A DNA stretch of 64,000 nucleotides from Chloroherpetonaceae bacterium (GTDB lineage Bacteria; Bacteroidota; Chlorobiia; Chlorobiales; Thermochlorobacteraceae): contig JANRJQ010000004.1 of the NCBI GenBank assembly GCA_033763895.1, forward strand, positions 186,001 to 250,000, given 5' to 3'. The translations under genes and the position numbers were made by a program. The notes under the pieces are model-generated. The model was not told the DNA's origin and ran no database searches. It was given only the letters and a program-made list of their open reading frames with translations. Numbering within the stretch: the first letter of the stretch is position 1; each line of letters starts with the position of its first letter. Of this stretch, positions 1 through 64,000 are shown one piece after another.

Positions 1-2
1 AG

Positions 3-278
3 CGTATTGATGAATCCCCCGCGGCAAATAAGAGCGATGCATACTACGCCGTAATTGAAGTTTCGGATACCGGCAAAGGAATTTCAAAAGAAAACCTTGA
101 TAAAATCTTTGATCCCTTTTTTACCACAAAACCGGTTGGGCAAGGCACAGGACTTGGTCTTTCAATTTCTTATCAAATCATTCAAAAGCACAAAGGGAAA
201 ATCAATGTAAAAAGTGAAGTCGGTAAAGGCACCACTTTTACCGTTCGAATCCCACTCAAACAAAATCAAAAATCTTAG
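3..278 (+). CDS. Sensor histidine kinase, C-terminal end (partial)
   Basis: The open frame enters from the left edge and ends 9 bases before the next start. It encodes the last 91 residues of a GHKL-type kinase ATPase domain. The G1 box (DTGKGI), the F box (IFDPFFTT) and the G2 box (GTGLGLS) are readable in order, followed by the usual closing strand ending in FTVRIPL. The domain binds ATP and phosphorylates a histidine in the missing N-terminal part. The next gene is a response regulator on the same strand, so the two very likely form a sensor-regulator pair. The sensory part lies outside the window and the signal is unknown. Confidence 0.9.
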   Translation, partial: RIDESPAANKSDAYYAVIEVSDTGKGISKENLDKIFDPFFTTKPVGQGTGLGLSISYQIIQKHKGKINVKSEVGKGTTFTVRIPLKQNQKS

Positions 279-287
279 GAGGAGTTT

Positions 288-1244
288 ATGTCGGCAAAGC
301 CCGAGCTATTGCTTATCGATGATGAGCCTATTGTTTTAGAAACCTTAAAAATTTTGTTTAAGCGCGAGTACTCTGTCTTTACAGCTGAAAGCGGAAGCGC
401 AGCCATAGAAGTATTCAAACAAAATCCAAATATCAAATTAGTGATTTGTGACCAGCGAATGCCCGGCATGCTAGGTCACGAAACCTTACGCGAAATCAAG
501 TCTATTCGGCCACACTCGATTCGCATCTTGCTTACAGGCTATTCAGATCTCGAGGCGGTAATTCAATCAGTGAATTCGGGGGAAGTCTTTCGGTATATCA
601 ATAAGCCGTGGGACTCAGAAAAATTGCTTCATGTGGTTAGGCTTGGTTTTCAAATCAATGAGAAACTTGAAGCTGTAGAGCGAGAAGCCCTTCAACGAAA
701 ATTGAAGGTCGCCGAGCAACAATTGGCGCAATCAAGTCCGCCAAGCGTTTTGTATGTCTCTCAAAATGGGGATAACGCTGCGCATATTTCAGCGCTTTTA
801 GGTAAGGAATTTATTTTTCGATTGGCGTCCTCTCCTGATACCGCCCTTCAAACACTTTCACAGCATAGCATTTCAGTCATTTTAAGCGATATCGATTTCG
901 CCGAAGGCGACCCAATTGAATTCCTGAGCGCCATATCACATGAGTATCCCAATTCCGTTGCAATGATTTATACATCGATTCGCGATGCTGCTCTTGCAAT
1001 TCGTGCAATCAATGAACTAAATGTGTTCCGATATCTCGTTCGCCCAACCGACGATACAAAACTCATTTCTCTTATCCGAGAGGCCGCAAACCTTTCAAAA
1101 CTTCGAGAGAATCAACTCTCTGGCAATGCGTCGAAAATTGGTAAAGATATTGCACCGGAACATAGCGATACCTCATTTCTTAAAAGACGTATCGAGTCAA
1201 GCCCTTACTTACTTCGCCTTAGAGCACTTCGCGCCAATTCTTAA
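288..1244 (+). CDS. Response regulator with two receiver domains, no output domain
   Basis: A 318-residue protein with a strong ribosome site (GGAGGAG) just before the ATG. Residues about 6-120 form a complete receiver domain: acidic pair D11-D12, phospho-acceptor D55 in ICDQRMPG, T83 and K106 in the INKPW motif. Receivers with RMPG and NKPW motifs are common in RpfG-like and hybrid regulators. A short helical linker follows, then a second receiver-like fold (about residues 153-270) that keeps an Asp in ILSDID but has lost the acidic pair (VLYVSQNG), so it is probably not phosphorylated normally. No DNA-binding, HD-GYP or GGDEF domain is seen. It probably takes phosphate from the kinase ending upstream and signals by protein contact. 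Confidence 0.9.
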   Translation: MSAKPELLLIDDEPIVLETLKILFKREYSVFTAESGSAAIEVFKQNPNIKLVICDQRMPGMLGHETLREIKSIRPHSIRILLTGYSDLEAVIQSVNSGEVFRYINKPWDSEKLLHVVRLGFQINEKLEAVEREALQRKLKVAEQQLAQSSPPSVLYVSQNGDNAAHISALLGKEFIFRLASSPDTALQTLSQHSISVILSDIDFAEGDPIEFLSAISHEYPNSVAMIYTSIRDAALAIRAINELNVFRYLVRPTDDTKLISLIREAANLSKLRENQLSGNASKIGKDIAPEHSDTSFLKRRIESSPYLLRLRALRANS

Positions 1245-1255
1245 TTCAATCAACA

Positions 1256-2623
1256 ATGAAAAAAATCGTCATCATTGGAAACGGGATCACCGGCATCACC
1301 GCCGCGCGTGAAATCCGAAAGCGCTCGGAGTATGACATTACGGTTATCTCCGGAGAATCGCACCATCACTTCTCTCGCCCAGCCTTGATGTATATCTATA
1401 TGGGTCACATGAGGGCAGAACATACAAAGCCTTATGAAGATTGGTTTTGGGATAAAAATCGAATCTCACTTCGTTACGGAACAGTTACAAAGATTGATTT
1501 CACCACAAAGGCCGTATTGTTAGAAAGCGGTGAATCTATCGCTTACGATAAACTGATTCTTGCCACAGGCTCAAAGTCGAATAAATTCGGATGGAAAGGG
1601 CAAGATTTAAAGGGAGTGCAAGGCTTGTATTCACTTCAGGATGTTGAAATGATGGAAGAGAATACAAAGCATTTGGCCAACGGGCGGGGTTCGGCGGTTG
1701 TAGTTGGTGGTGGCCTTATCGGAATCGAAGTCGCGGAGATGCTCCACTCCCGACATATTCCTGTTACGTTTCTTGTTCGAGAAAATATTTATTGGGGGAA
1801 CATCCTTCCCGAAGAAGAAGGGAAATTGGTTGAGCGGCATATTCGTGCACAGGGCATCGATTTGCGGCTTTCATCTGAGCTTCAAGAAATAACTTCTGAT
1901 AGCAACGGCAGAGCCCGCTCCGTGATTACTAAAAATGGTGAAGAGTTAAATGCCCAGTTCGTTGCCCTAACCGCCGGAGTTTCACCCAATACCGATTTGG
2001 TAAAAGGAACTGACGTTGAAGTTAAGAGAGGCATCTTGGTTAATGAATTTCTCGAAACCAATCTCCCTGATGTTTATGCCGCCGGCGATTGCGCAGAACT
2101 GAAAATTAGCGATGGCACAAGTAAAGTTGAGCAGCTTTGGTACACCGGCCGTATGCAAGCCGAAGCCTTAGCTAAAACCATTTGCGGCAACCGAACAAAG
2201 TATCAGCGAGGAATCTGGTTCAACTCAGCAAAATTTTTCGACATCGAATATCAAACCTATGGCTTTGTAGCCAATAAAGTTCGTGACGGAGAATCTCATT
2301 TTTATTGGGAAGATGCAAGTGGGACGAAATCTTTCCGAATTGTCTTTCAAAATGCATCAAAGGTAGTCACCGGTGTCAATACCTTTGGAATCAGGCAACG
2401 GCAAGCTGTTTGGCAGCGATGGATTGCCGAGGAAAGAAAGATTACCGATGTCCTTACGGATTTAGGTGAAGCCAATTTTGATCCGGAGTTTTATAAACAA
2501 TACGAACCCGAAATCATTTCGAAGTTCAATCAAGATTACCCCGAGTCGGTAGTTACACTTCGCCGCGCAAAGGGTCTTTTTTCAAAATTGCAGGTCAAGT
2601 TTTCTCCAATCTTAACTCGTTAA
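1256..2623 (+). CDS. FAD-dependent NAD(P)H oxidoreductase (NirB N-terminal/rubredoxin reductase-like)
   Basis: A 455-residue pyridine-nucleotide-disulfide-type flavoprotein. The N-terminus carries the FAD dinucleotide motif GNGITG. A second Rossmann motif (VVVGGGLIGIEVAEML, about residues 146-162) binds NAD(P)H. The FAD-ribityl motif appears as VYAAGDCAE. There is no redox CxxC, so it is the nitrite-reductase/ferredoxin-reductase subtype that passes electrons to an iron-sulfur partner. The C-terminal 130 residues form the dimer domain. The stop is 4 bases before the start of a polyferredoxin membrane protein, which is its likely electron acceptor. No clear Shine-Dalgarno precedes the ATG. The physiological substrate is unknown. 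Confidence 0.85.
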   Translation: MKKIVIIGNGITGITAAREIRKRSEYDITVISGESHHHFSRPALMYIYMGHMRAEHTKPYEDWFWDKNRISLRYGTVTKIDFTTKAVLLESGESIAYDKLILATGSKSNKFGWKGQDLKGVQGLYSLQDVEMMEENTKHLANGRGSAVVVGGGLIGIEVAEMLHSRHIPVTFLVRENIYWGNILPEEEGKLVERHIRAQGIDLRLSSELQEITSDSNGRARSVITKNGEELNAQFVALTAGVSPNTDLVKGTDVEVKRGILVNEFLETNLPDVYAAGDCAELKISDGTSKVEQLWYTGRMQAEALAKTICGNRTKYQRGIWFNSAKFFDIEYQTYGFVANKVRDGESHFYWEDASGTKSFRIVFQNASKVVTGVNTFGIRQRQAVWQRWIAEERKITDVLTDLGEANFDPEFYKQYEPEIISKFNQDYPESVVTLRRAKGLFSKLQVKFSPILTR

Positions 2624-2627
2624 ACCT

Positions 2628-4163
2628 ATGTCACAATCTTTACTTAAAAGCGTTCGGAGTTTTGGCCTTATACTCTTTCTCATCGGCCTTTTCACTTTTT
2701 CTCTATCACTTTTCTTAGGTACCTATAGCCTAACAGAAGACATACTCACAGGTTCTGTAACAAGCAGCAGCGATCGTGAAAAACTCTCTTTGGCGTTGAA
2801 ACCGATGCTGGATAAAACCTATTCCAATCAGTTTGAATTTGTTCGTGAATACCACGCTCTTTTCAATGATCTTAATGAAACAGCTAAGCGTGAAGGAAAA
2901 TGGGGCGAAGTGATTTACGCTGACTATTCTTTCATCTTAACCAAAAATTCAACGCAAGGTTTTTTAAGAGAAAATCAAGCGAGTCTATTTTTTTTCGCCA
3001 TCATTATCACTCTTCTGGGTGCTTTGCTTTACATCCTTCCAAATTTTTCTTTGCTTGGAATTGCAGGAATAAAAAATAATGGTGTTTGGAGCAATCCGGC
3101 TTCCAATTGCAGTTGGCTTGGATTTCTTTCCGCCGCTTATCTCATTGGCTTTTACATGTTTCTTTATTTCTACCCCGAATACATCACAGGCTGGGTTTTA
3201 TTGGTCGAACCGGTTTCGCTATTTCTTTCTGGTAAACCGGCAGACCAATGGTTTTTATATGGCTTTCTCTACACGGCATCTGCGTTGGTAATGGGCGTGA
3301 GAATGTTTACGAAGTATCGCCATAGCAATTATCAATTGCTCCGTACGGCTTCTGTCATGTTCTTTCAATCGGCATTTGCATTTCTGATTCCTGAAATACT
3401 CAAGTCTCTCAATCTTCCCTCAAGAGATTTGAAGAACATTTTCCCGCTTGACTATTCCTTTTTCTACGACTACAATCTGAATTATCTCTCCTCAAGTGGA
3501 ACTTTAGGGCTCTTTATGCTTTTTTGGGGCGTGGTACTTTTTGTTTTGGGCGTTCCGATTATGACTTACTTTTTTGGAAAAAGATGGTATTGCTCTTGGG
3601 TTTGCGGTTGCGGAGGTTTAGCAGAAACTTTGGGTGATCCCTATCGCCAACTCTCCGATAAATCGCTCAAAGCGTGGAAGGTTGAACGCATCCTAATTCA
3701 TAGTGTGCTTGTGTTTTCCGCTGTTCTCCTCACCTTTTCATTGTATTCCTACTTTACTCATGAATCCTCATTGCTTGGAGTTGAAACGTGGCGAGTTCGT
3801 CAAGCGTATGGATTTTTAATTGGTGCCGTTTTTTCAGGCGTTGTTGGAACAGGTTTTTATCCGGTAATGGGAAGCCGCGTGTGGTGCCGTTTTGGTTGCC
3901 CGCTTGCGGCGTATCTTGGAATTATTCAACGCTTCAAATCACGATTCCGTATCACAACCAACGGCGGCCAATGCATCTCTTGCGGCAACTGCTCAACTTA
4001 TTGCGAAATGGGTATCGATGTTCGTGCCTATGCACAGCGAGGTGAAAACATTGTTCGCTCGTCATGTGTTGGTTGCGGCGTTTGTGCGGCTGTTTGCCCT
4101 CGTGGCGTATTGAGCCTTGAAAATGGGCCGGAAGAATTTCGTTTGCAAGAACTGATTAAGTAA
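2628..4163 (+). CDS. NosR/NapH/CcoG-like membrane 4Fe-4S electron-transfer protein
   Basis: A 511-residue membrane protein with several hydrophobic helices. A long extramembrane segment lies between the first helix (about residues 10-35) and the second (about 120-140). Near residue 320 it has the NapH/NosR-type signature RWYCSWVCGCGG, with a matching VWCRFGCPLAAYLG near residue 420. Two ferredoxin clusters follow: CISCGNCSTYC (about 449-459) and CVGCGVCAAVCP (about 480-491). Proteins of this class move electrons between the quinone pool and soluble or periplasmic acceptors. Its immediate position after the flavoprotein suggests a two-protein NAD(P)H-to-membrane relay. It lacks an obvious NosR flavin domain and no nos or nap gene is nearby, so its exact partner is unresolved. 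Confidence 0.8.
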   Translation: MSQSLLKSVRSFGLILFLIGLFTFSLSLFLGTYSLTEDILTGSVTSSSDREKLSLALKPMLDKTYSNQFEFVREYHALFNDLNETAKREGKWGEVIYADYSFILTKNSTQGFLRENQASLFFFAIIITLLGALLYILPNFSLLGIAGIKNNGVWSNPASNCSWLGFLSAAYLIGFYMFLYFYPEYITGWVLLVEPVSLFLSGKPADQWFLYGFLYTASALVMGVRMFTKYRHSNYQLLRTASVMFFQSAFAFLIPEILKSLNLPSRDLKNIFPLDYSFFYDYNLNYLSSSGTLGLFMLFWGVVLFVLGVPIMTYFFGKRWYCSWVCGCGGLAETLGDPYRQLSDKSLKAWKVERILIHSVLVFSAVLLTFSLYSYFTHESSLLGVETWRVRQAYGFLIGAVFSGVVGTGFYPVMGSRVWCRFGCPLAAYLGIIQRFKSRFRITTNGGQCISCGNCSTYCEMGIDVRAYAQRGENIVRSSCVGCGVCAAVCPRGVLSLENGPEEFRLQELIK

Positions 4164-4234
4164 CATTTTTCAGTTAAGTTTAATTCTAAGTTCAATAGTT
4201 CACAATTTCATTTTTTTATTTAATTCAATCTTAA

Positions 4235-4567
4235 ATGGAAACCTATTACAATCCCGCCGATTTGGCGAAGTTTGCCGAAGTCGGCGAAGGCAATAAAGAA
4301 TTAATGAATAAGTTTTTCGCTTGGTATGGCGCAGTATTCGCAGAAGGTGCGCTTTCAGAGCGAGAAAAAGCCCTCATTGCTTTAGCCGTTGCTCATGCCG
4401 TTCAATGCCCTTATTGTATTGATGCGTATTCTCAAGAATCGCTTGCAAAAGGGGCTACTCTCGAGCAAATGACGGAAGCCGTTCATGTTGCGGGAGCAAT
4501 CAAAGGTGGTGCTGCAATTGTTCACGGGGTGCAGATGAGAAATGTCGTTAAAAAAATTTCAATGTAA
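4235..4567 (+). CDS. AhpD-like peroxidase, arsenosugar-associated type
   Basis: A 110-residue protein of the carboxymuconolactone decarboxylase/AhpD fold. The redox motif CPYCIDAYSQESL sits in the middle, followed by the typical helix pair with EAVHVAGAIKGGAAIVHG. The CxxC and downstream His are the catalytic residues of AhpD-type alkylhydroperoxidases. It lies 9 bases upstream of an ArsS-like radical SAM gene. A small AhpD relative of this form is a known neighbour of arsS in arsenosugar clusters, which supports that assignment. The start is ATG 70 bases after the previous stop, without a strong ribosome site. A general antioxidant role cannot be excluded. Confidence 0.8.
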   Translation: METYYNPADLAKFAEVGEGNKELMNKFFAWYGAVFAEGALSEREKALIALAVAHAVQCPYCIDAYSQESLAKGATLEQMTEAVHVAGAIKGGAAIVHGVQMRNVVKKISM

Positions 4568-4576
4568 CCTTAACAT

Positions 4577-5623
4577 ATGTCTTCAACTCATAAAAGTATG
4601 AAGGCCTTAGGAAATCCTTTGGCCGATACACAGGTGCAGCTCGATGTTATTGAACATAAAGTGGAGCTGCCGCTCTTTCATGAAAAGTATCAAGAAACGG
4701 GTGAGAAGGAGCTTCGCGCAACCGGAATTGATATTTTCCAAATCAATGTTGGTAAGCTCTGCAATCAAACCTGTAAACACTGTCATGTCGATGCCGGACC
4801 AGACCGCCGTGAAATCATGACACGCGAGACATTCGAACTTTGCTTGAAAGCACTGGCTTCATCAAAAATTCAAACAGTTGATCTCACCGGTGGCGCACCT
4901 GAAATGAACCCCGACTTCCGTTGGTTTGTGCAAGAAGTAAAAAAATTAGGCCGTCATGTAATGGTTCGGTCAAATCTCACCATCCTTGTCGCCAATGGCT
5001 TTACAGATTTACCAGAGTTCTTTGCTCAAAATGAAGTTGAAGTTATCTCATCACTCCCGCATTACACGCCTTCACTAACCGATAAGCAACGAGGCGATCA
5101 TGTTTTCGAGCGCTCCATCGAAGCAATGAAACGTCTAAACGCCTTGGGATATGGAAAGCCGGATAGTGCTTTGAAATTCAACTTGGTTTATAATCCTGTC
5201 GGTGCGTTTCTTCCGCCAAGCCAATCTTCACTAGAAAAAGATTACAAACGCGAATTATGGAATAAGCACGGCGTTGTGTTTAATAGCCTTTACACTATAA
5301 CCAATATGCCCATCAGCCGATTTCTCGATTATCTCCTGATCAGTGGTAATTATGAATCGTACATGACAAAACTGGTTTCGCTTTTTAACCCTGCAGCTGC
5401 TAAAAATGTGATGTGCAGAAATACCATCTCCATCAGTTGGGACGGATTTCTTTATGATTGCGATTTCAATCAAATGCTCGATCTCCATCTCTTGCCCGGC
5501 AACGCCCGCCACATCCGCGATTTCGATTCGCTCGCGCTTGGCACGCGTAAAATTGCGACCGATCAGCATTGCTACGGCTGCACCGCAGGCTCCGGGTCGA
5601 GTTGCGGCGGAGCTACGACTTAA
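4577..5623 (+). CDS. arsS: Radical SAM protein, ArsS family (arsenosugar biosynthesis)
   Basis: A 348-residue radical SAM enzyme. The cluster motif is CNQTCKHCH near residue 62-70, in the context NVGKLCNQTCKHCHVDAGP that marks this family. DLTGGAPEMNPDF is the glycine-rich SAM-binding strand. The C-terminal tail HCYGCTAGSGSSCGG is the family's cysteine-rich end; in some relatives one of these positions is selenocysteine, while here it is cysteine and the gene ends at an ordinary TAA. ArsS joins the 5'-deoxyadenosyl group of SAM to dimethylarsenite, the first step after ArsM methylation. No arsM lies in the window. It is flanked by an AhpD-like gene and a glycosyltransferase, so the three probably form one unit. 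Confidence 0.85.
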   Translation: MSSTHKSMKALGNPLADTQVQLDVIEHKVELPLFHEKYQETGEKELRATGIDIFQINVGKLCNQTCKHCHVDAGPDRREIMTRETFELCLKALASSKIQTVDLTGGAPEMNPDFRWFVQEVKKLGRHVMVRSNLTILVANGFTDLPEFFAQNEVEVISSLPHYTPSLTDKQRGDHVFERSIEAMKRLNALGYGKPDSALKFNLVYNPVGAFLPPSQSSLEKDYKRELWNKHGVVFNSLYTITNMPISRFLDYLLISGNYESYMTKLVSLFNPAAAKNVMCRNTISISWDGFLYDCDFNQMLDLHLLPGNARHIRDFDSLALGTRKIATDQHCYGCTAGSGSSCGGATT

Positions 5624-5647
5624 TGATTTCAACCCAATAGCCGCTTC

Positions 5648-6334
5648 ATGAAAACTGTTGTCATTATCCCGGCTTATAACGAACAAGCCTCTATTGGGAA
5701 AGTCATCGCCGATATCCCGAAAGAATGGGTTCATACCATTATTGTCGTTGATAATAACTCAACCGATAACACGCGCTTAGTGGCTGAAGAGGCCGGTGCC
5801 CGTGTGGTTTTTGAACCCATTCGTGGGTATGGCCGCGCGTGTTTGAAGGGGATTGCCTCCGCTTCTGAACTCCACCCGGATGTCATTCTTTTTTTAGATG
5901 GCGATTACTCCGACTTTCCCGAAGAAATCCCTTTGCTTCTCAAACCGATTTTAGAAAGAGATGTTGATTTGGTCATCGGCTCGCGAATTAGTGGCAACGC
6001 CGAACTAGGCGCCCTATTGCCTCAAGCACGTTTTGGCAATTGGCTATCCACGCGTCTCATTCAATGGTTTTGGGGTTATCGTTTCACCGATCTCGGCCCG
6101 TTTCGAGCCATTCGCTGGAATTCACTTCAAGCTTTGAAAATGGAAGACCAAACTTTTGGTTGGACTGTTGAAATGCAAGTAAAAGCGGCCAAACTGAAAC
6201 TCAATACAACCGAGGTTCCTGTGAGCTACAGGAAGCGAATCGGCAAATCAAAAATTACCGGAACAATTTCCGGCACCTTTAAGGCAGGGTACATGATTTT
6301 ATATACAATCTTCAAACATTTCTTTACAAAATAA
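5648..6334 (+). CDS. Family 2 glycosyltransferase (DPM1-like)
   Basis: A 228-residue GT-A glycosyltransferase. The N-terminal nucleotide-sugar strand is VVIIPAYNEQASIG, followed by VDNNSTDNT and the metal-binding motif FLDGDYSD near residue 82-89. TDLGPFRAIR and GWTVEMQVKAAK fit the DPM1/DolP-mannose synthase branch rather than cellulose synthase-like enzymes. No confident membrane helix is present except a mildly hydrophobic C-terminal stretch. It starts 24 bases after arsS on the same strand, so it may add sugar to the arsenosugar product, or it may be a generic polyprenyl-phosphate transferase. The link to arsenic is inferred from position only. Confidence 0.8.
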   Translation: MKTVVIIPAYNEQASIGKVIADIPKEWVHTIIVVDNNSTDNTRLVAEEAGARVVFEPIRGYGRACLKGIASASELHPDVILFLDGDYSDFPEEIPLLLKPILERDVDLVIGSRISGNAELGALLPQARFGNWLSTRLIQWFWGYRFTDLGPFRAIRWNSLQALKMEDQTFGWTVEMQVKAAKLKLNTTEVPVSYRKRIGKSKITGTISGTFKAGYMILYTIFKHFFTK

Positions 6335-6562
6335 TTCCTTTCCTTCTCTTAAGCCTTTTCTTAAACTCTAATAAATGTGATTCAATTTTTTTTCTCTCAA
6401 TAACGAACCAACCCATATTTCACCCCGTGATTCTTTTGTGATAATTCGTGACAATCTTATGTTGAAATGGTGATAAGAGATGAATATCAAATGAATGGCG
6501 TCATTCTTTCCTCAAATTCAAGTAATGATTTAGATGTTTCATAAAATCCTTCGAATCAACTC

Positions 6563-7414
6563 ATGCTAAATAAACAGCGGTTCTCTTTTCTAATCATTTT
6601 CGGAATGATGTTTTTTTTGAATTCGGAATCGTTCGCAGGCGGAGGTTGGACACGCAAACCTCAGTCCGTTTATACAAAGCTTGGCTACAGTTTTGTTTCA
6701 ACCAATCAGTTTTCGACCATCGAAGACGTGAAAATTGAAACGGCTCCTTTCTTTTTGAGATCCTTCGACTTATTTGTGGAGTATGGCTTGATTGACCAAT
6801 TGACACTCCAAGTGAACTTCCCACTGCTTCGAAGCGCCAACTTTGAAACCACAGAAACAGCTTCCGGCATAGGCGACTTGTTACTTGAATTGAAATATGG
6901 CCTCATCCAAGGCGATTTTCCAGTAGCCATCGGTTTTGGAATCGATATGCCAACCGGTGACAGCGAAGCCATCGGTCGCCTCAAAGATGGGAGCGGCGGC
7001 TTTGTACGGTTGCCCACCGGCGATGGTGAATGGAATTTCTGGACAAGACTTTACGCCTCTCACTCCTTCTATCCTCTCCCGGCATATATCAGCATTGATG
7101 TTGGTTACAATTTCCGTACAAACGGTTTCACGAATCAATACACGGTTGGGGTGGAAGTCGGGTATCAATTTTTTGATGCGCTTTGGTTAATCGGTCGTTT
7201 TCGCCGTATCGCACTAAATGGCACACCCAATTTTGCGAAATCTGGCGCGATTGGTTTGGGTGAAGGGGTTGAATTCAATGCTCTTGGGGTAAGTGCCTCA
7301 TACGCCATAACCCGAAACTTTAGCCTTACGGCCGATGTCATTGGCGGTTTTGGAACTTTGAAAAACATTTATGCAGCGCCGAGTTTCGGAATCGGTTTCT
7401 CATTTGAGATTTAA
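6563..7414 (+). CDS. Predicted outer-membrane beta-barrel protein
   Basis: A 283-residue protein. It starts with a classical signal peptide (residues about 1-25: basic start, FLIIFGMMFFL core, SFAG cleavage region). The rest alternates polar and aromatic residues in short strands broken by glycine turns and closes with GIGFSFEI, a terminal aromatic strand typical of outer-membrane barrels. Segments such as VNFPLLRS, GIGDLLLELKYGL and GFGIDMPTGD resemble the MetA-pathway (phenol degradation) transporter-like barrel family. It is followed by a lipoprotein gene 30 bases on, so both may be co-transcribed. The 228-base gap before it holds no other gene that I can see. Substrate unknown. Confidence 0.7.
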   Translation: MLNKQRFSFLIIFGMMFFLNSESFAGGGWTRKPQSVYTKLGYSFVSTNQFSTIEDVKIETAPFFLRSFDLFVEYGLIDQLTLQVNFPLLRSANFETTETASGIGDLLLELKYGLIQGDFPVAIGFGIDMPTGDSEAIGRLKDGSGGFVRLPTGDGEWNFWTRLYASHSFYPLPAYISIDVGYNFRTNGFTNQYTVGVEVGYQFFDALWLIGRFRRIALNGTPNFAKSGAIGLGEGVEFNALGVSASYAITRNFSLTADVIGGFGTLKNIYAAPSFGIGFSFEI

Positions 7415-7444
7415 TTGTACGATTAAAAATAATAGAAAGTGGCT

Positions 7445-7909
7445 ATGACAACTTATTCACGACTTTGGTTTCTATCATTCGTAATGTTGGTAATGTTCAG
7501 TTGCAGCGATTCCGCTCAACCTGTTGAAATTCAACCTTCACCAATAGACTTGAACAATGCTGTAGTTATCAAATCGGGGACTTTCACCGGACAAAACAGC
7601 TACATAACAAGCGGAAGTGTCCAAATTCTGCGTGCTCAAGATGGCTCGCATTTTCTCAAAACCGGTGAAGATTTTCGCGTTGATGGAGGTGCCGGATCAA
7701 TTTCAATTTGGCTTTCAAAATCAAGTGCCAATTTGCAAGTTGGAAACAGTGCAGCGAATATCAAACTGGGCACAATTCAATCTCGCTTTTCAGGTGTTTA
7801 TACTTATAGCATTCCCGCTCCGGAGTTATTGGACTTCACGCATGTCGTGACTTTTTGCGATGGCGCCCGTGTTAATTTCGGATTTTCTCAACTGAAAAAT
7901 CCGGAATGA
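7445..7909 (+). CDS. DM13-domain lipoprotein
   Basis: A 154-residue protein from the ATG at 7445; a GTG at 7439 in frame is the alternative. The N-terminus is a lipoprotein signal: hydrophobic core then the lipobox-like LVMFSC. The mature part matches the DM13 fold: KSGTFTGQN, TSGSVQILRAQDGSHFL, a central strand pair with IWLSKSS, YTYSIPAPELLDFTHVV and the conserved cysteine strand TFCDGARVNFGFSQL near the C-terminus. DM13 domains have been proposed to carry redox centres through that cysteine, but their role in bacteria is not settled. It is probably anchored in the outer membrane beside the barrel encoded upstream. Confidence 0.75.
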   Translation: MTTYSRLWFLSFVMLVMFSCSDSAQPVEIQPSPIDLNNAVVIKSGTFTGQNSYITSGSVQILRAQDGSHFLKTGEDFRVDGGAGSISIWLSKSSANLQVGNSAANIKLGTIQSRFSGVYTYSIPAPELLDFTHVVTFCDGARVNFGFSQLKNPE

Positions 7910-8535
7910 AAAATTTCAGATCTTAATTCTTTTGCACCCTTATGAGACTGTAAAATTCAAATTACAGTGTCTAATCATTTGAAATTTTATATTATAATTT
8001 TCTATACCCTATCTGAAAAAGCAATAAACTAAAGCGTTCTATTGTTTTCTATTCTATACTATTTGCCCCAGTATTCAAGACTACGGAGGTTTTCAATTGG
8101 CTTTGTAGAGGGTCTTCATGTGGAAAAAAAGTTGTGATAAATCGTTTAGGGATTGATAAAAATTATAAAAAGAGACTTAAAAATCTCCTAAAATAAAAAA
8201 AGCGGGTATTTCTACCCGCTTCTTCCAATTAACTATGACAATGAGAAGTCAAAGAACACAAAGAACACTTTTGAAAATACACATTTACGGTGACTCTTAC
8301 AACTTTATGGAGGGATTTATTTCAAATACATTGAAGTAAATAAAGTAAAACGAATTCACACCTTATTTTTTTAGGTAAAGAAATTTATTTAATCAATTAA
8401 ATGACGGTAATAGTTTTTACGAGGTTTTATTTTGGGTGTTGCAAAAAATATTTGTTTTAAACTCAATCCAACTAACTTCAAACTCTTCTCTCACTTGTGT
8501 ATTTTTCAAGCTAGACCTCATCAAATAAATTGATT
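7910..8535. other. 626-base intergenic region upstream of dnaE
   Basis: No open frame of credible length on either strand. It holds an imperfect hairpin just after the DM13 gene (ACTGTAA at 7947-7953 pairing with TTACAGT at 7962-7968) without a T-run, so a poor terminator. It also holds a strong hairpin at 8201-8220, listed separately. The part nearest dnaE is very AT-rich and probably contains its promoter, but I could not choose a single -35/-10 pair. Confidence 0.6.
8194..8220 (-). terminator. Hairpin with T-run on the - strand
   Basis: AGCGGGTA (8201-8208) pairs perfectly with TACCCGCT (8213-8220) around a 4-base loop. Read on the - strand, the stem is followed by seven T residues (the A-run at 8194-8201 on +), a classic intrinsic terminator. 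On the + strand only TCTTCC follows. Both neighbouring genes are on +, so the orientation is unexpected unless an unannotated - strand transcript ends here or it works weakly in both directions. Confidence 0.6.
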
Positions 8536-11500
8536 ATGGCAAAACCAGACTTCGTCCATCTTCATACACACACGCATTATTCCCTACTTTCAAGCCCCAT
8601 AATGCCTGCTGAGCTATTTCAGCAATGCCATAACCTTGGCATGCCAACCGTTGCCGTTACCGACCACGCGTCACTTTTTAACATGCCTCAACTTTTTGCA
8701 GAGTCAAAGAATAAGGAAAAGGGTTATGAGGTAAAACTGATTGTTGGGTCAGAAATTTATATGGCGCCGGAATCTCGTCACAAAAAAGATTCTCGTGATA
8801 CATTTCATCTTAACTTGTTGGTTAAGGATAACGATGGCTACCGAAATCTCTGTAAAATTCTTTCCGCATCCTCCCGCGAAGGCTTTTATTTTCGGCCTCG
8901 TGCCGACTTTGAATTGCTCGCGCTATACCATAAGGGGCTTATCGTTACAACCTCTTGTGAAAAAGGGGAACTCCCTCGCCTCGTATCAAAAGGCGATGAA
9001 ACCGGAGCAAGACAATTTATTTCCCGCTATAAAGACCTTTTTGGCGATGATTTCTATATCGAACTCGAATATCATAACACCGAGTCTGAAGCAAAAATCA
9101 ACCGAGAACTGATTCGTCTTTCTAAAGAATTTGGCGTCAAGCTGGTTGCCACCAACGATGTACATTATCTCACCCGTGCCGACTCTGAAAAACAGGAAAT
9201 CTTAATGTGCACCAAAGGGAAACATACGCTGAGCGACTCCAAGCGCATGCGTTTCCCAACCAATGAGTTTTATCTGAAATCTCCCGTAGAAATGGCGATG
9301 ATTTTTGATAATAGCCACAAGGAGCTTTCGAATACCCTTGAAGTCGCAGAAAAATGTACTTACGCGTTTAAGAAGGTTGAAATGGCAGAACTTCCTCATT
9401 TCAAAATCCCGGAAGCATTCAAAAATGATAAAGAATATCTCCGGCACCTTACTTATCAAGGTGCTGAAAAAATTTATGGAGATTTAGAGTCACTCGGAGA
9501 AAAAGGGAAAGTTATCAAAGCGCGAATAGAGCTTGAACTTGGTACCATCGATCGAATGAATTACGATTCATATTTTTTAATCGTCAGCGATCTTATCAAC
9601 GCCTCACGAAATGCAGGTTATCTTGTTGGCCCGGGCCGAGGTTCCGCTGCCGGAAGTATCGTTGCGTATTTGACAGGTATTACCCAAGTTGACCCCATTC
9701 AATACAAACTTCTTTTCGAGCGATTTCTCAACCCCGAACGTGTTTCAATGCCCGATATTGATATTGACTTTACGCCCGTTGGAAAACAAAAAGTCTTAGA
9801 TTATACCATTGAAAAGTATGGTGAAGAATGCGTTTCTAAAATCGTGGCAATTTCAACACTTGGTGCAAAAGCCGTAATAAAAGATGTTGCTCGTGCGCTT
9901 GAAATTCCTCTTGCCGAAGTGAATGCGATTACAAAACTCGTTCCCAACAAACCTGCTGGTGCTCCGCTTGCCGATTTTGTTAACGGCAAATACAAAAAGG
10001 ATGGCACCACTGAAATTGAACCGGTGAAAGAACTTCGTGAACTTCTCAAAAGCAATAATAACGCTGTTCGGCGGCTCATTCAGTATGCTTTGGAACTCGA
10101 AGGTCGCGCTAGAAATGCCTCTGTTCATGCTGCGGGCGTTGTCATTACCAATGGCCCGGTCGATAACTATGTTCCCCTTTACATTTCTGATAAAGTAGCT
10201 TCAGAAGAACGTCGCTTTGCCGACGAAGAGCCCGAAACCGAAAAAGATTCGGCAGACAAAGAAGCTCAAAAACCAAAAAATGAAAAGCAAGTCATCACGC
10301 AATTTGATAAAGACTGGATAGAAAAAGCGGGTCTTTTGAAAATTGATTACTTAGGACTTGAAACCCTTGCTGTCATTGACGAAACGCTCCGGTTGGTTGA
10401 AAAACGATACAAAATAAAAATCGATTTGCTTAAAATTCCAATTGATGACCGTCAAACATTTAAGATTTTTCAAGATGGAAAAATGGCAGGCATCTTTCAA
10501 TTTGAATCCCCCGGAATGCAAAGCTATATGATTCAACTTAAACCTACGAGTATAGAAGATATAATAGCAATGAGCGCATTATACCGACCCGGGCCAATGC
10601 AATTTATTCCTGATTATATCGATTGTAAACACGGTCGAAAACCAGTCAGTTACCCTCATCCGATGCTCGAACCGATTTTAGATTATACCTATGGAATTAT
10701 GGTGTATCAAGAGCAAATCATGCAAACGGCACAACTGATGGCAGGCTATTCACTTGGGGGCGCTGACCTGCTCCGCAGGGCAATGGGAAAAAAAGACAAA
10801 GAAACAATGAGTAAAGAGCGCGTAAAGTTTATTGAAGGCGCGTTCAAAACCAATCAGATACCTGAAGAAGATGCAACCAAAGTATTCGCAAATATGGAAA
10901 AGTTTGCCGAGTATGGGTTTAATCGCTCTCACTCTGCAGCTTATGGTTTATTAGCTTATCAAACCGCCTATCTCAAAGCTTATTATCCGCATGAATTCGT
11001 TTGTGCAATCCTTAACTCCGAAGCAGCCGATAAAGACCGCGTGAAACATCTTTCGGATGAAGCAAAGTCGATGGGCATTAAGTTTCTTCCCCCCTCAATC
11101 AATCAAAGCGACACCCTATTCTCGGTCGAGGATTTGCCAAAAAAAGAAAAAGCCATTCGGGTTGGATTTAATGCCATTAAACATGTGGGCGGTGCCGCAA
11201 AGGAAATTGTACAAGCGCGAAAACGGAAAAAAGATTCATTTCAAACCCTATTCGATTTTTGCGCCTCGGTTGACTTACGCTCAGTCAATAAAAAAGCGAT
11301 TGAAAGCCTTATTTACTCCGGTACAATGGATGAGTTTGGTTTGAATCGCGCAACCCTTATTGCCAATAAAGATAAAGCGGTTGAATTTGGTCAAAAGGTT
11401 AATCGGCGAGTTACCTTAGGGCAAGAAGAATTTTTCGACTCGGCAAGCCTTTCTCATAGTGGCGGCTATACACCCGAAATGATAACACTCCCTGAAATGC

Positions 11501-12150
11501 CCGATTCAGAAAAGCTAAAATTAGAAAAAGAACTCGTTGGTTTTTATCTCTCACAACACCCTTTAGACCCATTCAAGCGCGACTATGATGCCTTCTCAAC
11601 GCTCAAACTTAACGCCACAGGCTTCGAACAAAAACAACTTTATCGTGTCATTGGAATGATTACCGAAACCAAAAAACATCTTGACCGCAAAGGAAACACA
11701 ATGCTGTTTGGTACCATTGAAGATTTCTACGGCAAGGCCGATTTCACCGTCTTTTCAAAAGTCTACGATAAATTTGAGCGAGAATTGCAAAAGGACGCCC
11801 CAGTGGTATTGCTTGCAGAAGCCGAGCAACAAGAAAATTCAATCAAACTTCTTGTCAGTGAAGTGATTCCCTTGCGAAAAGCCAGAGAAATTTATCCACA
11901 CCGTGTCATCATTCGGATAGATGCCGAGGATTCGGATTCGATAACCAAAGCTAAAGCAATAAAATCAATTTGTGATAAATACAAAGGGGAAACACAGCTC
12001 GATTTTGAACTTCTTTTTAACCATCAAGGCCTTCCGAAAGAAATGAGACTCTTTGCCCGACGCGCTTTAATCGACCCAGATAACCTCGCATTGAACGAAT
12101 TCGCATCAGTGCTCGGCGAAGACGCTGTTCGTATTGCCTACTCGGAATAA
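8536..12150 (+). CDS. dnaE: DNA polymerase III alpha subunit
   Basis: A 1204-residue replicative polymerase. The ATG at 8536 is preferred over an in-frame TTG at 8530. The N-terminal PHP domain begins VHLHTHTHYSLLSS and keeps TDHASLFN. The catalytic palm carries PGRGSAAGSIVAYL and the acidic PDIDIDFTPVG. The fingers and helix-hairpin-helix regions follow (YGFNRSHSAAYGLLAYQTAYLKA is the characteristic family stretch). An OB fold near residue 1040 (YRVIGMITETKKHLDRKG) precedes the C-terminal tau-binding region. The length is normal for DnaE1. A charged insertion with EEPETEKDSADKEAQKPK lies near residue 570. The gene stands alone between long intergenic regions. It synthesises the leading and lagging strands as part of the replisome. 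Confidence 0.97.
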   Translation: MAKPDFVHLHTHTHYSLLSSPIMPAELFQQCHNLGMPTVAVTDHASLFNMPQLFAESKNKEKGYEVKLIVGSEIYMAPESRHKKDSRDTFHLNLLVKDNDGYRNLCKILSASSREGFYFRPRADFELLALYHKGLIVTTSCEKGELPRLVSKGDETGARQFISRYKDLFGDDFYIELEYHNTESEAKINRELIRLSKEFGVKLVATNDVHYLTRADSEKQEILMCTKGKHTLSDSKRMRFPTNEFYLKSPVEMAMIFDNSHKELSNTLEVAEKCTYAFKKVEMAELPHFKIPEAFKNDKEYLRHLTYQGAEKIYGDLESLGEKGKVIKARIELELGTIDRMNYDSYFLIVSDLINASRNAGYLVGPGRGSAAGSIVAYLTGITQVDPIQYKLLFERFLNPERVSMPDIDIDFTPVGKQKVLDYTIEKYGEECVSKIVAISTLGAKAVIKDVARALEIPLAEVNAITKLVPNKPAGAPLADFVNGKYKKDGTTEIEPVKELRELLKSNNNAVRRLIQYALELEGRARNASVHAAGVVITNGPVDNYVPLYISDKVASEERRFADEEPETEKDSADKEAQKPKNEKQVITQFDKDWIEKAGLLKIDYLGLETLAVIDETLRLVEKRYKIKIDLLKIPIDDRQTFKIFQDGKMAGIFQFESPGMQSYMIQLKPTSIEDIIAMSALYRPGPMQFIPDYIDCKHGRKPVSYPHPMLEPILDYTYGIMVYQEQIMQTAQLMAGYSLGGADLLRRAMGKKDKETMSKERVKFIEGAFKTNQIPEEDATKVFANMEKFAEYGFNRSHSAAYGLLAYQTAYLKAYYPHEFVCAILNSEAADKDRVKHLSDEAKSMGIKFLPPSINQSDTLFSVEDLPKKEKAIRVGFNAIKHVGGAAKEIVQARKRKKDSFQTLFDFCASVDLRSVNKKAIESLIYSGTMDEFGLNRATLIANKDKAVEFGQKVNRRVTLGQEEFFDSASLSHSGGYTPEMITLPEMPDSEKLKLEKELVGFYLSQHPLDPFKRDYDAFSTLKLNATGFEQKQLYRVIGMITETKKHLDRKGNTMLFGTIEDFYGKADFTVFSKVYDKFERELQKDAPVVLLAEAEQQENSIKLLVSEVIPLRKAREIYPHRVIIRIDAEDSDSITKAKAIKSICDKYKGETQLDFELLFNHQGLPKEMRLFARRALIDPDNLALNEFASVLGEDAVRIAYSE

Positions 12151-12383
12151 TTTCTCACGACTCTTACCCGTTTCTGAAAAAAATAATATCTGATTAAATC
12201 GGCAAATTCGGCCGTGCATTTATTCAATTTGGGGTGTTTTTATCTCATTGGAACACCCTGAAACTGTAAATTGAGTTTGATAAAAAATGGGTTCTGAAAT
12301 AAGCAGCAGTTCTCGCTTTTAGTCACTTTGCTCTTTCTTAGACTATTGCAGTAAAGTCACCTTTTTTATCGGGTGATTGATCA

Positions 12384-12406
12384 TGTGCAAAGAAGTATGA
12401 TGCACA
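12384..12406. promoter_or_regulatory. Inverted repeat TGTGCA-N11-TGCACA, candidate operator
   Basis: Perfect 6-base arms are separated by 11 bases, immediately upstream of the candidate -35 at 12420. The spacing of the arm centres (17 bases) is about what a dimeric helix-turn-helix regulator would need. No regulator gene is adjacent. A third half-like TGCAT lies inside the promoter spacer. Functional assignment is inference. Confidence 0.35.
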
Positions 12407-12419
12407 CATTATGATTTAA

Positions 12420-12447
12420 TTGATATACTTTTTTCAGTGCATAATTT
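12420..12447 (+). promoter_or_regulatory. Candidate sigma-70-like promoter
   Basis: TTGATA at 12420-12425 and TAATTT at 12442-12447 are separated by 16 bases. They lie 22 bases upstream of the start codon of the next gene, which has a good ribosome site (AAAGGGAG). The sequence is AT-rich overall, so a chance match is possible. Confidence 0.35.
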
Positions 12448-12469
12448 TTCATTTTAAAGGGAGATCACT

Positions 12470-13318
12470 ATGGCAGAGATCAAATCAACTGGCGCAGACG
12501 CAATCCGCGTTCTACCAACCGTTTTAGCATATCATTTCACATTGCCTCATACAATCGAATTCCTACCGGAAGTGTCGGAATCATTGGGCATGCAAGTTGA
12601 AATTAAAGATACAGGCAAAAATGCCTTCGAGCATTTTGGCGATTATATCAAAGGCGATTTGAAATATGAGCACATCGAAAACGATGAACATCGCAGAATG
12701 AATGATTGGCTTTCCACTTGGGTTCTTTTGAGCACAAGCTGGCCTTACATTCCCATTCTTGGGATTTATCGTGGCTTCAAATTAGGATCAGATTTTGTCA
12801 AGAATGGGGATGAGTCACAAAAATGGATGGCCGGTATTACATCATTGTTTCTGACTGCTCCCATTAATGTCTTTATGGGCATGTATGACGCATTTAACTT
12901 TACTTCCGCAAGATTAAGAGCCACAGGTACCGATAAAGCCTTTATGACTGCTTATGAAAATATTCCAAAAGTATTAGGCGCAGGGCTTTCAGAAGAAGAA
13001 AAGAAATATCCGGTTAATGCTTTTGTTGATGGCTCTACAAAAGCAGTTACCCAAGTCATGATGACACCGATGATGCCGTTAATGGCAACTTACCGTGTTA
13101 CCAATCTGATCGGAGACTTAACTCACAAAGACCGCCTTATGCAATTTGTCACAATGCTCTTTGGAGCACCGGTTCTGACAGTATTGGGTATGCCTTATTT
13201 TGCACTTGTTCAATCTGGGGATGTTGCCCGTAAAGTCGCCGCAGAATCGAATTTGTCAAATTGGCTTTCCAAATTCTTTGGCGATGCTGCAAACTCATTC
13301 AACGCGATGCGCAAATAA
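12470..13318 (+). CDS. Unrecognised 282-residue hydrophobic protein with four internal repeats
   Basis: I do not recognise this family. AAAGGGAG 7 bases before the ATG makes a strong start. After a polar N-terminal part (residues 1-80) there are four hydrophobic stretches, each with a Pro in the first half, a Tyr or Pro-Tyr about nine residues later and an acidic or Gly-Ser/Asp end: about 89-108 (WPYIPILGIYRGFKLGSD), 129-148 (APINVFMGMYDAF), 199-217 (TPMMPLMATYRVTNLIGD) and 233-251 (APVLTVLGMPYFALVQSGD). The pattern suggests an internally repeated membrane or membrane-peripheral fold. There is no signal peptide, cofactor motif or catalytic motif. It is monocistronic, between a candidate promoter with dyads and a strong terminator, which implies independently regulated and possibly high expression. 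Confidence 0.75.
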   Translation: MAEIKSTGADAIRVLPTVLAYHFTLPHTIEFLPEVSESLGMQVEIKDTGKNAFEHFGDYIKGDLKYEHIENDEHRRMNDWLSTWVLLSTSWPYIPILGIYRGFKLGSDFVKNGDESQKWMAGITSLFLTAPINVFMGMYDAFNFTSARLRATGTDKAFMTAYENIPKVLGAGLSEEEKKYPVNAFVDGSTKAVTQVMMTPMMPLMATYRVTNLIGDLTHKDRLMQFVTMLFGAPVLTVLGMPYFALVQSGDVARKVAAESNLSNWLSKFFGDAANSFNAMRK

Positions 13319-13357
13319 CCAATAACCTATAGGTTTGACAGATTTTTGCCACCATTG

Positions 13358-13387
13358 AAAAAGCCCCGTTTGAATTGGGGCTTTTTT
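13358..13387. terminator. Bidirectional intrinsic terminator
   Basis: AAAAAGCCCC (13358-13367) pairs with GGGGCTTTTT (13377-13386) around a 9-base loop. The T-run exists on both strands. It separates the convergent genes ending at 13318 (+) and 13443 (-). Confidence 0.9.
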
Positions 13388-13442
13388 ATCTAACACCACT
13401 AAGTTCATATTTTCTAAAATCTCTCTTAACCAATCAGGTCGT

Positions 13443-13886
13443 CTAACGAAATAATGCCTTTATACTTCCCCAAGTTTTTCGAATCGAGGAAGTTTGAAAA
13501 GATATACTCACTTCTCTTTCTTCAATCGTGCCATTCTTCATCGTAATTCGAAGCTGATAAATAATTCTTTTTTGAGATTGAATGACTTGCGGCTCGTTCT
13601 TTACCAATTGAAAAACCTGTGCAACTTCCAAATCCACCACTTCATAAAGCTGACCTGAACCTCTTGGAAAAACAGTTTGAACGGGTTGAAATGAAACAGA
13701 CTCTGCGTTTCGTCTCAATAATTCATAGCGAACTACCGATTCCTCATTTTCAGATAACCAACGGACATAAACTTTGTCTGAAGCGGGGATAGCAATAAAC
13801 TGAGAAATAGATGCACTAGTCACAAATAACCAAATAGGCAACAAGGCGAAGAAAGCCTTTTCACTATACTTCTTTAATTTTTGCAT
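13443..13886 (-). CDS. Small secreted or membrane-anchored protein, fibronectin III-like
   Basis: The ATG at 13886 is chosen because TTGGAG lies 7 bases upstream and the resulting 147-residue protein begins with a signal peptide or anchor (MQKLKKYSEKAFFALLPIWL then a hydrophobic stretch). A TTG start 16 codons further upstream would bury that signal. The remaining 115 residues form alternating strands: KVYVRWLSENEESVVRYELLRR resembles the first half of a fibronectin type III domain, and YQLRITMKNGTIEEREVSISF the last strands. It follows valS by 85 bases on the same strand. Function unknown; the domain suggests an adhesion or assembly role outside the cytoplasm. Confidence 0.65.
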   Translation of the reverse strand: MQKLKKYSEKAFFALLPIWLFVTSASISQFIAIPASDKVYVRWLSENEESVVRYELLRRNAESVSFQPVQTVFPRGSGQLYEVVDLEVAQVFQLVKNEPQVIQSQKRIIYQLRITMKNGTIEEREVSISFQTSSIRKTWGSIKALFR

Positions 13887-13971
13887 AAACTCCAAGTATT
13901 TGGGTTTCTTGAAGTTAACCTTTCTTTGACCCAATCCAAACCTTAAAACAAAACCTTAACATCAGCTATTT

Positions 13972-16842
13972 TTATGCAAGGCTGGCTAAATTCTCTTGAA
14001 GTTTTATCATTGTTTCTTTTGCATCACTTAGTTTCTTTTGCTCGGTCTCGATTATTTCTTTCGGTGCGCGTTCGACAAATCCCGCGTTGCTTAATTTCGT
14101 TTCAATTTGACGAATGTAACCTTCTGTCTTGTGAATCTCTTTTTCCAAACGAGCCTTTTCCTTTTCAAAATCCAAAATGCCTTCAAGTTTGATATGAATA
14201 TCGCAACCCATTACAACTGAGCTTGCACTTGCTTTGGGTTTGAGAAGGGAATTGCCAATTTCAAGCGAGACTTTTGCCAGTTTCATAATCAATGGGCCAA
14301 TATGGGTAAGTCTTTTTAGTCCTTTTTCATCGTGAGTGTTAATCAATACGTTTGCTTCAAGCGAAGGTGGTACACCTAACACCGCTCGTGTGCTACGAAT
14401 GTTGCTCACAATCGCTTTCAAAAATTCCATTTCCTCCTCAGTTTCAGGCTCAATAAGATTTGGATTGGCATGAAATACAACGGCCTGATTGAGATACTCA
14501 TCCTTCTCTCTTTTTACCAAGCCTTGCCAAATTTCTTCAGAAATGAACGGCATAACGGGATGAAGCGCACGGAGAAGTGCATCAAATACAAACATTGCCT
14601 TAGAAATCGCTCGTTTTTTTTCGGCTTCATCCTTTGCAGAATAGAGGTTAACCTTTAACATTTCGAGATACCAATCACAATAATCTCTCCAAATGAAATC
14701 ATAGAGTGATTTTACCAATTCATTGACTCGAAGTTGCTCAACCGATAAATGGTAGGATTTAAGCATTGAATTTAGTGTAGAAAATATCCAACGCTCAGGC
14801 AAGTTTTCAGGAACCACGTTTTCGAGAGTCAGCGCTTTATACTCCATCTCAAATGCTTCTAGTGGATTGTATATCTCAGCCTTGTTCATTTGTAAAAAGC
14901 GCGCAGCATTCCAAATTTTTGTACAAAAATTTCTTCCCTGTTCTACTTGAGGCATATCTTTTGTCTGAAGATTGACCTCAATTCTTACATCCTGACCAAG
15001 TGGGGCTAGATACATCACGGTAAAGCGGAGTGCATCTGTGCCATATTTTTCCATCACCATTAAGGGGTCGGGAGAATTCCCGATTGATTTTGAAAGCTTT
15101 CTCCCTTGCTGATCGCGAATAATGCTAGTGAAATAAACATTTTCAAAGGGGATACATCGCCGCAAAAATGATTGGAAGTTTTCATCATTTTCATTTCTGT
15201 GATGAGCGTTCTCCGTAAGGAAATAAGCTTTTCGTTCTTCTTCAGTTGCACGAAAATAAAGCCCGGCGATTATCATTCTTGCCACCCAAAAAAAGATGAT
15301 ATCCGGTGCGGTAACTAAAGTTGAAGTTGGATAAAAGGCCTTAAAGTCGTCATTATCATCTCCCGGTTTTTCCCAACCAAGGGTTGTTAATGGCCAAAGC
15401 CAAGAAGAGAACCAAGTATCAAGCACATCGTCTTCTTGTCTCACTTGCTCAATGGTCAAATTTGGTTGCTTTGCTTTTAATTGATGAAAGGCTTCTTCTT
15501 TGGTGCCAGCAACAGCCAATGACCCATCAGGTGAATAAAATGCAGGGATTCGATGACCCCACCAGAGTTGACGCGAGATACACCAATCTTGAACATTTTC
15601 CATCCAATATTTATAGGTGTTTTTCCAACGCTCAGGGTAAAACTTAACGATTCCGGTTTCAACGGCAGCAAGGGCTGGATTTGAAAGTGGTTTCATTGTT
15701 ACAAACCACTGTTCGGAGAGAAATGGCTCAACAACAACACCCGCTCTTTCTGAATACCCGACATTATGCTCGTAATCTTCAACTTTAATCAAATACCCGG
15801 CTTGCTCCAAGTCGGCGAGAATCTTTTTTCTTGCTTCAAATCGATCTAATCCCGAGTAAGGTTCAAACCCATTTACCACTTTTGCATGCTTATCAATTGC
15901 AATAATCACCGGTAGCTGGTGTCTCAAGCCCACTTGATAATCATTTGGATCATGAGCGGGAGTAATCTTTAATGCACCAGTACCAAAATCTATCTCGACA
16001 TAATCATCTGCAATTATCGGAATCCGGCGTTTGGTTATGGGTTCTATGACAAACTTGCCAAGAAATTTTTGATATCGTTCATCATTTGGGTTAACGGCAA
16101 CAGCCACATCGCCAAGCATTGTTTCGGGTCTAACGGTCGCAACGGGTATAAATGCGCCATCTTGTGAGTCGTCGATGAAATATCGAACAAATGCCAAAGG
16201 GTCTCTTTGGGTACGCATTTCCACCTCTTCATCAGAGAGTGCGGTTTGGGAAACCGGACACCAATTGATAATCCGCTTTCCTTTGTAAATCAACCCATCT
16301 TGATAAAGCCTGATAAATGCATTTTGAACTGCTCGATTGGCGCGATCGTCCATCGTAAAAAGATTTCGTCGCCAGTCCGCTGAATCGCCAAGTTTTGCAA
16401 GCTGCTTCAGAATCAAATTCCCATATTCTTCTCTCCAAGCCCAAACCTTTTCGATAAACTTTTCTCGGCCTAAGTCGTATCGGGTCAGTTTTTCTTTTCT
16501 CAACTGCTTTTCAACCACCGTTTGAGTTGCGATTCCGGCGTGGTCGGTGCCCGGAAGCCAAAGAGATTCTTTTCCCATCATTCGGTGATAGCGAATAAAA
16601 ATGTCTTGAATCGTATGATTTAAGACATGCCCAATCGTAAGGCTGCCGGTTACATTTGGAGGAGGCATTAATACAGTAAAAGATTCCCTATCACCTTTCG
16701 TTACCGTTTCACTATTGGCAGTATGTATCCCTGTTTCTTTGAAAAAATCGATTCCCCATCTTAACTCAACGGCTTCAGGTGAATAATTTTTCTCTAAAGA
16801 AGATCCTTGATTTTGAAAGTCTTTTGACATAAGAATTTTCAT
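13972..16842 (-). CDS. valS: Valyl-tRNA synthetase
   Basis: A 956-residue class Ia synthetase that charges tRNA-Val. The HIGH motif is in PPNVTGSLTIGHVLNH near residue 58-73 (TIGH form). The KMSKS loop is GRKLSKSIGNSPDP. ENVQDWCISRQLWWGHRIP is the signature after the editing domain, and the editing domain contains TVRPETMLGD. The C-terminal coiled-coil arm that grips tRNA is present (residues about 885-955, rich in Glu and Lys). Two ATGs are possible, 16842 or four codons later at 16830; neither has a clear ribosome site. A terminator sits just upstream, so the gene has its own promoter in the short gap. Confidence 0.97.
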   Translation of the reverse strand: MKILMSKDFQNQGSSLEKNYSPEAVELRWGIDFFKETGIHTANSETVTKGDRESFTVLMPPPNVTGSLTIGHVLNHTIQDIFIRYHRMMGKESLWLPGTDHAGIATQTVVEKQLRKEKLTRYDLGREKFIEKVWAWREEYGNLILKQLAKLGDSADWRRNLFTMDDRANRAVQNAFIRLYQDGLIYKGKRIINWCPVSQTALSDEEVEMRTQRDPLAFVRYFIDDSQDGAFIPVATVRPETMLGDVAVAVNPNDERYQKFLGKFVIEPITKRRIPIIADDYVEIDFGTGALKITPAHDPNDYQVGLRHQLPVIIAIDKHAKVVNGFEPYSGLDRFEARKKILADLEQAGYLIKVEDYEHNVGYSERAGVVVEPFLSEQWFVTMKPLSNPALAAVETGIVKFYPERWKNTYKYWMENVQDWCISRQLWWGHRIPAFYSPDGSLAVAGTKEEAFHQLKAKQPNLTIEQVRQEDDVLDTWFSSWLWPLTTLGWEKPGDDNDDFKAFYPTSTLVTAPDIIFFWVARMIIAGLYFRATEEERKAYFLTENAHHRNENDENFQSFLRRCIPFENVYFTSIIRDQQGRKLSKSIGNSPDPLMVMEKYGTDALRFTVMYLAPLGQDVRIEVNLQTKDMPQVEQGRNFCTKIWNAARFLQMNKAEIYNPLEAFEMEYKALTLENVVPENLPERWIFSTLNSMLKSYHLSVEQLRVNELVKSLYDFIWRDYCDWYLEMLKVNLYSAKDEAEKKRAISKAMFVFDALLRALHPVMPFISEEIWQGLVKREKDEYLNQAVVFHANPNLIEPETEEEMEFLKAIVSNIRSTRAVLGVPPSLEANVLINTHDEKGLKRLTHIGPLIMKLAKVSLEIGNSLLKPKASASSVVMGCDIHIKLEGILDFEKEKARLEKEIHKTEGYIRQIETKLSNAGFVERAPKEIIETEQKKLSDAKETMIKLQENLASLA

Positions 16843-16856
16843 TAAACTTTAATTGA

Positions 16857-16882
16857 TAAAAAAAACAGCGCATAAATGCGCT
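16857..16882 (-). terminator. Intrinsic terminator for the chemoreceptor gene
   Basis: CAGCGCAT (16865-16872) pairs with ATGCGCTG (16875-16882). On the - strand the stem is followed by an eight-base T-run. It lies between the stop of the chemoreceptor gene and the start of valS. A shorter T-run also follows on +. Confidence 0.85.
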
Positions 16883-16910
16883 GCTTTTTAACGATCCGAT
16901 TAATCTTGTT

Positions 16911-18866
16911 TTATCTAAAAAGCTGCGAGCTCTCGGTAAGCTTGAATTTTTGAACGGCTGATTGCAATTGCTCAGCTTGGTTAATCAGTTCTTGTGAGAG
17001 CTGCGTAATTTCATTGGCTGAGTTTTTCACACGCAATGATTCATTGGAAATTCCATCAACAGTTTTTGAAACTTTTTGCCCTGTAATTTTTTGAGATTGC
17101 ATTTGCTCCATCACTTGAGCTGTTCGCATCGACATATCGCTCGTTTTCATCGTAATCTGCTGAGTGCTTCTCATTTGAGCGTCCGCAAGCCCTGAAAGCC
17201 GACTCATAATGCTGCTTGAGCGGGAGTAGAATCCGGTAATCTTATCAAGTGTTTTTTCAGCATCACGAACTGTCGCTGCACTTTCTTGAATCGTAACATT
17301 GGTTTCCATAATTTCCGACTCCACTTTGCCCACATTTTGGCGAATATTGGTCACCAAATCTTGAACTTGAAGCGAATAACTCACAGACTGCTCTGCAAGG
17401 ATTCGAATTTCTTTCGCAACAACTCTAAATCCTTTTCCGGATTCTGGAATTGAAGACTCAATCGTGGCATTAACCGCCATAAGATTCATTTGCTTTGCAT
17501 TGCGAACAGCGGTATCTGAAATATTGGTTATTTCTCTTGAGGATTTTTCGATGGTTTGTATCTGCGTCGCTAAGCCCGCAAGCTTTTCCCCAATTCCATA
17601 AATTGACTGGGTGATTTGCTCGACGCCTAATTTACCCCCTTGCACTTCATGAATGACTTGGTTAAAAACCTGATTGGCGTCTTGTATACTTCGAGAAACC
17701 TCTTGTACAGAACTGGTTAAATCTTCAATAGAAGTTCTTGTTTCTCTAACATTAATTGTCAAGCCTTGGACGTCGTCAAGGACTGTTTCAATTGAGTTTC
17801 CGGTTTTAGCTAAAACTTGAACGGAATCACGAACGGTCGAGATTTGCCCGTCTGAGGTTTTCGAAATTCCGGTGGCTGTATTACTAATATCCAATGCGAT
17901 TTGGTTCAAGCGTTGCGTTAAATCAACAATATCCCGTACAGCCTCTTTGATACTATCTACCAAGGCGTTAAATGAATCAACAATTGAAGCAATATCATCT
18001 GAGGCGGTAAATGAGACTCGTTCGGATAAATTTCCTTCTGAGATGCGTTTCGTTGATTCAACAATTTTAAGAATTGGAAGTGTTACAGTACGGCGGATAA
18101 ATACAAAGGTGATGAGACCAACAAATAGCAAAACGAGAAAACCGCCACCGTAGGTAACCAAAATCGTTTCATTTTTGGCGGCATTAATGTCGTCTGCTGG
18201 GATAATCATCGAAAGTGCCCCTCTCAAATCCCCCGATCGATACCCGTATCCATTTTCATATCTTGCTTGGACATATTCCGGCGCGTCAATCTTACTACCG
18301 TGACAAGCGAGACATTGATTTTTAATAAATATTGGTTGAATGTATCGATAATAGGATTTTGAGCCGATGTTTGTTTTTTCCCAAATCGAGATTGAGTTCT
18401 CTGAGATACTATTGGCATTCCCTTGCCTTCGTGCCTCAGTTACTTTTTCGTCAAAAATTCTTAAAGCCGCTTCCTCAAATTGATCAGGTTTGTTTTGAGG
18501 ATTTCTTAAATTTAGTGAAGTTTGCTTAATAATATACTCTTGTCCAGCCTCTTGAACCACAAGTTCTTCCATTCCGGTTCTTGAGAGCGTGTCCTTTCCT
18601 CTTAAGGGTTTATAATGAATCATTGAAAGCACGCCAGAGGTCGAATCATTGAGAGGCAATCGACTTCTTAAGAAAATATTAGCATTGTGTTGCCAAGACC
18701 CTTGTAAGGTAGAAGCAATTTTTTCTGCTTTTAATTTAATTTCAGAATCAATTCTGCTATTTTGTCGAATATGTAAAACTACAGCGAACGAAACCACCGC
18801 AATAAATAAACTTACTCCAACAATAGCGACAATTTTTTTGTCGATGGTAGTCTTAAACTGGCTCAT
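16911..18866 (-). CDS. Methyl-accepting chemotaxis protein with DUF3365-type haem sensor
   Basis: The ATG at 18866 gives 651 residues; a TTG 17 codons upstream is possible but puts extra residues before the first helix. Order: helix 1 (about 12-32); periplasmic domain (about 45-228) of DUF3365/Tll0287 type with a c-haem motif CLACH at 185-189; helix 2 (about 236-257); HAMP (about 258-330); then a long coiled-coil signalling domain. The hairpin tip reads NLMAVNATIESS..GKGFRVVAKEIRILAEQS: the GKGF, VVA.E.R.LAEQS core of chemoreceptors is kept, but the usual NAAVEAARAGE is altered. It is likely a redox or gas-ligand receptor. It lies downstream of PatA/CheY/CheW-type genes, beyond a terminator. 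No CheA is visible. Confidence 0.88.
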   Translation of the reverse strand: MSQFKTTIDKKIVAIVGVSLFIAVVSFAVVLHIRQNSRIDSEIKLKAEKIASTLQGSWQHNANIFLRSRLPLNDSTSGVLSMIHYKPLRGKDTLSRTGMEELVVQEAGQEYIIKQTSLNLRNPQNKPDQFEEAALRIFDEKVTEARRQGNANSISENSISIWEKTNIGSKSYYRYIQPIFIKNQCLACHGSKIDAPEYVQARYENGYGYRSGDLRGALSMIIPADDINAAKNETILVTYGGGFLVLLFVGLITFVFIRRTVTLPILKIVESTKRISEGNLSERVSFTASDDIASIVDSFNALVDSIKEAVRDIVDLTQRLNQIALDISNTATGISKTSDGQISTVRDSVQVLAKTGNSIETVLDDVQGLTINVRETRTSIEDLTSSVQEVSRSIQDANQVFNQVIHEVQGGKLGVEQITQSIYGIGEKLAGLATQIQTIEKSSREITNISDTAVRNAKQMNLMAVNATIESSIPESGKGFRVVAKEIRILAEQSVSYSLQVQDLVTNIRQNVGKVESEIMETNVTIQESAATVRDAEKTLDKITGFYSRSSSIMSRLSGLADAQMRSTQQITMKTSDMSMRTAQVMEQMQSQKITGQKVSKTVDGISNESLRVKNSANEITQLSQELINQAEQLQSAVQKFKLTESSQLFR

Positions 18867-18925
18867 TTTAATATTCGTAATAGCCCTTAAGAAAAAGATT
18901 TTCAGATAATCATTCAATAATACAA

Positions 18926-18953
18926 TAAAAAGGGCGGCGAATGTTCACCGCCC
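18926..18953 (-). terminator. Intrinsic terminator after the 595-residue protein gene
   Basis: GGGCGG (18932-18937) pairs with CCGCCC (18948-18953) around a 10-base loop. On the - strand a run of five T follows. It separates the PatA-CheY-CheW-unknown gene block from the chemoreceptor gene, which must use read-through or its own promoter. Confidence 0.8.
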
Positions 18954-18976
18954 AATCTTCTTAATCAATCAAGAAA

Positions 18977-20764
18977 TTAACGGCGTGTTAATGACGGAAC
19001 CTTTTCAAATTTGTAACCTTGTGATTTCATTGCCTTTACGAGTTGTTCATTATCGCCTTCTAGTTTGGCTTTAACCTCGGCCAACGGCTTATTTGAAACA
19101 CCAATTTCAACGTTGAAATAATCAACAACTGATTTACAAAGCGATTCCAACTTTGCTTCGGCTTCTCCTTCAACAACAAGCCCTTGAGCAGTCTTGTCTT
19201 CGGGTGTGACGGAGTATCGGTATGAAAAATCAATGAAATTAAGGATATTCGGATTTTGGGTGCTTCTTACATCTGTTCCTTTATACCGAGTGATGTAATC
19301 TTCAACAATAAGGTTTGGCACTTTTGAAAGAATATCTTTATTAACAACTTCCAATATTCCCTTCGTGTATTCTAACCTTAAGGTAGATTTTCTGAAAGGA
19401 ACATCTGATTTCATTGCATCAAGCCTCTTTTGCCATAAATCGATGGTTTGTAAGAGTTTGCGTTGTCGGTCTTTAACCATAAATTCTCGCTTCTTATCGT
19501 CTTTTTCTTTGACTTCTTTTTCTTCTGGACGATCAAAACGATTTCTTAATTGGCCCATATCGGCTGCAAATCTTCGTTCAATAAACTTTTCAGCATAAGT
19601 TCCATCTTTTTTCTTAAGATTTAAGAGGAATTCGACGCCTTCCGCTTCAACCAAAGGTAGAGCTACTTTAATGTATCGACAAGCTTCATCCAAACGGCTG
19701 TTTTCAAGGTAGAAATTTGCAAGAGCAATTTGATACGGATAGTAATTCAAATCGCTGGAGAACATCATTAAAAGATAAAATTCTTTACGAACGGCATCTT
19801 TTTCTTTAGAAGCGCGATCTTTCCAATAAAAACTTTTTGCTGCTTTATCTTCTTGTCCCGGAACTTCAACTTTACTAAACAAACCAGTTTTGATATACCC
19901 TTTTGCACCATAACCGCCGTCACTCTGTACCAATTTATCTAGTACATTACGCATGTCATTGCGATATTTTTCTTGAGAAGCGAGGGCTTGTTGATCTAAA
20001 GCAGCATAAATATGCATAATCGCACTTAATTGGGCATTCACTTTTTCATCACCTTTGGAGCTTTTAATCTTCTCAAGATTTTCGTGAACAATTCTATAGT
20101 TTGATTCAAAAATAATTTCATCTTGGCGGCGTACAATTGCATCTGAACGGCGACCAATCCCTTGCTTAAAACGAATGTTTAGTGCAAGAGCAACCGTAAG
20201 CGCTTTGAAGTATTCTTTATTTCGATAGTACTGCTCGACTTCAAACATCTTCGCTTCTTCATCAATGGCTGTTTCCAATTCTTCATCGATTTGCAGAACA
20301 ATTTTATCACCATCTACTCTAAAAATATCATCGGTCGATTCACTAAATGCTTCGGAAATTGATCCTTCATCAGAAAGCACATCGCCAAGTACATCTTCAA
20401 GATCGAGACCTAAAAGATTATCAGTAGAACCTGAACTTGATGCCGGAGGTGGTGTTGATTTTGGTGCCGGTGTAGGCGGTTTAGGCACCGGAGCAGCGCT
20501 TGGAGTTGGGGTCGATTGACGCATTTGTTTAAATGTTGCAGCTATAGAATCCACCATTGCGCTATAGGCTTTAATTGTTTCCACGTCGGTCATTGAGGTA
20601 TTGTTTTGTGTAAACACATAACGACGCTCGCGCTCTAAGGCCTGAAAATGAGGGTTATCTTTGTTTAATTGCGCTGCGAGCTCAATTTCACTTGAGTGAT
20701 TCTTTAACTTTTGGACAAATTCACTTCGAATTGCCGCATCAGCCGGTGATCCTGTATTTGACAT
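18977..20764 (-). CDS. Unknown 595-residue protein in chemosensory operon
   Basis: I do not recognise the family. The N-terminal 80 residues are helical. Residues about 84-110 are a flexible Pro/Ala/Ser linker. About 113-135 is an acidic, leucine-rich patch (LLGLDLEDVLGDVLSDEG) that looks like a short docking motif. The remaining 440 residues are mostly helical with TPR-like spacing (YYRNKEYFKALTVALAL; YQIALANFYLENSRLDEAC) and a charged stretch near 415-440. There is no signal peptide or membrane helix, so it is cytoplasmic. It begins 28 bases after the CheW gene and ends at a terminator, so it belongs to the chemosensory operon. It may be a scaffold linking the array to an output. Confidence 0.75.
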   Translation of the reverse strand: MSNTGSPADAAIRSEFVQKLKNHSSEIELAAQLNKDNPHFQALERERRYVFTQNNTSMTDVETIKAYSAMVDSIAATFKQMRQSTPTPSAAPVPKPPTPAPKSTPPPASSSGSTDNLLGLDLEDVLGDVLSDEGSISEAFSESTDDIFRVDGDKIVLQIDEELETAIDEEAKMFEVEQYYRNKEYFKALTVALALNIRFKQGIGRRSDAIVRRQDEIIFESNYRIVHENLEKIKSSKGDEKVNAQLSAIMHIYAALDQQALASQEKYRNDMRNVLDKLVQSDGGYGAKGYIKTGLFSKVEVPGQEDKAAKSFYWKDRASKEKDAVRKEFYLLMMFSSDLNYYPYQIALANFYLENSRLDEACRYIKVALPLVEAEGVEFLLNLKKKDGTYAEKFIERRFAADMGQLRNRFDRPEEKEVKEKDDKKREFMVKDRQRKLLQTIDLWQKRLDAMKSDVPFRKSTLRLEYTKGILEVVNKDILSKVPNLIVEDYITRYKGTDVRSTQNPNILNFIDFSYRYSVTPEDKTAQGLVVEGEAEAKLESLCKSVVDYFNVEIGVSNKPLAEVKAKLEGDNEQLVKAMKSQGYKFEKVPSLTRR

Positions 20765-20792
20765 AAATATAGTTGGTTAAATAAAACAGTGT

Positions 20793-21395
20793 TTATAGGA
20801 ATTGGATAATTTCAGGTGCATTTAGAAGTTTATCAGTATCAATAATGATAATATCATTTCCACGGCCACCTTCTTCAGGTCTTGTAAAAATCCCTCTTGA
20901 AAAAAGTGATAATCGATACATTTCACTATCTGCCGCATTTATTCTTATTACATCGGTCTCTCCGACGCGAATGACATCAAGAACAGCATCGATAACAAAT
21001 CCAACGGAAAAATTAACATTTCCAACAATCAGCAGCCGTTCAGAACTTTTTTGACGACGGGTTTTTGGCTTTTTTGAGACATCTAGACCTAAGATAACCT
21101 GCAGATTTAATACCGAGGTAATTTCCCCACGGACATTACAAATACCAAGGACATACGGCGGCATTCCGGGTATCGGTGTAATTTTGGGAACATTCAAAAT
21201 GGCCTCAATATCATTTACCCTGAATGCAGTTTCTTTATCACCAACAAGAATACCGACAAACTGCTCTTTAGTATCGCCTTCATCGGTTTCAGATTCTGCT
21301 CTGAGCTTCGCCTCCTCAATCTCCTTCATCCTTTCAATGATTTCTGGAGGAATTGAGGTTAACGCGTCAAAACCTAAACCTTTTCTCTCATTCAT
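20793..21395 (-). CDS. CheW-like adaptor protein
   Basis: A 200-residue protein. After a charged N-terminal extension of about 45 residues comes a CheW/SH3-like double barrel: FVGILVGDKETAFRVNDIEAIL, then PIPGMPPYVLGICNVRGEI, the canonical motif that contacts chemoreceptors and CheA, then LLIVGNVNFSVGFVIDAVLDVIRV. GGAG sits about 8 bases before the ATG. CheW couples receptors to the CheA kinase. It sits between a CheY gene and the unknown 595-residue gene, in the order of a Pil/Chp-type group. The N-terminal extension is longer than in E. coli CheW. Confidence 0.9.
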   Translation of the reverse strand: MNERKGLGFDALTSIPPEIIERMKEIEEAKLRAESETDEGDTKEQFVGILVGDKETAFRVNDIEAILNVPKITPIPGMPPYVLGICNVRGEITSVLNLQVILGLDVSKKPKTRRQKSSERLLIVGNVNFSVGFVIDAVLDVIRVGETDVIRINAADSEMYRLSLFSRGIFTRPEEGGRGNDIIIIDTDKLLNAPEIIQFL

Positions 21396-21434
21396 GTAAG
21401 ACTCCGCCGGTTGTTACAATTGGGTGGATAGAAA

Positions 21435-21797
21435 TCAAGTCCCGGTTTTTTTTACCGCAGAAATAAGATCCGCTTCGTTAAATGGCTTAACAAGATACGC
21501 ATTCGCGCCTTGTTTCATTCCCCAAAATTTATCACTTTCTTGATCTTTTGATGTAATCATGATGACTGGAATGTTAGCCGTTTCAGGTGCCTTTTTAAGA
21601 TTACGACACACTTGAAAACCATCTCTTTTCGGCATCACAACATCAAGCACAATTAAATCCGGCTTGCTGATTCTTGCTTTGGTTTCGCCGTCTTCCCCGT
21701 CAACTGCTTCCTCTATTGAATATCCAAGGGAGGTGAGCACTTTGGCGATGATTGTTCGTTCAACAGCACTATCATCAATAATTAAAACCCTAGGCAT
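21435..21797 (-). CDS. CheY-like single-domain response regulator
   Basis: A 120-residue stand-alone receiver. The acidic pair is D8-D9 (VLIIDDSAVE), the phospho-acceptor D52 (LIVLDVVMPKRDG), the switch residues are MITSKD and K104 in YLVKPF. This is the PilH/CheY type, with the DVVMPKRDGFQ motif common to twitching and gliding regulators. It is encoded 47 bases after a PatA-like regulator and 39 bases before CheW. It probably receives phosphate from a CheA encoded elsewhere. Confidence 0.93.
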   Translation of the reverse strand: MPRVLIIDDSAVERTIIAKVLTSLGYSIEEAVDGEDGETKARISKPDLIVLDVVMPKRDGFQVCRNLKKAPETANIPVIMITSKDQESDKFWGMKQGANAYLVKPFNEADLISAVKKTGT

Positions 21798-21844
21798 AAA
21801 AGTTATTTCTTAAAAAATAAGTTAGAATATAAGAGCAAGTATAT

Positions 21845-22948
21845 TTAGTTGGTATTCTTCAAATATTTATGAACGATTTCGACAAGTTCACCATCCTTAA
21901 ATGGTTTGGTGACATAGTCATTTGCACCAGCGTGTAAACCCAAATTTCGGTCTATATCCGCATCTTTTGCCGAAAGCATGATGATTGGCGTTTGTTTCAT
22001 AGTCGCATGTTCGGTTCTGAGTGTTTTACAGACCTTCAGCCCAGTTGTATCAGGCAACATTACATCCAATAAAATCAAGTCTGGCTGCTGTTCAAGAGCT
22101 AATTTAATAGCAGCTTCGCCAGTCTCAGCGGTGAACAGACTATAACCGGTCTCAGCAAGTGCCAATTGAATGGTCTTTAAAATCACCTTACTATCGTCAA
22201 CCGCTAAAATCTTTTTTCTTGTATCTGCTTGTGCTTTCGGAAGTTCAACCCATTTGCCATCAAGAAGGGTTACTAATGCCTTCATGACCGTGACTTCTTC
22301 CATTTTCAGCTTCAGTGCCAAAGTCTTGATGTCAGTTTTGCCATCAATCGCTAAATATACTTGCCACTCGACAAGCTTCAGTGAAATTTCATTTTTTTCT
22401 TCTTTACCGCGCTTTGTGATGGCAGGAACTTGCCCTGAACTTTGAATTTTTTCTTTGACAAGCTCCATTTCATCAACCTTCGGTGCAACCAAGAGCATGA
22501 TTTGCTGAACATCCACCCCGTTGCTTAAACCTTGTACCCTTAACACGGCATCGGGTTCAAATTCAACACGGGCGTTTTTTTCTTGCAACAATTGAGTAAT
22601 CACGCTTTCGATTTGAAGCCTGATTGCTTTGACAAGTTTGGTGGCATCGACTTTCTTCATTGCCATCAAAATTTGTTCAATACGCTTATCCTTGTATTGT
22701 TTTTGGAGGGTAATTGCCTGATTGAGATCATCTCTGGTAATAAGATTTTCTTGCAATAAGATTGCCCCTAACTCTTCGCTTCCAGTATCAACAGCAATGA
22801 CAAGACCTCCTTTGAAGTGAACCACGGTGTCTTTATCGCCTAATGAGGTAGGAACCTGCACTTTCATCGCTCCCGTTTTTTTCGTTGTGCTTAGGAGCCT
22901 AAGCATATCGATTAGCGTCATTTTAACGCTACCTGTAAAACCGGACAT
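21845..22948 (-). CDS. PatA-type response regulator (DUF4388 plus receiver)
   Basis: A 367-residue protein with a strong ribosome site (GAGGAG) before the ATG. Residues about 1-110 are a DUF4388/PatA-N domain (GSVKMTLIDMLRLLSTTKKTGAMKV, then VVHFKGGLVIAVDTG). A middle helical part (about 115-235) has a winged-helix-like feel with DGKTDIKTLALKLKMEEVTVMKALVTLL. Residues about 243-365 form a receiver: acidic pair in ILAVDDSKV, phospho-acceptor in LILLDVMLPD, K in YVTKPF. In cyanobacteria PatA-type regulators head pil/pix chemosensory operons that control pili and phototaxis. Here it is likewise first in the gene order. Confidence 0.88.
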   Translation of the reverse strand: MSGFTGSVKMTLIDMLRLLSTTKKTGAMKVQVPTSLGDKDTVVHFKGGLVIAVDTGSEELGAILLQENLITRDDLNQAITLQKQYKDKRIEQILMAMKKVDATKLVKAIRLQIESVITQLLQEKNARVEFEPDAVLRVQGLSNGVDVQQIMLLVAPKVDEMELVKEKIQSSGQVPAITKRGKEEKNEISLKLVEWQVYLAIDGKTDIKTLALKLKMEEVTVMKALVTLLDGKWVELPKAQADTRKKILAVDDSKVILKTIQLALAETGYSLFTAETGEAAIKLALEQQPDLILLDVMLPDTTGLKVCKTLRTEHATMKQTPIIMLSAKDADIDRNLGLHAGANDYVTKPFKDGELVEIVHKYLKNTN

Positions 22949-23163
22949 TGAGTTCTCCTCGTTAAATCTTTATTGTGCGTCTTCGAAATTCTCAAAATGA
23001 CGCGCAAAACTTGCATTTGGTAAAAATTCTAAGCCAAACCCTTGGCAAGTTAATTCAAAAAAAACTTGAAATGACTTGGAATAATAAGGATGTGACAAAA
23101 GTTTTTCAATATAACACTATGAAAAAAAAATCAAAATGACATTCATTCGTTTCAAGAGTGCAA

Positions 23164-24126
23164 TTATTTCGTGATTGATTTCACTTTGATTTCAAATGAT
23201 TTCATTGTGTTGAAAAGCAGCATCGCGATAGTCATAGGACCGACTCCTCCGGGCACAGGTGTTATTGCCGCGCACTTTGAAGCCACAGCCTCATAATCGA
23301 CATCACCCACAAGCCTTTTCCCGCTTTTTTTGCTGGCATCTTCAATTTGATTCATACCCACATCAATGACTACGGCACCTTGCTTTACCATTGGCTCTGT
23401 AATGATATGGGCTTTTCCTATAGCAGCAATGAGAATATCGGCTTGCTTTGTATGATAGGATAAATCGGGTGTTGAAGCGTGACAAACCGTTACTGTAGCA
23501 TTCATCCCTTTTAGTTTTTGAACTAATAAATTCGCCATTGGCTTCCCAACAATATTGCTTCGCCCTACAATAACCGCATGTTTTCCCTCAGTATCAATTT
23601 CATACCTCTTAAGCAGTTCAATCACACCAAAAGGTGTGCAGCTTGGGAAACAAGACTCTAATTTCCCAATAACCAGTTTTCCGACATTCATTGGATGAAA
23701 CCCATCAACATCCTTTTCGGGCGCAATTGCTAGGGTAATGTTAAATTCGTCGATATGTTTTGGTAAAGGTTGTTGAACAAGTATTCCGTCAATGGTGGGG
23801 TCGTTGTTTAATTTCTCGATTTGGTGCAGCAAATCACTTTCTGAAATCGTACCGGGCAATTCAATGACTTGAGAATTCATCCCAACTTCAAGGCATGATT
23901 TCGCCTTATTTCTTACATATACTTGAGAAGCAGGGTTTTCGCCAACAATTATAACAGCTAAGCCCGGGACGCGTGAGGTTTTGAATTGCCATTCTTCTAC
24001 TTTTTTCTTTAACTCTTTTTTGATTTGCTCCGCAATGGTTTTTCCATCAATGACAACCGGCGTATTTTTTTCATGAGGAGAACCAGTTTCATTCGGACTA
24101 TGAGATTTTGAAAATGTAGGATTCAT
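23164..24126 (-). CDS. folD: Methylene-THF dehydrogenase/methenyl-THF cyclohydrolase
   Basis: A 320-residue bifunctional enzyme of one-carbon metabolism: it oxidises methylene-THF with NADP and hydrolyses the methenyl form. Motifs: VGENPASQVYVRNKAKSC with the catalytic Lys and Tyr; DGILVQQPLPKHID; PEKDVDGFHPMNVGKL; the nucleotide-binding AVIVGRSNIVGKPMA; and the end signature ITPVPGGVGPMTIAMLL. The first 22 residues are a polar extension not usual in FolD. Divergent from a ThiS-like gene; the PatA-type operon starts 215 bases downstream. Confidence 0.96.
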   Translation of the reverse strand: MNPTFSKSHSPNETGSPHEKNTPVVIDGKTIAEQIKKELKKKVEEWQFKTSRVPGLAVIIVGENPASQVYVRNKAKSCLEVGMNSQVIELPGTISESDLLHQIEKLNNDPTIDGILVQQPLPKHIDEFNITLAIAPEKDVDGFHPMNVGKLVIGKLESCFPSCTPFGVIELLKRYEIDTEGKHAVIVGRSNIVGKPMANLLVQKLKGMNATVTVCHASTPDLSYHTKQADILIAAIGKAHIITEPMVKQGAVVIDVGMNQIEDASKKSGKRLVGDVDYEAVASKCAAITPVPGGVGPMTIAMLLFNTMKSFEIKVKSITK

Positions 24127-24201
24127 TTTAGAAGTGAATAATGTTTCCCTATTGCAGGGCTTTTAGAAAAATTTAAAATTGGGTTTAAATATACCTTTTC
24201 A

Positions 24202-24459
24202 ATGACAGCAATCTCACTAAAATTTATCATAAATGGCGAGCAAGTAATCGTCGATTTTGACGCTCAAACCGTAATTGTTTCTGAAAGAGGGTCTCAGACT
24301 TCTTTGGCGTCGCTTTTATTGAAGATTGGAATCGATCAAACAAAAAAGGGAATCGCTGTGGCTGTCAATGAAACCGTGGTTTCAAAATCTAAATGGGAAG
24401 CGGAAAAAATTACTGAGGGGGATTCAATTGAAATCATTCGTGCCGTACAAGGCGGTTAA
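24202..24459 (+). CDS. ThiS-like sulfur-carrier protein
   Basis: An 85-residue ubiquitin-fold protein ending in the Gly-Gly needed for thiocarboxylation (RAVQGG). The core matches ThiS: FIINGEQV, a loop, TSLASLLLKIGI, GIAVAVNETVVSKSKWEAEKITEGDSIEIIRAVQGG. It has about 15 more residues than usual, inserted after the second strand. ThiS carries sulfur to the thiazole synthase ThiG. No thiG, thiF or thiH is next to it, and no TPP riboswitch is seen in the 75-base upstream gap. It converges with the SbcC-like gene with 3 bases between stops. Another sulfur-transfer pathway is possible. Confidence 0.82.
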   Translation: MTAISLKFIINGEQVIVDFDAQTVIVSERGSQTSLASLLLKIGIDQTKKGIAVAVNETVVSKSKWEAEKITEGDSIEIIRAVQGG

Positions 24460-24462
24460 AAG

Positions 24463-27132
24463 CTAAGATGAAAGAGAAATTAAAGAACCGCGCATCGCAT
24501 CTTTTGAAATGTTGATTCGTGTTTCGAATGCATCTTTCATTTCGTTGATATGAGATATAACCACAATTTTTTCAAATCGGTCTTGAACTCTCAAAATTGA
24601 TTCAGTGATTGCTTGAACGCCGTCTTCGTCTTGCGTCCCGAACCCTTCATCAATCACAAGCATTTTCACACCCACACCGCTTTGCTTTGCAAGCAATTCA
24701 GAAAGTGCTAAACGAATCGAAAAATCAATTCTAAATTTTTCACCTCCCGAGAAGGTTGAGTAATCGCGTTCATTTCCATTAACATCAGAAAGAATGATAT
24801 CCAAAGTGTCAATCTCCAATCCTGAAGCGCGAGAGCGGTTAAGCCGAAACTGAATTGAGGCCGTATTTTGTGAGATTTCTGAAAGAAGCTGATTGGCTAA
24901 TAACTCAATTTCATTGACCGCATTTTCAATCAGCATTGTTTGAATTCCTTTGATTCCAAAGGCTTCTTTGAGGTAGGCGTGAATCACAATCTCATCCTTA
25001 AGTGCTTTCCAATCATTTTGTAAAAGCCCAAGTTCATCTGCTTTTTCCTGAAGCCTTACTGATTCTTTGTTCAAGGCTTCCAAAGTCGCTTTTGAGGAGA
25101 TCAGCATTTTTTCGCGTTCACGGAAGATTTTGTGCTTTTGAGAAAAACGATTTGCAACTTGTTCTTTTTGAGCAACCTTCTCTCGAAGTTGATTGATAAG
25201 AATCAACGTCTCTTCAATTTCCTTTTGCATCTCGGCTTCCAAATCTTTGCCTTCCTTAATTTCTTCACGCAAACTATTTAGCCTTCTCTCTGCATTCTTT
25301 AAGTCACTCAATTGTTCAGTAACGACCTCTCTTCTTTTCAGTTTGAGTTTCATCATTTCAAACTTTTCTTTTTCAAACCCAAGTGCTGTTTTCCTTTCAT
25401 GAAGTATGTCGAGTTGGGACTTCAATTGGATTATTTCTTTTCCCTCCAAAAGTTCTTTTTCCAGAAATTGTTTTTTTTGACTTAAAGCCACTGCCTCTTG
25501 TTCTAGAATTTGCATTGACTCAAAGGCTTTTTTTGAAAGGGTTAATGCTTGAACCTGCTTTTCCTTTTCGTATAACAATATTTTGATTTCGCTTTTTAAC
25601 TGAGGGATTTGCTGAAGTTCCCTTTTCCATTTCTCAAGCTTTTGTGCATTTTCTTGAAGTAAATGATTTAGTTGGTTCAACTCATTTTGCAACACCTTTT
25701 CTTCTTCTTGATTCTTGAGATACTCTTTACGATATTCCGTCAAAATGTGATCTTTATGATTTGGGTCAAGAGGGCTTTTGCAAAGAGGGCATTGTGTTTC
25801 ATCTTTTATTGAAATCCCTTTATCCTTAATTTTGTTTCTTTCACGATTCGCTTCAGCAATTCTCGTTTCAAGTTGCTCCTTAAGTGAGGCAAACTTGACT
25901 TGTTCCTTTTCCGTGGTAATAAAAATTTCGTTTTCCTTTTCAAGTTGCTCAAGTTTCACTTCTGTCTCTTTAAGTTTCTCTTCCAATTCAAACGCTCTTT
26001 TGGTTAATCCCTTATTCTTCTCATAAGTATTTTTCTCAGTTATTCTTTTTTCTTCAATCGCTTTTTGATTTTGTTCAAGCGAACGGACTTCGCTTTTCAT
26101 CCGTATTGTTACGCTTTCTAAACGGCTTTTCGTTTCAAGAAGTTGGGTTTGTAAGGTTTGATATTCGATGGCTGCTTTTTCAGCAATCTCGGTTTGCATT
26201 CGAAGTTGCTCAAGTTCAGCATATTCCTTTTCGATTTCTCCCTTTTGAATAAGTTCCTTGCTAAGCGCAATGGCCTCAAGTTCTTTTTTTCTCAATCGAT
26301 TTCTTAATTCGATGAATTGCTTTTCGAGATTCACCTGCTTTGCCGTTTCTACTGCAAATTGAGATTCAAATGGAGTCAATTGAGTTAGCATTTCTTCCAT
26401 TGCATTTAATTCTAAAGTAATCGGCTTTAACTCATTTTCTTCCCGCTGGATTTGACCCAGAAGATTATCAATCTCTACTTCGACTCTCGGAAGTGCTTCG
26501 AGGTCGGATTCAAAAGCAGCTATTTTCCCTTCGAGATTCTTTGATTGCAATTCTCCTTCTTTCACCTTTATCGCTGCTGACTCGGACAGTGATTGATACT
26601 TTCTTGCTCCTAAAATTTCAGCCAATACTTCTTTTCTTTTAGATGCCGATTTCTCCGTGAATTCATCGGCTTTCCCTTGAGCAAGAAAGCTTGAATTCAT
26701 GAAGGTTTCGTAGGAAAGACCCAATGTCTTCTCTATCGTTGATTGCGTGTCACGAACTCCTGAGCCGGAGAGTGTGATGAATTTCTCTTCATTTTTATCG
26801 TAAACTTGAAACTCAAGTGTGGTTTGGGAGCTGTTGGCATTTTTCCCACGCTTTAACTGACGAATAATTCGAAATAAATTTTTCTCTTGATTTTTTTGGT
26901 GAGAGAATTCATACTCGACTCTTGTTTCCAAAGCAGATGCTCGGATGATATCTGTTGAGCTTTTTCCACGACCTTCTCCCCAAATACACCAAGGAATGGC
27001 TTCAAGTAAACTTGATTTACCAGCACCATTATCTCCGGTTAATATGGCTAACGAAAATGAATCAAAATCAAGCTGTTGAGCAGGTTCGCCGTAACCAAGA
27101 AAGTTTTGTAATGTTAATTTTTTTGGGGTCAT
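24463..27132 (-). CDS. SbcC/Rad50-like SMC ATPase
   Basis: The ATG at 27132 gives 889 residues and removes overlap with the upstream methyltransferase gene. Walker A is LTGDNGAGKSSLLEAIPW near residue 30-47. Long coiled coils flank a zinc hook CPLC near residue 447-450. The ABC signature FSGGEKFRIDFSIRLALSEL, Walker B (VKMLVIDEGFG) and the D-loop (TQDEDG) lie at the C-terminus. Rad50/SbcC works with the nuclease Mre11/SbcD at DNA ends and hairpins. No sbcD is adjacent, which is unusual since the two genes are often together. It follows a methyltransferase gene by 1 base. Confidence 0.9.
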   Translation of the reverse strand: MTPKKLTLQNFLGYGEPAQQLDFDSFSLAILTGDNGAGKSSLLEAIPWCIWGEGRGKSSTDIIRASALETRVEYEFSHQKNQEKNLFRIIRQLKRGKNANSSQTTLEFQVYDKNEEKFITLSGSGVRDTQSTIEKTLGLSYETFMNSSFLAQGKADEFTEKSASKRKEVLAEILGARKYQSLSESAAIKVKEGELQSKNLEGKIAAFESDLEALPRVEVEIDNLLGQIQREENELKPITLELNAMEEMLTQLTPFESQFAVETAKQVNLEKQFIELRNRLRKKELEAIALSKELIQKGEIEKEYAELEQLRMQTEIAEKAAIEYQTLQTQLLETKSRLESVTIRMKSEVRSLEQNQKAIEEKRITEKNTYEKNKGLTKRAFELEEKLKETEVKLEQLEKENEIFITTEKEQVKFASLKEQLETRIAEANRERNKIKDKGISIKDETQCPLCKSPLDPNHKDHILTEYRKEYLKNQEEEKVLQNELNQLNHLLQENAQKLEKWKRELQQIPQLKSEIKILLYEKEKQVQALTLSKKAFESMQILEQEAVALSQKKQFLEKELLEGKEIIQLKSQLDILHERKTALGFEKEKFEMMKLKLKRREVVTEQLSDLKNAERRLNSLREEIKEGKDLEAEMQKEIEETLILINQLREKVAQKEQVANRFSQKHKIFREREKMLISSKATLEALNKESVRLQEKADELGLLQNDWKALKDEIVIHAYLKEAFGIKGIQTMLIENAVNEIELLANQLLSEISQNTASIQFRLNRSRASGLEIDTLDIILSDVNGNERDYSTFSGGEKFRIDFSIRLALSELLAKQSGVGVKMLVIDEGFGTQDEDGVQAITESILRVQDRFEKIVVISHINEMKDAFETRINISKDAMRGSLISLSS

Positions 27133-27133
27133 T

Positions 27134-27808
27134 TCAATTCTTTTTTGAAATGATGATAGATTCAAAACCGTAAAATGCCCAAGTAGCACCAAACGGTACC
27201 GGTCGGTTTGTTAGGCGACTTATTGGCTCACCGAGCAAGCCGAGAAGGTAAAGCAAAGCGGGTTTATATTGTTTCGTCGCAAACTGAATTGACATCCCGA
27301 ACTTCTCTATCGCCTGAATGATCTGATCATATTTTAACATTTCACGATGAGTTGGGTCGTCAAAGTAATTCAGGGTTCCGAATCTTGAGGGAAAATGAAC
27401 GCTTGGCTCAGAGGGAAACGAAAGAAATAAATACCCGCCGGGTTTTAATACAAAGATCATTGAATCTAATACCGATTCTGGATTGAAACAATGTTCCAAG
27501 TTATGAGAAGAGATGACGGCGTCGAAATGGCAGCCCAAATTCTTAATTCCTTTATCAAAGCTTTCTGGTAAGAGTTCAATGTATCTATCGGCAAATAAGA
27601 GTGAATTCTCGCTTTGGTTATATGCTGCAATGTCAACGCCTGTATAATGCAAGTCGCTCCTAAGTGTTTTGGTCCGTTTTGGTGATTCGTTTCCACAGCC
27701 AACATCAAGAACTTTAGAACCAAAAGGCAAAGTTTGTATAAAACCATTTTTGCCTTTTGGTTTAAGAATCGCAGAGAATTTTAATTCTAATTTTAACTTC
27801 CTATGCAC
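27134..27808 (-). CDS. SAM-dependent methyltransferase (class I, Methyltransf_11-like)
   Basis: 224 residues from a GTG start; no ATG lies near the N-terminus. Motif I for SAM binding is SKVLDVGCGNESP near residue 31-43. Motif II is YTGVDIA, and the post-motif FDAVISSHNLEHCFNPESVL identifies the Methyltransf_11 group, followed by LKPGGYLFLSFPSEPS. The C-terminal third (FDDPTHREM) resembles methyltransferases found with cell-surface polysaccharide or sugar genes. The substrate is unknown. It is upstream of and almost touching the SbcC-like gene, but a functional link is not evident. Confidence 0.82.
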   Translation of the reverse strand: MHRKLKLELKFSAILKPKGKNGFIQTLPFGSKVLDVGCGNESPKRTKTLRSDLHYTGVDIAAYNQSENSLLFADRYIELLPESFDKGIKNLGCHFDAVISSHNLEHCFNPESVLDSMIFVLKPGGYLFLSFPSEPSVHFPSRFGTLNYFDDPTHREMLKYDQIIQAIEKFGMSIQFATKQYKPALLYLLGLLGEPISRLTNRPVPFGATWAFYGFESIIISKKN

Positions 27809-27841
27809 GGTTGAAGCGTTAGAATTTATGGAATTTAAAAA

Positions 27842-27870
27842 TAAAAAAACGGCATCACTAAGGATGCCGT
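27842..27870 (-). terminator. Intrinsic terminator of the respiratory operon
   Basis: ACGGCATC (27849-27856) pairs perfectly with GATGCCGT (27863-27870). On the - strand the stem runs into seven T residues. It lies 25 bases after the coxA stop, closing the 14-gene operon and showing that no coxC or coxD follows. Confidence 0.9.
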
Positions 27871-27894
27871 TAGGAAATTTATTTTGGTAAGTTG

Positions 27895-29643
27895 CTATAC
27901 TTTACTTGCCTTTTTAAGTTTTTTCCCATTTCCATTCTTACCGTTTGATTCTTCGTGATGATCACCGCTATTGGGATTAAAGGTGATTAACCCATCTTTA
28001 TCCATCAATACACGGTCATAATCATAAGGACCAAAAATTTGATGCGGGGTTCCTTCAAAGTTATGTGGATGCGGTGGCGATGTTGTCATCCATTCCATTG
28101 TCAATCCATACCACGGATTTTTTGGTGCTTGTGGTCCTTTGAAAATTGAATGAATAAGGTAAACCGCCATAATGATAAATCCTACGCCTAAAATCCAAGT
28201 TCCAACGGTTGAAATCATGTGTAGCGAATGATATTGCTCTAAATAGGTATAGTATCTGCGAGGCATCCCTTGCAAACCCATCAAAAACTGAGGGAAGAAT
28301 GTCACATTGAAGCCAATAAAAATCAGGGCAGCAGAAACCAAAGCAGCTGTTTCGTTATACATCCGTCCCCAGATTTTTGGCCACCAGTAATGAAGCCCGC
28401 CAAGGAATGCGATAACTGTTCCACCCATCATCACATAATGAAAATGAGCAACAACAAAATAGGTATCGTGTAAGTGAATGTCCACTGAAAGTGCACCTAG
28501 ATAAATTCCTGTTAATCCTCCAATCGTGAAAAGGCAAAGAAATGCGTGGGTGTAAAGCATTGGCGCTTGAAAAGTAAGTGACCCACGGTACATTGTTGCA
28601 ACCCAATTAAAAATCTTAATTCCAGAAGGAATTCCGACCAAAAAGGTTAGAAATGAAAAAATAAATGCCGCGAGTTCAGATTGACCACTTGTGAACATGT
28701 GATGTCCCCAAACAAGAAAACTGACAAGTGCGATAGCAAGGCTCGAAAACGCGATGGGTGTGTATCCAAATATTCTTTTATGAGAAAAAGTTGCAATAAG
28801 TTCGGAGATAATTGCCATACCGGGCAAAATCATGATATACACGGCTGGATGAGAATAAAACCAAAAGAAGTGTTGGTACAGCACCGGATCTCCACCCATA
28901 GCAGGGTCAAAAATGCCGATTCCGAACGCTCGTTCTAGAATGAGGAGTAACATCGTAATTCCAAGTACCGGTGTCGCCATTACTTGAATAATTGAGGTGG
29001 CATACATTCCCCAAACAAATAAAGGCATACTAAACCAAGTCATTCCCGGAGCCCGAAGTTTATGCACTGTGACAATGAAGTTCAGCCCAGTGAAAATCGA
29101 CGAAAAACCCATAATAAAAACACCAAGCGTGATTGAGATGACAGAGGTTTTACTTTCAACACTATAAGGAGTATAGAAAGTCCATCCTGTATCAACCGCA
29201 CCTGTCACAAGTGAATAAATTGCGAACAAAGCACCAACTACATAAACATAGAAGCTTGCTAAATTCAATCTTGGGAAAGCCACGTCTTTCGCGCCAATCA
29301 TCAACGGTAGCACAAAATTTCCTAACGCGGCCGGAATCGCAGGAATAATAAATAAGAAAACCATTATCGCCCCGTGAAGCGTAAACAGTTGGTTGTAGGA
29401 ATCTGGTCCAACGATATCTTTACCGGGATTAATGAGTTCAAAGCGCAAAAGAATCGCAAATACGCCCGCAACAAAAAAGAAAAACATGACTGAAAAGAGG
29501 TACATCAATCCGATTCTTTTATGGTCAACCGTAGAGAGCCAAGACCACAACCCTTGAGGTGAATTTAGATAATGTACCGACGGAGCGGACGATTGGCCTG
29601 TGTTTGCCACAGGACTTGATGGAGTTTCAACTAAAGCTGCCAT
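27895..29643 (-). CDS. coxA: Cytochrome c oxidase subunit I, A2-type caa3
   Basis: A 582-residue haem-copper oxidase core subunit with 12 helices. Residues seen: the first haem a ligand in [12 protein letters not shown]; CuB and cross-linked Tyr region [23 protein letters not shown] with the two CuB His; [14 protein letters not shown] with the haem a3 and a ligands. The helix VI motif is YSHP.VY without the Glu of A1 enzymes, as in the A2 enzymes of Thermus and Rhodothermus. It reduces O2 to water and pumps protons. GAGGT precedes the ATG. It is the last gene of the operon; the tail after residue about 545 is hydrophilic and Lys-rich. Confidence 0.96.
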
Positions 29644-29668
29644 TTTTTACCTCGTTAAATTGAAGTGG

Positions 29669-30601
29669 TTACTGAATAGTTTTCATATAAGCAATAATCG
29701 CATCGATTTGCTTTTGCTTTAAGATTCCTTGATAAGTAGGCATTACCGGTTGGTAGCCGGCAACGACTTTAGCATTAGGTTCGAGCATTGACTCTCTGAG
29801 ATAGTTTTCATCTGCAAGCACTTCACTTCCATCGGCAAGTTTATGTTTTTTTCCATATGCACCCTTCCAAGTTGGGCCGGTATTTGCAGTTCCATCAACG
29901 CTATGACAAGTTACACAAGCCTTTGAGATGTAGAGTTTTTTTCCAAACTCTTCAGGTTTCATTGACCCGCCACCTTCTGCCTCTTCAAGCCACTTGTTGT
30001 ATTCTGTTTCACTTACAACTCGAATTTTTCCGATCATTTCAGAGTGGCTCTTTCCACAGTATTCTGTACAAAAAATGTCAAAAGTTCCTGCTTGAGTGGG
30101 TGTCGCGGTCAAAATGCTATAACGATTTGGAACAGCATCCATTTTTACTCGGAATGCCGGAACATAAAAACTGTGAATGACATCTTCAGATGAAATTAAA
30201 AATTTCAACGGTTTTCCTTGAGGTACCACCAATTCATTGACACTATTTGCACCGTTCGGGTAATCAAATGCCCAAAACCATTTTTTTCCCAAAACCCGAA
30301 TTTCGAGTGCGTCTTTAGGGACAACATTCATGTCTAAGTATGAGCGGAACCCCCAAAAGAAAATTAAGAAAACAAGCAGGGTTGGAATTAATGTCCAGAT
30401 TATTTCAAGTCTCGTGTTATGAGAGATACCCGACGTGTATTCAGGTCTTTCATTCTTTCGTCTATAAATCCAGAGATAATAGACCGAGACGATGGTAACC
30501 AATAAAAAAAGCCACGCTGATGCGTTGGTTATAAATATGATGAGACTGTCAATATCAGACGCGATGGTCGAGGCTTGTTCAGGTAAGTATGAACTTTTCA
30601 T
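29669..30601 (-). CDS. coxB: Cytochrome c oxidase subunit II with fused cytochrome c
   Basis: The ATG at 30601 is preferred over a TTG nine codons upstream. 310 residues. Two helices (about 20-45 and 65-90) anchor a cupredoxin domain whose CuA ligands are visible: HSFYVPAFRVKMD and CTEYCGKSHSEM. A cytochrome c domain follows after a Gly-rich linker, with haem motif CVTCH and probable axial Met in PVMPTYQG. This fusion defines caa3 oxidases, which take electrons directly from a donor such as ACIII. It lies 36 bases after sco. Confidence 0.95.
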   Translation of the reverse strand: MKSSYLPEQASTIASDIDSLIIFITNASAWLFLLVTIVSVYYLWIYRRKNERPEYTSGISHNTRLEIIWTLIPTLLVFLIFFWGFRSYLDMNVVPKDALEIRVLGKKWFWAFDYPNGANSVNELVVPQGKPLKFLISSEDVIHSFYVPAFRVKMDAVPNRYSILTATPTQAGTFDIFCTEYCGKSHSEMIGKIRVVSETEYNKWLEEAEGGGSMKPEEFGKKLYISKACVTCHSVDGTANTGPTWKGAYGKKHKLADGSEVLADENYLRESMLEPNAKVVAGYQPVMPTYQGILKQKQIDAIIAYMKTIQ

Positions 30602-30637
30602 AAAACAAATTTGAAAAAATTCTTTCAAAAATAATTC

Positions 30638-31480
30638 TTAATTCAATGTTAAATCGACGGGTGGTTTTCCCTTCTTTTCATGTTTGCGGCTTTCTTTTAC
30701 CCAAAAAGTACTGAGCACCACGCCCATAATCACTATTGTGAGCAAGCCGCCTACTTTCATAATGTTTATAGCAAATGGAACATAGCTATTCAATTTCGGA
30801 TCGTAGTGAAAACATGAAAGAATAATTCGATCCATCGTTGTCCCTATTTTTCCTGAACTTGCTTCAATCAATGCCAGCTTAAGATCAAATTGTCGATAAT
30901 TAATCCCGTACAAATAACGGGTAATTTTCCCTTCTGGGGAGATTAAAAATGCAACAGCCGGATGCGCATATTCATTTCGTTTTGTATCGAAGTAATAAAT
31001 AAAACCAACTGACTCTGCAAGTGATCTTGACATTTCTGACCTGCCCACTAAGAAGTGCCAACCCTCTTCTACACCCGGTCTTCCAAAAGCTTCTTTGTAT
31101 CCGTTTTTCTTTGCCATTGCAAGTTCTGGTGTTTCGCTCGGGTCTATACTGACGGTTATAATTCTATAATCAACTCCAAGGTCTAAGTCCAATTGTTTGG
31201 CACTGCCACAGACACCGTTTTGTACCAAGTTGCAAAGCATCGGACACTTGTAGTAACCAAGGGTCAAGAGTACTGGTTTTCCATCCAGAAAATAATCTTG
31301 TAACTGAACGGCTTTCCCAGTTTCATCTATAAAAGTAAGGTGAAAAGGGATTATATCCCCTAATTTTTCAACTACATCAATTCCCTTTAATTCTGTTGGT
31401 GAATCTAAAATCTGTTGAGAAAAAAGAACATTACATTTCAAAATCAAACCAAAAACAAACACAACTTTCACGAACCACAT
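30638..31480 (-). CDS. sco: SCO1/SenC copper chaperone for the CuA site
   Basis: The ATG at 31480 has an excellent ribosome site (GGAGGTG); the protein is 280 residues. It has a signal peptide, then a thioredoxin-like fold with the copper-binding pair in YYKCPMLCNLV and the third ligand His in EYAHPAVAFLI. A C-terminal membrane helix (about residues 240-262, MKVGGLLTIVIMGVVL) and a basic tail make it a C-anchored Sco, as found in ACIII-caa3 operons. Its job is to load copper into CoxB, encoded next. Confidence 0.92.
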   Translation of the reverse strand: MWFVKVVFVFGLILKCNVLFSQQILDSPTELKGIDVVEKLGDIIPFHLTFIDETGKAVQLQDYFLDGKPVLLTLGYYKCPMLCNLVQNGVCGSAKQLDLDLGVDYRIITVSIDPSETPELAMAKKNGYKEAFGRPGVEEGWHFLVGRSEMSRSLAESVGFIYYFDTKRNEYAHPAVAFLISPEGKITRYLYGINYRQFDLKLALIEASSGKIGTTMDRIILSCFHYDPKLNSYVPFAINIMKVGGLLTIVIMGVVLSTFWVKESRKHEKKGKPPVDLTLN

Positions 31481-31514
31481 TTTCACCTCCTTCACATAGA
31501 GCATTTAACTCAAA

Positions 31515-32012
31515 CTACTTCTTAATCGCTTTAGCTCTCTTCGAATTACTTTGCAATTGAGCGGCAGGTTTTTCATCTTTTGTTGGAGTGTCTGTATTCG
31601 CCGGGGGTTGAATTTGCTGCTGATTCAATTTGGCCACTTTAGCTTCCTCAGCCATTTTTTGCATTGCTTCAGAAACGGGCATTCTATAGATTTGTTTATT
31701 GATATCAACGATTCCATAAGAATTAATGACCCCATCCTCTTTTGACTTCACATCTCGAAGCAAGGTTGATTCCGGAATTAAGGTACTTGAAACATACTTC
31801 TCTTCCCGTTGCACCTTAAAAAATTCTGCTAAAAAAAACATAATCACTGCAATAACAACAGTTCCGACCACAATACTCGTAATAATTGCTCTTGGGTTGA
31901 TATCCGATTTTTCATAATCATTTTCAGGACTCTGATATAACTCCATTGGTTTGGATAATTCAATTGAGGGTTGATTTTTTGCCTCCTGTTGCATTAACAC
32001 ATCATTTTGCAT
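31515..32012 (-). CDS. Small single-helix protein of the ACIII-oxidase operon
   Basis: 165 residues: a polar cytoplasmic N-terminus, one helix (about 43-66), then a periplasmic part. The conserved-looking segment NSYGIVDINKQIYRMPVSEAM recalls a short motif (SYGWVD...RIPI..AM) in small proteins found between actF and sco in other ACIII operons. The last 40 residues are low complexity (Gln, Pro, Lys). It is probably an accessory or assembly subunit of the supercomplex; no cofactor motif is seen. Confidence 0.75.
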   Translation of the reverse strand: MQNDVLMQQEAKNQPSIELSKPMELYQSPENDYEKSDINPRAIITSIVVGTVVIAVIMFFLAEFFKVQREEKYVSSTLIPESTLLRDVKSKEDGVINSYGIVDINKQIYRMPVSEAMQKMAEEAKVAKLNQQQIQPPANTDTPTKDEKPAAQLQSNSKRAKAIKK

Positions 32013-32023
32013 AACCTAAAGAA

Positions 32024-33223
32024 TTAATGATTGACAAATTGCATTGAATTTTCCAATTTTGGATCGCGAATTGGAACAATCGGATTACTGGTTAAGCGAT
32101 ACCAGAAAAACCATAGGAAGAGCCCCCCAATACCAGCAGTACTTGAAAGGTGAAGCCAAGAAAAGTGTAGCCCGTGATGCGCGTCTGGATTTGCAATGGT
32201 AACATTCGGCATAATGAGCCAGTAGTAATCTACCCATTGCATAAAAACAAACCAAAATCCCATTATAGCCATTACATACAAATTTCTTTTCGATGACCTA
32301 AAGATCAAAATAAAAAAAGGAAGGACGAAATGTCCGAAAAAAAGAAGCATCGAAACATACTCCCATCCATATTCCCATCGATGTTTGTAGAAAATGGTCT
32401 CTTCCGGAATATTTCCATACCAAATAAGCATAAATTGCGAAAATGCGATGTACGCCCAAAAAACGGTAAACCCAAACATCAGTTTTCCGATATCATGATA
32501 GTGCTCGGTGGTCATCGCTTTTCCTAGCGCACTGTTCTTGCGCAAATATTGTGAGAATAAATTCAGAAACGCGAGTGTTAACCACCAACTGCCGGCAAAA
32601 AAGTAAACACCGAAAATCGTTGAATACCAATGCGGATCGAGAGACATTAGAAAATCAAAGGCTGCGAAAGTAATTGAAAGCGCAAAAAATATGATTCCGG
32701 GTGCACTGAGTTTTCTCATTTTCCGAAGCACTGTTTCGTCTCCAGCATCTTGTTTAAGTGAATGGCGATTTAGCGTTAACGCTAAGTATGACCATAAACC
32801 GAAGTAAACAATAGCACGGATAAGAAAAAATGTGATGTTTAACCAGCCTGACTTATGTTGAAGAAGTTCATCCTTGGCAACTTGCTCGGCATGAGACCAA
32901 TGGTATAAATCATGAATACCAAAAGCAATTGGAATAAAGAGAATACCCATTAATGGAATCGTCATCGCTAAAGATTCAGCGATTCGCCTCAACACAACGC
33001 TCCATTCTGCTCCAGTAATGTGATGAAGCATCGTAAAAAACAGTCCGCCTAAAGCTATTGATAACCAAAAAACATATCCAACGAGATAGGCAAAAAAGAA
33101 ATTATCTCTTGGAGTTAGAAAAAAACCTGCTACCAACGAAATTAGTCCGACCAATCCCACAATTAGGGCATTGCGTCCAAAATTAAGATTTTTAGCATTG
33201 AGTTTGAACTCATCTCTGCTCAT
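32024..33223 (-). CDS. actF: Alternative complex III, membrane subunit ActF
   Basis: A 399-residue protein with ten predicted helices and no cofactor motif. It has the position and length of ActF, a relative of the NrfD/ActC family. Stretches such as MLHHITGAEWSVVLRRIAES and MGFWFVFMQWVDYYWLIMP are typical. It probably contributes to the quinol site or proton path of the menaquinol:cytochrome c oxidoreductase. AAGGAG precedes the ATG. It follows actE by 9 bases. Confidence 0.9.
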   Translation of the reverse strand: MSRDEFKLNAKNLNFGRNALIVGLVGLISLVAGFFLTPRDNFFFAYLVGYVFWLSIALGGLFFTMLHHITGAEWSVVLRRIAESLAMTIPLMGILFIPIAFGIHDLYHWSHAEQVAKDELLQHKSGWLNITFFLIRAIVYFGLWSYLALTLNRHSLKQDAGDETVLRKMRKLSAPGIIFFALSITFAAFDFLMSLDPHWYSTIFGVYFFAGSWWLTLAFLNLFSQYLRKNSALGKAMTTEHYHDIGKLMFGFTVFWAYIAFSQFMLIWYGNIPEETIFYKHRWEYGWEYVSMLLFFGHFVLPFFILIFRSSKRNLYVMAIMGFWFVFMQWVDYYWLIMPNVTIANPDAHHGLHFSWLHLSSTAGIGGLFLWFFWYRLTSNPIVPIRDPKLENSMQFVNH

Positions 33224-33232
33224 GATTACTCC

Positions 33233-33898
33233 TTACTGATTTGAAAGTTCAAGTCGTTTCCCTTCAGGCAAATCCGTTAATGTTGCTGATTGACTTCTTT
33301 GAAGTGCACGAACATAGAGTACAATCGCCCATCGGTCTGAAACTGAAATTTGATGTTTATAGGATGGCATATTTCGAATTCCATTCGAAATAACGTTATA
33401 AATATGGCCATCAGGGGATGTTTTTATTCTTGAATCATGAAGTGAGGTAGGTGGCAAATAGCCGTGCTCAACAACCAAGCCATTGATTTGCCGACCCGCA
33501 TTGTCTTTCGCACCACCGGTTCTGCTATGACAAGGTGCACAATAAATGTTATAACGCTCCTGACCACGTTGAAGCGTTGTCAAAGTGATTTCAACCGGTG
33601 CTGTGACAATCGTATCTCCGCTTGGGGTTTTACCAGTATAATAAACGGTATTTTCTCTCAACTCACCCTGTGCTACTGTTCCCGCGACTGGTGTTCTCAT
33701 CGCTAAACCATCCGCAAAAAATTCACTTTTTCGTTGTGCTTTGTACTTCGGTTGTGTCATCATATTGGTCTGATAGACAATAGGTGGCTCATCGAAGGGC
33801 AAACCTCTTACACAACCGCTTAAACCAACTGCAACAAAAACGACTAGTAGTAAAACCGAAACCCTTCGAGATAGGCTTTGTTTAAATTTCTGATTCAT
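33233..33898 (-). CDS. actE: Alternative complex III, monohaem cytochrome c lipoprotein ActE
   Basis: 221 residues. The signal ends in a lipobox (GLSGC), so the protein is lipid-anchored on the periplasmic side. One c-haem motif CAPCH near residue 120 and a likely axial Met in IRNMPSYKHQ. The start overlaps the actD stop as ATGA with GGAGGT upstream, so translation is coupled. ActE carries electrons from the ActA/ActB module towards the oxidase cytochrome domain. Confidence 0.92.
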   Translation of the reverse strand: MNQKFKQSLSRRVSVLLLVVFVAVGLSGCVRGLPFDEPPIVYQTNMMTQPKYKAQRKSEFFADGLAMRTPVAGTVAQGELRENTVYYTGKTPSGDTIVTAPVEITLTTLQRGQERYNIYCAPCHSRTGGAKDNAGRQINGLVVEHGYLPPTSLHDSRIKTSPDGHIYNVISNGIRNMPSYKHQISVSDRWAIVLYVRALQRSQSATLTDLPEGKRLELSNQ

Positions 33899-34569
33899 TT
33901 AGAAACCTCCGCTAATTTTTCATCAATTTCTTCTTCTTCTATCGGGCGATGCATTAGTTCAACTTTTCCGGAACCTAATGCTTTGAAAAAATCACTTGTT
34001 TCTTTGGGATGAAATTTTTCGTCCCAAGCGAAAACGCAAGCAAAAAAGCCATTATCGCCTGCTCTTTTGCTGAATGATTCGGCATAATATGCAGGGTGAA
34101 AAAAACGTGGCATCCTATTAAGTGCAAACATTCCAAAAACAGCCCCAAAAGCTGAAAGGAGAACCGTAAATTCAAATAAAACAGGAATAAATGCGGGCAA
34201 ACTAAAAAATGGTTTGCCAGAAGTATTCATTGGATAATCAACCGCACTCGTCCACCACATCATCAGTAAACCCAACGATAAACCAGTTAAACCACAGGCA
34301 AAAACAATTTTACCAAGCGGAGATTGACCAAGACCCATTGCATCATCCATTCCGTGGATTGGAAAAGGAGAATAAACCTCAAAACGCTTATAACCGGCTT
34401 TTCTTATTTCCTCTGCCGCTCTAATTAGTTCGGCGGGATTTGAAAATTCAGCCATCACACCTTCAGCTTCTTCTTCCACCAAAATTTGCTTTGCCTCAAG
34501 ACGTGCTTTTTCAGCACCAATTTTTAAGTCGTTTGATTGACGATTATAATCCGTTTCGTGTAATGACAT
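33895..34569 (-). CDS. actD: Alternative complex III, subunit ActD (DUF3341)
   Basis: The ATG at 34569 has GGAGGT 8 bases upstream; an ATG five codons earlier would swallow that site. 224 residues: a cytoplasmic N-terminal domain with AEEIRKAGYKRFEVYSPFPIHGMDDAMGL, the DUF3341 signature, then two helices (about 90-115 and 125-150) and a C-terminal soluble part. ActD holds the membrane subunits together in the known ACIII structures. It begins 1 base after the actC stop. Confidence 0.92.
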   Translation of the reverse strand: MSLHETDYNRQSNDLKIGAEKARLEAKQILVEEEAEGVMAEFSNPAELIRAAEEIRKAGYKRFEVYSPFPIHGMDDAMGLGQSPLGKIVFACGLTGLSLGLLMMWWTSAVDYPMNTSGKPFFSLPAFIPVLFEFTVLLSAFGAVFGMFALNRMPRFFHPAYYAESFSKRAGDNGFFACVFAWDEKFHPKETSDFFKALGSGKVELMHRPIEEEEIDEKLAEVSK

Positions 34570-34570
34570 A

Positions 34571-36052
34571 TTAATGACCTCCATTCTTGGTTACTAATTC
34601 GGGAGTTGGTGCTTCATGTTTTTCTTCATGATGATGGGCATGCCCATTATGACCATTGTGAGGATAGGCATGAGGGTCTGCTTCGGGTAAAACCCCTTTG
34701 ATTTCAGCAATAGCAACCATCGGCATATATCTCAAAAAAAGCAAAAAGAGCATCATAAAAAGACCAATCGAACCTACATAACAAGCAATATCGAATATCG
34801 TTGGGGTATAGTACTTCCAACTTGATGGAAGATAATCTTGCGAAAGCGAGGTTACTGTAATTACAAATCGTTCAAACCACATTCCGATGTTTACAAATAT
34901 CGATGCCACAAAACTGACGGCTACGTTGGTTCTCATTTTCTCAAACCAAAAAATTTGAGGGACAACCACATTGCAGAAAATCATTGACCAATATGCCCAC
35001 GCATAAGGCCCTGTTGCACGAAGAATAAATGTGGTTGATTCGTAACCATTGCCACTATACCACGCAACAAAAAACTCACATCCATACGCATATCCAACCA
35101 TCATCCCTGTGACAAGAATAACCCGATTCATATAATCGAAATGGCGTAGGGTGATAATATTTCCAATTTTCGGATAAACAAGTATAGCCATAACAGCAAG
35201 CGTAATAACCATCGCAAAACCGGAAAAAATGGCACCGGCAACGAAGTAAGGCGGGAAAATGGTTGTATGCCATCCCGGAATTACCGATGTGGCAAAGTCA
35301 AATGAAACGATAGTGTGGACTGAAAGCACGAGAGGTGTTGAAAGAGCGGCCAAAATCAGGTAAGCGCGTTCGTAATGACGCCATTGCCGATTTCCACCAC
35401 GCCAACCAAGAGCGAAAAAGCCAAGAAGATATTTGCGAATTCCTGCCTTAGCACGATCTCTCATTGTTGCTAAATCAGGAATAAGACCGACATACCAAAA
35501 CAATATGGAAACCGTCAAATAGGTTGAAATTGCAAACACATCCCACTCAAGAGGTGAACGGAAATTCGGCCACATTGCCATTTGATTCGGTAATGGTAAA
35601 AACCAGTGTATTAACCAAGGGCGACCCATATGAATCACAGGAAACATACCAGCACAAATAACCGCGAAGATGGTCATCGCTTCGGAAAAACGGTTAATCG
35701 ATGTTCGCCATTTTTGTCTAAAAAGAAAAAGCACTGCTGAAATCAAGGTTCCAGCATGACCGATACCAACCCACCAAACGAAGTTCGTAATATCCCAAGC
35801 CCACCCAACAGTTGTATTGTTACCCCAAATTCCAATCCCTTTGGTTACCAAATACCCAATCACAACAAAGTACATGATTGCAAGAGACGCTGAGATGAAA
35901 AAGGCGATGTACCAAGCAACAGGAGGTCGCTTTTCTGTAACTTCGCAAACATCTTGCGTCAGACTTTGAAATGTCGGATTTCCTAAAACCAACGGGTTTT
36001 TATGAATCCCACTTTTTGTTTCATCGATAAAGTCTGGTGATAATACTGCCAT
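34571..36052 (-). CDS. actC: Alternative complex III, NrfD-like quinol subunit ActC
   Basis: The ATG at 36052 is preferred to a TTG five codons upstream. 493 residues with ten helices of the NrfD/PsrC family. [21 protein letters not shown] is the strongly conserved family segment that contributes to the quinol pocket. [17 protein letters not shown] and [18 protein letters not shown] are also typical. The C-terminus is His-rich ([13 protein letters not shown]). It oxidises menaquinol and passes electrons to the ActB iron-sulfur clusters. Confidence 0.94.
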
Positions 36053-36075
36053 ATTTTTCTCACTCAATAAATAAA

Positions 36076-36243
36076 TTAAAATTCATCTTTTATCTCACGG
36101 TCTTCTGGCTTGCGCACTTCGCGTTTTTCTCGCCCTGAAGCACCGCTTTCATGCATTTTTTTAAACTCTAAGAAAGTAAAAACTGCGCCTCCAAGTATGA
36201 GCATTGTAATGACTCCCCCAAGTACAATAATGATATTATCCAT
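36076..36243 (-). CDS. 55-residue single-helix membrane protein in the ACIII operon
   Basis: A short frame starting at ATG 36243 and ending 23 bases before actC. It encodes one hydrophobic helix (residues about 3-25, [19 protein letters not shown]) and a charged tail rich in Arg, Glu and Lys. It fills the gap between two tightly packed genes on the same strand, with usual operon spacing on both sides, and its codons show no stops or oddities. Similar-sized single-helix proteins occur as accessory subunits of respiratory complexes. No homologue is recognised, so function is unknown. Confidence 0.6.
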
Positions 36244-36258
36244 CGTGCATCCGAGGGT

Positions 36259-36540
36259 TTAATTGTTATTTGGTGTTGACCTTGTAAACAAACTTCTGAA
36301 ATACAATGCAAGCGCAATATTACCTGCCACCCAAACCGATACTAATGTTCCAATTTTAGGGTTATTTGCTACAAACCATAGGTAATTCGCTAATGCAAAT
36401 GATAGCACAACTGCTGAAAGAAAGAAGTAATCAAATGGCCGAATACTTCCGCTTACTGCATCCTTAAATGCCAAAAAGGCGCCGTAAGCAATCAAAAGAA
36501 ACACAAAGGACCCTACGCTTAAAATCAATGTTGCTTCCAT
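36259..36540 (-). CDS. Small membrane protein, paralogue 2
   Basis: 93 residues with about three helices. From residue about 37 it matches the preceding small gene: FDYFFLSAVVLSFALANYL against YDYLFLLATLVSFLLANYL, and VSVWVAGNIALALYFRSL against VSLWVPTNLVLGIYFRNI. It has an extra N-terminal helix (about 7-27). Its start overlaps the stop of the paralogue by 1 base, so translation is coupled. No cofactor residues. It is probably a small structural subunit or assembly factor for ACIII or the oxidase. Confidence 0.75.
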   Translation of the reverse strand: MEATLILSVGSFVFLLIAYGAFLAFKDAVSGSIRPFDYFFLSAVVLSFALANYLWFVANNPKIGTLVSVWVAGNIALALYFRSLFTRSTPNNN

Positions 36541-36728
36541 TATTTTCCGCTGTTTTGTGGTTTCGTTGTCGCAATATTTCTAAAGTATATCCCCAATACA
36601 AGATTTGTCGGCACCCAAAGACTCACAAAAAAAGCTTCATCTGTTTTGCCGGTTAACAATAGATAATTTGCCAGTAAAAACGAGACGAGAGTCGCGAGTA
36701 AAAAAAGGTAATCGTACTTTTTTATCAT
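36540..36728 (-). CDS. Small membrane protein, paralogue 1
   Basis: 62 residues with two helices (about 7-24 and 33-50). It is homologous along most of its length to the next gene. It starts 11 bases after the actB stop. The conserved features between the two are an aromatic-Asp-Tyr entry, SF.LANYL, a polar loop and a VWV..N...YFR exit. Its place between actB and actC in a tight operon argues for a role with ACIII. I do not recognise a named family. Confidence 0.72.
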   Translation of the reverse strand: MIKKYDYLFLLATLVSFLLANYLLLTGKTDEAFFVSLWVPTNLVLGIYFRNIATTKPQNSGK

Positions 36729-36739
36729 ACTGAAATAAG

Positions 36740-39700
36740 TTATACAGTTGCTTTTTCAAGTTCTGGATTTGGATTCCTGAGCTTTGCTAAGTAAGATGTT
36801 CGTGGCTTAACATTAATCTCAGCAAGCATTTTATATTCACGGTTCAATTGCTTTAGTTGAGCAACTTTACTCGTTGCATCGTTTATGTTTCCAAAAACAA
36901 TCGCTTGAGTCGGGCAGGCTTGTTGGCAAGCCGTGACGACTTCCCCATCAACCAATGATCTTGCGTTATTTTTTGCATTAATTTTTGCAGTTTCAATTCT
37001 TTGTGTGCAATAAGTACATTTTTCCATTACGCCTCTAAATCGCACGGTTACCTCGGGATTTTGTGCCATTTTAACAAGTTCAGGCATTTCACCGCCCCAA
37101 ACTTGACTATCAGTGGCGTAATTGAAATAATTGAACCGTCGAACTTTGTAAGGACAATTGTTTGCACAATACCGAGTACCAACACAGCGGTTATAGACCA
37201 TTGAATTCAACCCTTCCTCATCATGTACTGTCGCCGCAACCGGACAAACTGATTCGCAAGGTGCATTTTCACAATGTTGACACCCAACTGGTTGTGTAAC
37301 CATTTGTGGATTTTCTACATCACCGGAGAAGTAACGGTCAATTCTTATCCAGTGCATTTGTCGTGTGCGTGAAACTTGTTCCTTACCAACAACGGGAATA
37401 TTATTCTCGCTTTGGCATGCGATCGCGCAGGCATTGCATCCCGTGCATGCATTAAGATCAATGACCATTCCCCATTGATACCCCTCGTCATGTTTGTAAG
37501 GCTTTTCCCAAAGCTGCACTTTTGGTGCTTTAATTTGCGCCTCTTCAACAAATGATGGATTTTTCCGATAATCATCTAAGGTGGATTCGATTACGACCGG
37601 ACGATCATGCATATCTCCTTCATGTTGAGTCGAAGCCAAGAGATAAGTAGAACCCAGTTTCGTGACCTTCGCCCCATAGCCAAAATTCAATGCATCTGAA
37701 CGGCGAAGTAAATAAGAATTAAAGCCCACGCCTTCTGATACTCGGCCAACTTCGCTGCGCCCATATCCCAAAGAAAGCGTTATTGTATTATCTGCATGAC
37801 CGGGGGTAACCCAAACCGGAATATCTAACTCTTCGCCTTGAAAAGAAATGCGAATCATTTCTCTTTTTTGATAGTCCGAAAGTGAATAAACAGTCCTAAT
37901 TCCAAGGTCCTGCGCCGTTTTTTCGCTTATCAATGCGGCATTATCCCAAGTAATTTTTGTAACTGGATCAGGAAGTTCTTGAAGCCACGCGTTATTTGAA
38001 TATCGACCATCATAAAGCGTTGTTGAAGGCTTAAACGAGATTTCTAACGAAGAAGCCGACGCATCGATTGGCCTTAAAGACTGAGCTTGAAGAGCTGCTG
38101 TTAGATTTTCATTAGCAGCTGCCACTGCAAGAGGCATAAGAGAAGAATTTTGAAGAATACCATCGTGAAGCGTTCTGCGCCACTGATTTTCAAAATCTTC
38201 CGGAAATTTTGATTTCCAAGTATCTCGAACCAATTCGTATCCGCTTCTTAATTCAACTTTCGTGAAAAAGTTTAAGAGTTCTACCGTGGTTTTTGAACCG
38301 TAAAGTGGCTCGATCAAAGGCTGAATAATTCCCAGCGTTCCATCGGCTGAACGAGCATCACCCCACATTTCAAGGAAATGGGCTATCGGCAAGTGCCATT
38401 TTGAAATGGATGCGGTTTCGTCGTTATAATAACCGCAATGAACAGTGTGATTAACTTTCTTCAGTAATTCTTTCAACCGTAGGTTTTGAGGAGCATCATA
38501 TGCAGGGTTAGTACCAAATAGGAGAACAGTTTCAACTTTTCCCGATTCAATCAGGGTGGAAAGTTCTTCTAAACCTGAACATTCGGGGGTAAGAGCATCC
38601 GCGATAGGGATGTACTTAACTGTTTTCCCATTGTTTTCAAGAGCAATATTGATTGCAGCAGTTAATGCATGAACGAGTTTGTTTTGTTCTCTTCCGGCAA
38701 TAACAACAGAATTTCCTTTATTTGCTAAAAGATCTTTCGCAAGTGAAGAAATCCACTTTTGATCAAATGAGTGACTCGAGTAAGAACTAAGTGCCTCTGA
38801 AATTGGGATCGACAATCCCTGCTTAGTTAATTCTAATATTAATGCTGCTGTAAATGCACCTATTTCAGACGGTCGTAACTTTAATCGATGATCTGCCATT
38901 CCGCCAGTAATGCTGAAGCTACTCTCCACAACATAAAGTCGGTTCATCTCATCGTTTTGCGATTCAACCCTTCTTCCGTCAATAAATCCTCTTGATAATG
39001 AAACACTTTCTGATTCCTTTTGGCAAAAATCAGAATCTAGTGAAAGAATGACTTTTGCCTGACGAAGCGAATACACAGGTTGCAATGGCTCAAGACTACC
39101 GGTTGCAAGTTTTAATCCTTCCAAAGAATTTTCGTCGCAAACGGCTTCGTATGAAATAATTTTCGCTTTTGGGTAAATCGATTTGAATTCGCTTAATAAT
39201 CTTGCCATAGTCGGCGAAGAAAATGGCATCGCGACCAAAATCAGCCCTTCGCCTTGTGTTGAGCGGAACGAAATTGATTGGTTGCTCCAATAATCCGAAA
39301 ATTCAGCCCAAGAGCTTTCATTTCCATTCTTCAAGATCTTCTGTGAGCGATCTGGATCATAGAGAGAAAGTATTTCGGCTTGCATGAAAAAATTGGTACC
39401 TCCAAGTGATGAGGGATGATATTTATTTCCTTCAATCTTAGTTGGCCTGCCTTCATGACTAGTAACCAAAAGCCCATAGGCAGTAAGTCCAAATGGCATT
39501 ACGGTGGCGTATTGCTGTGCTATTCCGGGAGTAATTTCCTCAGGCGGTTTAACATAAGGCACAATCTTTTCAACAGGTCTTCGGCATGAAGCAAGACCTG
39601 CGAGGGCAATCGATGCCCCCATTATTGAAAGGAATTTTCTTCTTGAAATAGGATCTTTCAAATCTGAAATTCCATCCGGGAATTCACTTGCCAAATACTC

Positions 39701-39814
39701 CTTAAACTCGGGCGTATCTGCATATTGCTCTAAACTTCGCCAATATTTTTTCTTAGGGGATGAGGTTTCGTCCAGTTCGTTTAGTAATTCTCTTAATTCT
39801 GGAATTCGCTTCAT
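36740..39814 (-). CDS. actB: Alternative complex III, fused molybdopterin-like/iron-sulfur subunit ActB
   Basis: 1024 residues. Near residue 57 is a twin-arginine signal placed unusually far in (SRRKFLSIMGASIALAGLASC), as is normal for ActB, with a lipobox cysteine at its end. The middle (about 100-730) is a molybdopterin-oxidoreductase fold that in ActB lacks the cofactor. The C-terminal part has four ferredoxin clusters: CTGCNACAIAC, CQHCENAPCESVC, CVGTRYCANNC, and CTYC with CQQAC. It passes electrons from quinol at ActC towards the haems of ActA and ActE. 38 bases separate it from actA. Confidence 0.95.
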   Translation of the reverse strand: MKRIPELRELLNELDETSSPKKKYWRSLEQYADTPEFKEYLASEFPDGISDLKDPISRRKFLSIMGASIALAGLASCRRPVEKIVPYVKPPEEITPGIAQQYATVMPFGLTAYGLLVTSHEGRPTKIEGNKYHPSSLGGTNFFMQAEILSLYDPDRSQKILKNGNESSWAEFSDYWSNQSISFRSTQGEGLILVAMPFSSPTMARLLSEFKSIYPKAKIISYEAVCDENSLEGLKLATGSLEPLQPVYSLRQAKVILSLDSDFCQKESESVSLSRGFIDGRRVESQNDEMNRLYVVESSFSITGGMADHRLKLRPSEIGAFTAALILELTKQGLSIPISEALSSYSSHSFDQKWISSLAKDLLANKGNSVVIAGREQNKLVHALTAAINIALENNGKTVKYIPIADALTPECSGLEELSTLIESGKVETVLLFGTNPAYDAPQNLRLKELLKKVNHTVHCGYYNDETASISKWHLPIAHFLEMWGDARSADGTLGIIQPLIEPLYGSKTTVELLNFFTKVELRSGYELVRDTWKSKFPEDFENQWRRTLHDGILQNSSLMPLAVAAANENLTAALQAQSLRPIDASASSLEISFKPSTTLYDGRYSNNAWLQELPDPVTKITWDNAALISEKTAQDLGIRTVYSLSDYQKREMIRISFQGEELDIPVWVTPGHADNTITLSLGYGRSEVGRVSEGVGFNSYLLRRSDALNFGYGAKVTKLGSTYLLASTQHEGDMHDRPVVIESTLDDYRKNPSFVEEAQIKAPKVQLWEKPYKHDEGYQWGMVIDLNACTGCNACAIACQSENNIPVVGKEQVSRTRQMHWIRIDRYFSGDVENPQMVTQPVGCQHCENAPCESVCPVAATVHDEEGLNSMVYNRCVGTRYCANNCPYKVRRFNYFNYATDSQVWGGEMPELVKMAQNPEVTVRFRGVMEKCTYCTQRIETAKINAKNNARSLVDGEVVTACQQACPTQAIVFGNINDATSKVAQLKQLNREYKMLAEINVKPRTSYLAKLRNPNPELEKATV

Positions 39815-39852
39815 ACTACTTGATAACTGATGGAATTTTTATTTAATATTTT

Positions 39853-40506
39853 TTATCTATGACAGCCGGAGCAATCAACCGGCGGTTTAATTTTCTTTTC
39901 GCTTTTAACCTTTGCGGCAAATTCTTTTTGGTTGGCCGGAATCACCCAATCCATATTGGTAACCTCCGAAACCGGCCTTAAGTGCTCATCAGGATTTCGA
40001 TGACAATCCAGACACCAGCCCATCGAAAGAGGTTGCGAAAGCATTACACCTTTTTCATCCATTTGAGCCACATTTCCGTGACAACTAGCACAACCAACCC
40101 CTGCAGTAACATGAGCACTGTGATTGAAATAGGCATAGTCGGCAACTTTATGTACCCTTACCCATTCAATTGGCTTCCCACTTTCCCAGCTTTCACGGAC
40201 TGGTAATAGCTTTTCACTTTTTGGAAGAACCACTTTGTGACAATTCATACATGTTTGTGTCGGCGGAACATTCGAAACTGCCGATCGCTCAACAGAAGTA
40301 TGGCAATAACGGCAGTCCATAGCCATATCTCCTGCATGTAATTTGTGGCTGTAGGCTACCGGTTGTTTAGGCCGATATCCAACATTGAGGTACTTAGGAG
40401 ATGCATACATAGAGAATAGAAAAACAAGTCCACCTACGGTTAATAACAAACCCGATACAAAGAAAACCGGGATTCGATTGGTCCATCGTGGAAACAACTG
40501 AGCCAT
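39853..40506 (-). CDS. actA: Alternative complex III, pentahaem cytochrome c ActA
   Basis: 217 residues. An N-terminal helix (about 14-36) anchors a periplasmic domain with exactly five CxxCH motifs: CRYCH, CMNCH, CASCH, CLDCH and CSGCH, the last two residues from the C-terminus. This is the known ActA pattern. AAGGAAG lies before the ATG. ActA wires ActB clusters to ActE or directly to the oxidase. It follows ctaB by 20 bases. Confidence 0.95.
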   Translation of the reverse strand: MAQLFPRWTNRIPVFFVSGLLLTVGGLVFLFSMYASPKYLNVGYRPKQPVAYSHKLHAGDMAMDCRYCHTSVERSAVSNVPPTQTCMNCHKVVLPKSEKLLPVRESWESGKPIEWVRVHKVADYAYFNHSAHVTAGVGCASCHGNVAQMDEKGVMLSQPLSMGWCLDCHRNPDEHLRPVSEVTNMDWVIPANQKEFAAKVKSEKKIKPPVDCSGCHR

Positions 40507-40526
40507 TTGATACTTCCTTTCTTAAT

Positions 40527-41510
40527 TCAAAAATTATTACTGATTTGCCGTAAAAGGTTTTGCGTAAGCTTATCGGCGATAAGAGCGATAAATAGACTGA
40601 AGAGATAAATGATTGAAAACCCGAATAATGATCTCAGATAAGGAACAGACGTGTTTTTGAGACCACCGATGGTTTTTTTAATGAATATTAAACCAAGTAT
40701 CACAGAGGATGCCCAAAAGAAAAATCCCTGATGAACAATCGCCAAGGCAATAGTTATAATAAATAGAATGACAGTGTAATAAATCATTTGCTTAAGAGTT
40801 TCGCGATCCCCTTTGACAACCGGCAACATTGGCAACCCTGCCTTGATGTAATCATCTTTACAATACAATGCCAAAGCCCAGAAATGAGGTGGTGTCCATA
40901 AAAAAACAATCAGAAAGAGAAGGACTGCTTCAACACCAACTTGTCCGGTTATTGCAGCCCACACACCGATTGGTGCCATTGCACCTGCAGCCCCGCCAAT
41001 GACAATATTTTGTGGAGTGTTTGGTTTAAGATATAGGGTATAGAATAAACCGTAGAAAAGAATGGTAGAAAGAGTAATAAATGCACTTAACCAATTGAAG
41101 AATACTCCAAAGATAAGGATTCCGACCGAGCCGATTGATATTATAAAAACAAGCGCTGAATTCGGAGCAATTAGACCTTGTGGAAGCGGCCTTCTGTTTT
41201 GCGTTCTGCTCATCTTTGCATCAATATCCCTTTCGAAATATTGATTAAGAGCATTTGCTGAGCCACCAGTTAGGTAAACAGCAAGTAAGATTGCGATACA
41301 TTTAATGGGTTCGGTGAGGATGGATCCTTCAAGAAACAAAGCAACTGCTCCTGAAAAAACCACCAAAATCATAATGGTTGGCTTTGTAAGCAATAAATAA
41401 TTTTTGGCGATTTGAGCAAACGCCACCCTTTTTTTAGGCTCAATAAAAAAAGGCTCTCGACCCTTTTCGGTTGTTACTTCTTGTAACTCTTTTGCGAATT
41501 CTAACTGCAT
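40527..41510 (-). CDS. ctaB: Haem O synthase (protohaem IX farnesyltransferase)
   Basis: A 327-residue UbiA-family prenyltransferase with about nine helices. The Asp-rich motif that binds prenyl diphosphate is NALNQYFERDIDAKMSRTQNRRPLP, and the second conserved loop is YTLYLKPNTPQNIVIGGAAGAMAPI. It converts haem b to haem o, the precursor of haem a in the oxidase at the far end of the operon. It is the first gene of the 14-gene block. Haem A synthase (ctaA) is not in the window. Confidence 0.95.
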   Translation of the reverse strand: MQLEFAKELQEVTTEKGREPFFIEPKKRVAFAQIAKNYLLLTKPTIMILVVFSGAVALFLEGSILTEPIKCIAILLAVYLTGGSANALNQYFERDIDAKMSRTQNRRPLPQGLIAPNSALVFIISIGSVGILIFGVFFNWLSAFITLSTILFYGLFYTLYLKPNTPQNIVIGGAAGAMAPIGVWAAITGQVGVEAVLLFLIVFLWTPPHFWALALYCKDDYIKAGLPMLPVVKGDRETLKQMIYYTVILFIITIALAIVHQGFFFWASSVILGLIFIKKTIGGLKNTSVPYLRSLFGFSIIYLFSLFIALIADKLTQNLLRQISNNF

Positions 41511-41534
41511 GCAAAAATTACTTTACGAAAGCCA

Positions 41535-41561
41535 ACTTTCGATTTGTATTCAAACGAAAGT
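41535..41561. promoter_or_regulatory. Inverted repeat upstream of the respiratory operon
   Basis: ACTTTCG-A-TTTG and CAAACGAAAGT form an 11-base-pair stem with one unpaired A and a TATT loop, 25-51 bases upstream of the ctaB start. It could be a regulator site at the promoter or a hairpin in the mRNA leader. There is no T-run, so it is not a terminator. Confidence 0.5.
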
Positions 41562-41943
41562 GAAAGCAGAAACGAAGGTACTTAGTAATCTGAAGTGATT
41601 TGGTTGTAATTCCCAAAAATCAAATCGTATGTAAGGTAGGTCAAATGTTAATGACAAATTTTAAGCAAAATCTGGATCTATAAAGATGTCACTTTTAACT
41701 TAATGCAATATTGAAACGGATAGCAGTAAACTTGAGCTTCTTAAGCCACTTAAACAATACAAAAAAGAACTTGCTTAGTTCTTTGCCCAAATTGATATTT
41801 CCAAAAATAGTTATTTATTCTAGGTTTCAAAAGAAAAAAATTCTCTTTGAGAAGACTTTCTTCCGACTTTTAAGTCACCCTCCTACAGTTTATCGAAAAC
41901 ACATCATTTTCGGTTATTGGATTTATTAATTATTCTTTGCAAA

Positions 41944-42039
41944 ATGAATACAAAGAAGTTATATTTCTTCATTCTTGTATCCTCATATTCAGTTCTTACG
42001 CTGCAAGAAGCGTTTGAGCATATCGTAACCTTTATATAA
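41944..42039 (+). CDS. Possible 31-residue leader peptide
   Basis: ATG frame of 31 codons with a basic start and hydrophobic core (MNTKKLYFFILVSSYSVL). Its TAA ends 2 bases before the Roadblock start, a spacing suited to translational coupling. It is too short for confident coding evidence and has no clear ribosome site. Confidence 0.25.
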   Translation: MNTKKLYFFILVSSYSVLTLQEAFEHIVTFI

Positions 42040-42041
42040 AA

Positions 42042-42401
42042 ATGGCGGAAATCTCCGATTTATTGGCATCTCTAATTAAAGTGGACGGGGTTAAAGCGGC
42101 TGCACTAATTGGAAAAGATGGCTTTGTTATTGATCATAAATCGCGCAACGGAAATGTTGATATTGAAACAGTAGGCGCTATTGTTATTGGTGGACTTCAC
42201 AGTTCTGAAACAATTGGAGAGGAACTTCGCGTGGGAAAAATTGAACAGAGTATGGTTGAATATGAAAATGGTATTATTTTTTCACGTGTGTTTTCTGACG
42301 GAAATGTAGTTTTAACAGTCATTGCCGAAGAAAATGTGCTTTTAGGGAATATCCGGTATCAGGTATCAAAATTTGTTCCCGAATTTCAAAAACAACTTTA
42401 A
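42042..42401 (+). CDS. Roadblock/LC7-domain protein (first of pair)
   Basis: 119 residues forming a single Roadblock/LC7 domain: ISDLLASLIKVDGVKAAALIGKDGFVIDHK starts the fold, and VEYENGIIFSRVFSDGNVVLTVIAEENVLLGNIRYQV is the typical central strand and last helix. In bacteria such proteins regulate small Ras-like GTPases such as MglA, which set cell polarity and motility. No GTPase gene is adjacent. A second Roadblock gene follows 48 bases later. Confidence 0.85.
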   Translation: MAEISDLLASLIKVDGVKAAALIGKDGFVIDHKSRNGNVDIETVGAIVIGGLHSSETIGEELRVGKIEQSMVEYENGIIFSRVFSDGNVVLTVIAEENVLLGNIRYQVSKFVPEFQKQL

Positions 42402-42449
42402 TCCCTTCATCAACCAAATAAAAATTACATCTAATTCATAAAGAATATC

Positions 42450-42962
42450 ATGAGTTTTCCGGGAAAAGACGAATTTAGAAAGGTTGTTCTTACCGACAAT
42501 CAATTGAATGCAGCTGAAAAAGTTCTTAAAGAATTTGCTGTTAAAACAGGTTCTTCCGCAGTGATGCTAGGCGACATGACGGGTCAAGTCCTTGCAAAAC
42601 ACGGCGGTTTACTTGATAGAGATTTGGAAATTTTCAGTGTTTTAGCTGCTTCCAATTTCGCTGCAACTGCTGAAATGGCAAGGCAAATTGGAGAGAAGAG
42701 TTCCTTTGAGATTCTTTTTCATGAGGGCGAACAAAGAAGCATCTATCTTTTAAGTTTGAATGAAAAGTATATCCTTGAAATCATCTTCAAATCGAACATA
42801 CCTCCGGGTACGATTCGTATTTACGCTAAAAAAGCTAAGGAAAAGCTTCTCGAAGTTATAGCATCCGAGGAAGTAGAAATCGACCTATCAAATATCTTTG
42901 ATGATAACTTCAGCAGCCTTCTTGATGAGCAGCTCACCAAAACTTTAGGTGGAGATAAATAA
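42450..42962 (+). CDS. Roadblock/LC7-domain protein (second of pair)
   Basis: 170 residues. The N-terminal 130 form a Roadblock domain of the MglB-like kind: EFAVKTGSSAVMLGDMTGQVLAKHG is the opening strand pair, then FSVLAASNFAATAEMARQIGEKSSFEILFHEGEQRSIYLLSL. About 40 residues follow as an acidic helical tail (VIASEEVEIDLSNIFDDNFSSLLDEQ), possibly a partner-binding segment. It may dimerise with its neighbour. A terminator follows. Confidence 0.82.
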   Translation: MSFPGKDEFRKVVLTDNQLNAAEKVLKEFAVKTGSSAVMLGDMTGQVLAKHGGLLDRDLEIFSVLAASNFAATAEMARQIGEKSSFEILFHEGEQRSIYLLSLNEKYILEIIFKSNIPPGTIRIYAKKAKEKLLEVIASEEVEIDLSNIFDDNFSSLLDEQLTKTLGGDK

Positions 42963-42977
42963 TCATTCTAAATATTC

Positions 42978-43005
42978 AAAAAAAGCCTCTTTCGAGGCTT
43001 TTTTT
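42978..43005. terminator. Bidirectional intrinsic terminator
   Basis: AAAAAAAGCCTC (42978-42989) pairs with GAGGCTTTTTTT (42994-43005) around TTTC. It serves the Roadblock pair on + and cysK on -. Confidence 0.92.
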
Positions 43006-43020
43006 GTTTCATCCTTTTTT

Positions 43021-43938
43021 TTATGCAGTAAACAACCCCTCTACTGAAAGATATCTTTCTCCTGTATCATAATTGAATGTAAGAATGGTTTTACCTTTAT
43101 CGATTTCGGGAAGCTTTTTTGCGACCGCCGCTAAAGAAGCACCGGATGAAACTCCTAGAAAAATGCCTTCCTCTTTTGCAGCACGAACAGCGAAAGTATA
43201 AGCCTCCTCCTTTGTTATTTGGATGACTCCATCAAGTATTTGTGTATTCAAAATTGATGGGATAAAACCTGCACCGATTCCTTGAATCGGATGCGGACCG
43301 GGCGAGCCGCCACTCAACACCGGCGACGCAGCAGGCTCTACTGCGAATACCTTTAAGTTTGGGAAATTTTTCTTGAGAACCTCCGCACATCCTGTTATAT
43401 GACCTCCCGTTCCGACTCCTGTAATGAGATAATCAATCCCTTCAGGAAAATCGGCTAATATTTCTTCTGCCGTTGTTTTGATATGAATTTCAGTATTGGC
43501 CTGATTATCAAATTGCATCGGCATCCACGCATTTGGGTGAGAAGCAATCAGTTCCTTCGCTTTTTCGATTGCGCCCTTCATTCCCTTTTCTCTTGGAGTT
43601 AATTCAAAAGTTGCTCCGTATGCTGCCATTAATCGGCGTCGTTCGATGGTCATTGATTCAGGCATAACGAGTAATAACTTATATCCTTTAACAGCTGCAA
43701 CCATTGCGAGCCCAATTCCGGTATTGCCCGAAGTTGGTTCAATGATGACTGTATCGTGTTTCAGTAAACCCTTTGCTTCAGCATCTTCAATCATCGCAAG
43801 CGCAATGCGATCTTTGATACTTCCGCCCGGATTCGATTTTTCGAGCTTCATCCAAACAGAATAACCGTTTTCGAAGAGTCGATTAATTTTTACATGTGGC
43901 GTATTGCCAATCAGCTCAAGCACTGAATTTGCTTTCAT
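43021..43938 (-). CDS. cysK: Cysteine synthase A (O-acetylserine sulfhydrylase)
   Basis: A 305-residue PLP enzyme that makes cysteine from O-acetylserine and sulfide. The PLP lysine is in [14 protein letters not shown] (about residue 40), the substrate loop is [14 protein letters not shown], and the phosphate-binding glycines are [22 protein letters not shown] near the C-terminus is also conserved. It lies 198 bases after cysE on the same strand, so the two steps of cysteine synthesis are encoded together. Confidence 0.96.
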
Positions 43939-44136
43939 TGGTTTGATATGTTTGTTTGTTAGAAAAAAAGAAAAAGAAGACTTGAGTCAAGCCTAACCAA
44001 TCAAATGAATATTGATGATTGACTTTAACGGGAAAAGAGACAACAACAACAGTTGTTGGTACTTAGTGGGAACAACTTTGAAGAAAAAAAAGGAATGCCT
44101 GTAGAAGCATTTTCTCTTATCGAGTCAAGCTTGGCG

Positions 44137-44985
44137 TTAGATGGAGAAATCAATAACATTTTCCTTTTCTTTGATATTTCTGATTTGAATATCGCTTTTG
44201 TGATAAACAACCATAAACGGGTTAATGCTTGAAGTTAACCAAACATTTCCACCAATAACACTATCATGACCTATAACCGTTTCACCCCCTAAAATCGTTG
44301 CTCCTGAATAGATTATCACGCGGTCTTGTATTGTCGGGTGCCGCTTTGTCGTTGAAAGTTTCTTTTCTACGCTTAATGCGCCTAAAGTTACACCTTGGTA
44401 TAATTTTACAAAGTTACCGATTTCGCAAGTTTCGCCGATTACGGTACCAGTTCCGTGATCAATAAAAAAGGGCTTACCGATTTTAGCGCCCGGATGAATA
44501 TCAATCCCTGTTTGTTGATGAGCATATTCTGTTATAACACGAGGAACGGTTGGAACGCCAAGCATACAGAGTGAATGGGCTAATCGATACATTGTGATTG
44601 CGCCAAATCCGGGATAAGTTAAAATCACATCATCAAGATGTTTTGCAGCCGGATCTCCTTGAAAGATAAACTCTGCATCGAGAAGAAGGGTTTGATAAAT
44701 GTTTGGCAAGAAGTCGATAAAATTCTTGGTAATTGCGTTTCTTTTTTCTCTGCTTTCTTCTCCAAGTGAAATCAATATTTGAATCAAATTGGCACTAATC
44801 TCATCTAAGAAAACATCGACTTCCGCAATTTGAGTAAATCGAATTGTGGTGTGGTGCGGGAAGAAAAGCGAAATCAATTTTTGAATCAGATTCACCGACA
44901 TTTCTTTAAGCGGGTAGATGTCTCTAAACTCAGAACGCGTTGAAAAGATGGATTCTGCAACCGATTTACTTTTGTTATCATTCAT
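44137..44985 (-). CDS. cysE: Serine O-acetyltransferase
   Basis: The ATG at 44985 is preferred over a TTG 23 codons upstream whose extra residues look unlike the family. 282 residues: helical N-terminus (about 1-130), then a left-handed beta helix of hexapeptide repeats with DIHPGAKIGKPFFIDHGTGTVIGETCEIG and KLYQGVTLGA; the catalytic His and Asp are in this part. It transfers acetyl from acetyl-CoA to serine. The long N-terminus is seen in many Bacteroidota-type enzymes. Confidence 0.94.
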   Translation of the reverse strand: MNDNKSKSVAESIFSTRSEFRDIYPLKEMSVNLIQKLISLFFPHHTTIRFTQIAEVDVFLDEISANLIQILISLGEESREKRNAITKNFIDFLPNIYQTLLLDAEFIFQGDPAAKHLDDVILTYPGFGAITMYRLAHSLCMLGVPTVPRVITEYAHQQTGIDIHPGAKIGKPFFIDHGTGTVIGETCEIGNFVKLYQGVTLGALSVEKKLSTTKRHPTIQDRVIIYSGATILGGETVIGHDSVIGGNVWLTSSINPFMVVYHKSDIQIRNIKEKENVIDFSI

Positions 44986-45077
44986 TATTTCAAGTGCTGG
45001 TATTTGACAAATAAAATCTGTAGTAAAAACGCTTAGTATCAAAGAATGATTCAATGATCAAGAAGTAAACCTTATTT

Positions 45078-45857
45078 ATGAATAAAATATTTGGAATAAA
45101 AGAATTTGAAATTGATAAAATACTCTCTCGCCTAGAAAAGGGCGAACGATTAGGTATCGATGAAACCAGTTATTTTCTCAATAAAGCCTCAAAATTGTTG
45201 GGCAAAGAAGCCAATCGAAAGTTATTTGAAGCTGCAAAAAAAATTACATCCCAAAATCCCTCCCTTGCGTCCTTTCCTTTCCAGTCCGATACATTACTTG
45301 TAATCAACCCTGCCAAAAAGGCTGAGGATATTTTCAATTCAATAAATTCCGTTCGATTAAAAAATTCTACGCCCTTTATCCGATTAAATCTTACACCATT
45401 CGATATTCTTGTGGTTACAAAACGCGAAAAAATAAAAGTTATTGATTTCTGTCGCAGCCTCTCGGAATCAGGCGCAGGCGCGATTTCAGGAAGGCTCGAA
45501 CCAAAGTATCAGAACGAATTTCAACTTGATGAATTTTTTAGTGTCATTATGCTCTGTCAAAAGTTTGGCATTCAATCAAGTGTGCACCTACCACTTTCCT
45601 TTTCAGACATAGATAAAATCCATCATTTGGCGAAGGTTAGAGAGTTTGCCGACAGAACCAAAAACATTTCTTTTCTTGTTCTTTATATTGATAAGAAAAT
45701 TAGTACGTCGAAATTTCTGAAGGCTGTTGCACTCACAAGATTAATGCTTGATAATCTCAAATACATTTCAATTTCTGATACAGGACTAGATCAAGAGAAA
45801 CTTCTTTCAAAGGACGTTTTGGAGGAAGCTGTCAAATTGGGTTTAAACTTAATTTGA
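45078..45857 (+). CDS. MqnC/MqnE/CofH-like protein lacking radical SAM cysteines
   Basis: 259 residues. The N-terminus ILSRLEKGERLGIDETSYFLN matches the entry helix of the menaquinone (futalosine) radical SAM enzymes. Later parts also follow that family: SLSESGAGAISGRLEP, then DEFFSVIMLCQKFGIQSSVHLPLSFSD.DKIHHLAKVREFADRT, then ALTRLMLDNLKYISIS. The expected CxxxCxxC near residue 65 is absent: only two cysteines occur, far apart, and about 100 residues are missing. It therefore cannot be a standard radical SAM enzyme; it could be a partner subunit or a repurposed paralogue. It is divergent from cysE. The family assignment is from pattern only. Confidence 0.6.
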   Translation: MNKIFGIKEFEIDKILSRLEKGERLGIDETSYFLNKASKLLGKEANRKLFEAAKKITSQNPSLASFPFQSDTLLVINPAKKAEDIFNSINSVRLKNSTPFIRLNLTPFDILVVTKREKIKVIDFCRSLSESGAGAISGRLEPKYQNEFQLDEFFSVIMLCQKFGIQSSVHLPLSFSDIDKIHHLAKVREFADRTKNISFLVLYIDKKISTSKFLKAVALTRLMLDNLKYISISDTGLDQEKLLSKDVLEEAVKLGLNLI

Positions 45858-45999
45858 AAAGTACATTTTCTTAATGGTTTAACGACGTTGATAAACGGTA
45901 GACCTATTATGGATGGCATTTAACATTTTTTGTGACTTCTCGTAGAAACTTTGTTTAAATATCATTTTGTTAGTAGCAAAAATTAATCTTTCTATTTCA

Positions 46000-47562
46000 A
46001 TGATGAATCGAAAAACGCTTTTTGCATCTATTGGACTCCTATTTATTGGGGTAATTATAGGTATCGTGTTTGTTTCAGGGCTTCATTGGTCGAGTGAAGC
46101 CTCGGCACAGCAAGCAAATTCAGTTCCACAGTTAGGGAATGGGACTTACAAGCCCACTGAATCGATGCAGTTGCTCAAGTCATTTAATCAAGCTTTTATT
46201 GATGTCGCAAAGGTTGTTCGTCCTACTGTTGTCAGCATCAGTGTTAAGTCTGAAATGGCTTCAAAGAGCATGCCTAAAGATCAATTTCACAATTTTGACG
46301 GACAAGAGAACGAAGAAGGAGAAGAAAAAGAGCCGCAATCGCCAGACTTATTCCGGTTCTTTTTTCCTCCCAGAGGCGAACGGAATATGCCCAAAATGTC
46401 CAGCGGCTCAGGTGTGATTATCAGTTCAGACGGATATATCATTACCAATAATCATGTCGTTCAGGATGCAGAGAAAAATGGCGAAATCAAAGTGATGTTG
46501 GATGATAAGCGTGAGTTCCCTGCTAAATTAATTGGCCGTGATCCGCTCACTGATATCGCAGTAATAAAAATTGAAAGTAAAGATCTCCCGGTGATTTCGT
46601 TTGGCGATTCAGAAACCGTTCAAGTAGGCGAGTGGGTAGTTGCTGTTGGCAATCCGCTCCAACTCAATTCGACTGTGACAGCTGGAATTGTAAGCGCAAT
46701 TGGAAGAAACCTTCAGCTGATGCGAGATGCTTACAGTGTTGAGAATTTTATCCAAACCGATGCCGCCATTAATCCCGGAAATTCTGGAGGGGCTTTGGTG
46801 AATTTAGAAGGAAAACTGATTGGGATTAATACAGCGATTGCCTCTCAAACAGGCTTTAATGCAGGATACGGATTTGCAGTTCCGATAAATTTAGCGCGCT
46901 CTGTAGTTGAAGATTTAATTCGATACGGAAAAATTTCTCGTGGTTACTTGGGTGTTCAGATTTCTTCAATTGACGCGGTAACGGCTAAAGCGGTTGGTCT
47001 TGATTTACCTGAGGGTGCAATGATTCAATCTGTTTTGGAAGACGGTGCGGCAAAACGAGCCGGCTTAGAATCGGGCGATGTCATTTTGAGTGTCGATGGA
47101 AAGAAAGTGAAAGAGCCTAACGATTTACAGGCTTTTGTTGCGCGCAAACACCCCGATGAAACCGTGGTGGTTAAAGTTTGGAGAGATAAAAAAGAACGCG
47201 AATTCAAAGTAAAACTTCAAGCGAGAAAAGAGGAAACAACAATTGCAAGTACCTCACCTTCGGCACCGCTTCGACATGAACAGCTTGGTATCGAAGTTCG
47301 GGAACTGACTAGTGAAGAAAAGAAACAGTATGATGCTGACTATGGCGTGATGGTAAAGAGCGTAAAACCCTTTGGCCTAGCGGCAATGAGAGGTTTACAA
47401 AATGCCGATGTTATTCTTGAAGTAGGGAAAAAGCGGATAAAGAATGTCTCTGATTTTAAGGATGCAATGAATGAATTAAAGAATGAAGCCGCAACGCTCA
47501 TTCGAGTTAGAAAGCCGGATAAAACGACCCGTTTTATTGCAATAGAAGTGGCTTCAAAATAA
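46000..47562 (+). CDS. HtrA/DegP-type periplasmic serine protease
   Basis: 520 residues from the ATG at 46000; a second ATG follows directly, and a TTG at 45967 is less likely. A signal anchor covers about 6-27. The trypsin-like domain has the triad His in IITNNHVVQDAE, Asp in DPLTDIAVIKIE and Ser in INPGNSGGALVN. The LA loop region is unusually acidic (ENEEGEEKEPQ). Two PDZ domains follow (SRGYLGVQISSI; LGIEVRELTSEE). It degrades or refolds damaged envelope proteins. The domain arrangement is that of DegP/DegQ. Confidence 0.94.
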   Translation: MMNRKTLFASIGLLFIGVIIGIVFVSGLHWSSEASAQQANSVPQLGNGTYKPTESMQLLKSFNQAFIDVAKVVRPTVVSISVKSEMASKSMPKDQFHNFDGQENEEGEEKEPQSPDLFRFFFPPRGERNMPKMSSGSGVIISSDGYIITNNHVVQDAEKNGEIKVMLDDKREFPAKLIGRDPLTDIAVIKIESKDLPVISFGDSETVQVGEWVVAVGNPLQLNSTVTAGIVSAIGRNLQLMRDAYSVENFIQTDAAINPGNSGGALVNLEGKLIGINTAIASQTGFNAGYGFAVPINLARSVVEDLIRYGKISRGYLGVQISSIDAVTAKAVGLDLPEGAMIQSVLEDGAAKRAGLESGDVILSVDGKKVKEPNDLQAFVARKHPDETVVVKVWRDKKEREFKVKLQARKEETTIASTSPSAPLRHEQLGIEVRELTSEEKKQYDADYGVMVKSVKPFGLAAMRGLQNADVILEVGKKRIKNVSDFKDAMNELKNEAATLIRVRKPDKTTRFIAIEVASK

Positions 47563-47574
47563 TGACTTACGAAT

Positions 47575-47602
47575 GAAACAGGGCTTGAAAGAGCCCTGTT
47601 TC
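47575..47602. terminator. Bidirectional terminator between htrA-like and acyltransferase genes
   Basis: GAAACAGGGCT (47575-47585) pairs with AGCCCTGTTTC (47592-47602) around a 6-base loop, between convergent genes. The T-run is short, but the stem is perfect and 11 base pairs long. Confidence 0.75.
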
Positions 47603-48365
47603 ATTTTCTTTTCGGGAAAAATTTTTCTCTAAACAAATCCCATTTTTTATTGATTGAAGCACTACCCTCAACAAGAATTTCTCCACCTCTAACATCTTTT
47701 GCAATTCCCCTTTCTTTGAGTAAGTCAAGTTCTGAGGTTACTTCGCTTTCCATTTCTTCGGTTAATACTTTTGGATTAATTGAAGACTCCGGAGTGAGAA
47801 TTTTTGGAGCGCGAAACGAAAGCCAAAGTTCGGGTTTTTGCTCTCCAAGGTATTCAATACGGGTTGCAAATGGAGTTAAATAAACGGAGTGTTTTTTTTG
47901 AAGAATTTTTTCAGCAATTTTTGCCGTGCCGTTGAAGAAATTAAGTGGCCTTTTTTCAACTGATTCAATAGTGCCTTGCGGAAATATCCATAACCCGTTT
48001 GGTTTTGCGGATGGAGAAAGCAAACACTCAACAGCATAATTCAGTGTTTCAATTGCTTCTCTTGGATTTTCACGGACAATTGAAAACGCGCCTAACTTTC
48101 TAAAGAACTGATAACGAACGAGTTGTTTATACTCGATGATGATAAAGAGGTTTTGATTTAAATAGGCTTCATTGCAAAGTTGAGACCAAAATCCATCCCA
48201 CCAATAGGAATGATTTGAATATAGAATCATAGGAATCTCACGGTTTACATTTTGGAGGTTAGCGCTTCCAAAAACACGAACTTTATCAAAGTGTTTTTTG
48301 AATTCCCGACGAGAATAATGTCGGAACCAAAATGTGTAAAGTGCACTTCGGTCAACTTTTAACAT
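47601..48365 (-). CDS. PlsC-like acyltransferase
   Basis: A 254-residue member of the glycerophosphate acyltransferase superfamily. The catalytic HX4D motif is YSNHSYWWDGFWS near residue 50-62. The second block is IFPQGTIES, equivalent to the substrate-binding FPEGTRS. No strong membrane helix is seen, so it is probably peripheral. It transfers an acyl chain to a lysophospholipid or related acceptor; the exact substrate is uncertain because the spacing differs from standard PlsC. The last bases overlap the terminator stem. Confidence 0.82.
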   Translation of the reverse strand: MLKVDRSALYTFWFRHYSRREFKKHFDKVRVFGSANLQNVNREIPMILYSNHSYWWDGFWSQLCNEAYLNQNLFIIIEYKQLVRYQFFRKLGAFSIVRENPREAIETLNYAVECLLSPSAKPNGLWIFPQGTIESVEKRPLNFFNGTAKIAEKILQKKHSVYLTPFATRIEYLGEQKPELWLSFRAPKILTPESSINPKVLTEEMESEVTSELDLLKERGIAKDVRGGEILVEGSASINKKWDLFREKFFPKRK

Positions 48366-48579
48366 GTAGATTTAAAGAAAACTTGTGATTTATCTCACGA
48401 TTTCAAATAATTACCCTCGTAAAACATGTATATTTCATAAATCGTGTGAATGTACTTTTTTACTATTGTCATTTGACGCATAGATTGAAACAAAAACAAA
48501 GACTTCCAATTTCCTTCTCAAGTCAATATTTCGGTATGTCGGTTTCATGCCGTTGAATTCAATCAATAATAATACAATT

Positions 48580-49995
48580 ATGAAACGCTTATTTATTGTA
48601 TTTCTATTTAATGCACTATTATTTGAGCATGCTGTTGCTAGTGATAAGATTTATTCATCTTCCTCACAAGGTAATCAGCATTTGGCTTTAATTCATTTTT
48701 CTCAACATTCTTTGCAGCCAAATAAAAAAACTGAAGTTAAACCTAAGGAAAATGTAACCAAGCCTTCATCAAAACAAAAAAAAAGCAGTTGGGGGAATGA
48801 GATTGTTTATACAAAAAGGAGCAATAACGCTGTTCGGTCTGGAGCTGGAGCATTTTTTCCCGTTGTTGCAACTGTACCTGAAAACATGCCTCTAAAGGTG
48901 ATGGATCGGGGGGAAAAGTGGCTGAAGGTTCAATTGCCGGATAAGAAAGAAGGATGGATTGCCGAAAACTGTTTGGTTGATAGACCCACTGACGCCAATG
49001 CTTCAAAACGCCTTGCGTCTTCTTGGAGTGGTGGAAAAGCCTCACGCGCTGGAGTTGCTGCGGCTGTAAAAGGGTTTGCCGGGAAATTTGGCAAAACGAA
49101 TTCTGGAAATGTGAATGCTGTGTTTGAATATGCACAAAAGGGCTTTACGCTTTCGGAGTACACATCGTTTAATTCACCAATTAGTCGTGCTGGCTCTACA
49201 AATCGAGGGAAGTTCACACTTGGCTCCGCCGGACTCTCTTCCGGTGCTTACGATGTGCGTTTTGCAGAACAGCAGATTGGAGCAGGAATTGCTGCGAGAA
49301 TTATTGCAACCAAAGGGTTATACAACGACCGTGCCCTTCATCAGTATTTGAACCTCATTTGCACATCAATTGCTATGAATTCAGAAAGTTATGATGTTGA
49401 TTTTACGGTCTATATCCTCAACGACAATCTCATTAATGCGTTTGCGCTTCCGGGCGGATATATTTTTGTAACCACCGGTCTTATTAAAGCATGCCAAGAT
49501 GAAGCAGAACTTGCTACGGTTATCGCTCATGAAATGGGGCATGTCATTTTAAGACACGGTCTTCAAGAACTCTCAAAGCGAATTGCTAAAATAAGGGCTG
49601 AAATACTTTTTGATGAATTGGACGCGGAATTTGAAGACGAGCGGGATGAAGAAGAAAAGGAAATGGAGGCCGAACTGGACAACATAGCGGAGGAAGCCTA
49701 CGAAAGATGTATTGGCCGCCGATTAATGCAGTATGAATTTGAAGCGGATAAAGCCGGCGCAGTTCTTTCAGCAAATGCTGGCTATGACCCCACGGCAATC
49801 GTAAGGATGTTACGAACCGTTTCGGGAATTCAGGCTTCGCAACCAAAACCTGAGAGTCTTGATTCTGAATATTTTAATACCAACGAATACAAACTGCGTA
49901 TTTCTGGCGTTGAGTCTTTTATCTCCGTTGGATATAACTCTTCAGGAGCTACTCTTCGCGACCGATTTAATTCGCGAACTTCGAAACTTCGATAA
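48580..49995 (+). CDS. SH3-domain M48-family metalloprotease
   Basis: 471 residues from the ATG at 48580, which gives a clean signal peptide (MKRLFIVFLFNALLF...AVAS); an ATG 11 codons earlier is less suitable. A basic linker and a bacterial SH3 domain follow (about 80-140: NNAVRSGAGAFFPVVATV, KWLKVQLPDKKEGWIAENCLV). The M48 peptidase has the zinc site HEMGH in VIAHEMGHVILRH and the third ligand Glu in YEFEADKAGA. Between them lies a very acidic helix (DEEEKEMEAELDNIAEE). Such BepA/Oma1-like proteases handle outer-membrane or cell-wall protein quality. The SH3 domain may bind peptidoglycan. Confidence 0.9.
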   Translation: MKRLFIVFLFNALLFEHAVASDKIYSSSSQGNQHLALIHFSQHSLQPNKKTEVKPKENVTKPSSKQKKSSWGNEIVYTKRSNNAVRSGAGAFFPVVATVPENMPLKVMDRGEKWLKVQLPDKKEGWIAENCLVDRPTDANASKRLASSWSGGKASRAGVAAAVKGFAGKFGKTNSGNVNAVFEYAQKGFTLSEYTSFNSPISRAGSTNRGKFTLGSAGLSSGAYDVRFAEQQIGAGIAARIIATKGLYNDRALHQYLNLICTSIAMNSESYDVDFTVYILNDNLINAFALPGGYIFVTTGLIKACQDEAELATVIAHEMGHVILRHGLQELSKRIAKIRAEILFDELDAEFEDERDEEEKEMEAELDNIAEEAYERCIGRRLMQYEFEADKAGAVLSANAGYDPTAIVRMLRTVSGIQASQPKPESLDSEYFNTNEYKLRISGVESFISVGYNSSGATLRDRFNSRTSKLR

Positions 49996-50013
49996 AATAA
50001 TTCTCAATAAAAG

Positions 50014-50037
50014 CGCCTGAGAAGTCAGGCGTTTTTT
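50014..50037 (+). terminator. Intrinsic terminator
   Basis: CGCCTGA (50014-50020) pairs with TCAGGCG (50025-50031) around GAAG, followed by six T. It ends the metalloprotease transcript. Confidence 0.9.
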
Positions 50038-50072
50038 ATTTTCATTGCTCTTTGAACTTTGCAACTTTAGGA

Positions 50073-51266
50073 ATGAAAAAATCGCCTCTCCTGATTCTTT
50101 TTTTTACAGTTCTGATTGATCTTATCGGATTTGGATTAGTATTACCGTTACTTCCAAACTACGCTCGAGAAATGGGTGCAAGCTCATTTGAGATAGGCCT
50201 TATCGCTTCAGCATATTCATTTATGCAGTTTTTTTTTGCTCCGGCTTGGGGCAGTTTAAGTGATCGAATCGGTCGAAGACCGGTGATTCTTATCAGCGTA
50301 GCGACTTCCGCCTTCTCTTACTTTTTCTTCTCTCAAGCAAATACCATTTTATTGCTTTTGCTTTCGCGAATTTTAGCGGGTATAGGCTCTGCAAATGTTG
50401 GTGTCACGCAGGCGTATATCACCGATATTTCAGATTCGTCAACCCGCTCAAAAAGTCTTGGCATTCTAGGTGCTGCTTTTGGATTGGGGTTTGTGTTAGG
50501 GCCTCCAATTGGTGGATTAATAAAAACATATTATGGCGGTGCTGCGGTTGGCTATAGCGCAGCCTTAATTACCTTACTTGACTTTGGGCTTGCTTATTTT
50601 CTTTTACCCGAATCTTTAACTGAAAAAAGAAACACAGAAATTTCTTTTAATCCATTTCACGGAGAAAAACTCGCAGCGATGTTTCGCTTTCCGGCTGTCA
50701 ATCGGTTGTATCTCACAAGCTTTTGTTTTGTATTTGCTTTTGTCAATATGCAGATTACCATTCCACTTTTATGGAAAGAGAAGTATTCATTTTCAGATGC
50801 CGATATTGGGTTTCTCTTTTCGATGATAGCAGTTGTTTCGGTGGTTGTACAAGGTGGTTTAATTGGAAAACTTGTAAGAATATTTGGTGAAAGAAAATTA
50901 CTTCCAATTGGATTGGCGCTTATGTTACTTGGTATCGGGTTTCTTCCTTTTGTCCCCGCCAGTAAATTTCTTTCCTATGGAAGTTTAACGCTAATCATTC
51001 TTGCTTTGGGAAATGGGCTTTGCAACCCTATTAACACTTCCCTTGTTTCACTTTATACACCGAAAGATGCCCAAGGAGAAATTTTAGGTGTCTTACAGTC
51101 AGTTGGTTCTTTGGGGCGAGTGATTGCTCCTTTTACGGGGAGTTTGCTTTATGGAATTGATCTTCATGCACCTTATTTAACCGGAAGTTTATCCCTTTTT
51201 ATTGGGCTTATTGTTTCATTTTCTCTCGCTTCTTTTGAACTCAATCATATAAAAGAAGCGGTTTAA
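50073..51266 (+). CDS. MFS transporter, drug-efflux type
   Basis: 397 residues from the ATG at 50073; a TTG seven codons upstream is possible. Twelve helices. Motif A between helices 2 and 3 is GSLSDRIGRRPVI, and helix 1 contains DLIGFGLVLPLLPNYA, which together place it in the DHA1/TetA-like branch of proton-coupled exporters. AYITDISDSSTRSKSLGILGAAFGLGFVLGPPIGG carries the antiporter motif C (GxxxGPxxGG). The substrate is not deducible. A response regulator gene starts 12 bases after its stop, so it may be co-transcribed with it. Confidence 0.9.
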   Translation: MKKSPLLILFFTVLIDLIGFGLVLPLLPNYAREMGASSFEIGLIASAYSFMQFFFAPAWGSLSDRIGRRPVILISVATSAFSYFFFSQANTILLLLLSRILAGIGSANVGVTQAYITDISDSSTRSKSLGILGAAFGLGFVLGPPIGGLIKTYYGGAAVGYSAALITLLDFGLAYFLLPESLTEKRNTEISFNPFHGEKLAAMFRFPAVNRLYLTSFCFVFAFVNMQITIPLLWKEKYSFSDADIGFLFSMIAVVSVVVQGGLIGKLVRIFGERKLLPIGLALMLLGIGFLPFVPASKFLSYGSLTLIILALGNGLCNPINTSLVSLYTPKDAQGEILGVLQSVGSLGRVIAPFTGSLLYGIDLHAPYLTGSLSLFIGLIVSFSLASFELNHIKEAV

Positions 51267-51278
51267 TTATCAACTAAA

Positions 51279-51863
51279 ATGTATTTAAGGTCTTTGCTCA
51301 TCATTGATGATGATCCGAATGTTCATAACCTTTATGCCATTACACTTCACGACTTTCACCTAAAGATCCACTCTTGCTTCAACGGATTTGAAGGGTATCA
51401 AGAGTTGCGTTCTAACAGTTACGACCTCGCGCTAATGGATATTGAAATGCCTGAAATGACCGGTTTGCAGGTTTTGGAAAGATTAACCGGTGAAGGTGTG
51501 TCGTTTCCGCCGGTTATTGTGATTAGTGCAGCTGAGGGGAATCATTTGATTTCAGACTGTATGAATCGAGGCGCATCCGATTATTTAAAGAAACCGGTAC
51601 GCACCTCTTTTTTGAAATCTGTGGTTAGAGACATTTTAGACACTGTTGATATTACAAAACAGAGTTTACCAAGAGCGATGTATGAGATGGCAAGGCGAAA
51701 ATCAACGGCAGATCTTATCATCTCAACTGATTTAGGCATCGGAAATATCAAGTATAAATTTGGGAAACTTATCGAAGCATCATTTTTAGGGAAAACTGGA
51801 ATTAATGCCGTTGATCTTCTGAAGGAAATTCAAAAACTTAAAATTGATGTCGAACATCGATAG
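51279..51863 (+). CDS. Response regulator with short C-terminal extension
   Basis: 194 residues. A complete receiver occupies about 5-120: acidic cluster LLIIDDDPNV, phospho-acceptor in LALMDIEMPEMTG, switch Ser in VISAAEG, and Lys in YLKKPV. The following 70 residues are helical with KSTADLIISTDLGIGNIKYKFGKLIEASFLGKTG and resemble no DNA-binding fold I know. It overlaps the next gene, an acetyltransferase, by 17 bases, which suggests translational coupling. No kinase is adjacent; the nearest is the TPR kinase at 53.7 kb on the other strand. Confidence 0.87.
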   Translation: MYLRSLLIIDDDPNVHNLYAITLHDFHLKIHSCFNGFEGYQELRSNSYDLALMDIEMPEMTGLQVLERLTGEGVSFPPVIVISAAEGNHLISDCMNRGASDYLKKPVRTSFLKSVVRDILDTVDITKQSLPRAMYEMARRKSTADLIISTDLGIGNIKYKFGKLIEASFLGKTGINAVDLLKEIQKLKIDVEHR

Positions 51864-52371
51864 TCTTACTTCGTTAACCCTTTCTTTTGAACCGCTCCAA
51901 CCGAAAGATTTTGCTACACTCAGAGCTTTAGCAGATTGTATTTGGAAGGTGCATTATCCCGGAATTATCTCAATGGAACAAATCGAGTTCATGTTAGAGA
52001 GAAACTTTAATGATGACAAGATTCTTTTGGAGTTATCACAAGGATTTATTTATGAATTAATGATACTTAATGGGGAAGCCGTCGGATATACTGCCTACCG
52101 CTTTGAAACTGAATCGCAACGCGTTTTTTTGAGCAAGATGTATTTGCTTGTTGAGCTTCACGGCAAGGGATTAGGGCAACAAGCGCTATCTCATGTTTTA
52201 GCGTATGCAAAGGAACAACATGCCTCTTCGGTCTATCTCTTCGTAAATAAAAAAAATGAAAAAGCGATTCTTGCTTACCAACGATTTGGCTTTAAGAAAA
52301 ATCGTGAATTAATCACACAGATTGGAGGAGGTTTTGTGATGGATGATTTTGAGATGACCTTTCAGTTTTGA
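51847..52371 (+). CDS. GNAT-family N-acetyltransferase
   Basis: 174 residues from ATG 51847, inside the end of the response regulator gene. The acetyl-CoA site is in LLVELHGKGLGQQALSHVLAYA, the classic Q/RxxGxG/A motif as HGKGLGQ. VYLFVNKKNEKAILAYQRFGFKK is the usual last half. The start region DFATLRALADCIWKVHYPGIIS resembles small-molecule or protein acetyltransferases of the RimI/spermidine kind. Acceptor unknown. It may act with the overlapping regulator. Confidence 0.88.
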   Translation: MSNIDSLTSLTLSFEPLQPKDFATLRALADCIWKVHYPGIISMEQIEFMLERNFNDDKILLELSQGFIYELMILNGEAVGYTAYRFETESQRVFLSKMYLLVELHGKGLGQQALSHVLAYAKEQHASSVYLFVNKKNEKAILAYQRFGFKKNRELITQIGGGFVMDDFEMTFQF

Positions 52372-52395
52372 ATCAAATAGGAACAGAAACGACTC

Positions 52396-53658
52396 TTAAG
52401 GATGAACTTCCGTCGTTTCAAATTGTTCCTTCGGGTTCTTCTCTAATGCTTTCATTGCCGCATCTGACACCTTTCTTCTTACTCCACGAATGGCATTGTT
52501 AAGAGAATTCGGATAAACTCGATTGGTCAGTAATACGATTGCAACTTTTTTAATAGGGTCGATCCAAAAACTTGTACCTGTGTAACCTAAATGGCCAAAA
52601 GTTTTGAGGGTCATATAGCGACCGGCTGATGTTTTTTCGTTATTCGATTTCATATCAAACCCTAAAGCTCTTTCGCCCAGAACGGTGTCTCGTGTTGTAA
52701 ATCGTTTTACTGTTGTGGGCTCAAAGATTTTTACTTTTTTCACTTTTTTTTCAAGCGAATCATAAACCGTTGCAATTCCTTCATCAAGGAGCATCGTGCA
52801 TATGCTCAGAACTGATTTCACATCGCCAAAAAGTCCTGCGTTCGCCGAAATCCCGCTCAATTTTGCCGAAGTTGGATCATGAACTAGGGGGCGCTCAAAA
52901 GACATTTTCCAAAGCGTATCTTTTTCAACAGGCGCAATAACAACGCCAGCGAACTGATTCAACGCACCTGCATGAAACCCAATTCGGTTCAATTTCATTG
53001 GCCTTGCAATCTGTTCATCAAAACAATCACTGAGATTTTTGCCGTAAATTTTCTCAACAATTTTCCCAAGCAAGACAAAATTAATATCACTATAAATGGT
53101 GGTGTCACCCGGATTTCGAAATAAAGAATCTTGATAAATCGCATTTAGGACTTTTTCCGTGGTATTGAGCGTATCGTGATATCTTCGAAAAGCGACAAGG
53201 CCGGAACTATGTGTGAGCAATTGTCGGATTGTAATTTTACCCTTACTGCCAGCATTTGCTTGCGGGAGAAATTGACCTAGAGTATCTGATAACCGGATTC
53301 GATTTTCTTCATAAAGTTTCATTACAAGAAGTCCTGCGGTTAAGGGCTTTGTAACTGAGGCAAGGTCAAAGACCGTTTCAATCGAAATTGGAGATGCTGA
53401 AGAATCATAGGTTGCTTTTCCAAAAGACTCCAAAAACACCGTTCTGCCATTCTTTATGACTCCAACAACCCCACCGGGGAATGCCCTTTCCGCAATGGAA
53501 ACATTCATTACAAGGCGAAGTGAATCAAACCGGTTGTTACGATTGAATTTCTTTTGTGATTTCCTAGATTTTTGATGAGGTTTAACTTGAGCTTCACCAA
53601 TTTCAGTGAAAAGAAAAGTAAAAGAAGATAAGAGGAGGAAGGTAATCGCGAAACGCAT
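52396..53658 (-). CDS. Serine hydrolase, class C beta-lactamase family
   Basis: 420 residues from ATG 53658, which starts a signal peptide (MRFAITFLLLSSFTFLF); a start 22 codons upstream would precede it with polar residues. The catalytic SxxK is SVTKP, and the second element YxN is YSDIN. QLLTHSSGL is the conserved neighbour of the active site, and GHLGYTGTSFWIDP replaces the KTG box with HLGYTG, as in esterase- and peptidase-like members. So it is more likely an esterase, D-amino-acid peptidase or cell-wall enzyme than a resistance enzyme. It follows the TPR kinase on the same strand. Confidence 0.9.
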   Translation of the reverse strand: MRFAITFLLLSSFTFLFTEIGEAQVKPHQKSRKSQKKFNRNNRFDSLRLVMNVSIAERAFPGGVVGVIKNGRTVFLESFGKATYDSSASPISIETVFDLASVTKPLTAGLLVMKLYEENRIRLSDTLGQFLPQANAGSKGKITIRQLLTHSSGLVAFRRYHDTLNTTEKVLNAIYQDSLFRNPGDTTIYSDINFVLLGKIVEKIYGKNLSDCFDEQIARPMKLNRIGFHAGALNQFAGVVIAPVEKDTLWKMSFERPLVHDPTSAKLSGISANAGLFGDVKSVLSICTMLLDEGIATVYDSLEKKVKKVKIFEPTTVKRFTTRDTVLGERALGFDMKSNNEKTSAGRYMTLKTFGHLGYTGTSFWIDPIKKVAIVLLTNRVYPNSLNNAIRGVRRKVSDAAMKALEKNPKEQFETTEVHP

Positions 53659-53731
53659 CAGATTTGTTTGATATGATGAAAAATTTGGCAAAGAACGACG
53701 CTGATCTTGGTAACATATAGGCATAACACAT

Positions 53732-55720
53732 TTAGCCTCTTGACCTCTCGTAAAATTCAGATTTGTAGGATAACGTTGGCAATTGAACCGTAAATACAGA
53801 CCCTTTCATTTTTCCTTGTGATTGCAACCAAACTTTTCCATTGTGGAGTTCGACAAGTTGTTTGACGATATACAACCCAAGCCCAGTACTCGATTCGCCG
53901 CCGGTTGGTCTTGAGGATAACCTTTGAAATCTCATAAATGCGCGTTTCATATCCGTTTCAGAAAATCCTTGCCCTTCATCTTGAATCACAAGAAGTATAT
54001 ATCTATTGTTGTCTGTTGGGTCATTTTCAGGAGAAGAGTCGCCGACTGATTGAGTTAAACGCACTTCTATACTTTTACCGTAAGGACTGTATTTAATTGC
54101 ATTAATGACTAAGTTTTCAAATATTTCACGAAACCTTTCGCGATCGATGGGAGCAATACAATCCGGCTCTGTTTTAAGAGAGATCGTTTGACCTTTTTGA
54201 GCAGCAAGTGGAGCCAGATTAATTGTCATTTCTTCAACAAATGCACTGACATCCGTTCTCACACGATGTATTTCTAACTTACCAGCGTCGATAGATGATG
54301 TTTTTAATAAATCATCTATAAGACGAAGCATTCGTTTTGAAGAGGCTTCAATGAACCCTGAATGTTTTTGGACAAACTCTTTATCAGCCGGCATTTCATT
54401 GATTAATTGCGAAAAGCCTAAGATACTATTCAATGGTGCGCGTAAGTCGTGGGCAGCGATTCCAAGCAATTCACTTTTGAAGGTATTTGCTTCATCTGCA
54501 ACCTTCTTTTGGAGTGCAAGTTCGTTATTTCGCTTTTGAAGCAATTCTGCAACTTTTCGTCGTTCACGAACTCGGTAAAATAGAAGCGCAACCAATGCAG
54601 AAATCAACGCTAAAAGAAGAATCAAACTATTTCTCCAAAGTACTTGATTTTCCTTATCTCGGCGAAGCAATTCGTATTTATTTCTTTCCTTTTCAATTTC
54701 ATAATCTGTTTGAAGTTCAGCAATTCGCTTTCGAGAGACATCATTAAAAATTGAATCTTTCGAAACAATGTATCGCGATTGAAATTGAAAAGCTTCTTTG
54801 AACTGATTTTTTTTCTGGTAAGAAGTTGCAAGGATTTTACTAGCATTCTTTATCCCATCAAGATTTCCGACGTGCTCAGCATTTTGTAGAGAAATTGTTG
54901 CATAAATAATTGCTTGATCCAAATTATTTGAGCGCTCTTCAACTCGCGCCAGATTCAAATACCCGTAAGCCAATTCATCAATAAACTTATGCTTATTGGA
55001 TAAATTTATTGATCGATCTAAAAACTGCCGTGCTTCTCTTAAGCGACCCAATTCGATAAGTACATTTCCTATTTCATAACATACCGTTGCAATTCCGCGC
55101 GTATCGGAATAACCTTCTCGCAAATTGAGTGCCCGTGAATAATCATACAATGCTTTCTCAAATTGTCGCAATTCATTATAGACTCTGCCCGTGTTTATGT
55201 AGATGTACGCAAGGATTTGAGGATTTTTGAGCGGCTCCGCTTTTTCAAGAGCAAGTTGAAAGCTTGTTAAAGCTTTTTCATATTTCTCTTGATAAATATA
55301 AATGTTTCCAATGTTGATATGTGAGTATGCAACCCTTTCAGAATCGGCAGTCGCTTCTGCAATTTTAAGTGCTTTGTAATAAAGCTCTAGCGCTTTCGAA
55401 AGATTGCCTAAGTTTCTCCACGCCACTCCCAAAAAGCTGAGCGCGGTAGTCTCTCCTTTAGAATAGCCTAAAACCTTCGCGAGTTCAAGTGCGCTTTCAC
55501 CGTATTGAATCGAACGAATGGCGAGTTCACCTCGATATTCCCAAGCCAATTGATTTAAGACATCTACCCTTTCTTTTCCACTCACGTTTTCAAGTCGATT
55601 TTGAAGACTATCGATTATTTGTGATGTACTTTTAGGGTCAGAGGCTTCAGCTTCGATTCCAAAATTGAGGAATATGATAATCAACAAAATCTTATGTATT
55701 GCGCAACTTCCGCGGATCAT
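53732..55720 (-). CDS. TPR-containing sensor histidine kinase
   Basis: 662 residues. Signal sequence, then about seven TPR units (about 40-330; AYSHINIGNIYIYQEKYEKAL is one) in the periplasm, a helix near 360-382, a coiled coil, HisKA with the phospho-His in AAHDLRAPLNSILGF (about residue 423), and an ATPase domain with N box ENLVINAIKYSP, G1 DEGQGFSE and G2 STGLGLYIVKQL. The periplasmic TPR sensor is common in Bacteroidota. No response regulator is adjacent on this strand. It begins 21 bases after a hypothetical gene. Confidence 0.93.
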   Translation of the reverse strand: MIRGSCAIHKILLIIIFLNFGIEAEASDPKSTSQIIDSLQNRLENVSGKERVDVLNQLAWEYRGELAIRSIQYGESALELAKVLGYSKGETTALSFLGVAWRNLGNLSKALELYYKALKIAEATADSERVAYSHINIGNIYIYQEKYEKALTSFQLALEKAEPLKNPQILAYIYINTGRVYNELRQFEKALYDYSRALNLREGYSDTRGIATVCYEIGNVLIELGRLREARQFLDRSINLSNKHKFIDELAYGYLNLARVEERSNNLDQAIIYATISLQNAEHVGNLDGIKNASKILATSYQKKNQFKEAFQFQSRYIVSKDSIFNDVSRKRIAELQTDYEIEKERNKYELLRRDKENQVLWRNSLILLLALISALVALLFYRVRERRKVAELLQKRNNELALQKKVADEANTFKSELLGIAAHDLRAPLNSILGFSQLINEMPADKEFVQKHSGFIEASSKRMLRLIDDLLKTSSIDAGKLEIHRVRTDVSAFVEEMTINLAPLAAQKGQTISLKTEPDCIAPIDRERFREIFENLVINAIKYSPYGKSIEVRLTQSVGDSSPENDPTDNNRYILLVIQDEGQGFSETDMKRAFMRFQRLSSRPTGGESSTGLGLYIVKQLVELHNGKVWLQSQGKMKGSVFTVQLPTLSYKSEFYERSRG

Positions 55721-55741
55721 AGAATTTTAATTAATTTCGTT

Positions 55742-56335
55742 TTACCGTCTCAAAATAGGAAGAATCGCCGAATAAAACTCTTTGAATTGCTTCAACACAT
55801 CTGCTTCAGAGTTCAATATTGATAGTGGGAGGCGTTTTGTAATCTTCAAAAAACTTGAGGATTTCACATTGTGAATCAATTCATTTTTTTCAATTTGACT
55901 AAGAATAATCTCACCATCTTTTTTCCAATTCCATAGTTCATTCACTCCTACTCCGCAATTAAGGTTTTGAAGCATTTCAAATTGATTCTCAAAACGAGTT
56001 ATTGCTTTCGCAAGATAATCTCCTTGGATTATGACCGAGAAAATCCAACTATTTCCAAACCAACACATCGTTCTGAAGGTAAAGATGTTTTTTTGGCTGA
56101 AGTATTTTGGATAATCGAGCAAGACATAAGGAAATCCTTCATAATTTTCTCCTTTTGCAATCTGGCCTTTATAAAAGTCGGTTCCTTCAGGAAAATCCAA
56201 ATCAATTGGATTAATAAATAGCTTTGCATTTTCTCGAAGAGATTCAAAGAGCGTTTTAAGTTTTTCGGTTGCACTGACTTTCGTTTCAAAAAAAATTTGA
56301 TTTTCGAGCAATTCAATTTCCCTTGCTGTTAACAT
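55742..56335 (-). CDS. Hypothetical 197-residue protein
   Basis: I do not recognise it. The sequence is soluble and mixed alpha/beta, without signal peptide or membrane helix. Aromatic-rich stretches (FPYVLLDYPKYFSQ; FRTMCWFGNSWIFSVIIQGDYL) suggest a compact domain. The start codon overlaps the stop of the CPA2 antiporter gene by one base, so the two are translationally coupled, and the kinase gene follows 21 bases on. It may be a cytoplasmic partner of the antiporter or simply operon-linked. Confidence 0.8.
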   Translation of the reverse strand: MLTAREIELLENQIFFETKVSATEKLKTLFESLRENAKLFINPIDLDFPEGTDFYKGQIAKGENYEGFPYVLLDYPKYFSQKNIFTFRTMCWFGNSWIFSVIIQGDYLAKAITRFENQFEMLQNLNCGVGVNELWNWKKDGEIILSQIEKNELIHNVKSSSFLKITKRLPLSILNSEADVLKQFKEFYSAILPILRR

Positions 56336-58134
56336 TACGATGTTTGTTGTGTTTTTTCTTCAGCCTGTTTTTCATCGGGGATGACCTTAAAGAACTCTCT
56401 ACGAAGAATTTCTTGCTGTTCAAGAATCGTTATCGCCGAAATGTCAAATTGCTTCAAAAGCAAAGAAAAAATCTGAATTGATGATTCAAACTTCTCAGTA
56501 ATTACCGAGCTCGCACCTGCTTTGTAGAGCAAAGGAACATCAGACATTTGTCTTGTTCGAACAATAATAAATGAATTTGGATTCAATTCACGAATTGCGG
56601 AAATGCACTCTGCCGATTCCTTAAGCCCTGAAATACAAATAGCGATGGCATCGGCTTTATCCGCGCCCAACTGTGAAAGTCGTTGTATATCCTTTGCTTC
56701 ACCAATAAAAATATTCTTGAATCCTTCTTTCCTAGCAGTTTCAACTTGTTTACGAGATTTTTCCAAAACTACATGTCTTACATTCGTCGCCATCAAAACC
56801 GCACTGATGTTACGACCGCTTTCGCCATAACCAACCACCACCACATGTGGCTTTATTTCAGCAGCATCTTGGTTTGGTGCGAACTCATCGTACTGAAGTG
56901 AAGCAATTTTATCTGCCTCAGGGTGACTTCCGTCTTTTCTCAATGGTATGAATTCGAGTGCGGGAGCTAATCTTTCTGCAACACGTGGTGCAACCGCAAT
57001 AAGGGCAGGTGTTACAATCATTGTAATTACAATAACTGCCAAAGTCCCTTGAAAAATCTCGGGGTTGATGACTTCATTTTTCAAACCAAGTTCCGCCAAT
57101 ACAAACGAAAACTCTCCAACTTGAGCCAATGCAATTCCGGCAATCAATGCAATCCGTAAAGGGAATCCTAACAATACACCAACGGTTGTCGCTAAAGTTG
57201 CATTAATGATTAGAACCACAAGTGAGAGAACTACATAGAGTGGTAAGTTAATTACTTTTATATCGAGTAATAAACCGACAGAAACAAAGAAGATGCTTGT
57301 CAGAGCATCACGAAACGGGGTAAGGGTTTCGGAAATTTGATGACTTTCGTCGGTGCTCGAAATAATCACACCGGCTATAAATGCACCCAATGCTAAAGAT
57401 AACCCGGCGAGTGAAGTCAGATACGCTGAACCGAAACAAAGCAATAATGCGCCTAAAACAGCAATTTCTTTCGCATGCAACGCACTGACTATCTTAGCGA
57501 AGTAGGGCATAAAAAAGCGAAATCCACCGATAATTGCAATTGCGAACACAACCAACAGCCCCAATTCCTTCATTAAACCTGTAAATGATGTTTCACTGGA
57601 TGGATTTAAGAGATTAATCCCAATCATCATCGGAACAACAGCGATATCCTGAAAGATGAGAATGCCTAATGCGATTTTCCCGTGCGGTTGGTTGAGCTCC
57701 CCTCGATCGTCAAGTAGTTTAAGACAAATCGCTGTGCTGCTCAAGGCTAACGCCATTCCTAAAAAAACAGAGGTTCTCCAGTTACTTTCTACGCCAAAAA
57801 GCGGGAGAAGCCAAAATGCCAAGATGCCAATTCCGATTACAGTTAATATTACTTGAAAAGCCCCACCAAAAAGAACAATATTTTTTAGTTTCTTGAAATC
57901 TTCAACCGAAAACTCAAGCCCAATTGCAAAAAGAAGCAAGACCACACCAAGTTCAGCTAATGTAGAGATGAGTGTTACATCACTGACGATTTTTAATCCG
58001 GTATTCCCAACCATTATTCCCGTGACAATAAGACCAATAACCGGAGGAAGTTTGATTTTTTGAAAAATTAATACCACAACCACTGCAAGAGCAGAGATTA
58101 TGACAAGGTCTTGAAGAAAATGGAAATCGTGCAT
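56335..58134 (-). CDS. CPA2-family monovalent cation:proton antiporter with TrkA-N domain (KefB-like)
   Basis: 599 residues. The first 390 contain 12-13 helices of the Na+/H+ exchanger fold: ALALSSTAICLKLLDDRGEL, LGILIFQDIAVVPMMIG and the helix with LALGAFIAGVIIS are the family's ion-site segments. Then comes an RCK/TrkA-N domain (about 428-550) with HVVVVGYGESGRNISAVL, a Rossmann motif that binds NAD(H) or other nucleotides and gates the channel. It moves K+ or Na+ against protons. It lacks the obvious KefC glutathione residues, so its regulator is uncertain. First gene of the four-gene - strand block. Confidence 0.93.
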   Translation of the reverse strand: MHDFHFLQDLVIISALAVVVVLIFQKIKLPPVIGLIVTGIMVGNTGLKIVSDVTLISTLAELGVVLLLFAIGLEFSVEDFKKLKNIVLFGGAFQVILTVIGIGILAFWLLPLFGVESNWRTSVFLGMALALSSTAICLKLLDDRGELNQPHGKIALGILIFQDIAVVPMMIGINLLNPSSETSFTGLMKELGLLVVFAIAIIGGFRFFMPYFAKIVSALHAKEIAVLGALLLCFGSAYLTSLAGLSLALGAFIAGVIISSTDESHQISETLTPFRDALTSIFFVSVGLLLDIKVINLPLYVVLSLVVLIINATLATTVGVLLGFPLRIALIAGIALAQVGEFSFVLAELGLKNEVINPEIFQGTLAVIVITMIVTPALIAVAPRVAERLAPALEFIPLRKDGSHPEADKIASLQYDEFAPNQDAAEIKPHVVVVGYGESGRNISAVLMATNVRHVVLEKSRKQVETARKEGFKNIFIGEAKDIQRLSQLGADKADAIAICISGLKESAECISAIRELNPNSFIIVRTRQMSDVPLLYKAGASSVITEKFESSIQIFSLLLKQFDISAITILEQQEILRREFFKVIPDEKQAEEKTQQTS

Positions 58135-58237
58135 CGTGTTTCAATTTGTACTTCCTTCAACCTTCATTTTAGTAAGGGAATTCCCGAATGATGCGAAATA
58201 ACTCTGTTAGAATATTTGTTTGAGGGCTCAGTTATTT

Positions 58238-58285
58238 ATCAGTTGGGGAAGTAATCAGTTAGGGAAATAATCGGTTAGGGAAAAA
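58238..58285. repeat. Three direct 16-base repeats
   Basis: Units 58238-58253, 58254-58269 and 58270-58285 read ATCAGTTGGGGAAGTA, ATCAGTTAGGGAAATA and ATCGGTTAGGGAAAAA: adjacent, 2-5 differences between them. They sit between the antiporter gene and the tRNA terminator. A truncated copy (CAGTTATT) precedes them. Confidence 0.75.
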
Positions 58286-58305
58286 AAGCCGTCGAAGACG
58301 GCTTT
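58281..58305 (-). terminator. Terminator downstream of tRNA-Phe
   Basis: AAAGCCGTC (58285-58293) pairs with GACGGCTTT (58297-58305) around GAA. On the - strand the stem is followed by a run of T. It lies 6 bases after the tRNA 3' end. Confidence 0.88.
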
Positions 58306-58311
58306 GCGATG

Positions 58312-58384
58312 TGGACAGGGAGGGAATCGAACCCCCGACACAAGGATTTTCAGTCCTTTGCTCTACCGACTGAGCTACCTGTCC
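58312..58384 (-). tRNA. tRNA-Phe (anticodon GAA)
   Basis: 73 bases on the - strand fold into a full cloverleaf: acceptor GGACAGG/CCTGTCC, D arm GCTC..GAGC, anticodon stem AAGGA/TCCTT with loop CTGAAAA (anticodon GAA), a 5-base variable loop and T arm with TTCGATT. The discriminator is A and the CCA end is not encoded. Confidence 0.97.
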
Positions 58385-58672
58385 AATTGAAAAACATCTA
58401 TTTATATTTGTTGCTTTTCAAAAAGGACTGCAAATATAGCAGTTGAACTTGTAAAAGAAAAAACTCTTAAAAAATTTTCAACCAAAGGGTTCAATGGACG
58501 CTTTTGACTTGAGACAACTTAATTTCTTTCACATTAAACCACATTCACCTTAATAATTTTAGCTAAGTGAAGAAAAAAGTTGAAAATTCAAGTGCATTTT
58601 TGCTTATTGAATTGATGGTATTCCAAAAGGAATTTTCGGTCATGCAATTTTATCAATCCTAACTTTGAGTCA
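58385..58672. other. 288-base intergenic region before gltB
   Basis: AT-rich and gene-free. It must hold the divergent promoters of the tRNA (leftward) and gltB (rightward). I see no riboswitch and no clear operator. Confidence 0.5.
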
Positions 58673-61600
58673 ATGAACAAATTTGAGCATGAACAGGCGA
58701 AAGAGAACAGTCTTTTCTTCTCTTCTTCAATAGATGGAGATGGATTTGAGAAGGCTATTTCAGGAAAGCCGGATGATGAGCGCTCATCGTGCGGGGTGGG
58801 TTTTGTGGTAAATCTAAATGGTGATGCACTTCATGATACCTTAAAAGCCGGATTGCTAGCACTTCGATGCGAAGAACACCGCGGTGCTTGCGGCGCAGAT
58901 CAAATTTCAAGTGATGGTTCCGGAATTATGACAGATATTCCATTCGAATATTTTGGTTATGAAAAGGGCTCTGTTGCTATTGCGATTCTTTTTATTCCGC
59001 TTGATCTTGAAGGACAGCGAATAGCGCTCAAAATTTTTGCAGAAACATTTGGTTTTTTAGGGCTTGAAGTGACCGAATTTCGTGATGTGCCCATCAATGC
59101 GGAAGTTCTTGGAAAGGAGGCGTTACGAACAATGCCTGCAATCAAGCAGGTGGTCATTGCTCGGCCGAATCATTGCCGAACCGATGCGTCTTTCAATCGC
59201 TTGCTTTATACCGCAAAGCAAATTACCCGAACGAAAGTAAAAGAATATGGTTTAAGTGAATTTTATTTTGCCTCGCTATCGACGAACACCATCGTTTACA
59301 AGGCTTTGACAAAGGGTGACCAACTCGATCAATTTTATCTCGATCTTCAGAACCCAAAGTTTAAGACGCGATTTGTCATGTTTCATCGCAGGTTTAGCAC
59401 CAATACGCGTACAGCTTGGGATAAAGCACAGCCATTTCGTGTGATTGCTCATAATGGGGAGATAAACACAATTGCCGGAAATCGATCTTGGTCATATTCT
59501 CGCGAAAAATCTTTAGGGCTTGGCGCAGATGAATTGCTCACGCATCACGGAATCAGCGATACAGGAAGTATGAATGAAATGGTGGAGGCACTTCTTTACC
59601 GAAGCTCAATACCACATATCGAAGATATCTTAGCAATTATGATTCCACCGGCGGCCTCGAAAAGCCCATTTTATAAATTTTGGTCGCGCGCAATGGAGCC
59701 TTGGGATGGGCCGGCATTTATCACTTTTGCCGATGGGCAAAAAGTCGGAGGACGCTTGGATCGGAATGGATTTCGCCCGTGCCGATGGGCAAAAACGACC
59801 CGTCACTTTTTTGTCAGTTCCGAAGCAGGTTCTTTTGACCTTGATGAATCAAAAGTGCTTTCAAAAGGCACACTACAAGCGGGAACAGGCGTAACGGTCA
59901 ATCTTGAAACCGGCGAAGTGGATTTTACAGACCCAAGCGACTCCTCATTGAATCGTGATGCGAACTTTGATGCAAAACTCACCCCGATTCAATCCTTAAA
60001 GCTTGACGATGCGCCAAGGCATCTCAGCAAAATGCGCCTCTTTGGTTATACAGAAGAGGATTTGCATAAAATTCTCGCTCCGATGATTACAACCGGTAAG
60101 GAACCCATTGGATCTATGGGTGATACGGCAAGGCCGGCAATCTTATCAAAAGAGCCTCGTGCCTTTTTCGACTATTTTTATCAAAATTTTGCGCAAGTCA
60201 CGAACCCACCGGTTGATTATTTACGTGAAAGCACCGTCACGGATCTTTCAATTTACTTGGGGAAAAAGCCCAATATTTTTTCGCCGCAAGAATTAATCCC
60301 ACCCCCGCCGGCCATAGAGTTGAGAAGTCCTTTACTATCACTTTCACAAATGGCCTATTTACAGTCACTTGTCTCTATTGGATTAATCGAATCGCGACGG
60401 GTTGAAAAGGGGCTTACGGCTTATGAATTGGATATCACTTTCAAGCGAAGTGAAGGTGAGATTGGGTTTAAGTCAAAATTGGCTTCTTTGCAGGCAGACG
60501 CCGTTAAAGCCACACAAAAAGGGGCTTCAATTCTCATCCTTTCCGACCGTTCATCTGACTATGAACATCCACCGATACCAAGTCTATTGGCGCTTCGCGC
60601 AGTCATTAAAGCAATGAATGCATCGGGAGTAAGGCTTGACGCATCGCTCGTGATTCACACGGCTGAGGTTCGGAACACGCATCAGCTCTCATGCCTTATT
60701 GGTTTTGGTGCGGCGGCGGTGTGCCCTTATCTCGCACTTGAGATAGCGAGATACCAACCCATAGAGAAAACGGCCAAGCTTGGTTCTGATGAAAAGGAAA
60801 AAAACCTCATTAAAGCTTTTGAATCCGGACTGTTAAAAGTCATGTCGAAAATGGGAATATCAGTTGCAAAGAGCTATCAAAGCGCGCGGCTTTTTTCTGC
60901 GATTGGTATCGGAAAGAAACTTGCCTCCGAATATTTTGTTGACCTTTACAGCCCAATTGGAGGCATTGAGATTAAAGATTTAGTGGAAGAAATTCTTCAT
61001 AATACTTTCACTACAACCTCATCTCAGTTCTCAGAAAAGTTAATTCATACTTATCAATTCAAAGAACACAATAAAGGTCTTTTGGGTGAAAAACATTCAA
61101 TGACCAATGCACGATCAAAAGTCATTCATCGAATTGTGAGAGAAAAAAATCTCTCGCTAAATTCTTCAATGCTTTATGAGGAATATTTGAAACAAGGCGA
61201 AGCGGATGAGCCTATAAATCTGCGCCATCTTTTCGATTTGAAAAAGCAATCGCATACCGTTTCAATTGAATCGGTTGAACCGATCAAGCATATCACTTCT
61301 ACGTTTGGCTCAGGAGGAATGTCTTTTGGGGCAATCAGCGCTGAATCTCAACGGGATTTATTTGATGCAATGCGGCAAGTTGGCGGGAGAAGTAATAGTG
61401 GCGAAGGCGGTGAAAACCCTTATTACTTTAAAGAAGGCATTTTTGCTTCAACAAAACAAATTGCTTCGGCAAGGTTTGGTGTAACAGCCGAATATTTGGT
61501 TACTGCAAATGAAATACAGATTAAAGTTGCTCAAGGGGCTAAGCCCGGTGAAGGCGGGCAACTAATGTCGGTGAAAGTAACTGAGGATATTGCCAAAGCA

Positions 61601-63178
61601 AGACATGCTTTACCGGGGATTGACCTCATTTCTCCGCCTCCATTACATGATATTTATAGTATTGAGGACTTAAAGGAATTGATCTATGAATTGAAGCAAA
61701 CGCATCCCAAAGCGAAAGTCAGTGTGAAATTGGTTTCAGGAGCGAACATCGGGACAATCGCTGTTGGTGTGGCGAAAGCAGGAGCAGACATCATTCAGGT
61801 TAGCGGCGCGGATGGTGGAACGGGAGCGGCTTCGCTATCTTCAATGAAACACGCCGGCTTGCCTTGGGAAATCGGACTTTTAGAGGCGCATCATGCTTTG
61901 GTTGAGAACGGCCTTCGAGAATCCATTATCTTGCGAACAGACGGTGGGCTTTCAACAGGGAAAGATGTTGTCTTTGCGGCAATCTTGGGTGCGGAAGAAT
62001 ATGATTTTGGGAAGCTCTTACTTGTCGCACAAGGCTGTGTAATGGCAAGAATTTGCGAAACCAATACCTGCCCAACGGGAATCGCAACACACGACCCGAA
62101 ATTCAAAGCCAAGTATAAAGGAAGTGCGGAGCATGTTGTTTCTCTCTTGGAAATTATTGCAGAGGATGTTCGTCGTCACCTGTCACTTTTGGGACTGAAA
62201 ACTTTGAAGTCGGCGATTGGCAGAACAGATTTGCTCATCTTAAACCCTAAAGCCAAGTCGCTAATTGAATCACGAAATCTTGATCTAAGTTTTTTTCTAA
62301 AAAAGGGTCTTGAGGTTTTTCACCGAGAACAGAGTTTGTATTTAGAAGGGGTCAATCCATTAAATCAATCTGTGTTGAACGATTGCGCTTCATCGATTCC
62401 CAATGAATCAAACATTTCAGCATCTTATTCAATTTTGCCTACCGATAGAGCAATTCCCGCCACCCTAAGCGGTGAGATCGGAAAGTATGTCAGTTCAAAG
62501 CGTTTAGCAAAAGGTTTTGCCGACGAATCAGTATCATTTGGCGGTAACATTTCACTCTCATTTACTGGAAGCGCGGGTCAAGGATTTGGGGTTTTTATGC
62601 CTCAGGGGCTTACCATTCGATTAGCCGGAGAAGCCAATGATTCCGTATGTAAAGGAATGTCGGGCGGGAAATGTGTCATTGTTCCTCATCCGAAAGCCTC
62701 GTTTACAGCAGAGGAAAATGTCATTATCGGAAATTGTGCGCTTTATGGGGCAACCGGCGGAACGCTCTATGTGCACGGACATGCAGGAGACCGATTTGCC
62801 GTTAGAAACAGCGGTGCGACTGCCGTTGTAGAGGGGGTAGGCCTTCATGCCTGCGAATACATGACCAACGGTAGAATTGTAATTTTAGGTGAAGCTTCGG
62901 GGAATATCGGCGCGGGTATGACCGGTGGAGAATTGTTCCTCTTTCGAAACTTCCAGCAATTCATCAATTATGACTATTTGCAAAACACCCCATTTGACGA
63001 TGCCGATGAATCTCGTTTGATTTCATTACTTACCGATTATCTCACCGAGACCGGTAGTACAACCGCTAAACAAATCTTAGCAGACTGGCAGAAATCGAAA
63101 TCGCTTTTTACCAAATATTTGCCAATCGCTTTTGCAAAAAAGAAATTGGAAGAAACTGAAATAATAAAGTTGAATTAA
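58673..63178 (+). CDS. gltB: Glutamate synthase, large (alpha) subunit
   Basis: 1501 residues, the full length of the family. A 39-residue propeptide precedes the N-terminal nucleophile Cys40 in SSCGVGFVV, which releases ammonia from glutamine. The FMN-binding synthase domain has GGMSFGAISAESQRD and GGRSNSGEGGENP. The 3Fe-4S cluster ligands are in CVMARICETNTCPTGIAT near residue 1122-1139. The last 250 residues are the GXGXG beta-helix domain (GGTLYVHGHAGDRFAVRNSG). It makes two glutamates from glutamine and 2-oxoglutarate. The small subunit gltD is not next to it, so it is encoded elsewhere or a ferredoxin donor is used. Confidence 0.97.
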   Translation: MNKFEHEQAKENSLFFSSSIDGDGFEKAISGKPDDERSSCGVGFVVNLNGDALHDTLKAGLLALRCEEHRGACGADQISSDGSGIMTDIPFEYFGYEKGSVAIAILFIPLDLEGQRIALKIFAETFGFLGLEVTEFRDVPINAEVLGKEALRTMPAIKQVVIARPNHCRTDASFNRLLYTAKQITRTKVKEYGLSEFYFASLSTNTIVYKALTKGDQLDQFYLDLQNPKFKTRFVMFHRRFSTNTRTAWDKAQPFRVIAHNGEINTIAGNRSWSYSREKSLGLGADELLTHHGISDTGSMNEMVEALLYRSSIPHIEDILAIMIPPAASKSPFYKFWSRAMEPWDGPAFITFADGQKVGGRLDRNGFRPCRWAKTTRHFFVSSEAGSFDLDESKVLSKGTLQAGTGVTVNLETGEVDFTDPSDSSLNRDANFDAKLTPIQSLKLDDAPRHLSKMRLFGYTEEDLHKILAPMITTGKEPIGSMGDTARPAILSKEPRAFFDYFYQNFAQVTNPPVDYLRESTVTDLSIYLGKKPNIFSPQELIPPPPAIELRSPLLSLSQMAYLQSLVSIGLIESRRVEKGLTAYELDITFKRSEGEIGFKSKLASLQADAVKATQKGASILILSDRSSDYEHPPIPSLLALRAVIKAMNASGVRLDASLVIHTAEVRNTHQLSCLIGFGAAAVCPYLALEIARYQPIEKTAKLGSDEKEKNLIKAFESGLLKVMSKMGISVAKSYQSARLFSAIGIGKKLASEYFVDLYSPIGGIEIKDLVEEILHNTFTTTSSQFSEKLIHTYQFKEHNKGLLGEKHSMTNARSKVIHRIVREKNLSLNSSMLYEEYLKQGEADEPINLRHLFDLKKQSHTVSIESVEPIKHITSTFGSGGMSFGAISAESQRDLFDAMRQVGGRSNSGEGGENPYYFKEGIFASTKQIASARFGVTAEYLVTANEIQIKVAQGAKPGEGGQLMSVKVTEDIAKARHALPGIDLISPPPLHDIYSIEDLKELIYELKQTHPKAKVSVKLVSGANIGTIAVGVAKAGADIIQVSGADGGTGAASLSSMKHAGLPWEIGLLEAHHALVENGLRESIILRTDGGLSTGKDVVFAAILGAEEYDFGKLLLVAQGCVMARICETNTCPTGIATHDPKFKAKYKGSAEHVVSLLEIIAEDVRRHLSLLGLKTLKSAIGRTDLLILNPKAKSLIESRNLDLSFFLKKGLEVFHREQSLYLEGVNPLNQSVLNDCASSIPNESNISASYSILPTDRAIPATLSGEIGKYVSSKRLAKGFADESVSFGGNISLSFTGSAGQGFGVFMPQGLTIRLAGEANDSVCKGMSGGKCVIVPHPKASFTAEENVIIGNCALYGATGGTLYVHGHAGDRFAVRNSGATAVVEGVGLHACEYMTNGRIVILGEASGNIGAGMTGGELFLFRNFQQFINYDYLQNTPFDDADESRLISLLTDYLTETGSTTAKQILADWQKSKSLFTKYLPIAFAKKKLEETEIIKLN

Positions 63179-63257
63179 ATCTATTGGTTAAAAAGGGTTC
63201 ATCGCACTTCCACTCAACCAAAGTGTTTGAAATATTTTTTTCCAGATGCAATCTCTT

Positions 63258-63737
63258 TCAGCTTGCTAAGGCTAAGACTCTTCGACCGGATGCTAAGGAG
63301 CGATAGGATAACTGTTGCGCTGGTTCATTTTTGCTTAATGAGTGAAACGCTTCTCCTCGAACCTTAAAACCCCAAGCATCGGCAGCGGTTCGAATGAGCG
63401 CTTCTTCATTGCGGTGAATTTCCCCGTCAATTTTTGCGACCCCAAGCAAGTCATTGATAATAATTTTGAGTTTACCTCGAGATAAAATGGTGGACAGTCT
63501 TGTAATGATTCGAACGATTTCTTGTCCAAGTGTGCCTTCTTCATCGCACTTATCCGTAGCGCGTTTAGCAAAATGAAGCAAATCATCCATTTCATGATCA
63601 ATGTATCCATCGCTCCATACATTCAGAACCAAGCGGATTGCTTCTTTTTCAGCATTGTTTAGTTTACCATCGGCGTGGGCTGCCAATGTCATGTATAGAA
63701 AGGCTAAATCTTCGATAAATTCGCGTGAATATTGCAT
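63258..63737 (-). CDS. TerB-like (tellurite resistance B fold) protein
   Basis: A 159-residue helical protein with the duplicated acidic metal-binding pattern of the TerB/DjlA-N fold: MTLAAHADGKLNNAEKEAI in the first half and GVAKIDGEIHRNEEALI in the second. No signal peptide or J domain. TerB-like domains are found in stress-response and phage-defence systems and in single small proteins of unknown role. It converges with gltB. Confidence 0.8.
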   Translation of the reverse strand: MQYSREFIEDLAFLYMTLAAHADGKLNNAEKEAIRLVLNVWSDGYIDHEMDDLLHFAKRATDKCDEEGTLGQEIVRIITRLSTILSRGKLKIIINDLLGVAKIDGEIHRNEEALIRTAADAWGFKVRGEAFHSLSKNEPAQQLSYRSLASGRRVLALAS

Positions 63738-63898
63738 ATAAGATTAAAGTGTTTTGTTAGAGATTTGCCGGAATGGCATACTAAGAAATCATTAAAGAAC
63801 GACGGTGATGCTGAAAATGCTTCCAGAAGAGCCATTGATTGCTTATACTTTGTAAGTAAAAACTTCGCCTTTGCTCAGTCCATTACATCAATGCCTTT

Positions 63899-64000
63899 AT
63901 GACGCCTTTTCAGAGAACTCATTATCCTAACGGTAAATTGGCGGTTTGGGTTTCTGCACTTTTCGAAGTTGTGGTCTGTATCATCATTTTTGCTCTATTA
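63899..64000 (+). CDS. Start of a probable membrane protein (partial)
   Basis: An ATG opens a frame of 34 codons that runs off the right edge. After a polar start (MTPFQRTHYPNGKLAV) the residues become strongly hydrophobic (WVSALFEVVVCIIIFALL), as in a first membrane helix. No clear ribosome site. It is too short to name. Confidence 0.4.
   Translation, partial: MTPFQRTHYPNGKLAVWVSALFEVVVCIIIFALL

Follow-up and report, generated by a model that had tools for sequence, protein, structure and literature searches.

The closest described systems to the locus analysed here are the Frz pathway of Myxococcus xanthus and, for gene order, the cyanobacterial Pix/Tax and Pseudomonas Pil-Chp systems. The response regulator RomR links Frz to MglA/MglB in Myxococcus, and in one earlier survey intact MglA/MglB/RomR sets always occurred together with type IV pili (PMC3441718). 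SgmX, a TPR protein, is an effector of MglA in the same genus (PMC7519303). PATAN genes near some mglA genes, and Chlorobi with Group 1 MglA, have already been noted (PMC4316618). Within this part of the bacteria, Chloroherpeton thalassium glides and flexes, and the Chlorobiaceae are non-motile (PMC9318685). On the sensory side, the DUF3365 domain has been renamed sCache_heme, and its CxxCH motif is conserved in 99% of the family; a HAMP-linked example without an axial Cys acts as a NO-type sensor, and the stand-alone form looks redox-like (PMC12889525).

The five-gene block and its conservation

The window, by which we mean the whole stretch of 64,000 nucleotides, carries five genes on the minus strand whose listed ORFs are separated by gaps of 28-59 bp. 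An earlier note on this DNA had described them as a PatA-type (PATAN-receiver) regulator, a CheY, a CheW, a 595-residue protein (p595) and a chemoreceptor, arranged in the cyanobacterial order except for one gene inserted ahead of the receptor. The ORFs and Pfam matches confirmed the gene set, and Pfam and the loci of relatives bear out the order; the comparison uses what we take to be the exact gene order of Synechocystis tax1. The features are as follows.

23081..23109, minus strand: promoter-like match upstream of the block, TTGAAA-17-TATTAT (motif match)
21845..22948, minus strand: PATAN (DUF4388)-receiver regulator, 367 aa, candidate output regulator (Pfam)
21435..21797, minus strand: CheY-like single receiver, 120 aa (Pfam)
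20793..21395, minus strand: CheW, the sole stand-alone CheW found in the genome (Pfam)
18977..20764, minus strand: p595, a 595-aa sequence-orphan protein (AlphaFold, Foldseek; no Pfam, NCBIfam or PDB sequence match)
18932..18953, minus strand: terminator-like hairpin between p595 and the receptor, 9-bp stem, TTTTT
16911..18866, minus strand: chemoreceptor with TM, periplasmic Tll0287-like/sCache_heme domain, TM, HAMP and MCP signalling domain (Pfam)

The receptor ORF is listed as 16911-18917, starting from TTG 18917 (668 aa), but its start is probably ATG 18866 (651 aa), because relatives align from there. Both receivers retain their phospho-acceptor and active-site residues: Asp295 and other receiver residues of the PATAN-receiver are invariant in 10 relatives, as are Asp8, Asp9, Asp52 and Lys104 of CheY in its relatives. 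The promoter-like match is weak, since matches of this kind were not commoner than in shuffles. Six other Chlorobiales loci have stable hairpins of differing sequence, some with T tails, in the corresponding gap, and none was found there in the loci of the most distant lineage; the hairpin suggests that the receptor may be expressed separately or at a lower level.

The block is a real, conserved unit of relatives of the green sulfur bacteria that are known or predicted to glide. A search with p595 found this protein in 10 of 198 genomes of the phylum, Bacteroidetes MAGs among them, with the block order intact in all ten, and a scan of named genomes added five further carriers (Candidatus Thermochlorobacter aerophilum, one Chloroherpetonaceae genome and other Chlorobiales). 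Since the order PATAN-receiver, CheY, CheW, p595, receptor thus recurs in 15 distinct genomes with differing flanking genes, the arrangement is not due to chance, and the receptor gene follows that of p595 in each of the 14 genomes that could be judged. In the most distant lineage p595 retains 33-35% identity, so the block order does not stem from a recent duplication.

The haem-type receptor and p595

Three sites within the receptor bear on its probable function (residues in 668-aa numbering).

18615..18617, minus strand: His101, predicted distal haem ligand (conservation)
18300..18314, minus strand: CLACH, c-type haem motif, receptor residues 202-206 (sequence, alignment of relatives)
17430..17471, minus strand: signalling hairpin tip NATIESSIPESGKG; the Arg usual at this tip is absent, and relatives have one residue more

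The sensor domain matches PF11845 (Tll0287-like/DUF3365) with an E-value of 1.2e-27, as well as Tll0287 itself, and CLACH lies within it, in agreement with the haem site that had been claimed for this domain. With the sCache_heme sensors GSU0582/GSU0935 and Tll0287 the receptor shares a CxxCH motif in a periplasmic Cache-type domain and the fusion to HAMP and MCP domains. Its only Cys residues in the sensor are the two of CxxCH, so that an axial Cys is absent, as in the HAMP-linked, NO-binding type. From these features we infer a c-type haem sCache (DUF3365) receptor without axial Cys.

The sensor contains two conserved His columns, the His of CxxCH and His101. Thirteen of the 14 receptors retain both CxxCH and His101, even where sensor domains share as little as 15-17% identity; the remaining one, from a Chloroherpetonaceae genome (L022), has lost both sites, with the receptor otherwise intact and the operon preserved. 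Because it is lost together with CxxCH in L022, His101 is probably the distal haem ligand; such a second conserved His sets this receptor apart from the sCache_heme sensors named above and suggests bis-His ligation. The stimulus is probably NO or redox state, O2 being a less likely ligand. The receptor of L022 could also be taken as a sign that the domain has lost haem binding altogether and senses a small ligand in the manner of other Cache domains, but we regard this as improbable in view of the retention of both sites in the other 13 receptors, the strength of the PF11845 match and the near-universal CxxCH of the family (PMC12889525). Together, these receptors and L022, as a natural haem-loss variant, form a set for testing which residues define a DUF3365 haem sensor. 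At the signalling tip, the Arg is missing from the haem receptors of all relatives, which have ESAIAGE or ESALAGQ instead of EAARAGE.

For p595, AlphaFold predicts an N-terminal helical bundle, a disordered linker and a confident, nearly all-helical C-terminal domain. We rejected its assignment to a known family, as neither sequence profiles (Pfam, NCBIfam, PDB) nor Foldseek gave a match, the latter at E <= 0.001; TPR/HAT folds matched weakly, with E-values of 0.04 and above, and single members of the family gave isolated weak TPR matches. Kinship with the roadblock protein described below was likewise rejected, since the comparison showed none. By sequence p595 is thus an orphan, and its predicted helical fold is weakly TPR-like. 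Its linker contains one conserved segment.

20369..20416, minus strand: LLGLDLEDVLGDVLSD, short conserved stretch of the disordered p595 linker, possibly a docking peptide

Within this segment L118, G119, L120 and D121 are invariant among 10 relatives, and pLDDT around it is low. By analogy with SgmX, the TPR effector of MglA-GTP, p595 may serve as a scaffold or as an effector of MglA: it too is predicted to be a cytoplasmic helical-repeat protein, and it always occurs with MglA in the same genome. No sequence similarity was found, and the settings differ: SgmX acts on pili, and p595 shares an operon with CheW and a receptor.

CheA, the MglA module and the motility genes

The earlier note had stated that the window has no cheA and had proposed a search for a hybrid CheA elsewhere. 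The statement holds, and the genome does contain such a kinase: its only CheA, a 2137-aa hybrid, lies ~0.5 Mb from the block on the same 959-kb contig (C4:704528-710941). It consists of two Hpt domains (with HTLKGSA), HATPase, CheW and a C-terminal receiver. Next to it is the only other receptor of the genome (C4:710995-713634), whose sensor is of the sCache_3_3 type and whose tip is classical. As the genome encodes two CheW domains, two MCPs and this one CheA in total, the block must use that CheA or have no kinase. CheR and CheB were not found in this genome, nor in any of the four genomes of its family; the same searches also found neither in the Synechococcus control.

In eight of nine relatives, read directly, CheA adjoins a receiver-PATAN-roadblock regulator, a roadblock/MglB-like protein and an MglA GTPase. 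The cluster of the relatives also holds two CheWs, except in genome G079; the distant lineage adds CheR, CheB and a separate Hpt to it. In the ninth relative (G011) CheA runs into the contig end, and MglA lies with CheB on another contig. The genome of the window has an unrelated gene directly after CheA; its own output genes lie together ~0.13 Mb further on, at C4:841-844 kb.

C4:841266-842438: receiver-PATAN-roadblock regulator
C4:842536-843608: roadblock/MglB-like protein and MglA GTPase

The GTPase matches solved MglA structures with an E-value of 2.9e-67 and has the signature TVPGQ, the MglA form in which Thr replaces Asp; a passage in PMC3000849 gives Thr78 as a feature of MglA. The C-terminus of the receiver-PATAN regulator matches Robl_LC7 in 7 of 9 members and aligns with roadblock proteins in register but weakly (profile alignment, E 0.17), the Pfam matches being the stronger evidence of the two. 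The roadblock proteins of the relatives exceed the Robl_LC7 cut-off, and the copy in this genome aligns with them while itself staying below it (E 0.0012). The two CheA-linked CheWs of the relatives were not found in a CheW search of this genome. To the published association of PATAN genes with MglA (PMC4316618), our analysis adds two points: the link to p595 and this chemosensory set, and the lack of pilus ATPases.

In draws of equal size from the phylum, p595 and MglA were found in the identical 10 of 198 genomes, which span eight genera and three families, and in neither case in the listed genomes of a Chlorobiaceae-like family of the same order (f3). This co-occurrence is strong but confounded by descent: because the pattern amounts to about two lineages only, shared descent could explain it. 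The pairwise distances of p595, the haem receptor, CheW, CheA, the second receptor and the receiver-PATAN regulator agree (Spearman 0.84-0.97), a pattern that would fit co-inheritance and simple vertical descent equally well.

As to the output, surface motility or pili rather than flagella had been suggested, together with a search for pilT and pilB. A search that was positive in 14 of 14 control genomes matched no PilB/PilT/GspE-type (T2SSE-family) ATPase in this genome or in five related Chlorobiales genomes, so the pilus output that the Pil/Pix-like order might imply is unsupported; in the distant lineage a T2SSE ATPase is present. FliF was not found in any of 12 genomes (flagellated controls positive), and flagellar output was rejected. 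Surface motility rather than flagella stands as the likely output, and the evidence favours polarity control by MglA and roadblock proteins over pili. SprA of type IX secretion is present in 10 of 10 block-positive genomes and in 0 of 2 f3 genomes. GldM (PF12081) was not found in 12 genomes, where no control was an informative positive for this model, so that the presence of SprA does not by itself establish a standard GldLM motor. A literature search for Chloroherpeton in connection with type IX secretion and gliding returned nothing.

A proposed Frz-like pathway and rival readings

We consider it rather likely that the block is the receptor and adaptor arm of one methylation-free, Frz-like pathway, encoded at three sites on the 959-kb contig, that feeds the polarity of MglA-dependent gliding. 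The block would then probably decide when the gliding cell reverses, rather than drive a flagellum or a pilus. In the pathway proposed, the periplasmic c-type haem sCache domain would sense NO or redox state, and the haem receptor would reach the single hybrid CheA through the one stand-alone CheW of the genome; that CheA would also receive input from the classical receptor beside it. CheA would phosphorylate the CheY of the window, perhaps a phosphate sink, along with its PATAN-receiver and the receiver-PATAN-roadblock regulator. The output would be the GTP/GDP polarity state of MglA, and through it the direction or reversal frequency of gliding; p595 may be a scaffold that ties the receptor/CheW cluster or the PATAN-receiver to the MglA/roadblock module. 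Since the CheA cluster of the relatives has CheWs of its own, the block could be a side input. A more specific version, which we hold only tentatively, is a haem-gated, methylation-free pathway in which the receiver-PATAN-roadblock protein acts directly on MglA, p595 couples the receptor cluster, and neither pili nor flagella take part.

Frz offers the same combination of a CheA-receiver hybrid, CheW and receptor, and an output through MglA and roadblock proteins that controls the direction of surface motility, as predicted here. The differences are PATAN regulators, which would stand in place of RomR/FrzZ, the fusion of receiver and roadblock, the haem receptor and p595, the missing CheR/CheB in this family and the missing type IV pilus ATPase. 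Pix/Tax and Pil-Chp share the hybrid CheA and, for Pix, the order of PATAN-receiver, CheY, CheW and receptor; their output is the type IV pilus, whose ATPases were not found here, and in the present case p595 is inserted, CheA is unlinked and MglA is present.

The reading that competes most seriously, though we think it unlikely, treats the haem block and the CheA-MglA cluster as two partly separate pathways that share only CheA, with the PATAN-receiver of the block directed at, for example, type IX secretion, surface polysaccharide or gene expression. It fits the two distinct PATAN regulators of the genome (PATAN-receiver and receiver-PATAN-roadblock), the SprA of every block-positive genome tested, and the genomic layout: block, CheA and MglA are mutually non-adjacent in this genome, and block and MglA locus are apart in every genome examined. 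The single CheA, the location of the sole stand-alone CheW within the block and the identical distributions of p595 and MglA speak for one pathway instead. Control of type IV pili by a Pil/Chp or Pix-type pathway could draw on the tax1-like logic of the gene set (PMC5812497), on a CheA with Hpt and receiver domains and on the T2SSE ATPase of the distant lineage; for the Chlorobiales the ATPase searches nearly refute it, and we judge it very improbable overall. A plain flagellar chemotaxis system with its other genes elsewhere, a case the earlier note had allowed for, has the CheA/CheW/CheY/MCP set on its side and is already refuted at the sensitivity of our search by the FliF results and the missing CheR/CheB, so that its probability is close to nil.

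To our knowledge, the mechanism of gliding and the choice of its direction have not been worked out in Chloroherpeton and its relatives. With two receptors, a single CheA, CheW, three receiver proteins, a roadblock protein, MglA and p595, the parts of the proposed Frz-like pathway are nearly complete, and no pilus ATPases, flagella or methylation enzymes were detected in the genome; the question of gliding direction thereby becomes testable. If the pathway operates as proposed, phosphate from CheA would reach a GTPase partner within one protein, the receiver-PATAN-roadblock regulator, and MglA polarity control would here be separated from type IV pili.

The window also carries a gene cluster for alternative complex III and a haem-copper oxidase at 27895-40506, in keeping with a lifestyle, aerobic or microaerobic, that would make such a haem sensor useful.

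Receptor variants and intergenic hairpins

Both the CxxCH motif and His101 are gone from the receptor of a Chloroherpetonaceae relative (locus L022, 5226-7130, minus strand), which is a natural haem-loss variant; the remaining sensor domain and the operon are retained. The tip of the window receptor (17430-17471) lacks the usual Arg, and one more tip residue is missing in this copy only. The altered tip may change receptor-array geometry.

The gap between the receptor gene and that of p595, the 595-aa orphan protein, contains the following feature:

18932-18953, terminator-like hairpin

Hairpins are likewise located in this gap at the Chlorobiales loci L020, L021, L022, L029, L030 and L034. 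These Chlorobiales hairpins, either terminator-like or long and stable, share their position and are unrelated in sequence; no such hairpin was found between p595 and the receptor in the distant lineage (p595 identity 33-35%). They may control receptor dosage.

Chemosensory enzymes and GTPases elsewhere

In the hybrid CheA (L005, 1529-7942, minus strand), about 1190 residues N-terminal to the first Hpt domain have no Pfam match. The sole CheB/CheR of each of two f2 genomes is a CheB-CheR hybrid of about 1370 aa (G005:C1:1957940 and G087:C59:22729), located apart from the chemosensory loci. Only these two f2 genomes carry a second MglA-like GTPase (G005:C1:463718-464296 and G087:C63:17952-18524; 45-47% identical).

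Other genes of the window

27895-40506, genes for a cytochrome oxidase and for alternative complex III (COX1, ActD, NrfD-type, Fe-S/molybdopterin, multihaem cytochrome)
12470-13318, plus strand, 282-aa ORF that follows the gene for DNA polymerase III alpha
53732-55720, minus strand, histidine kinase whose N-terminal region contains many TPR repeats

The 282-aa ORF had no match in Pfam. The oxidase and complex III genes at 27895-40506 indicate aerobic respiration.
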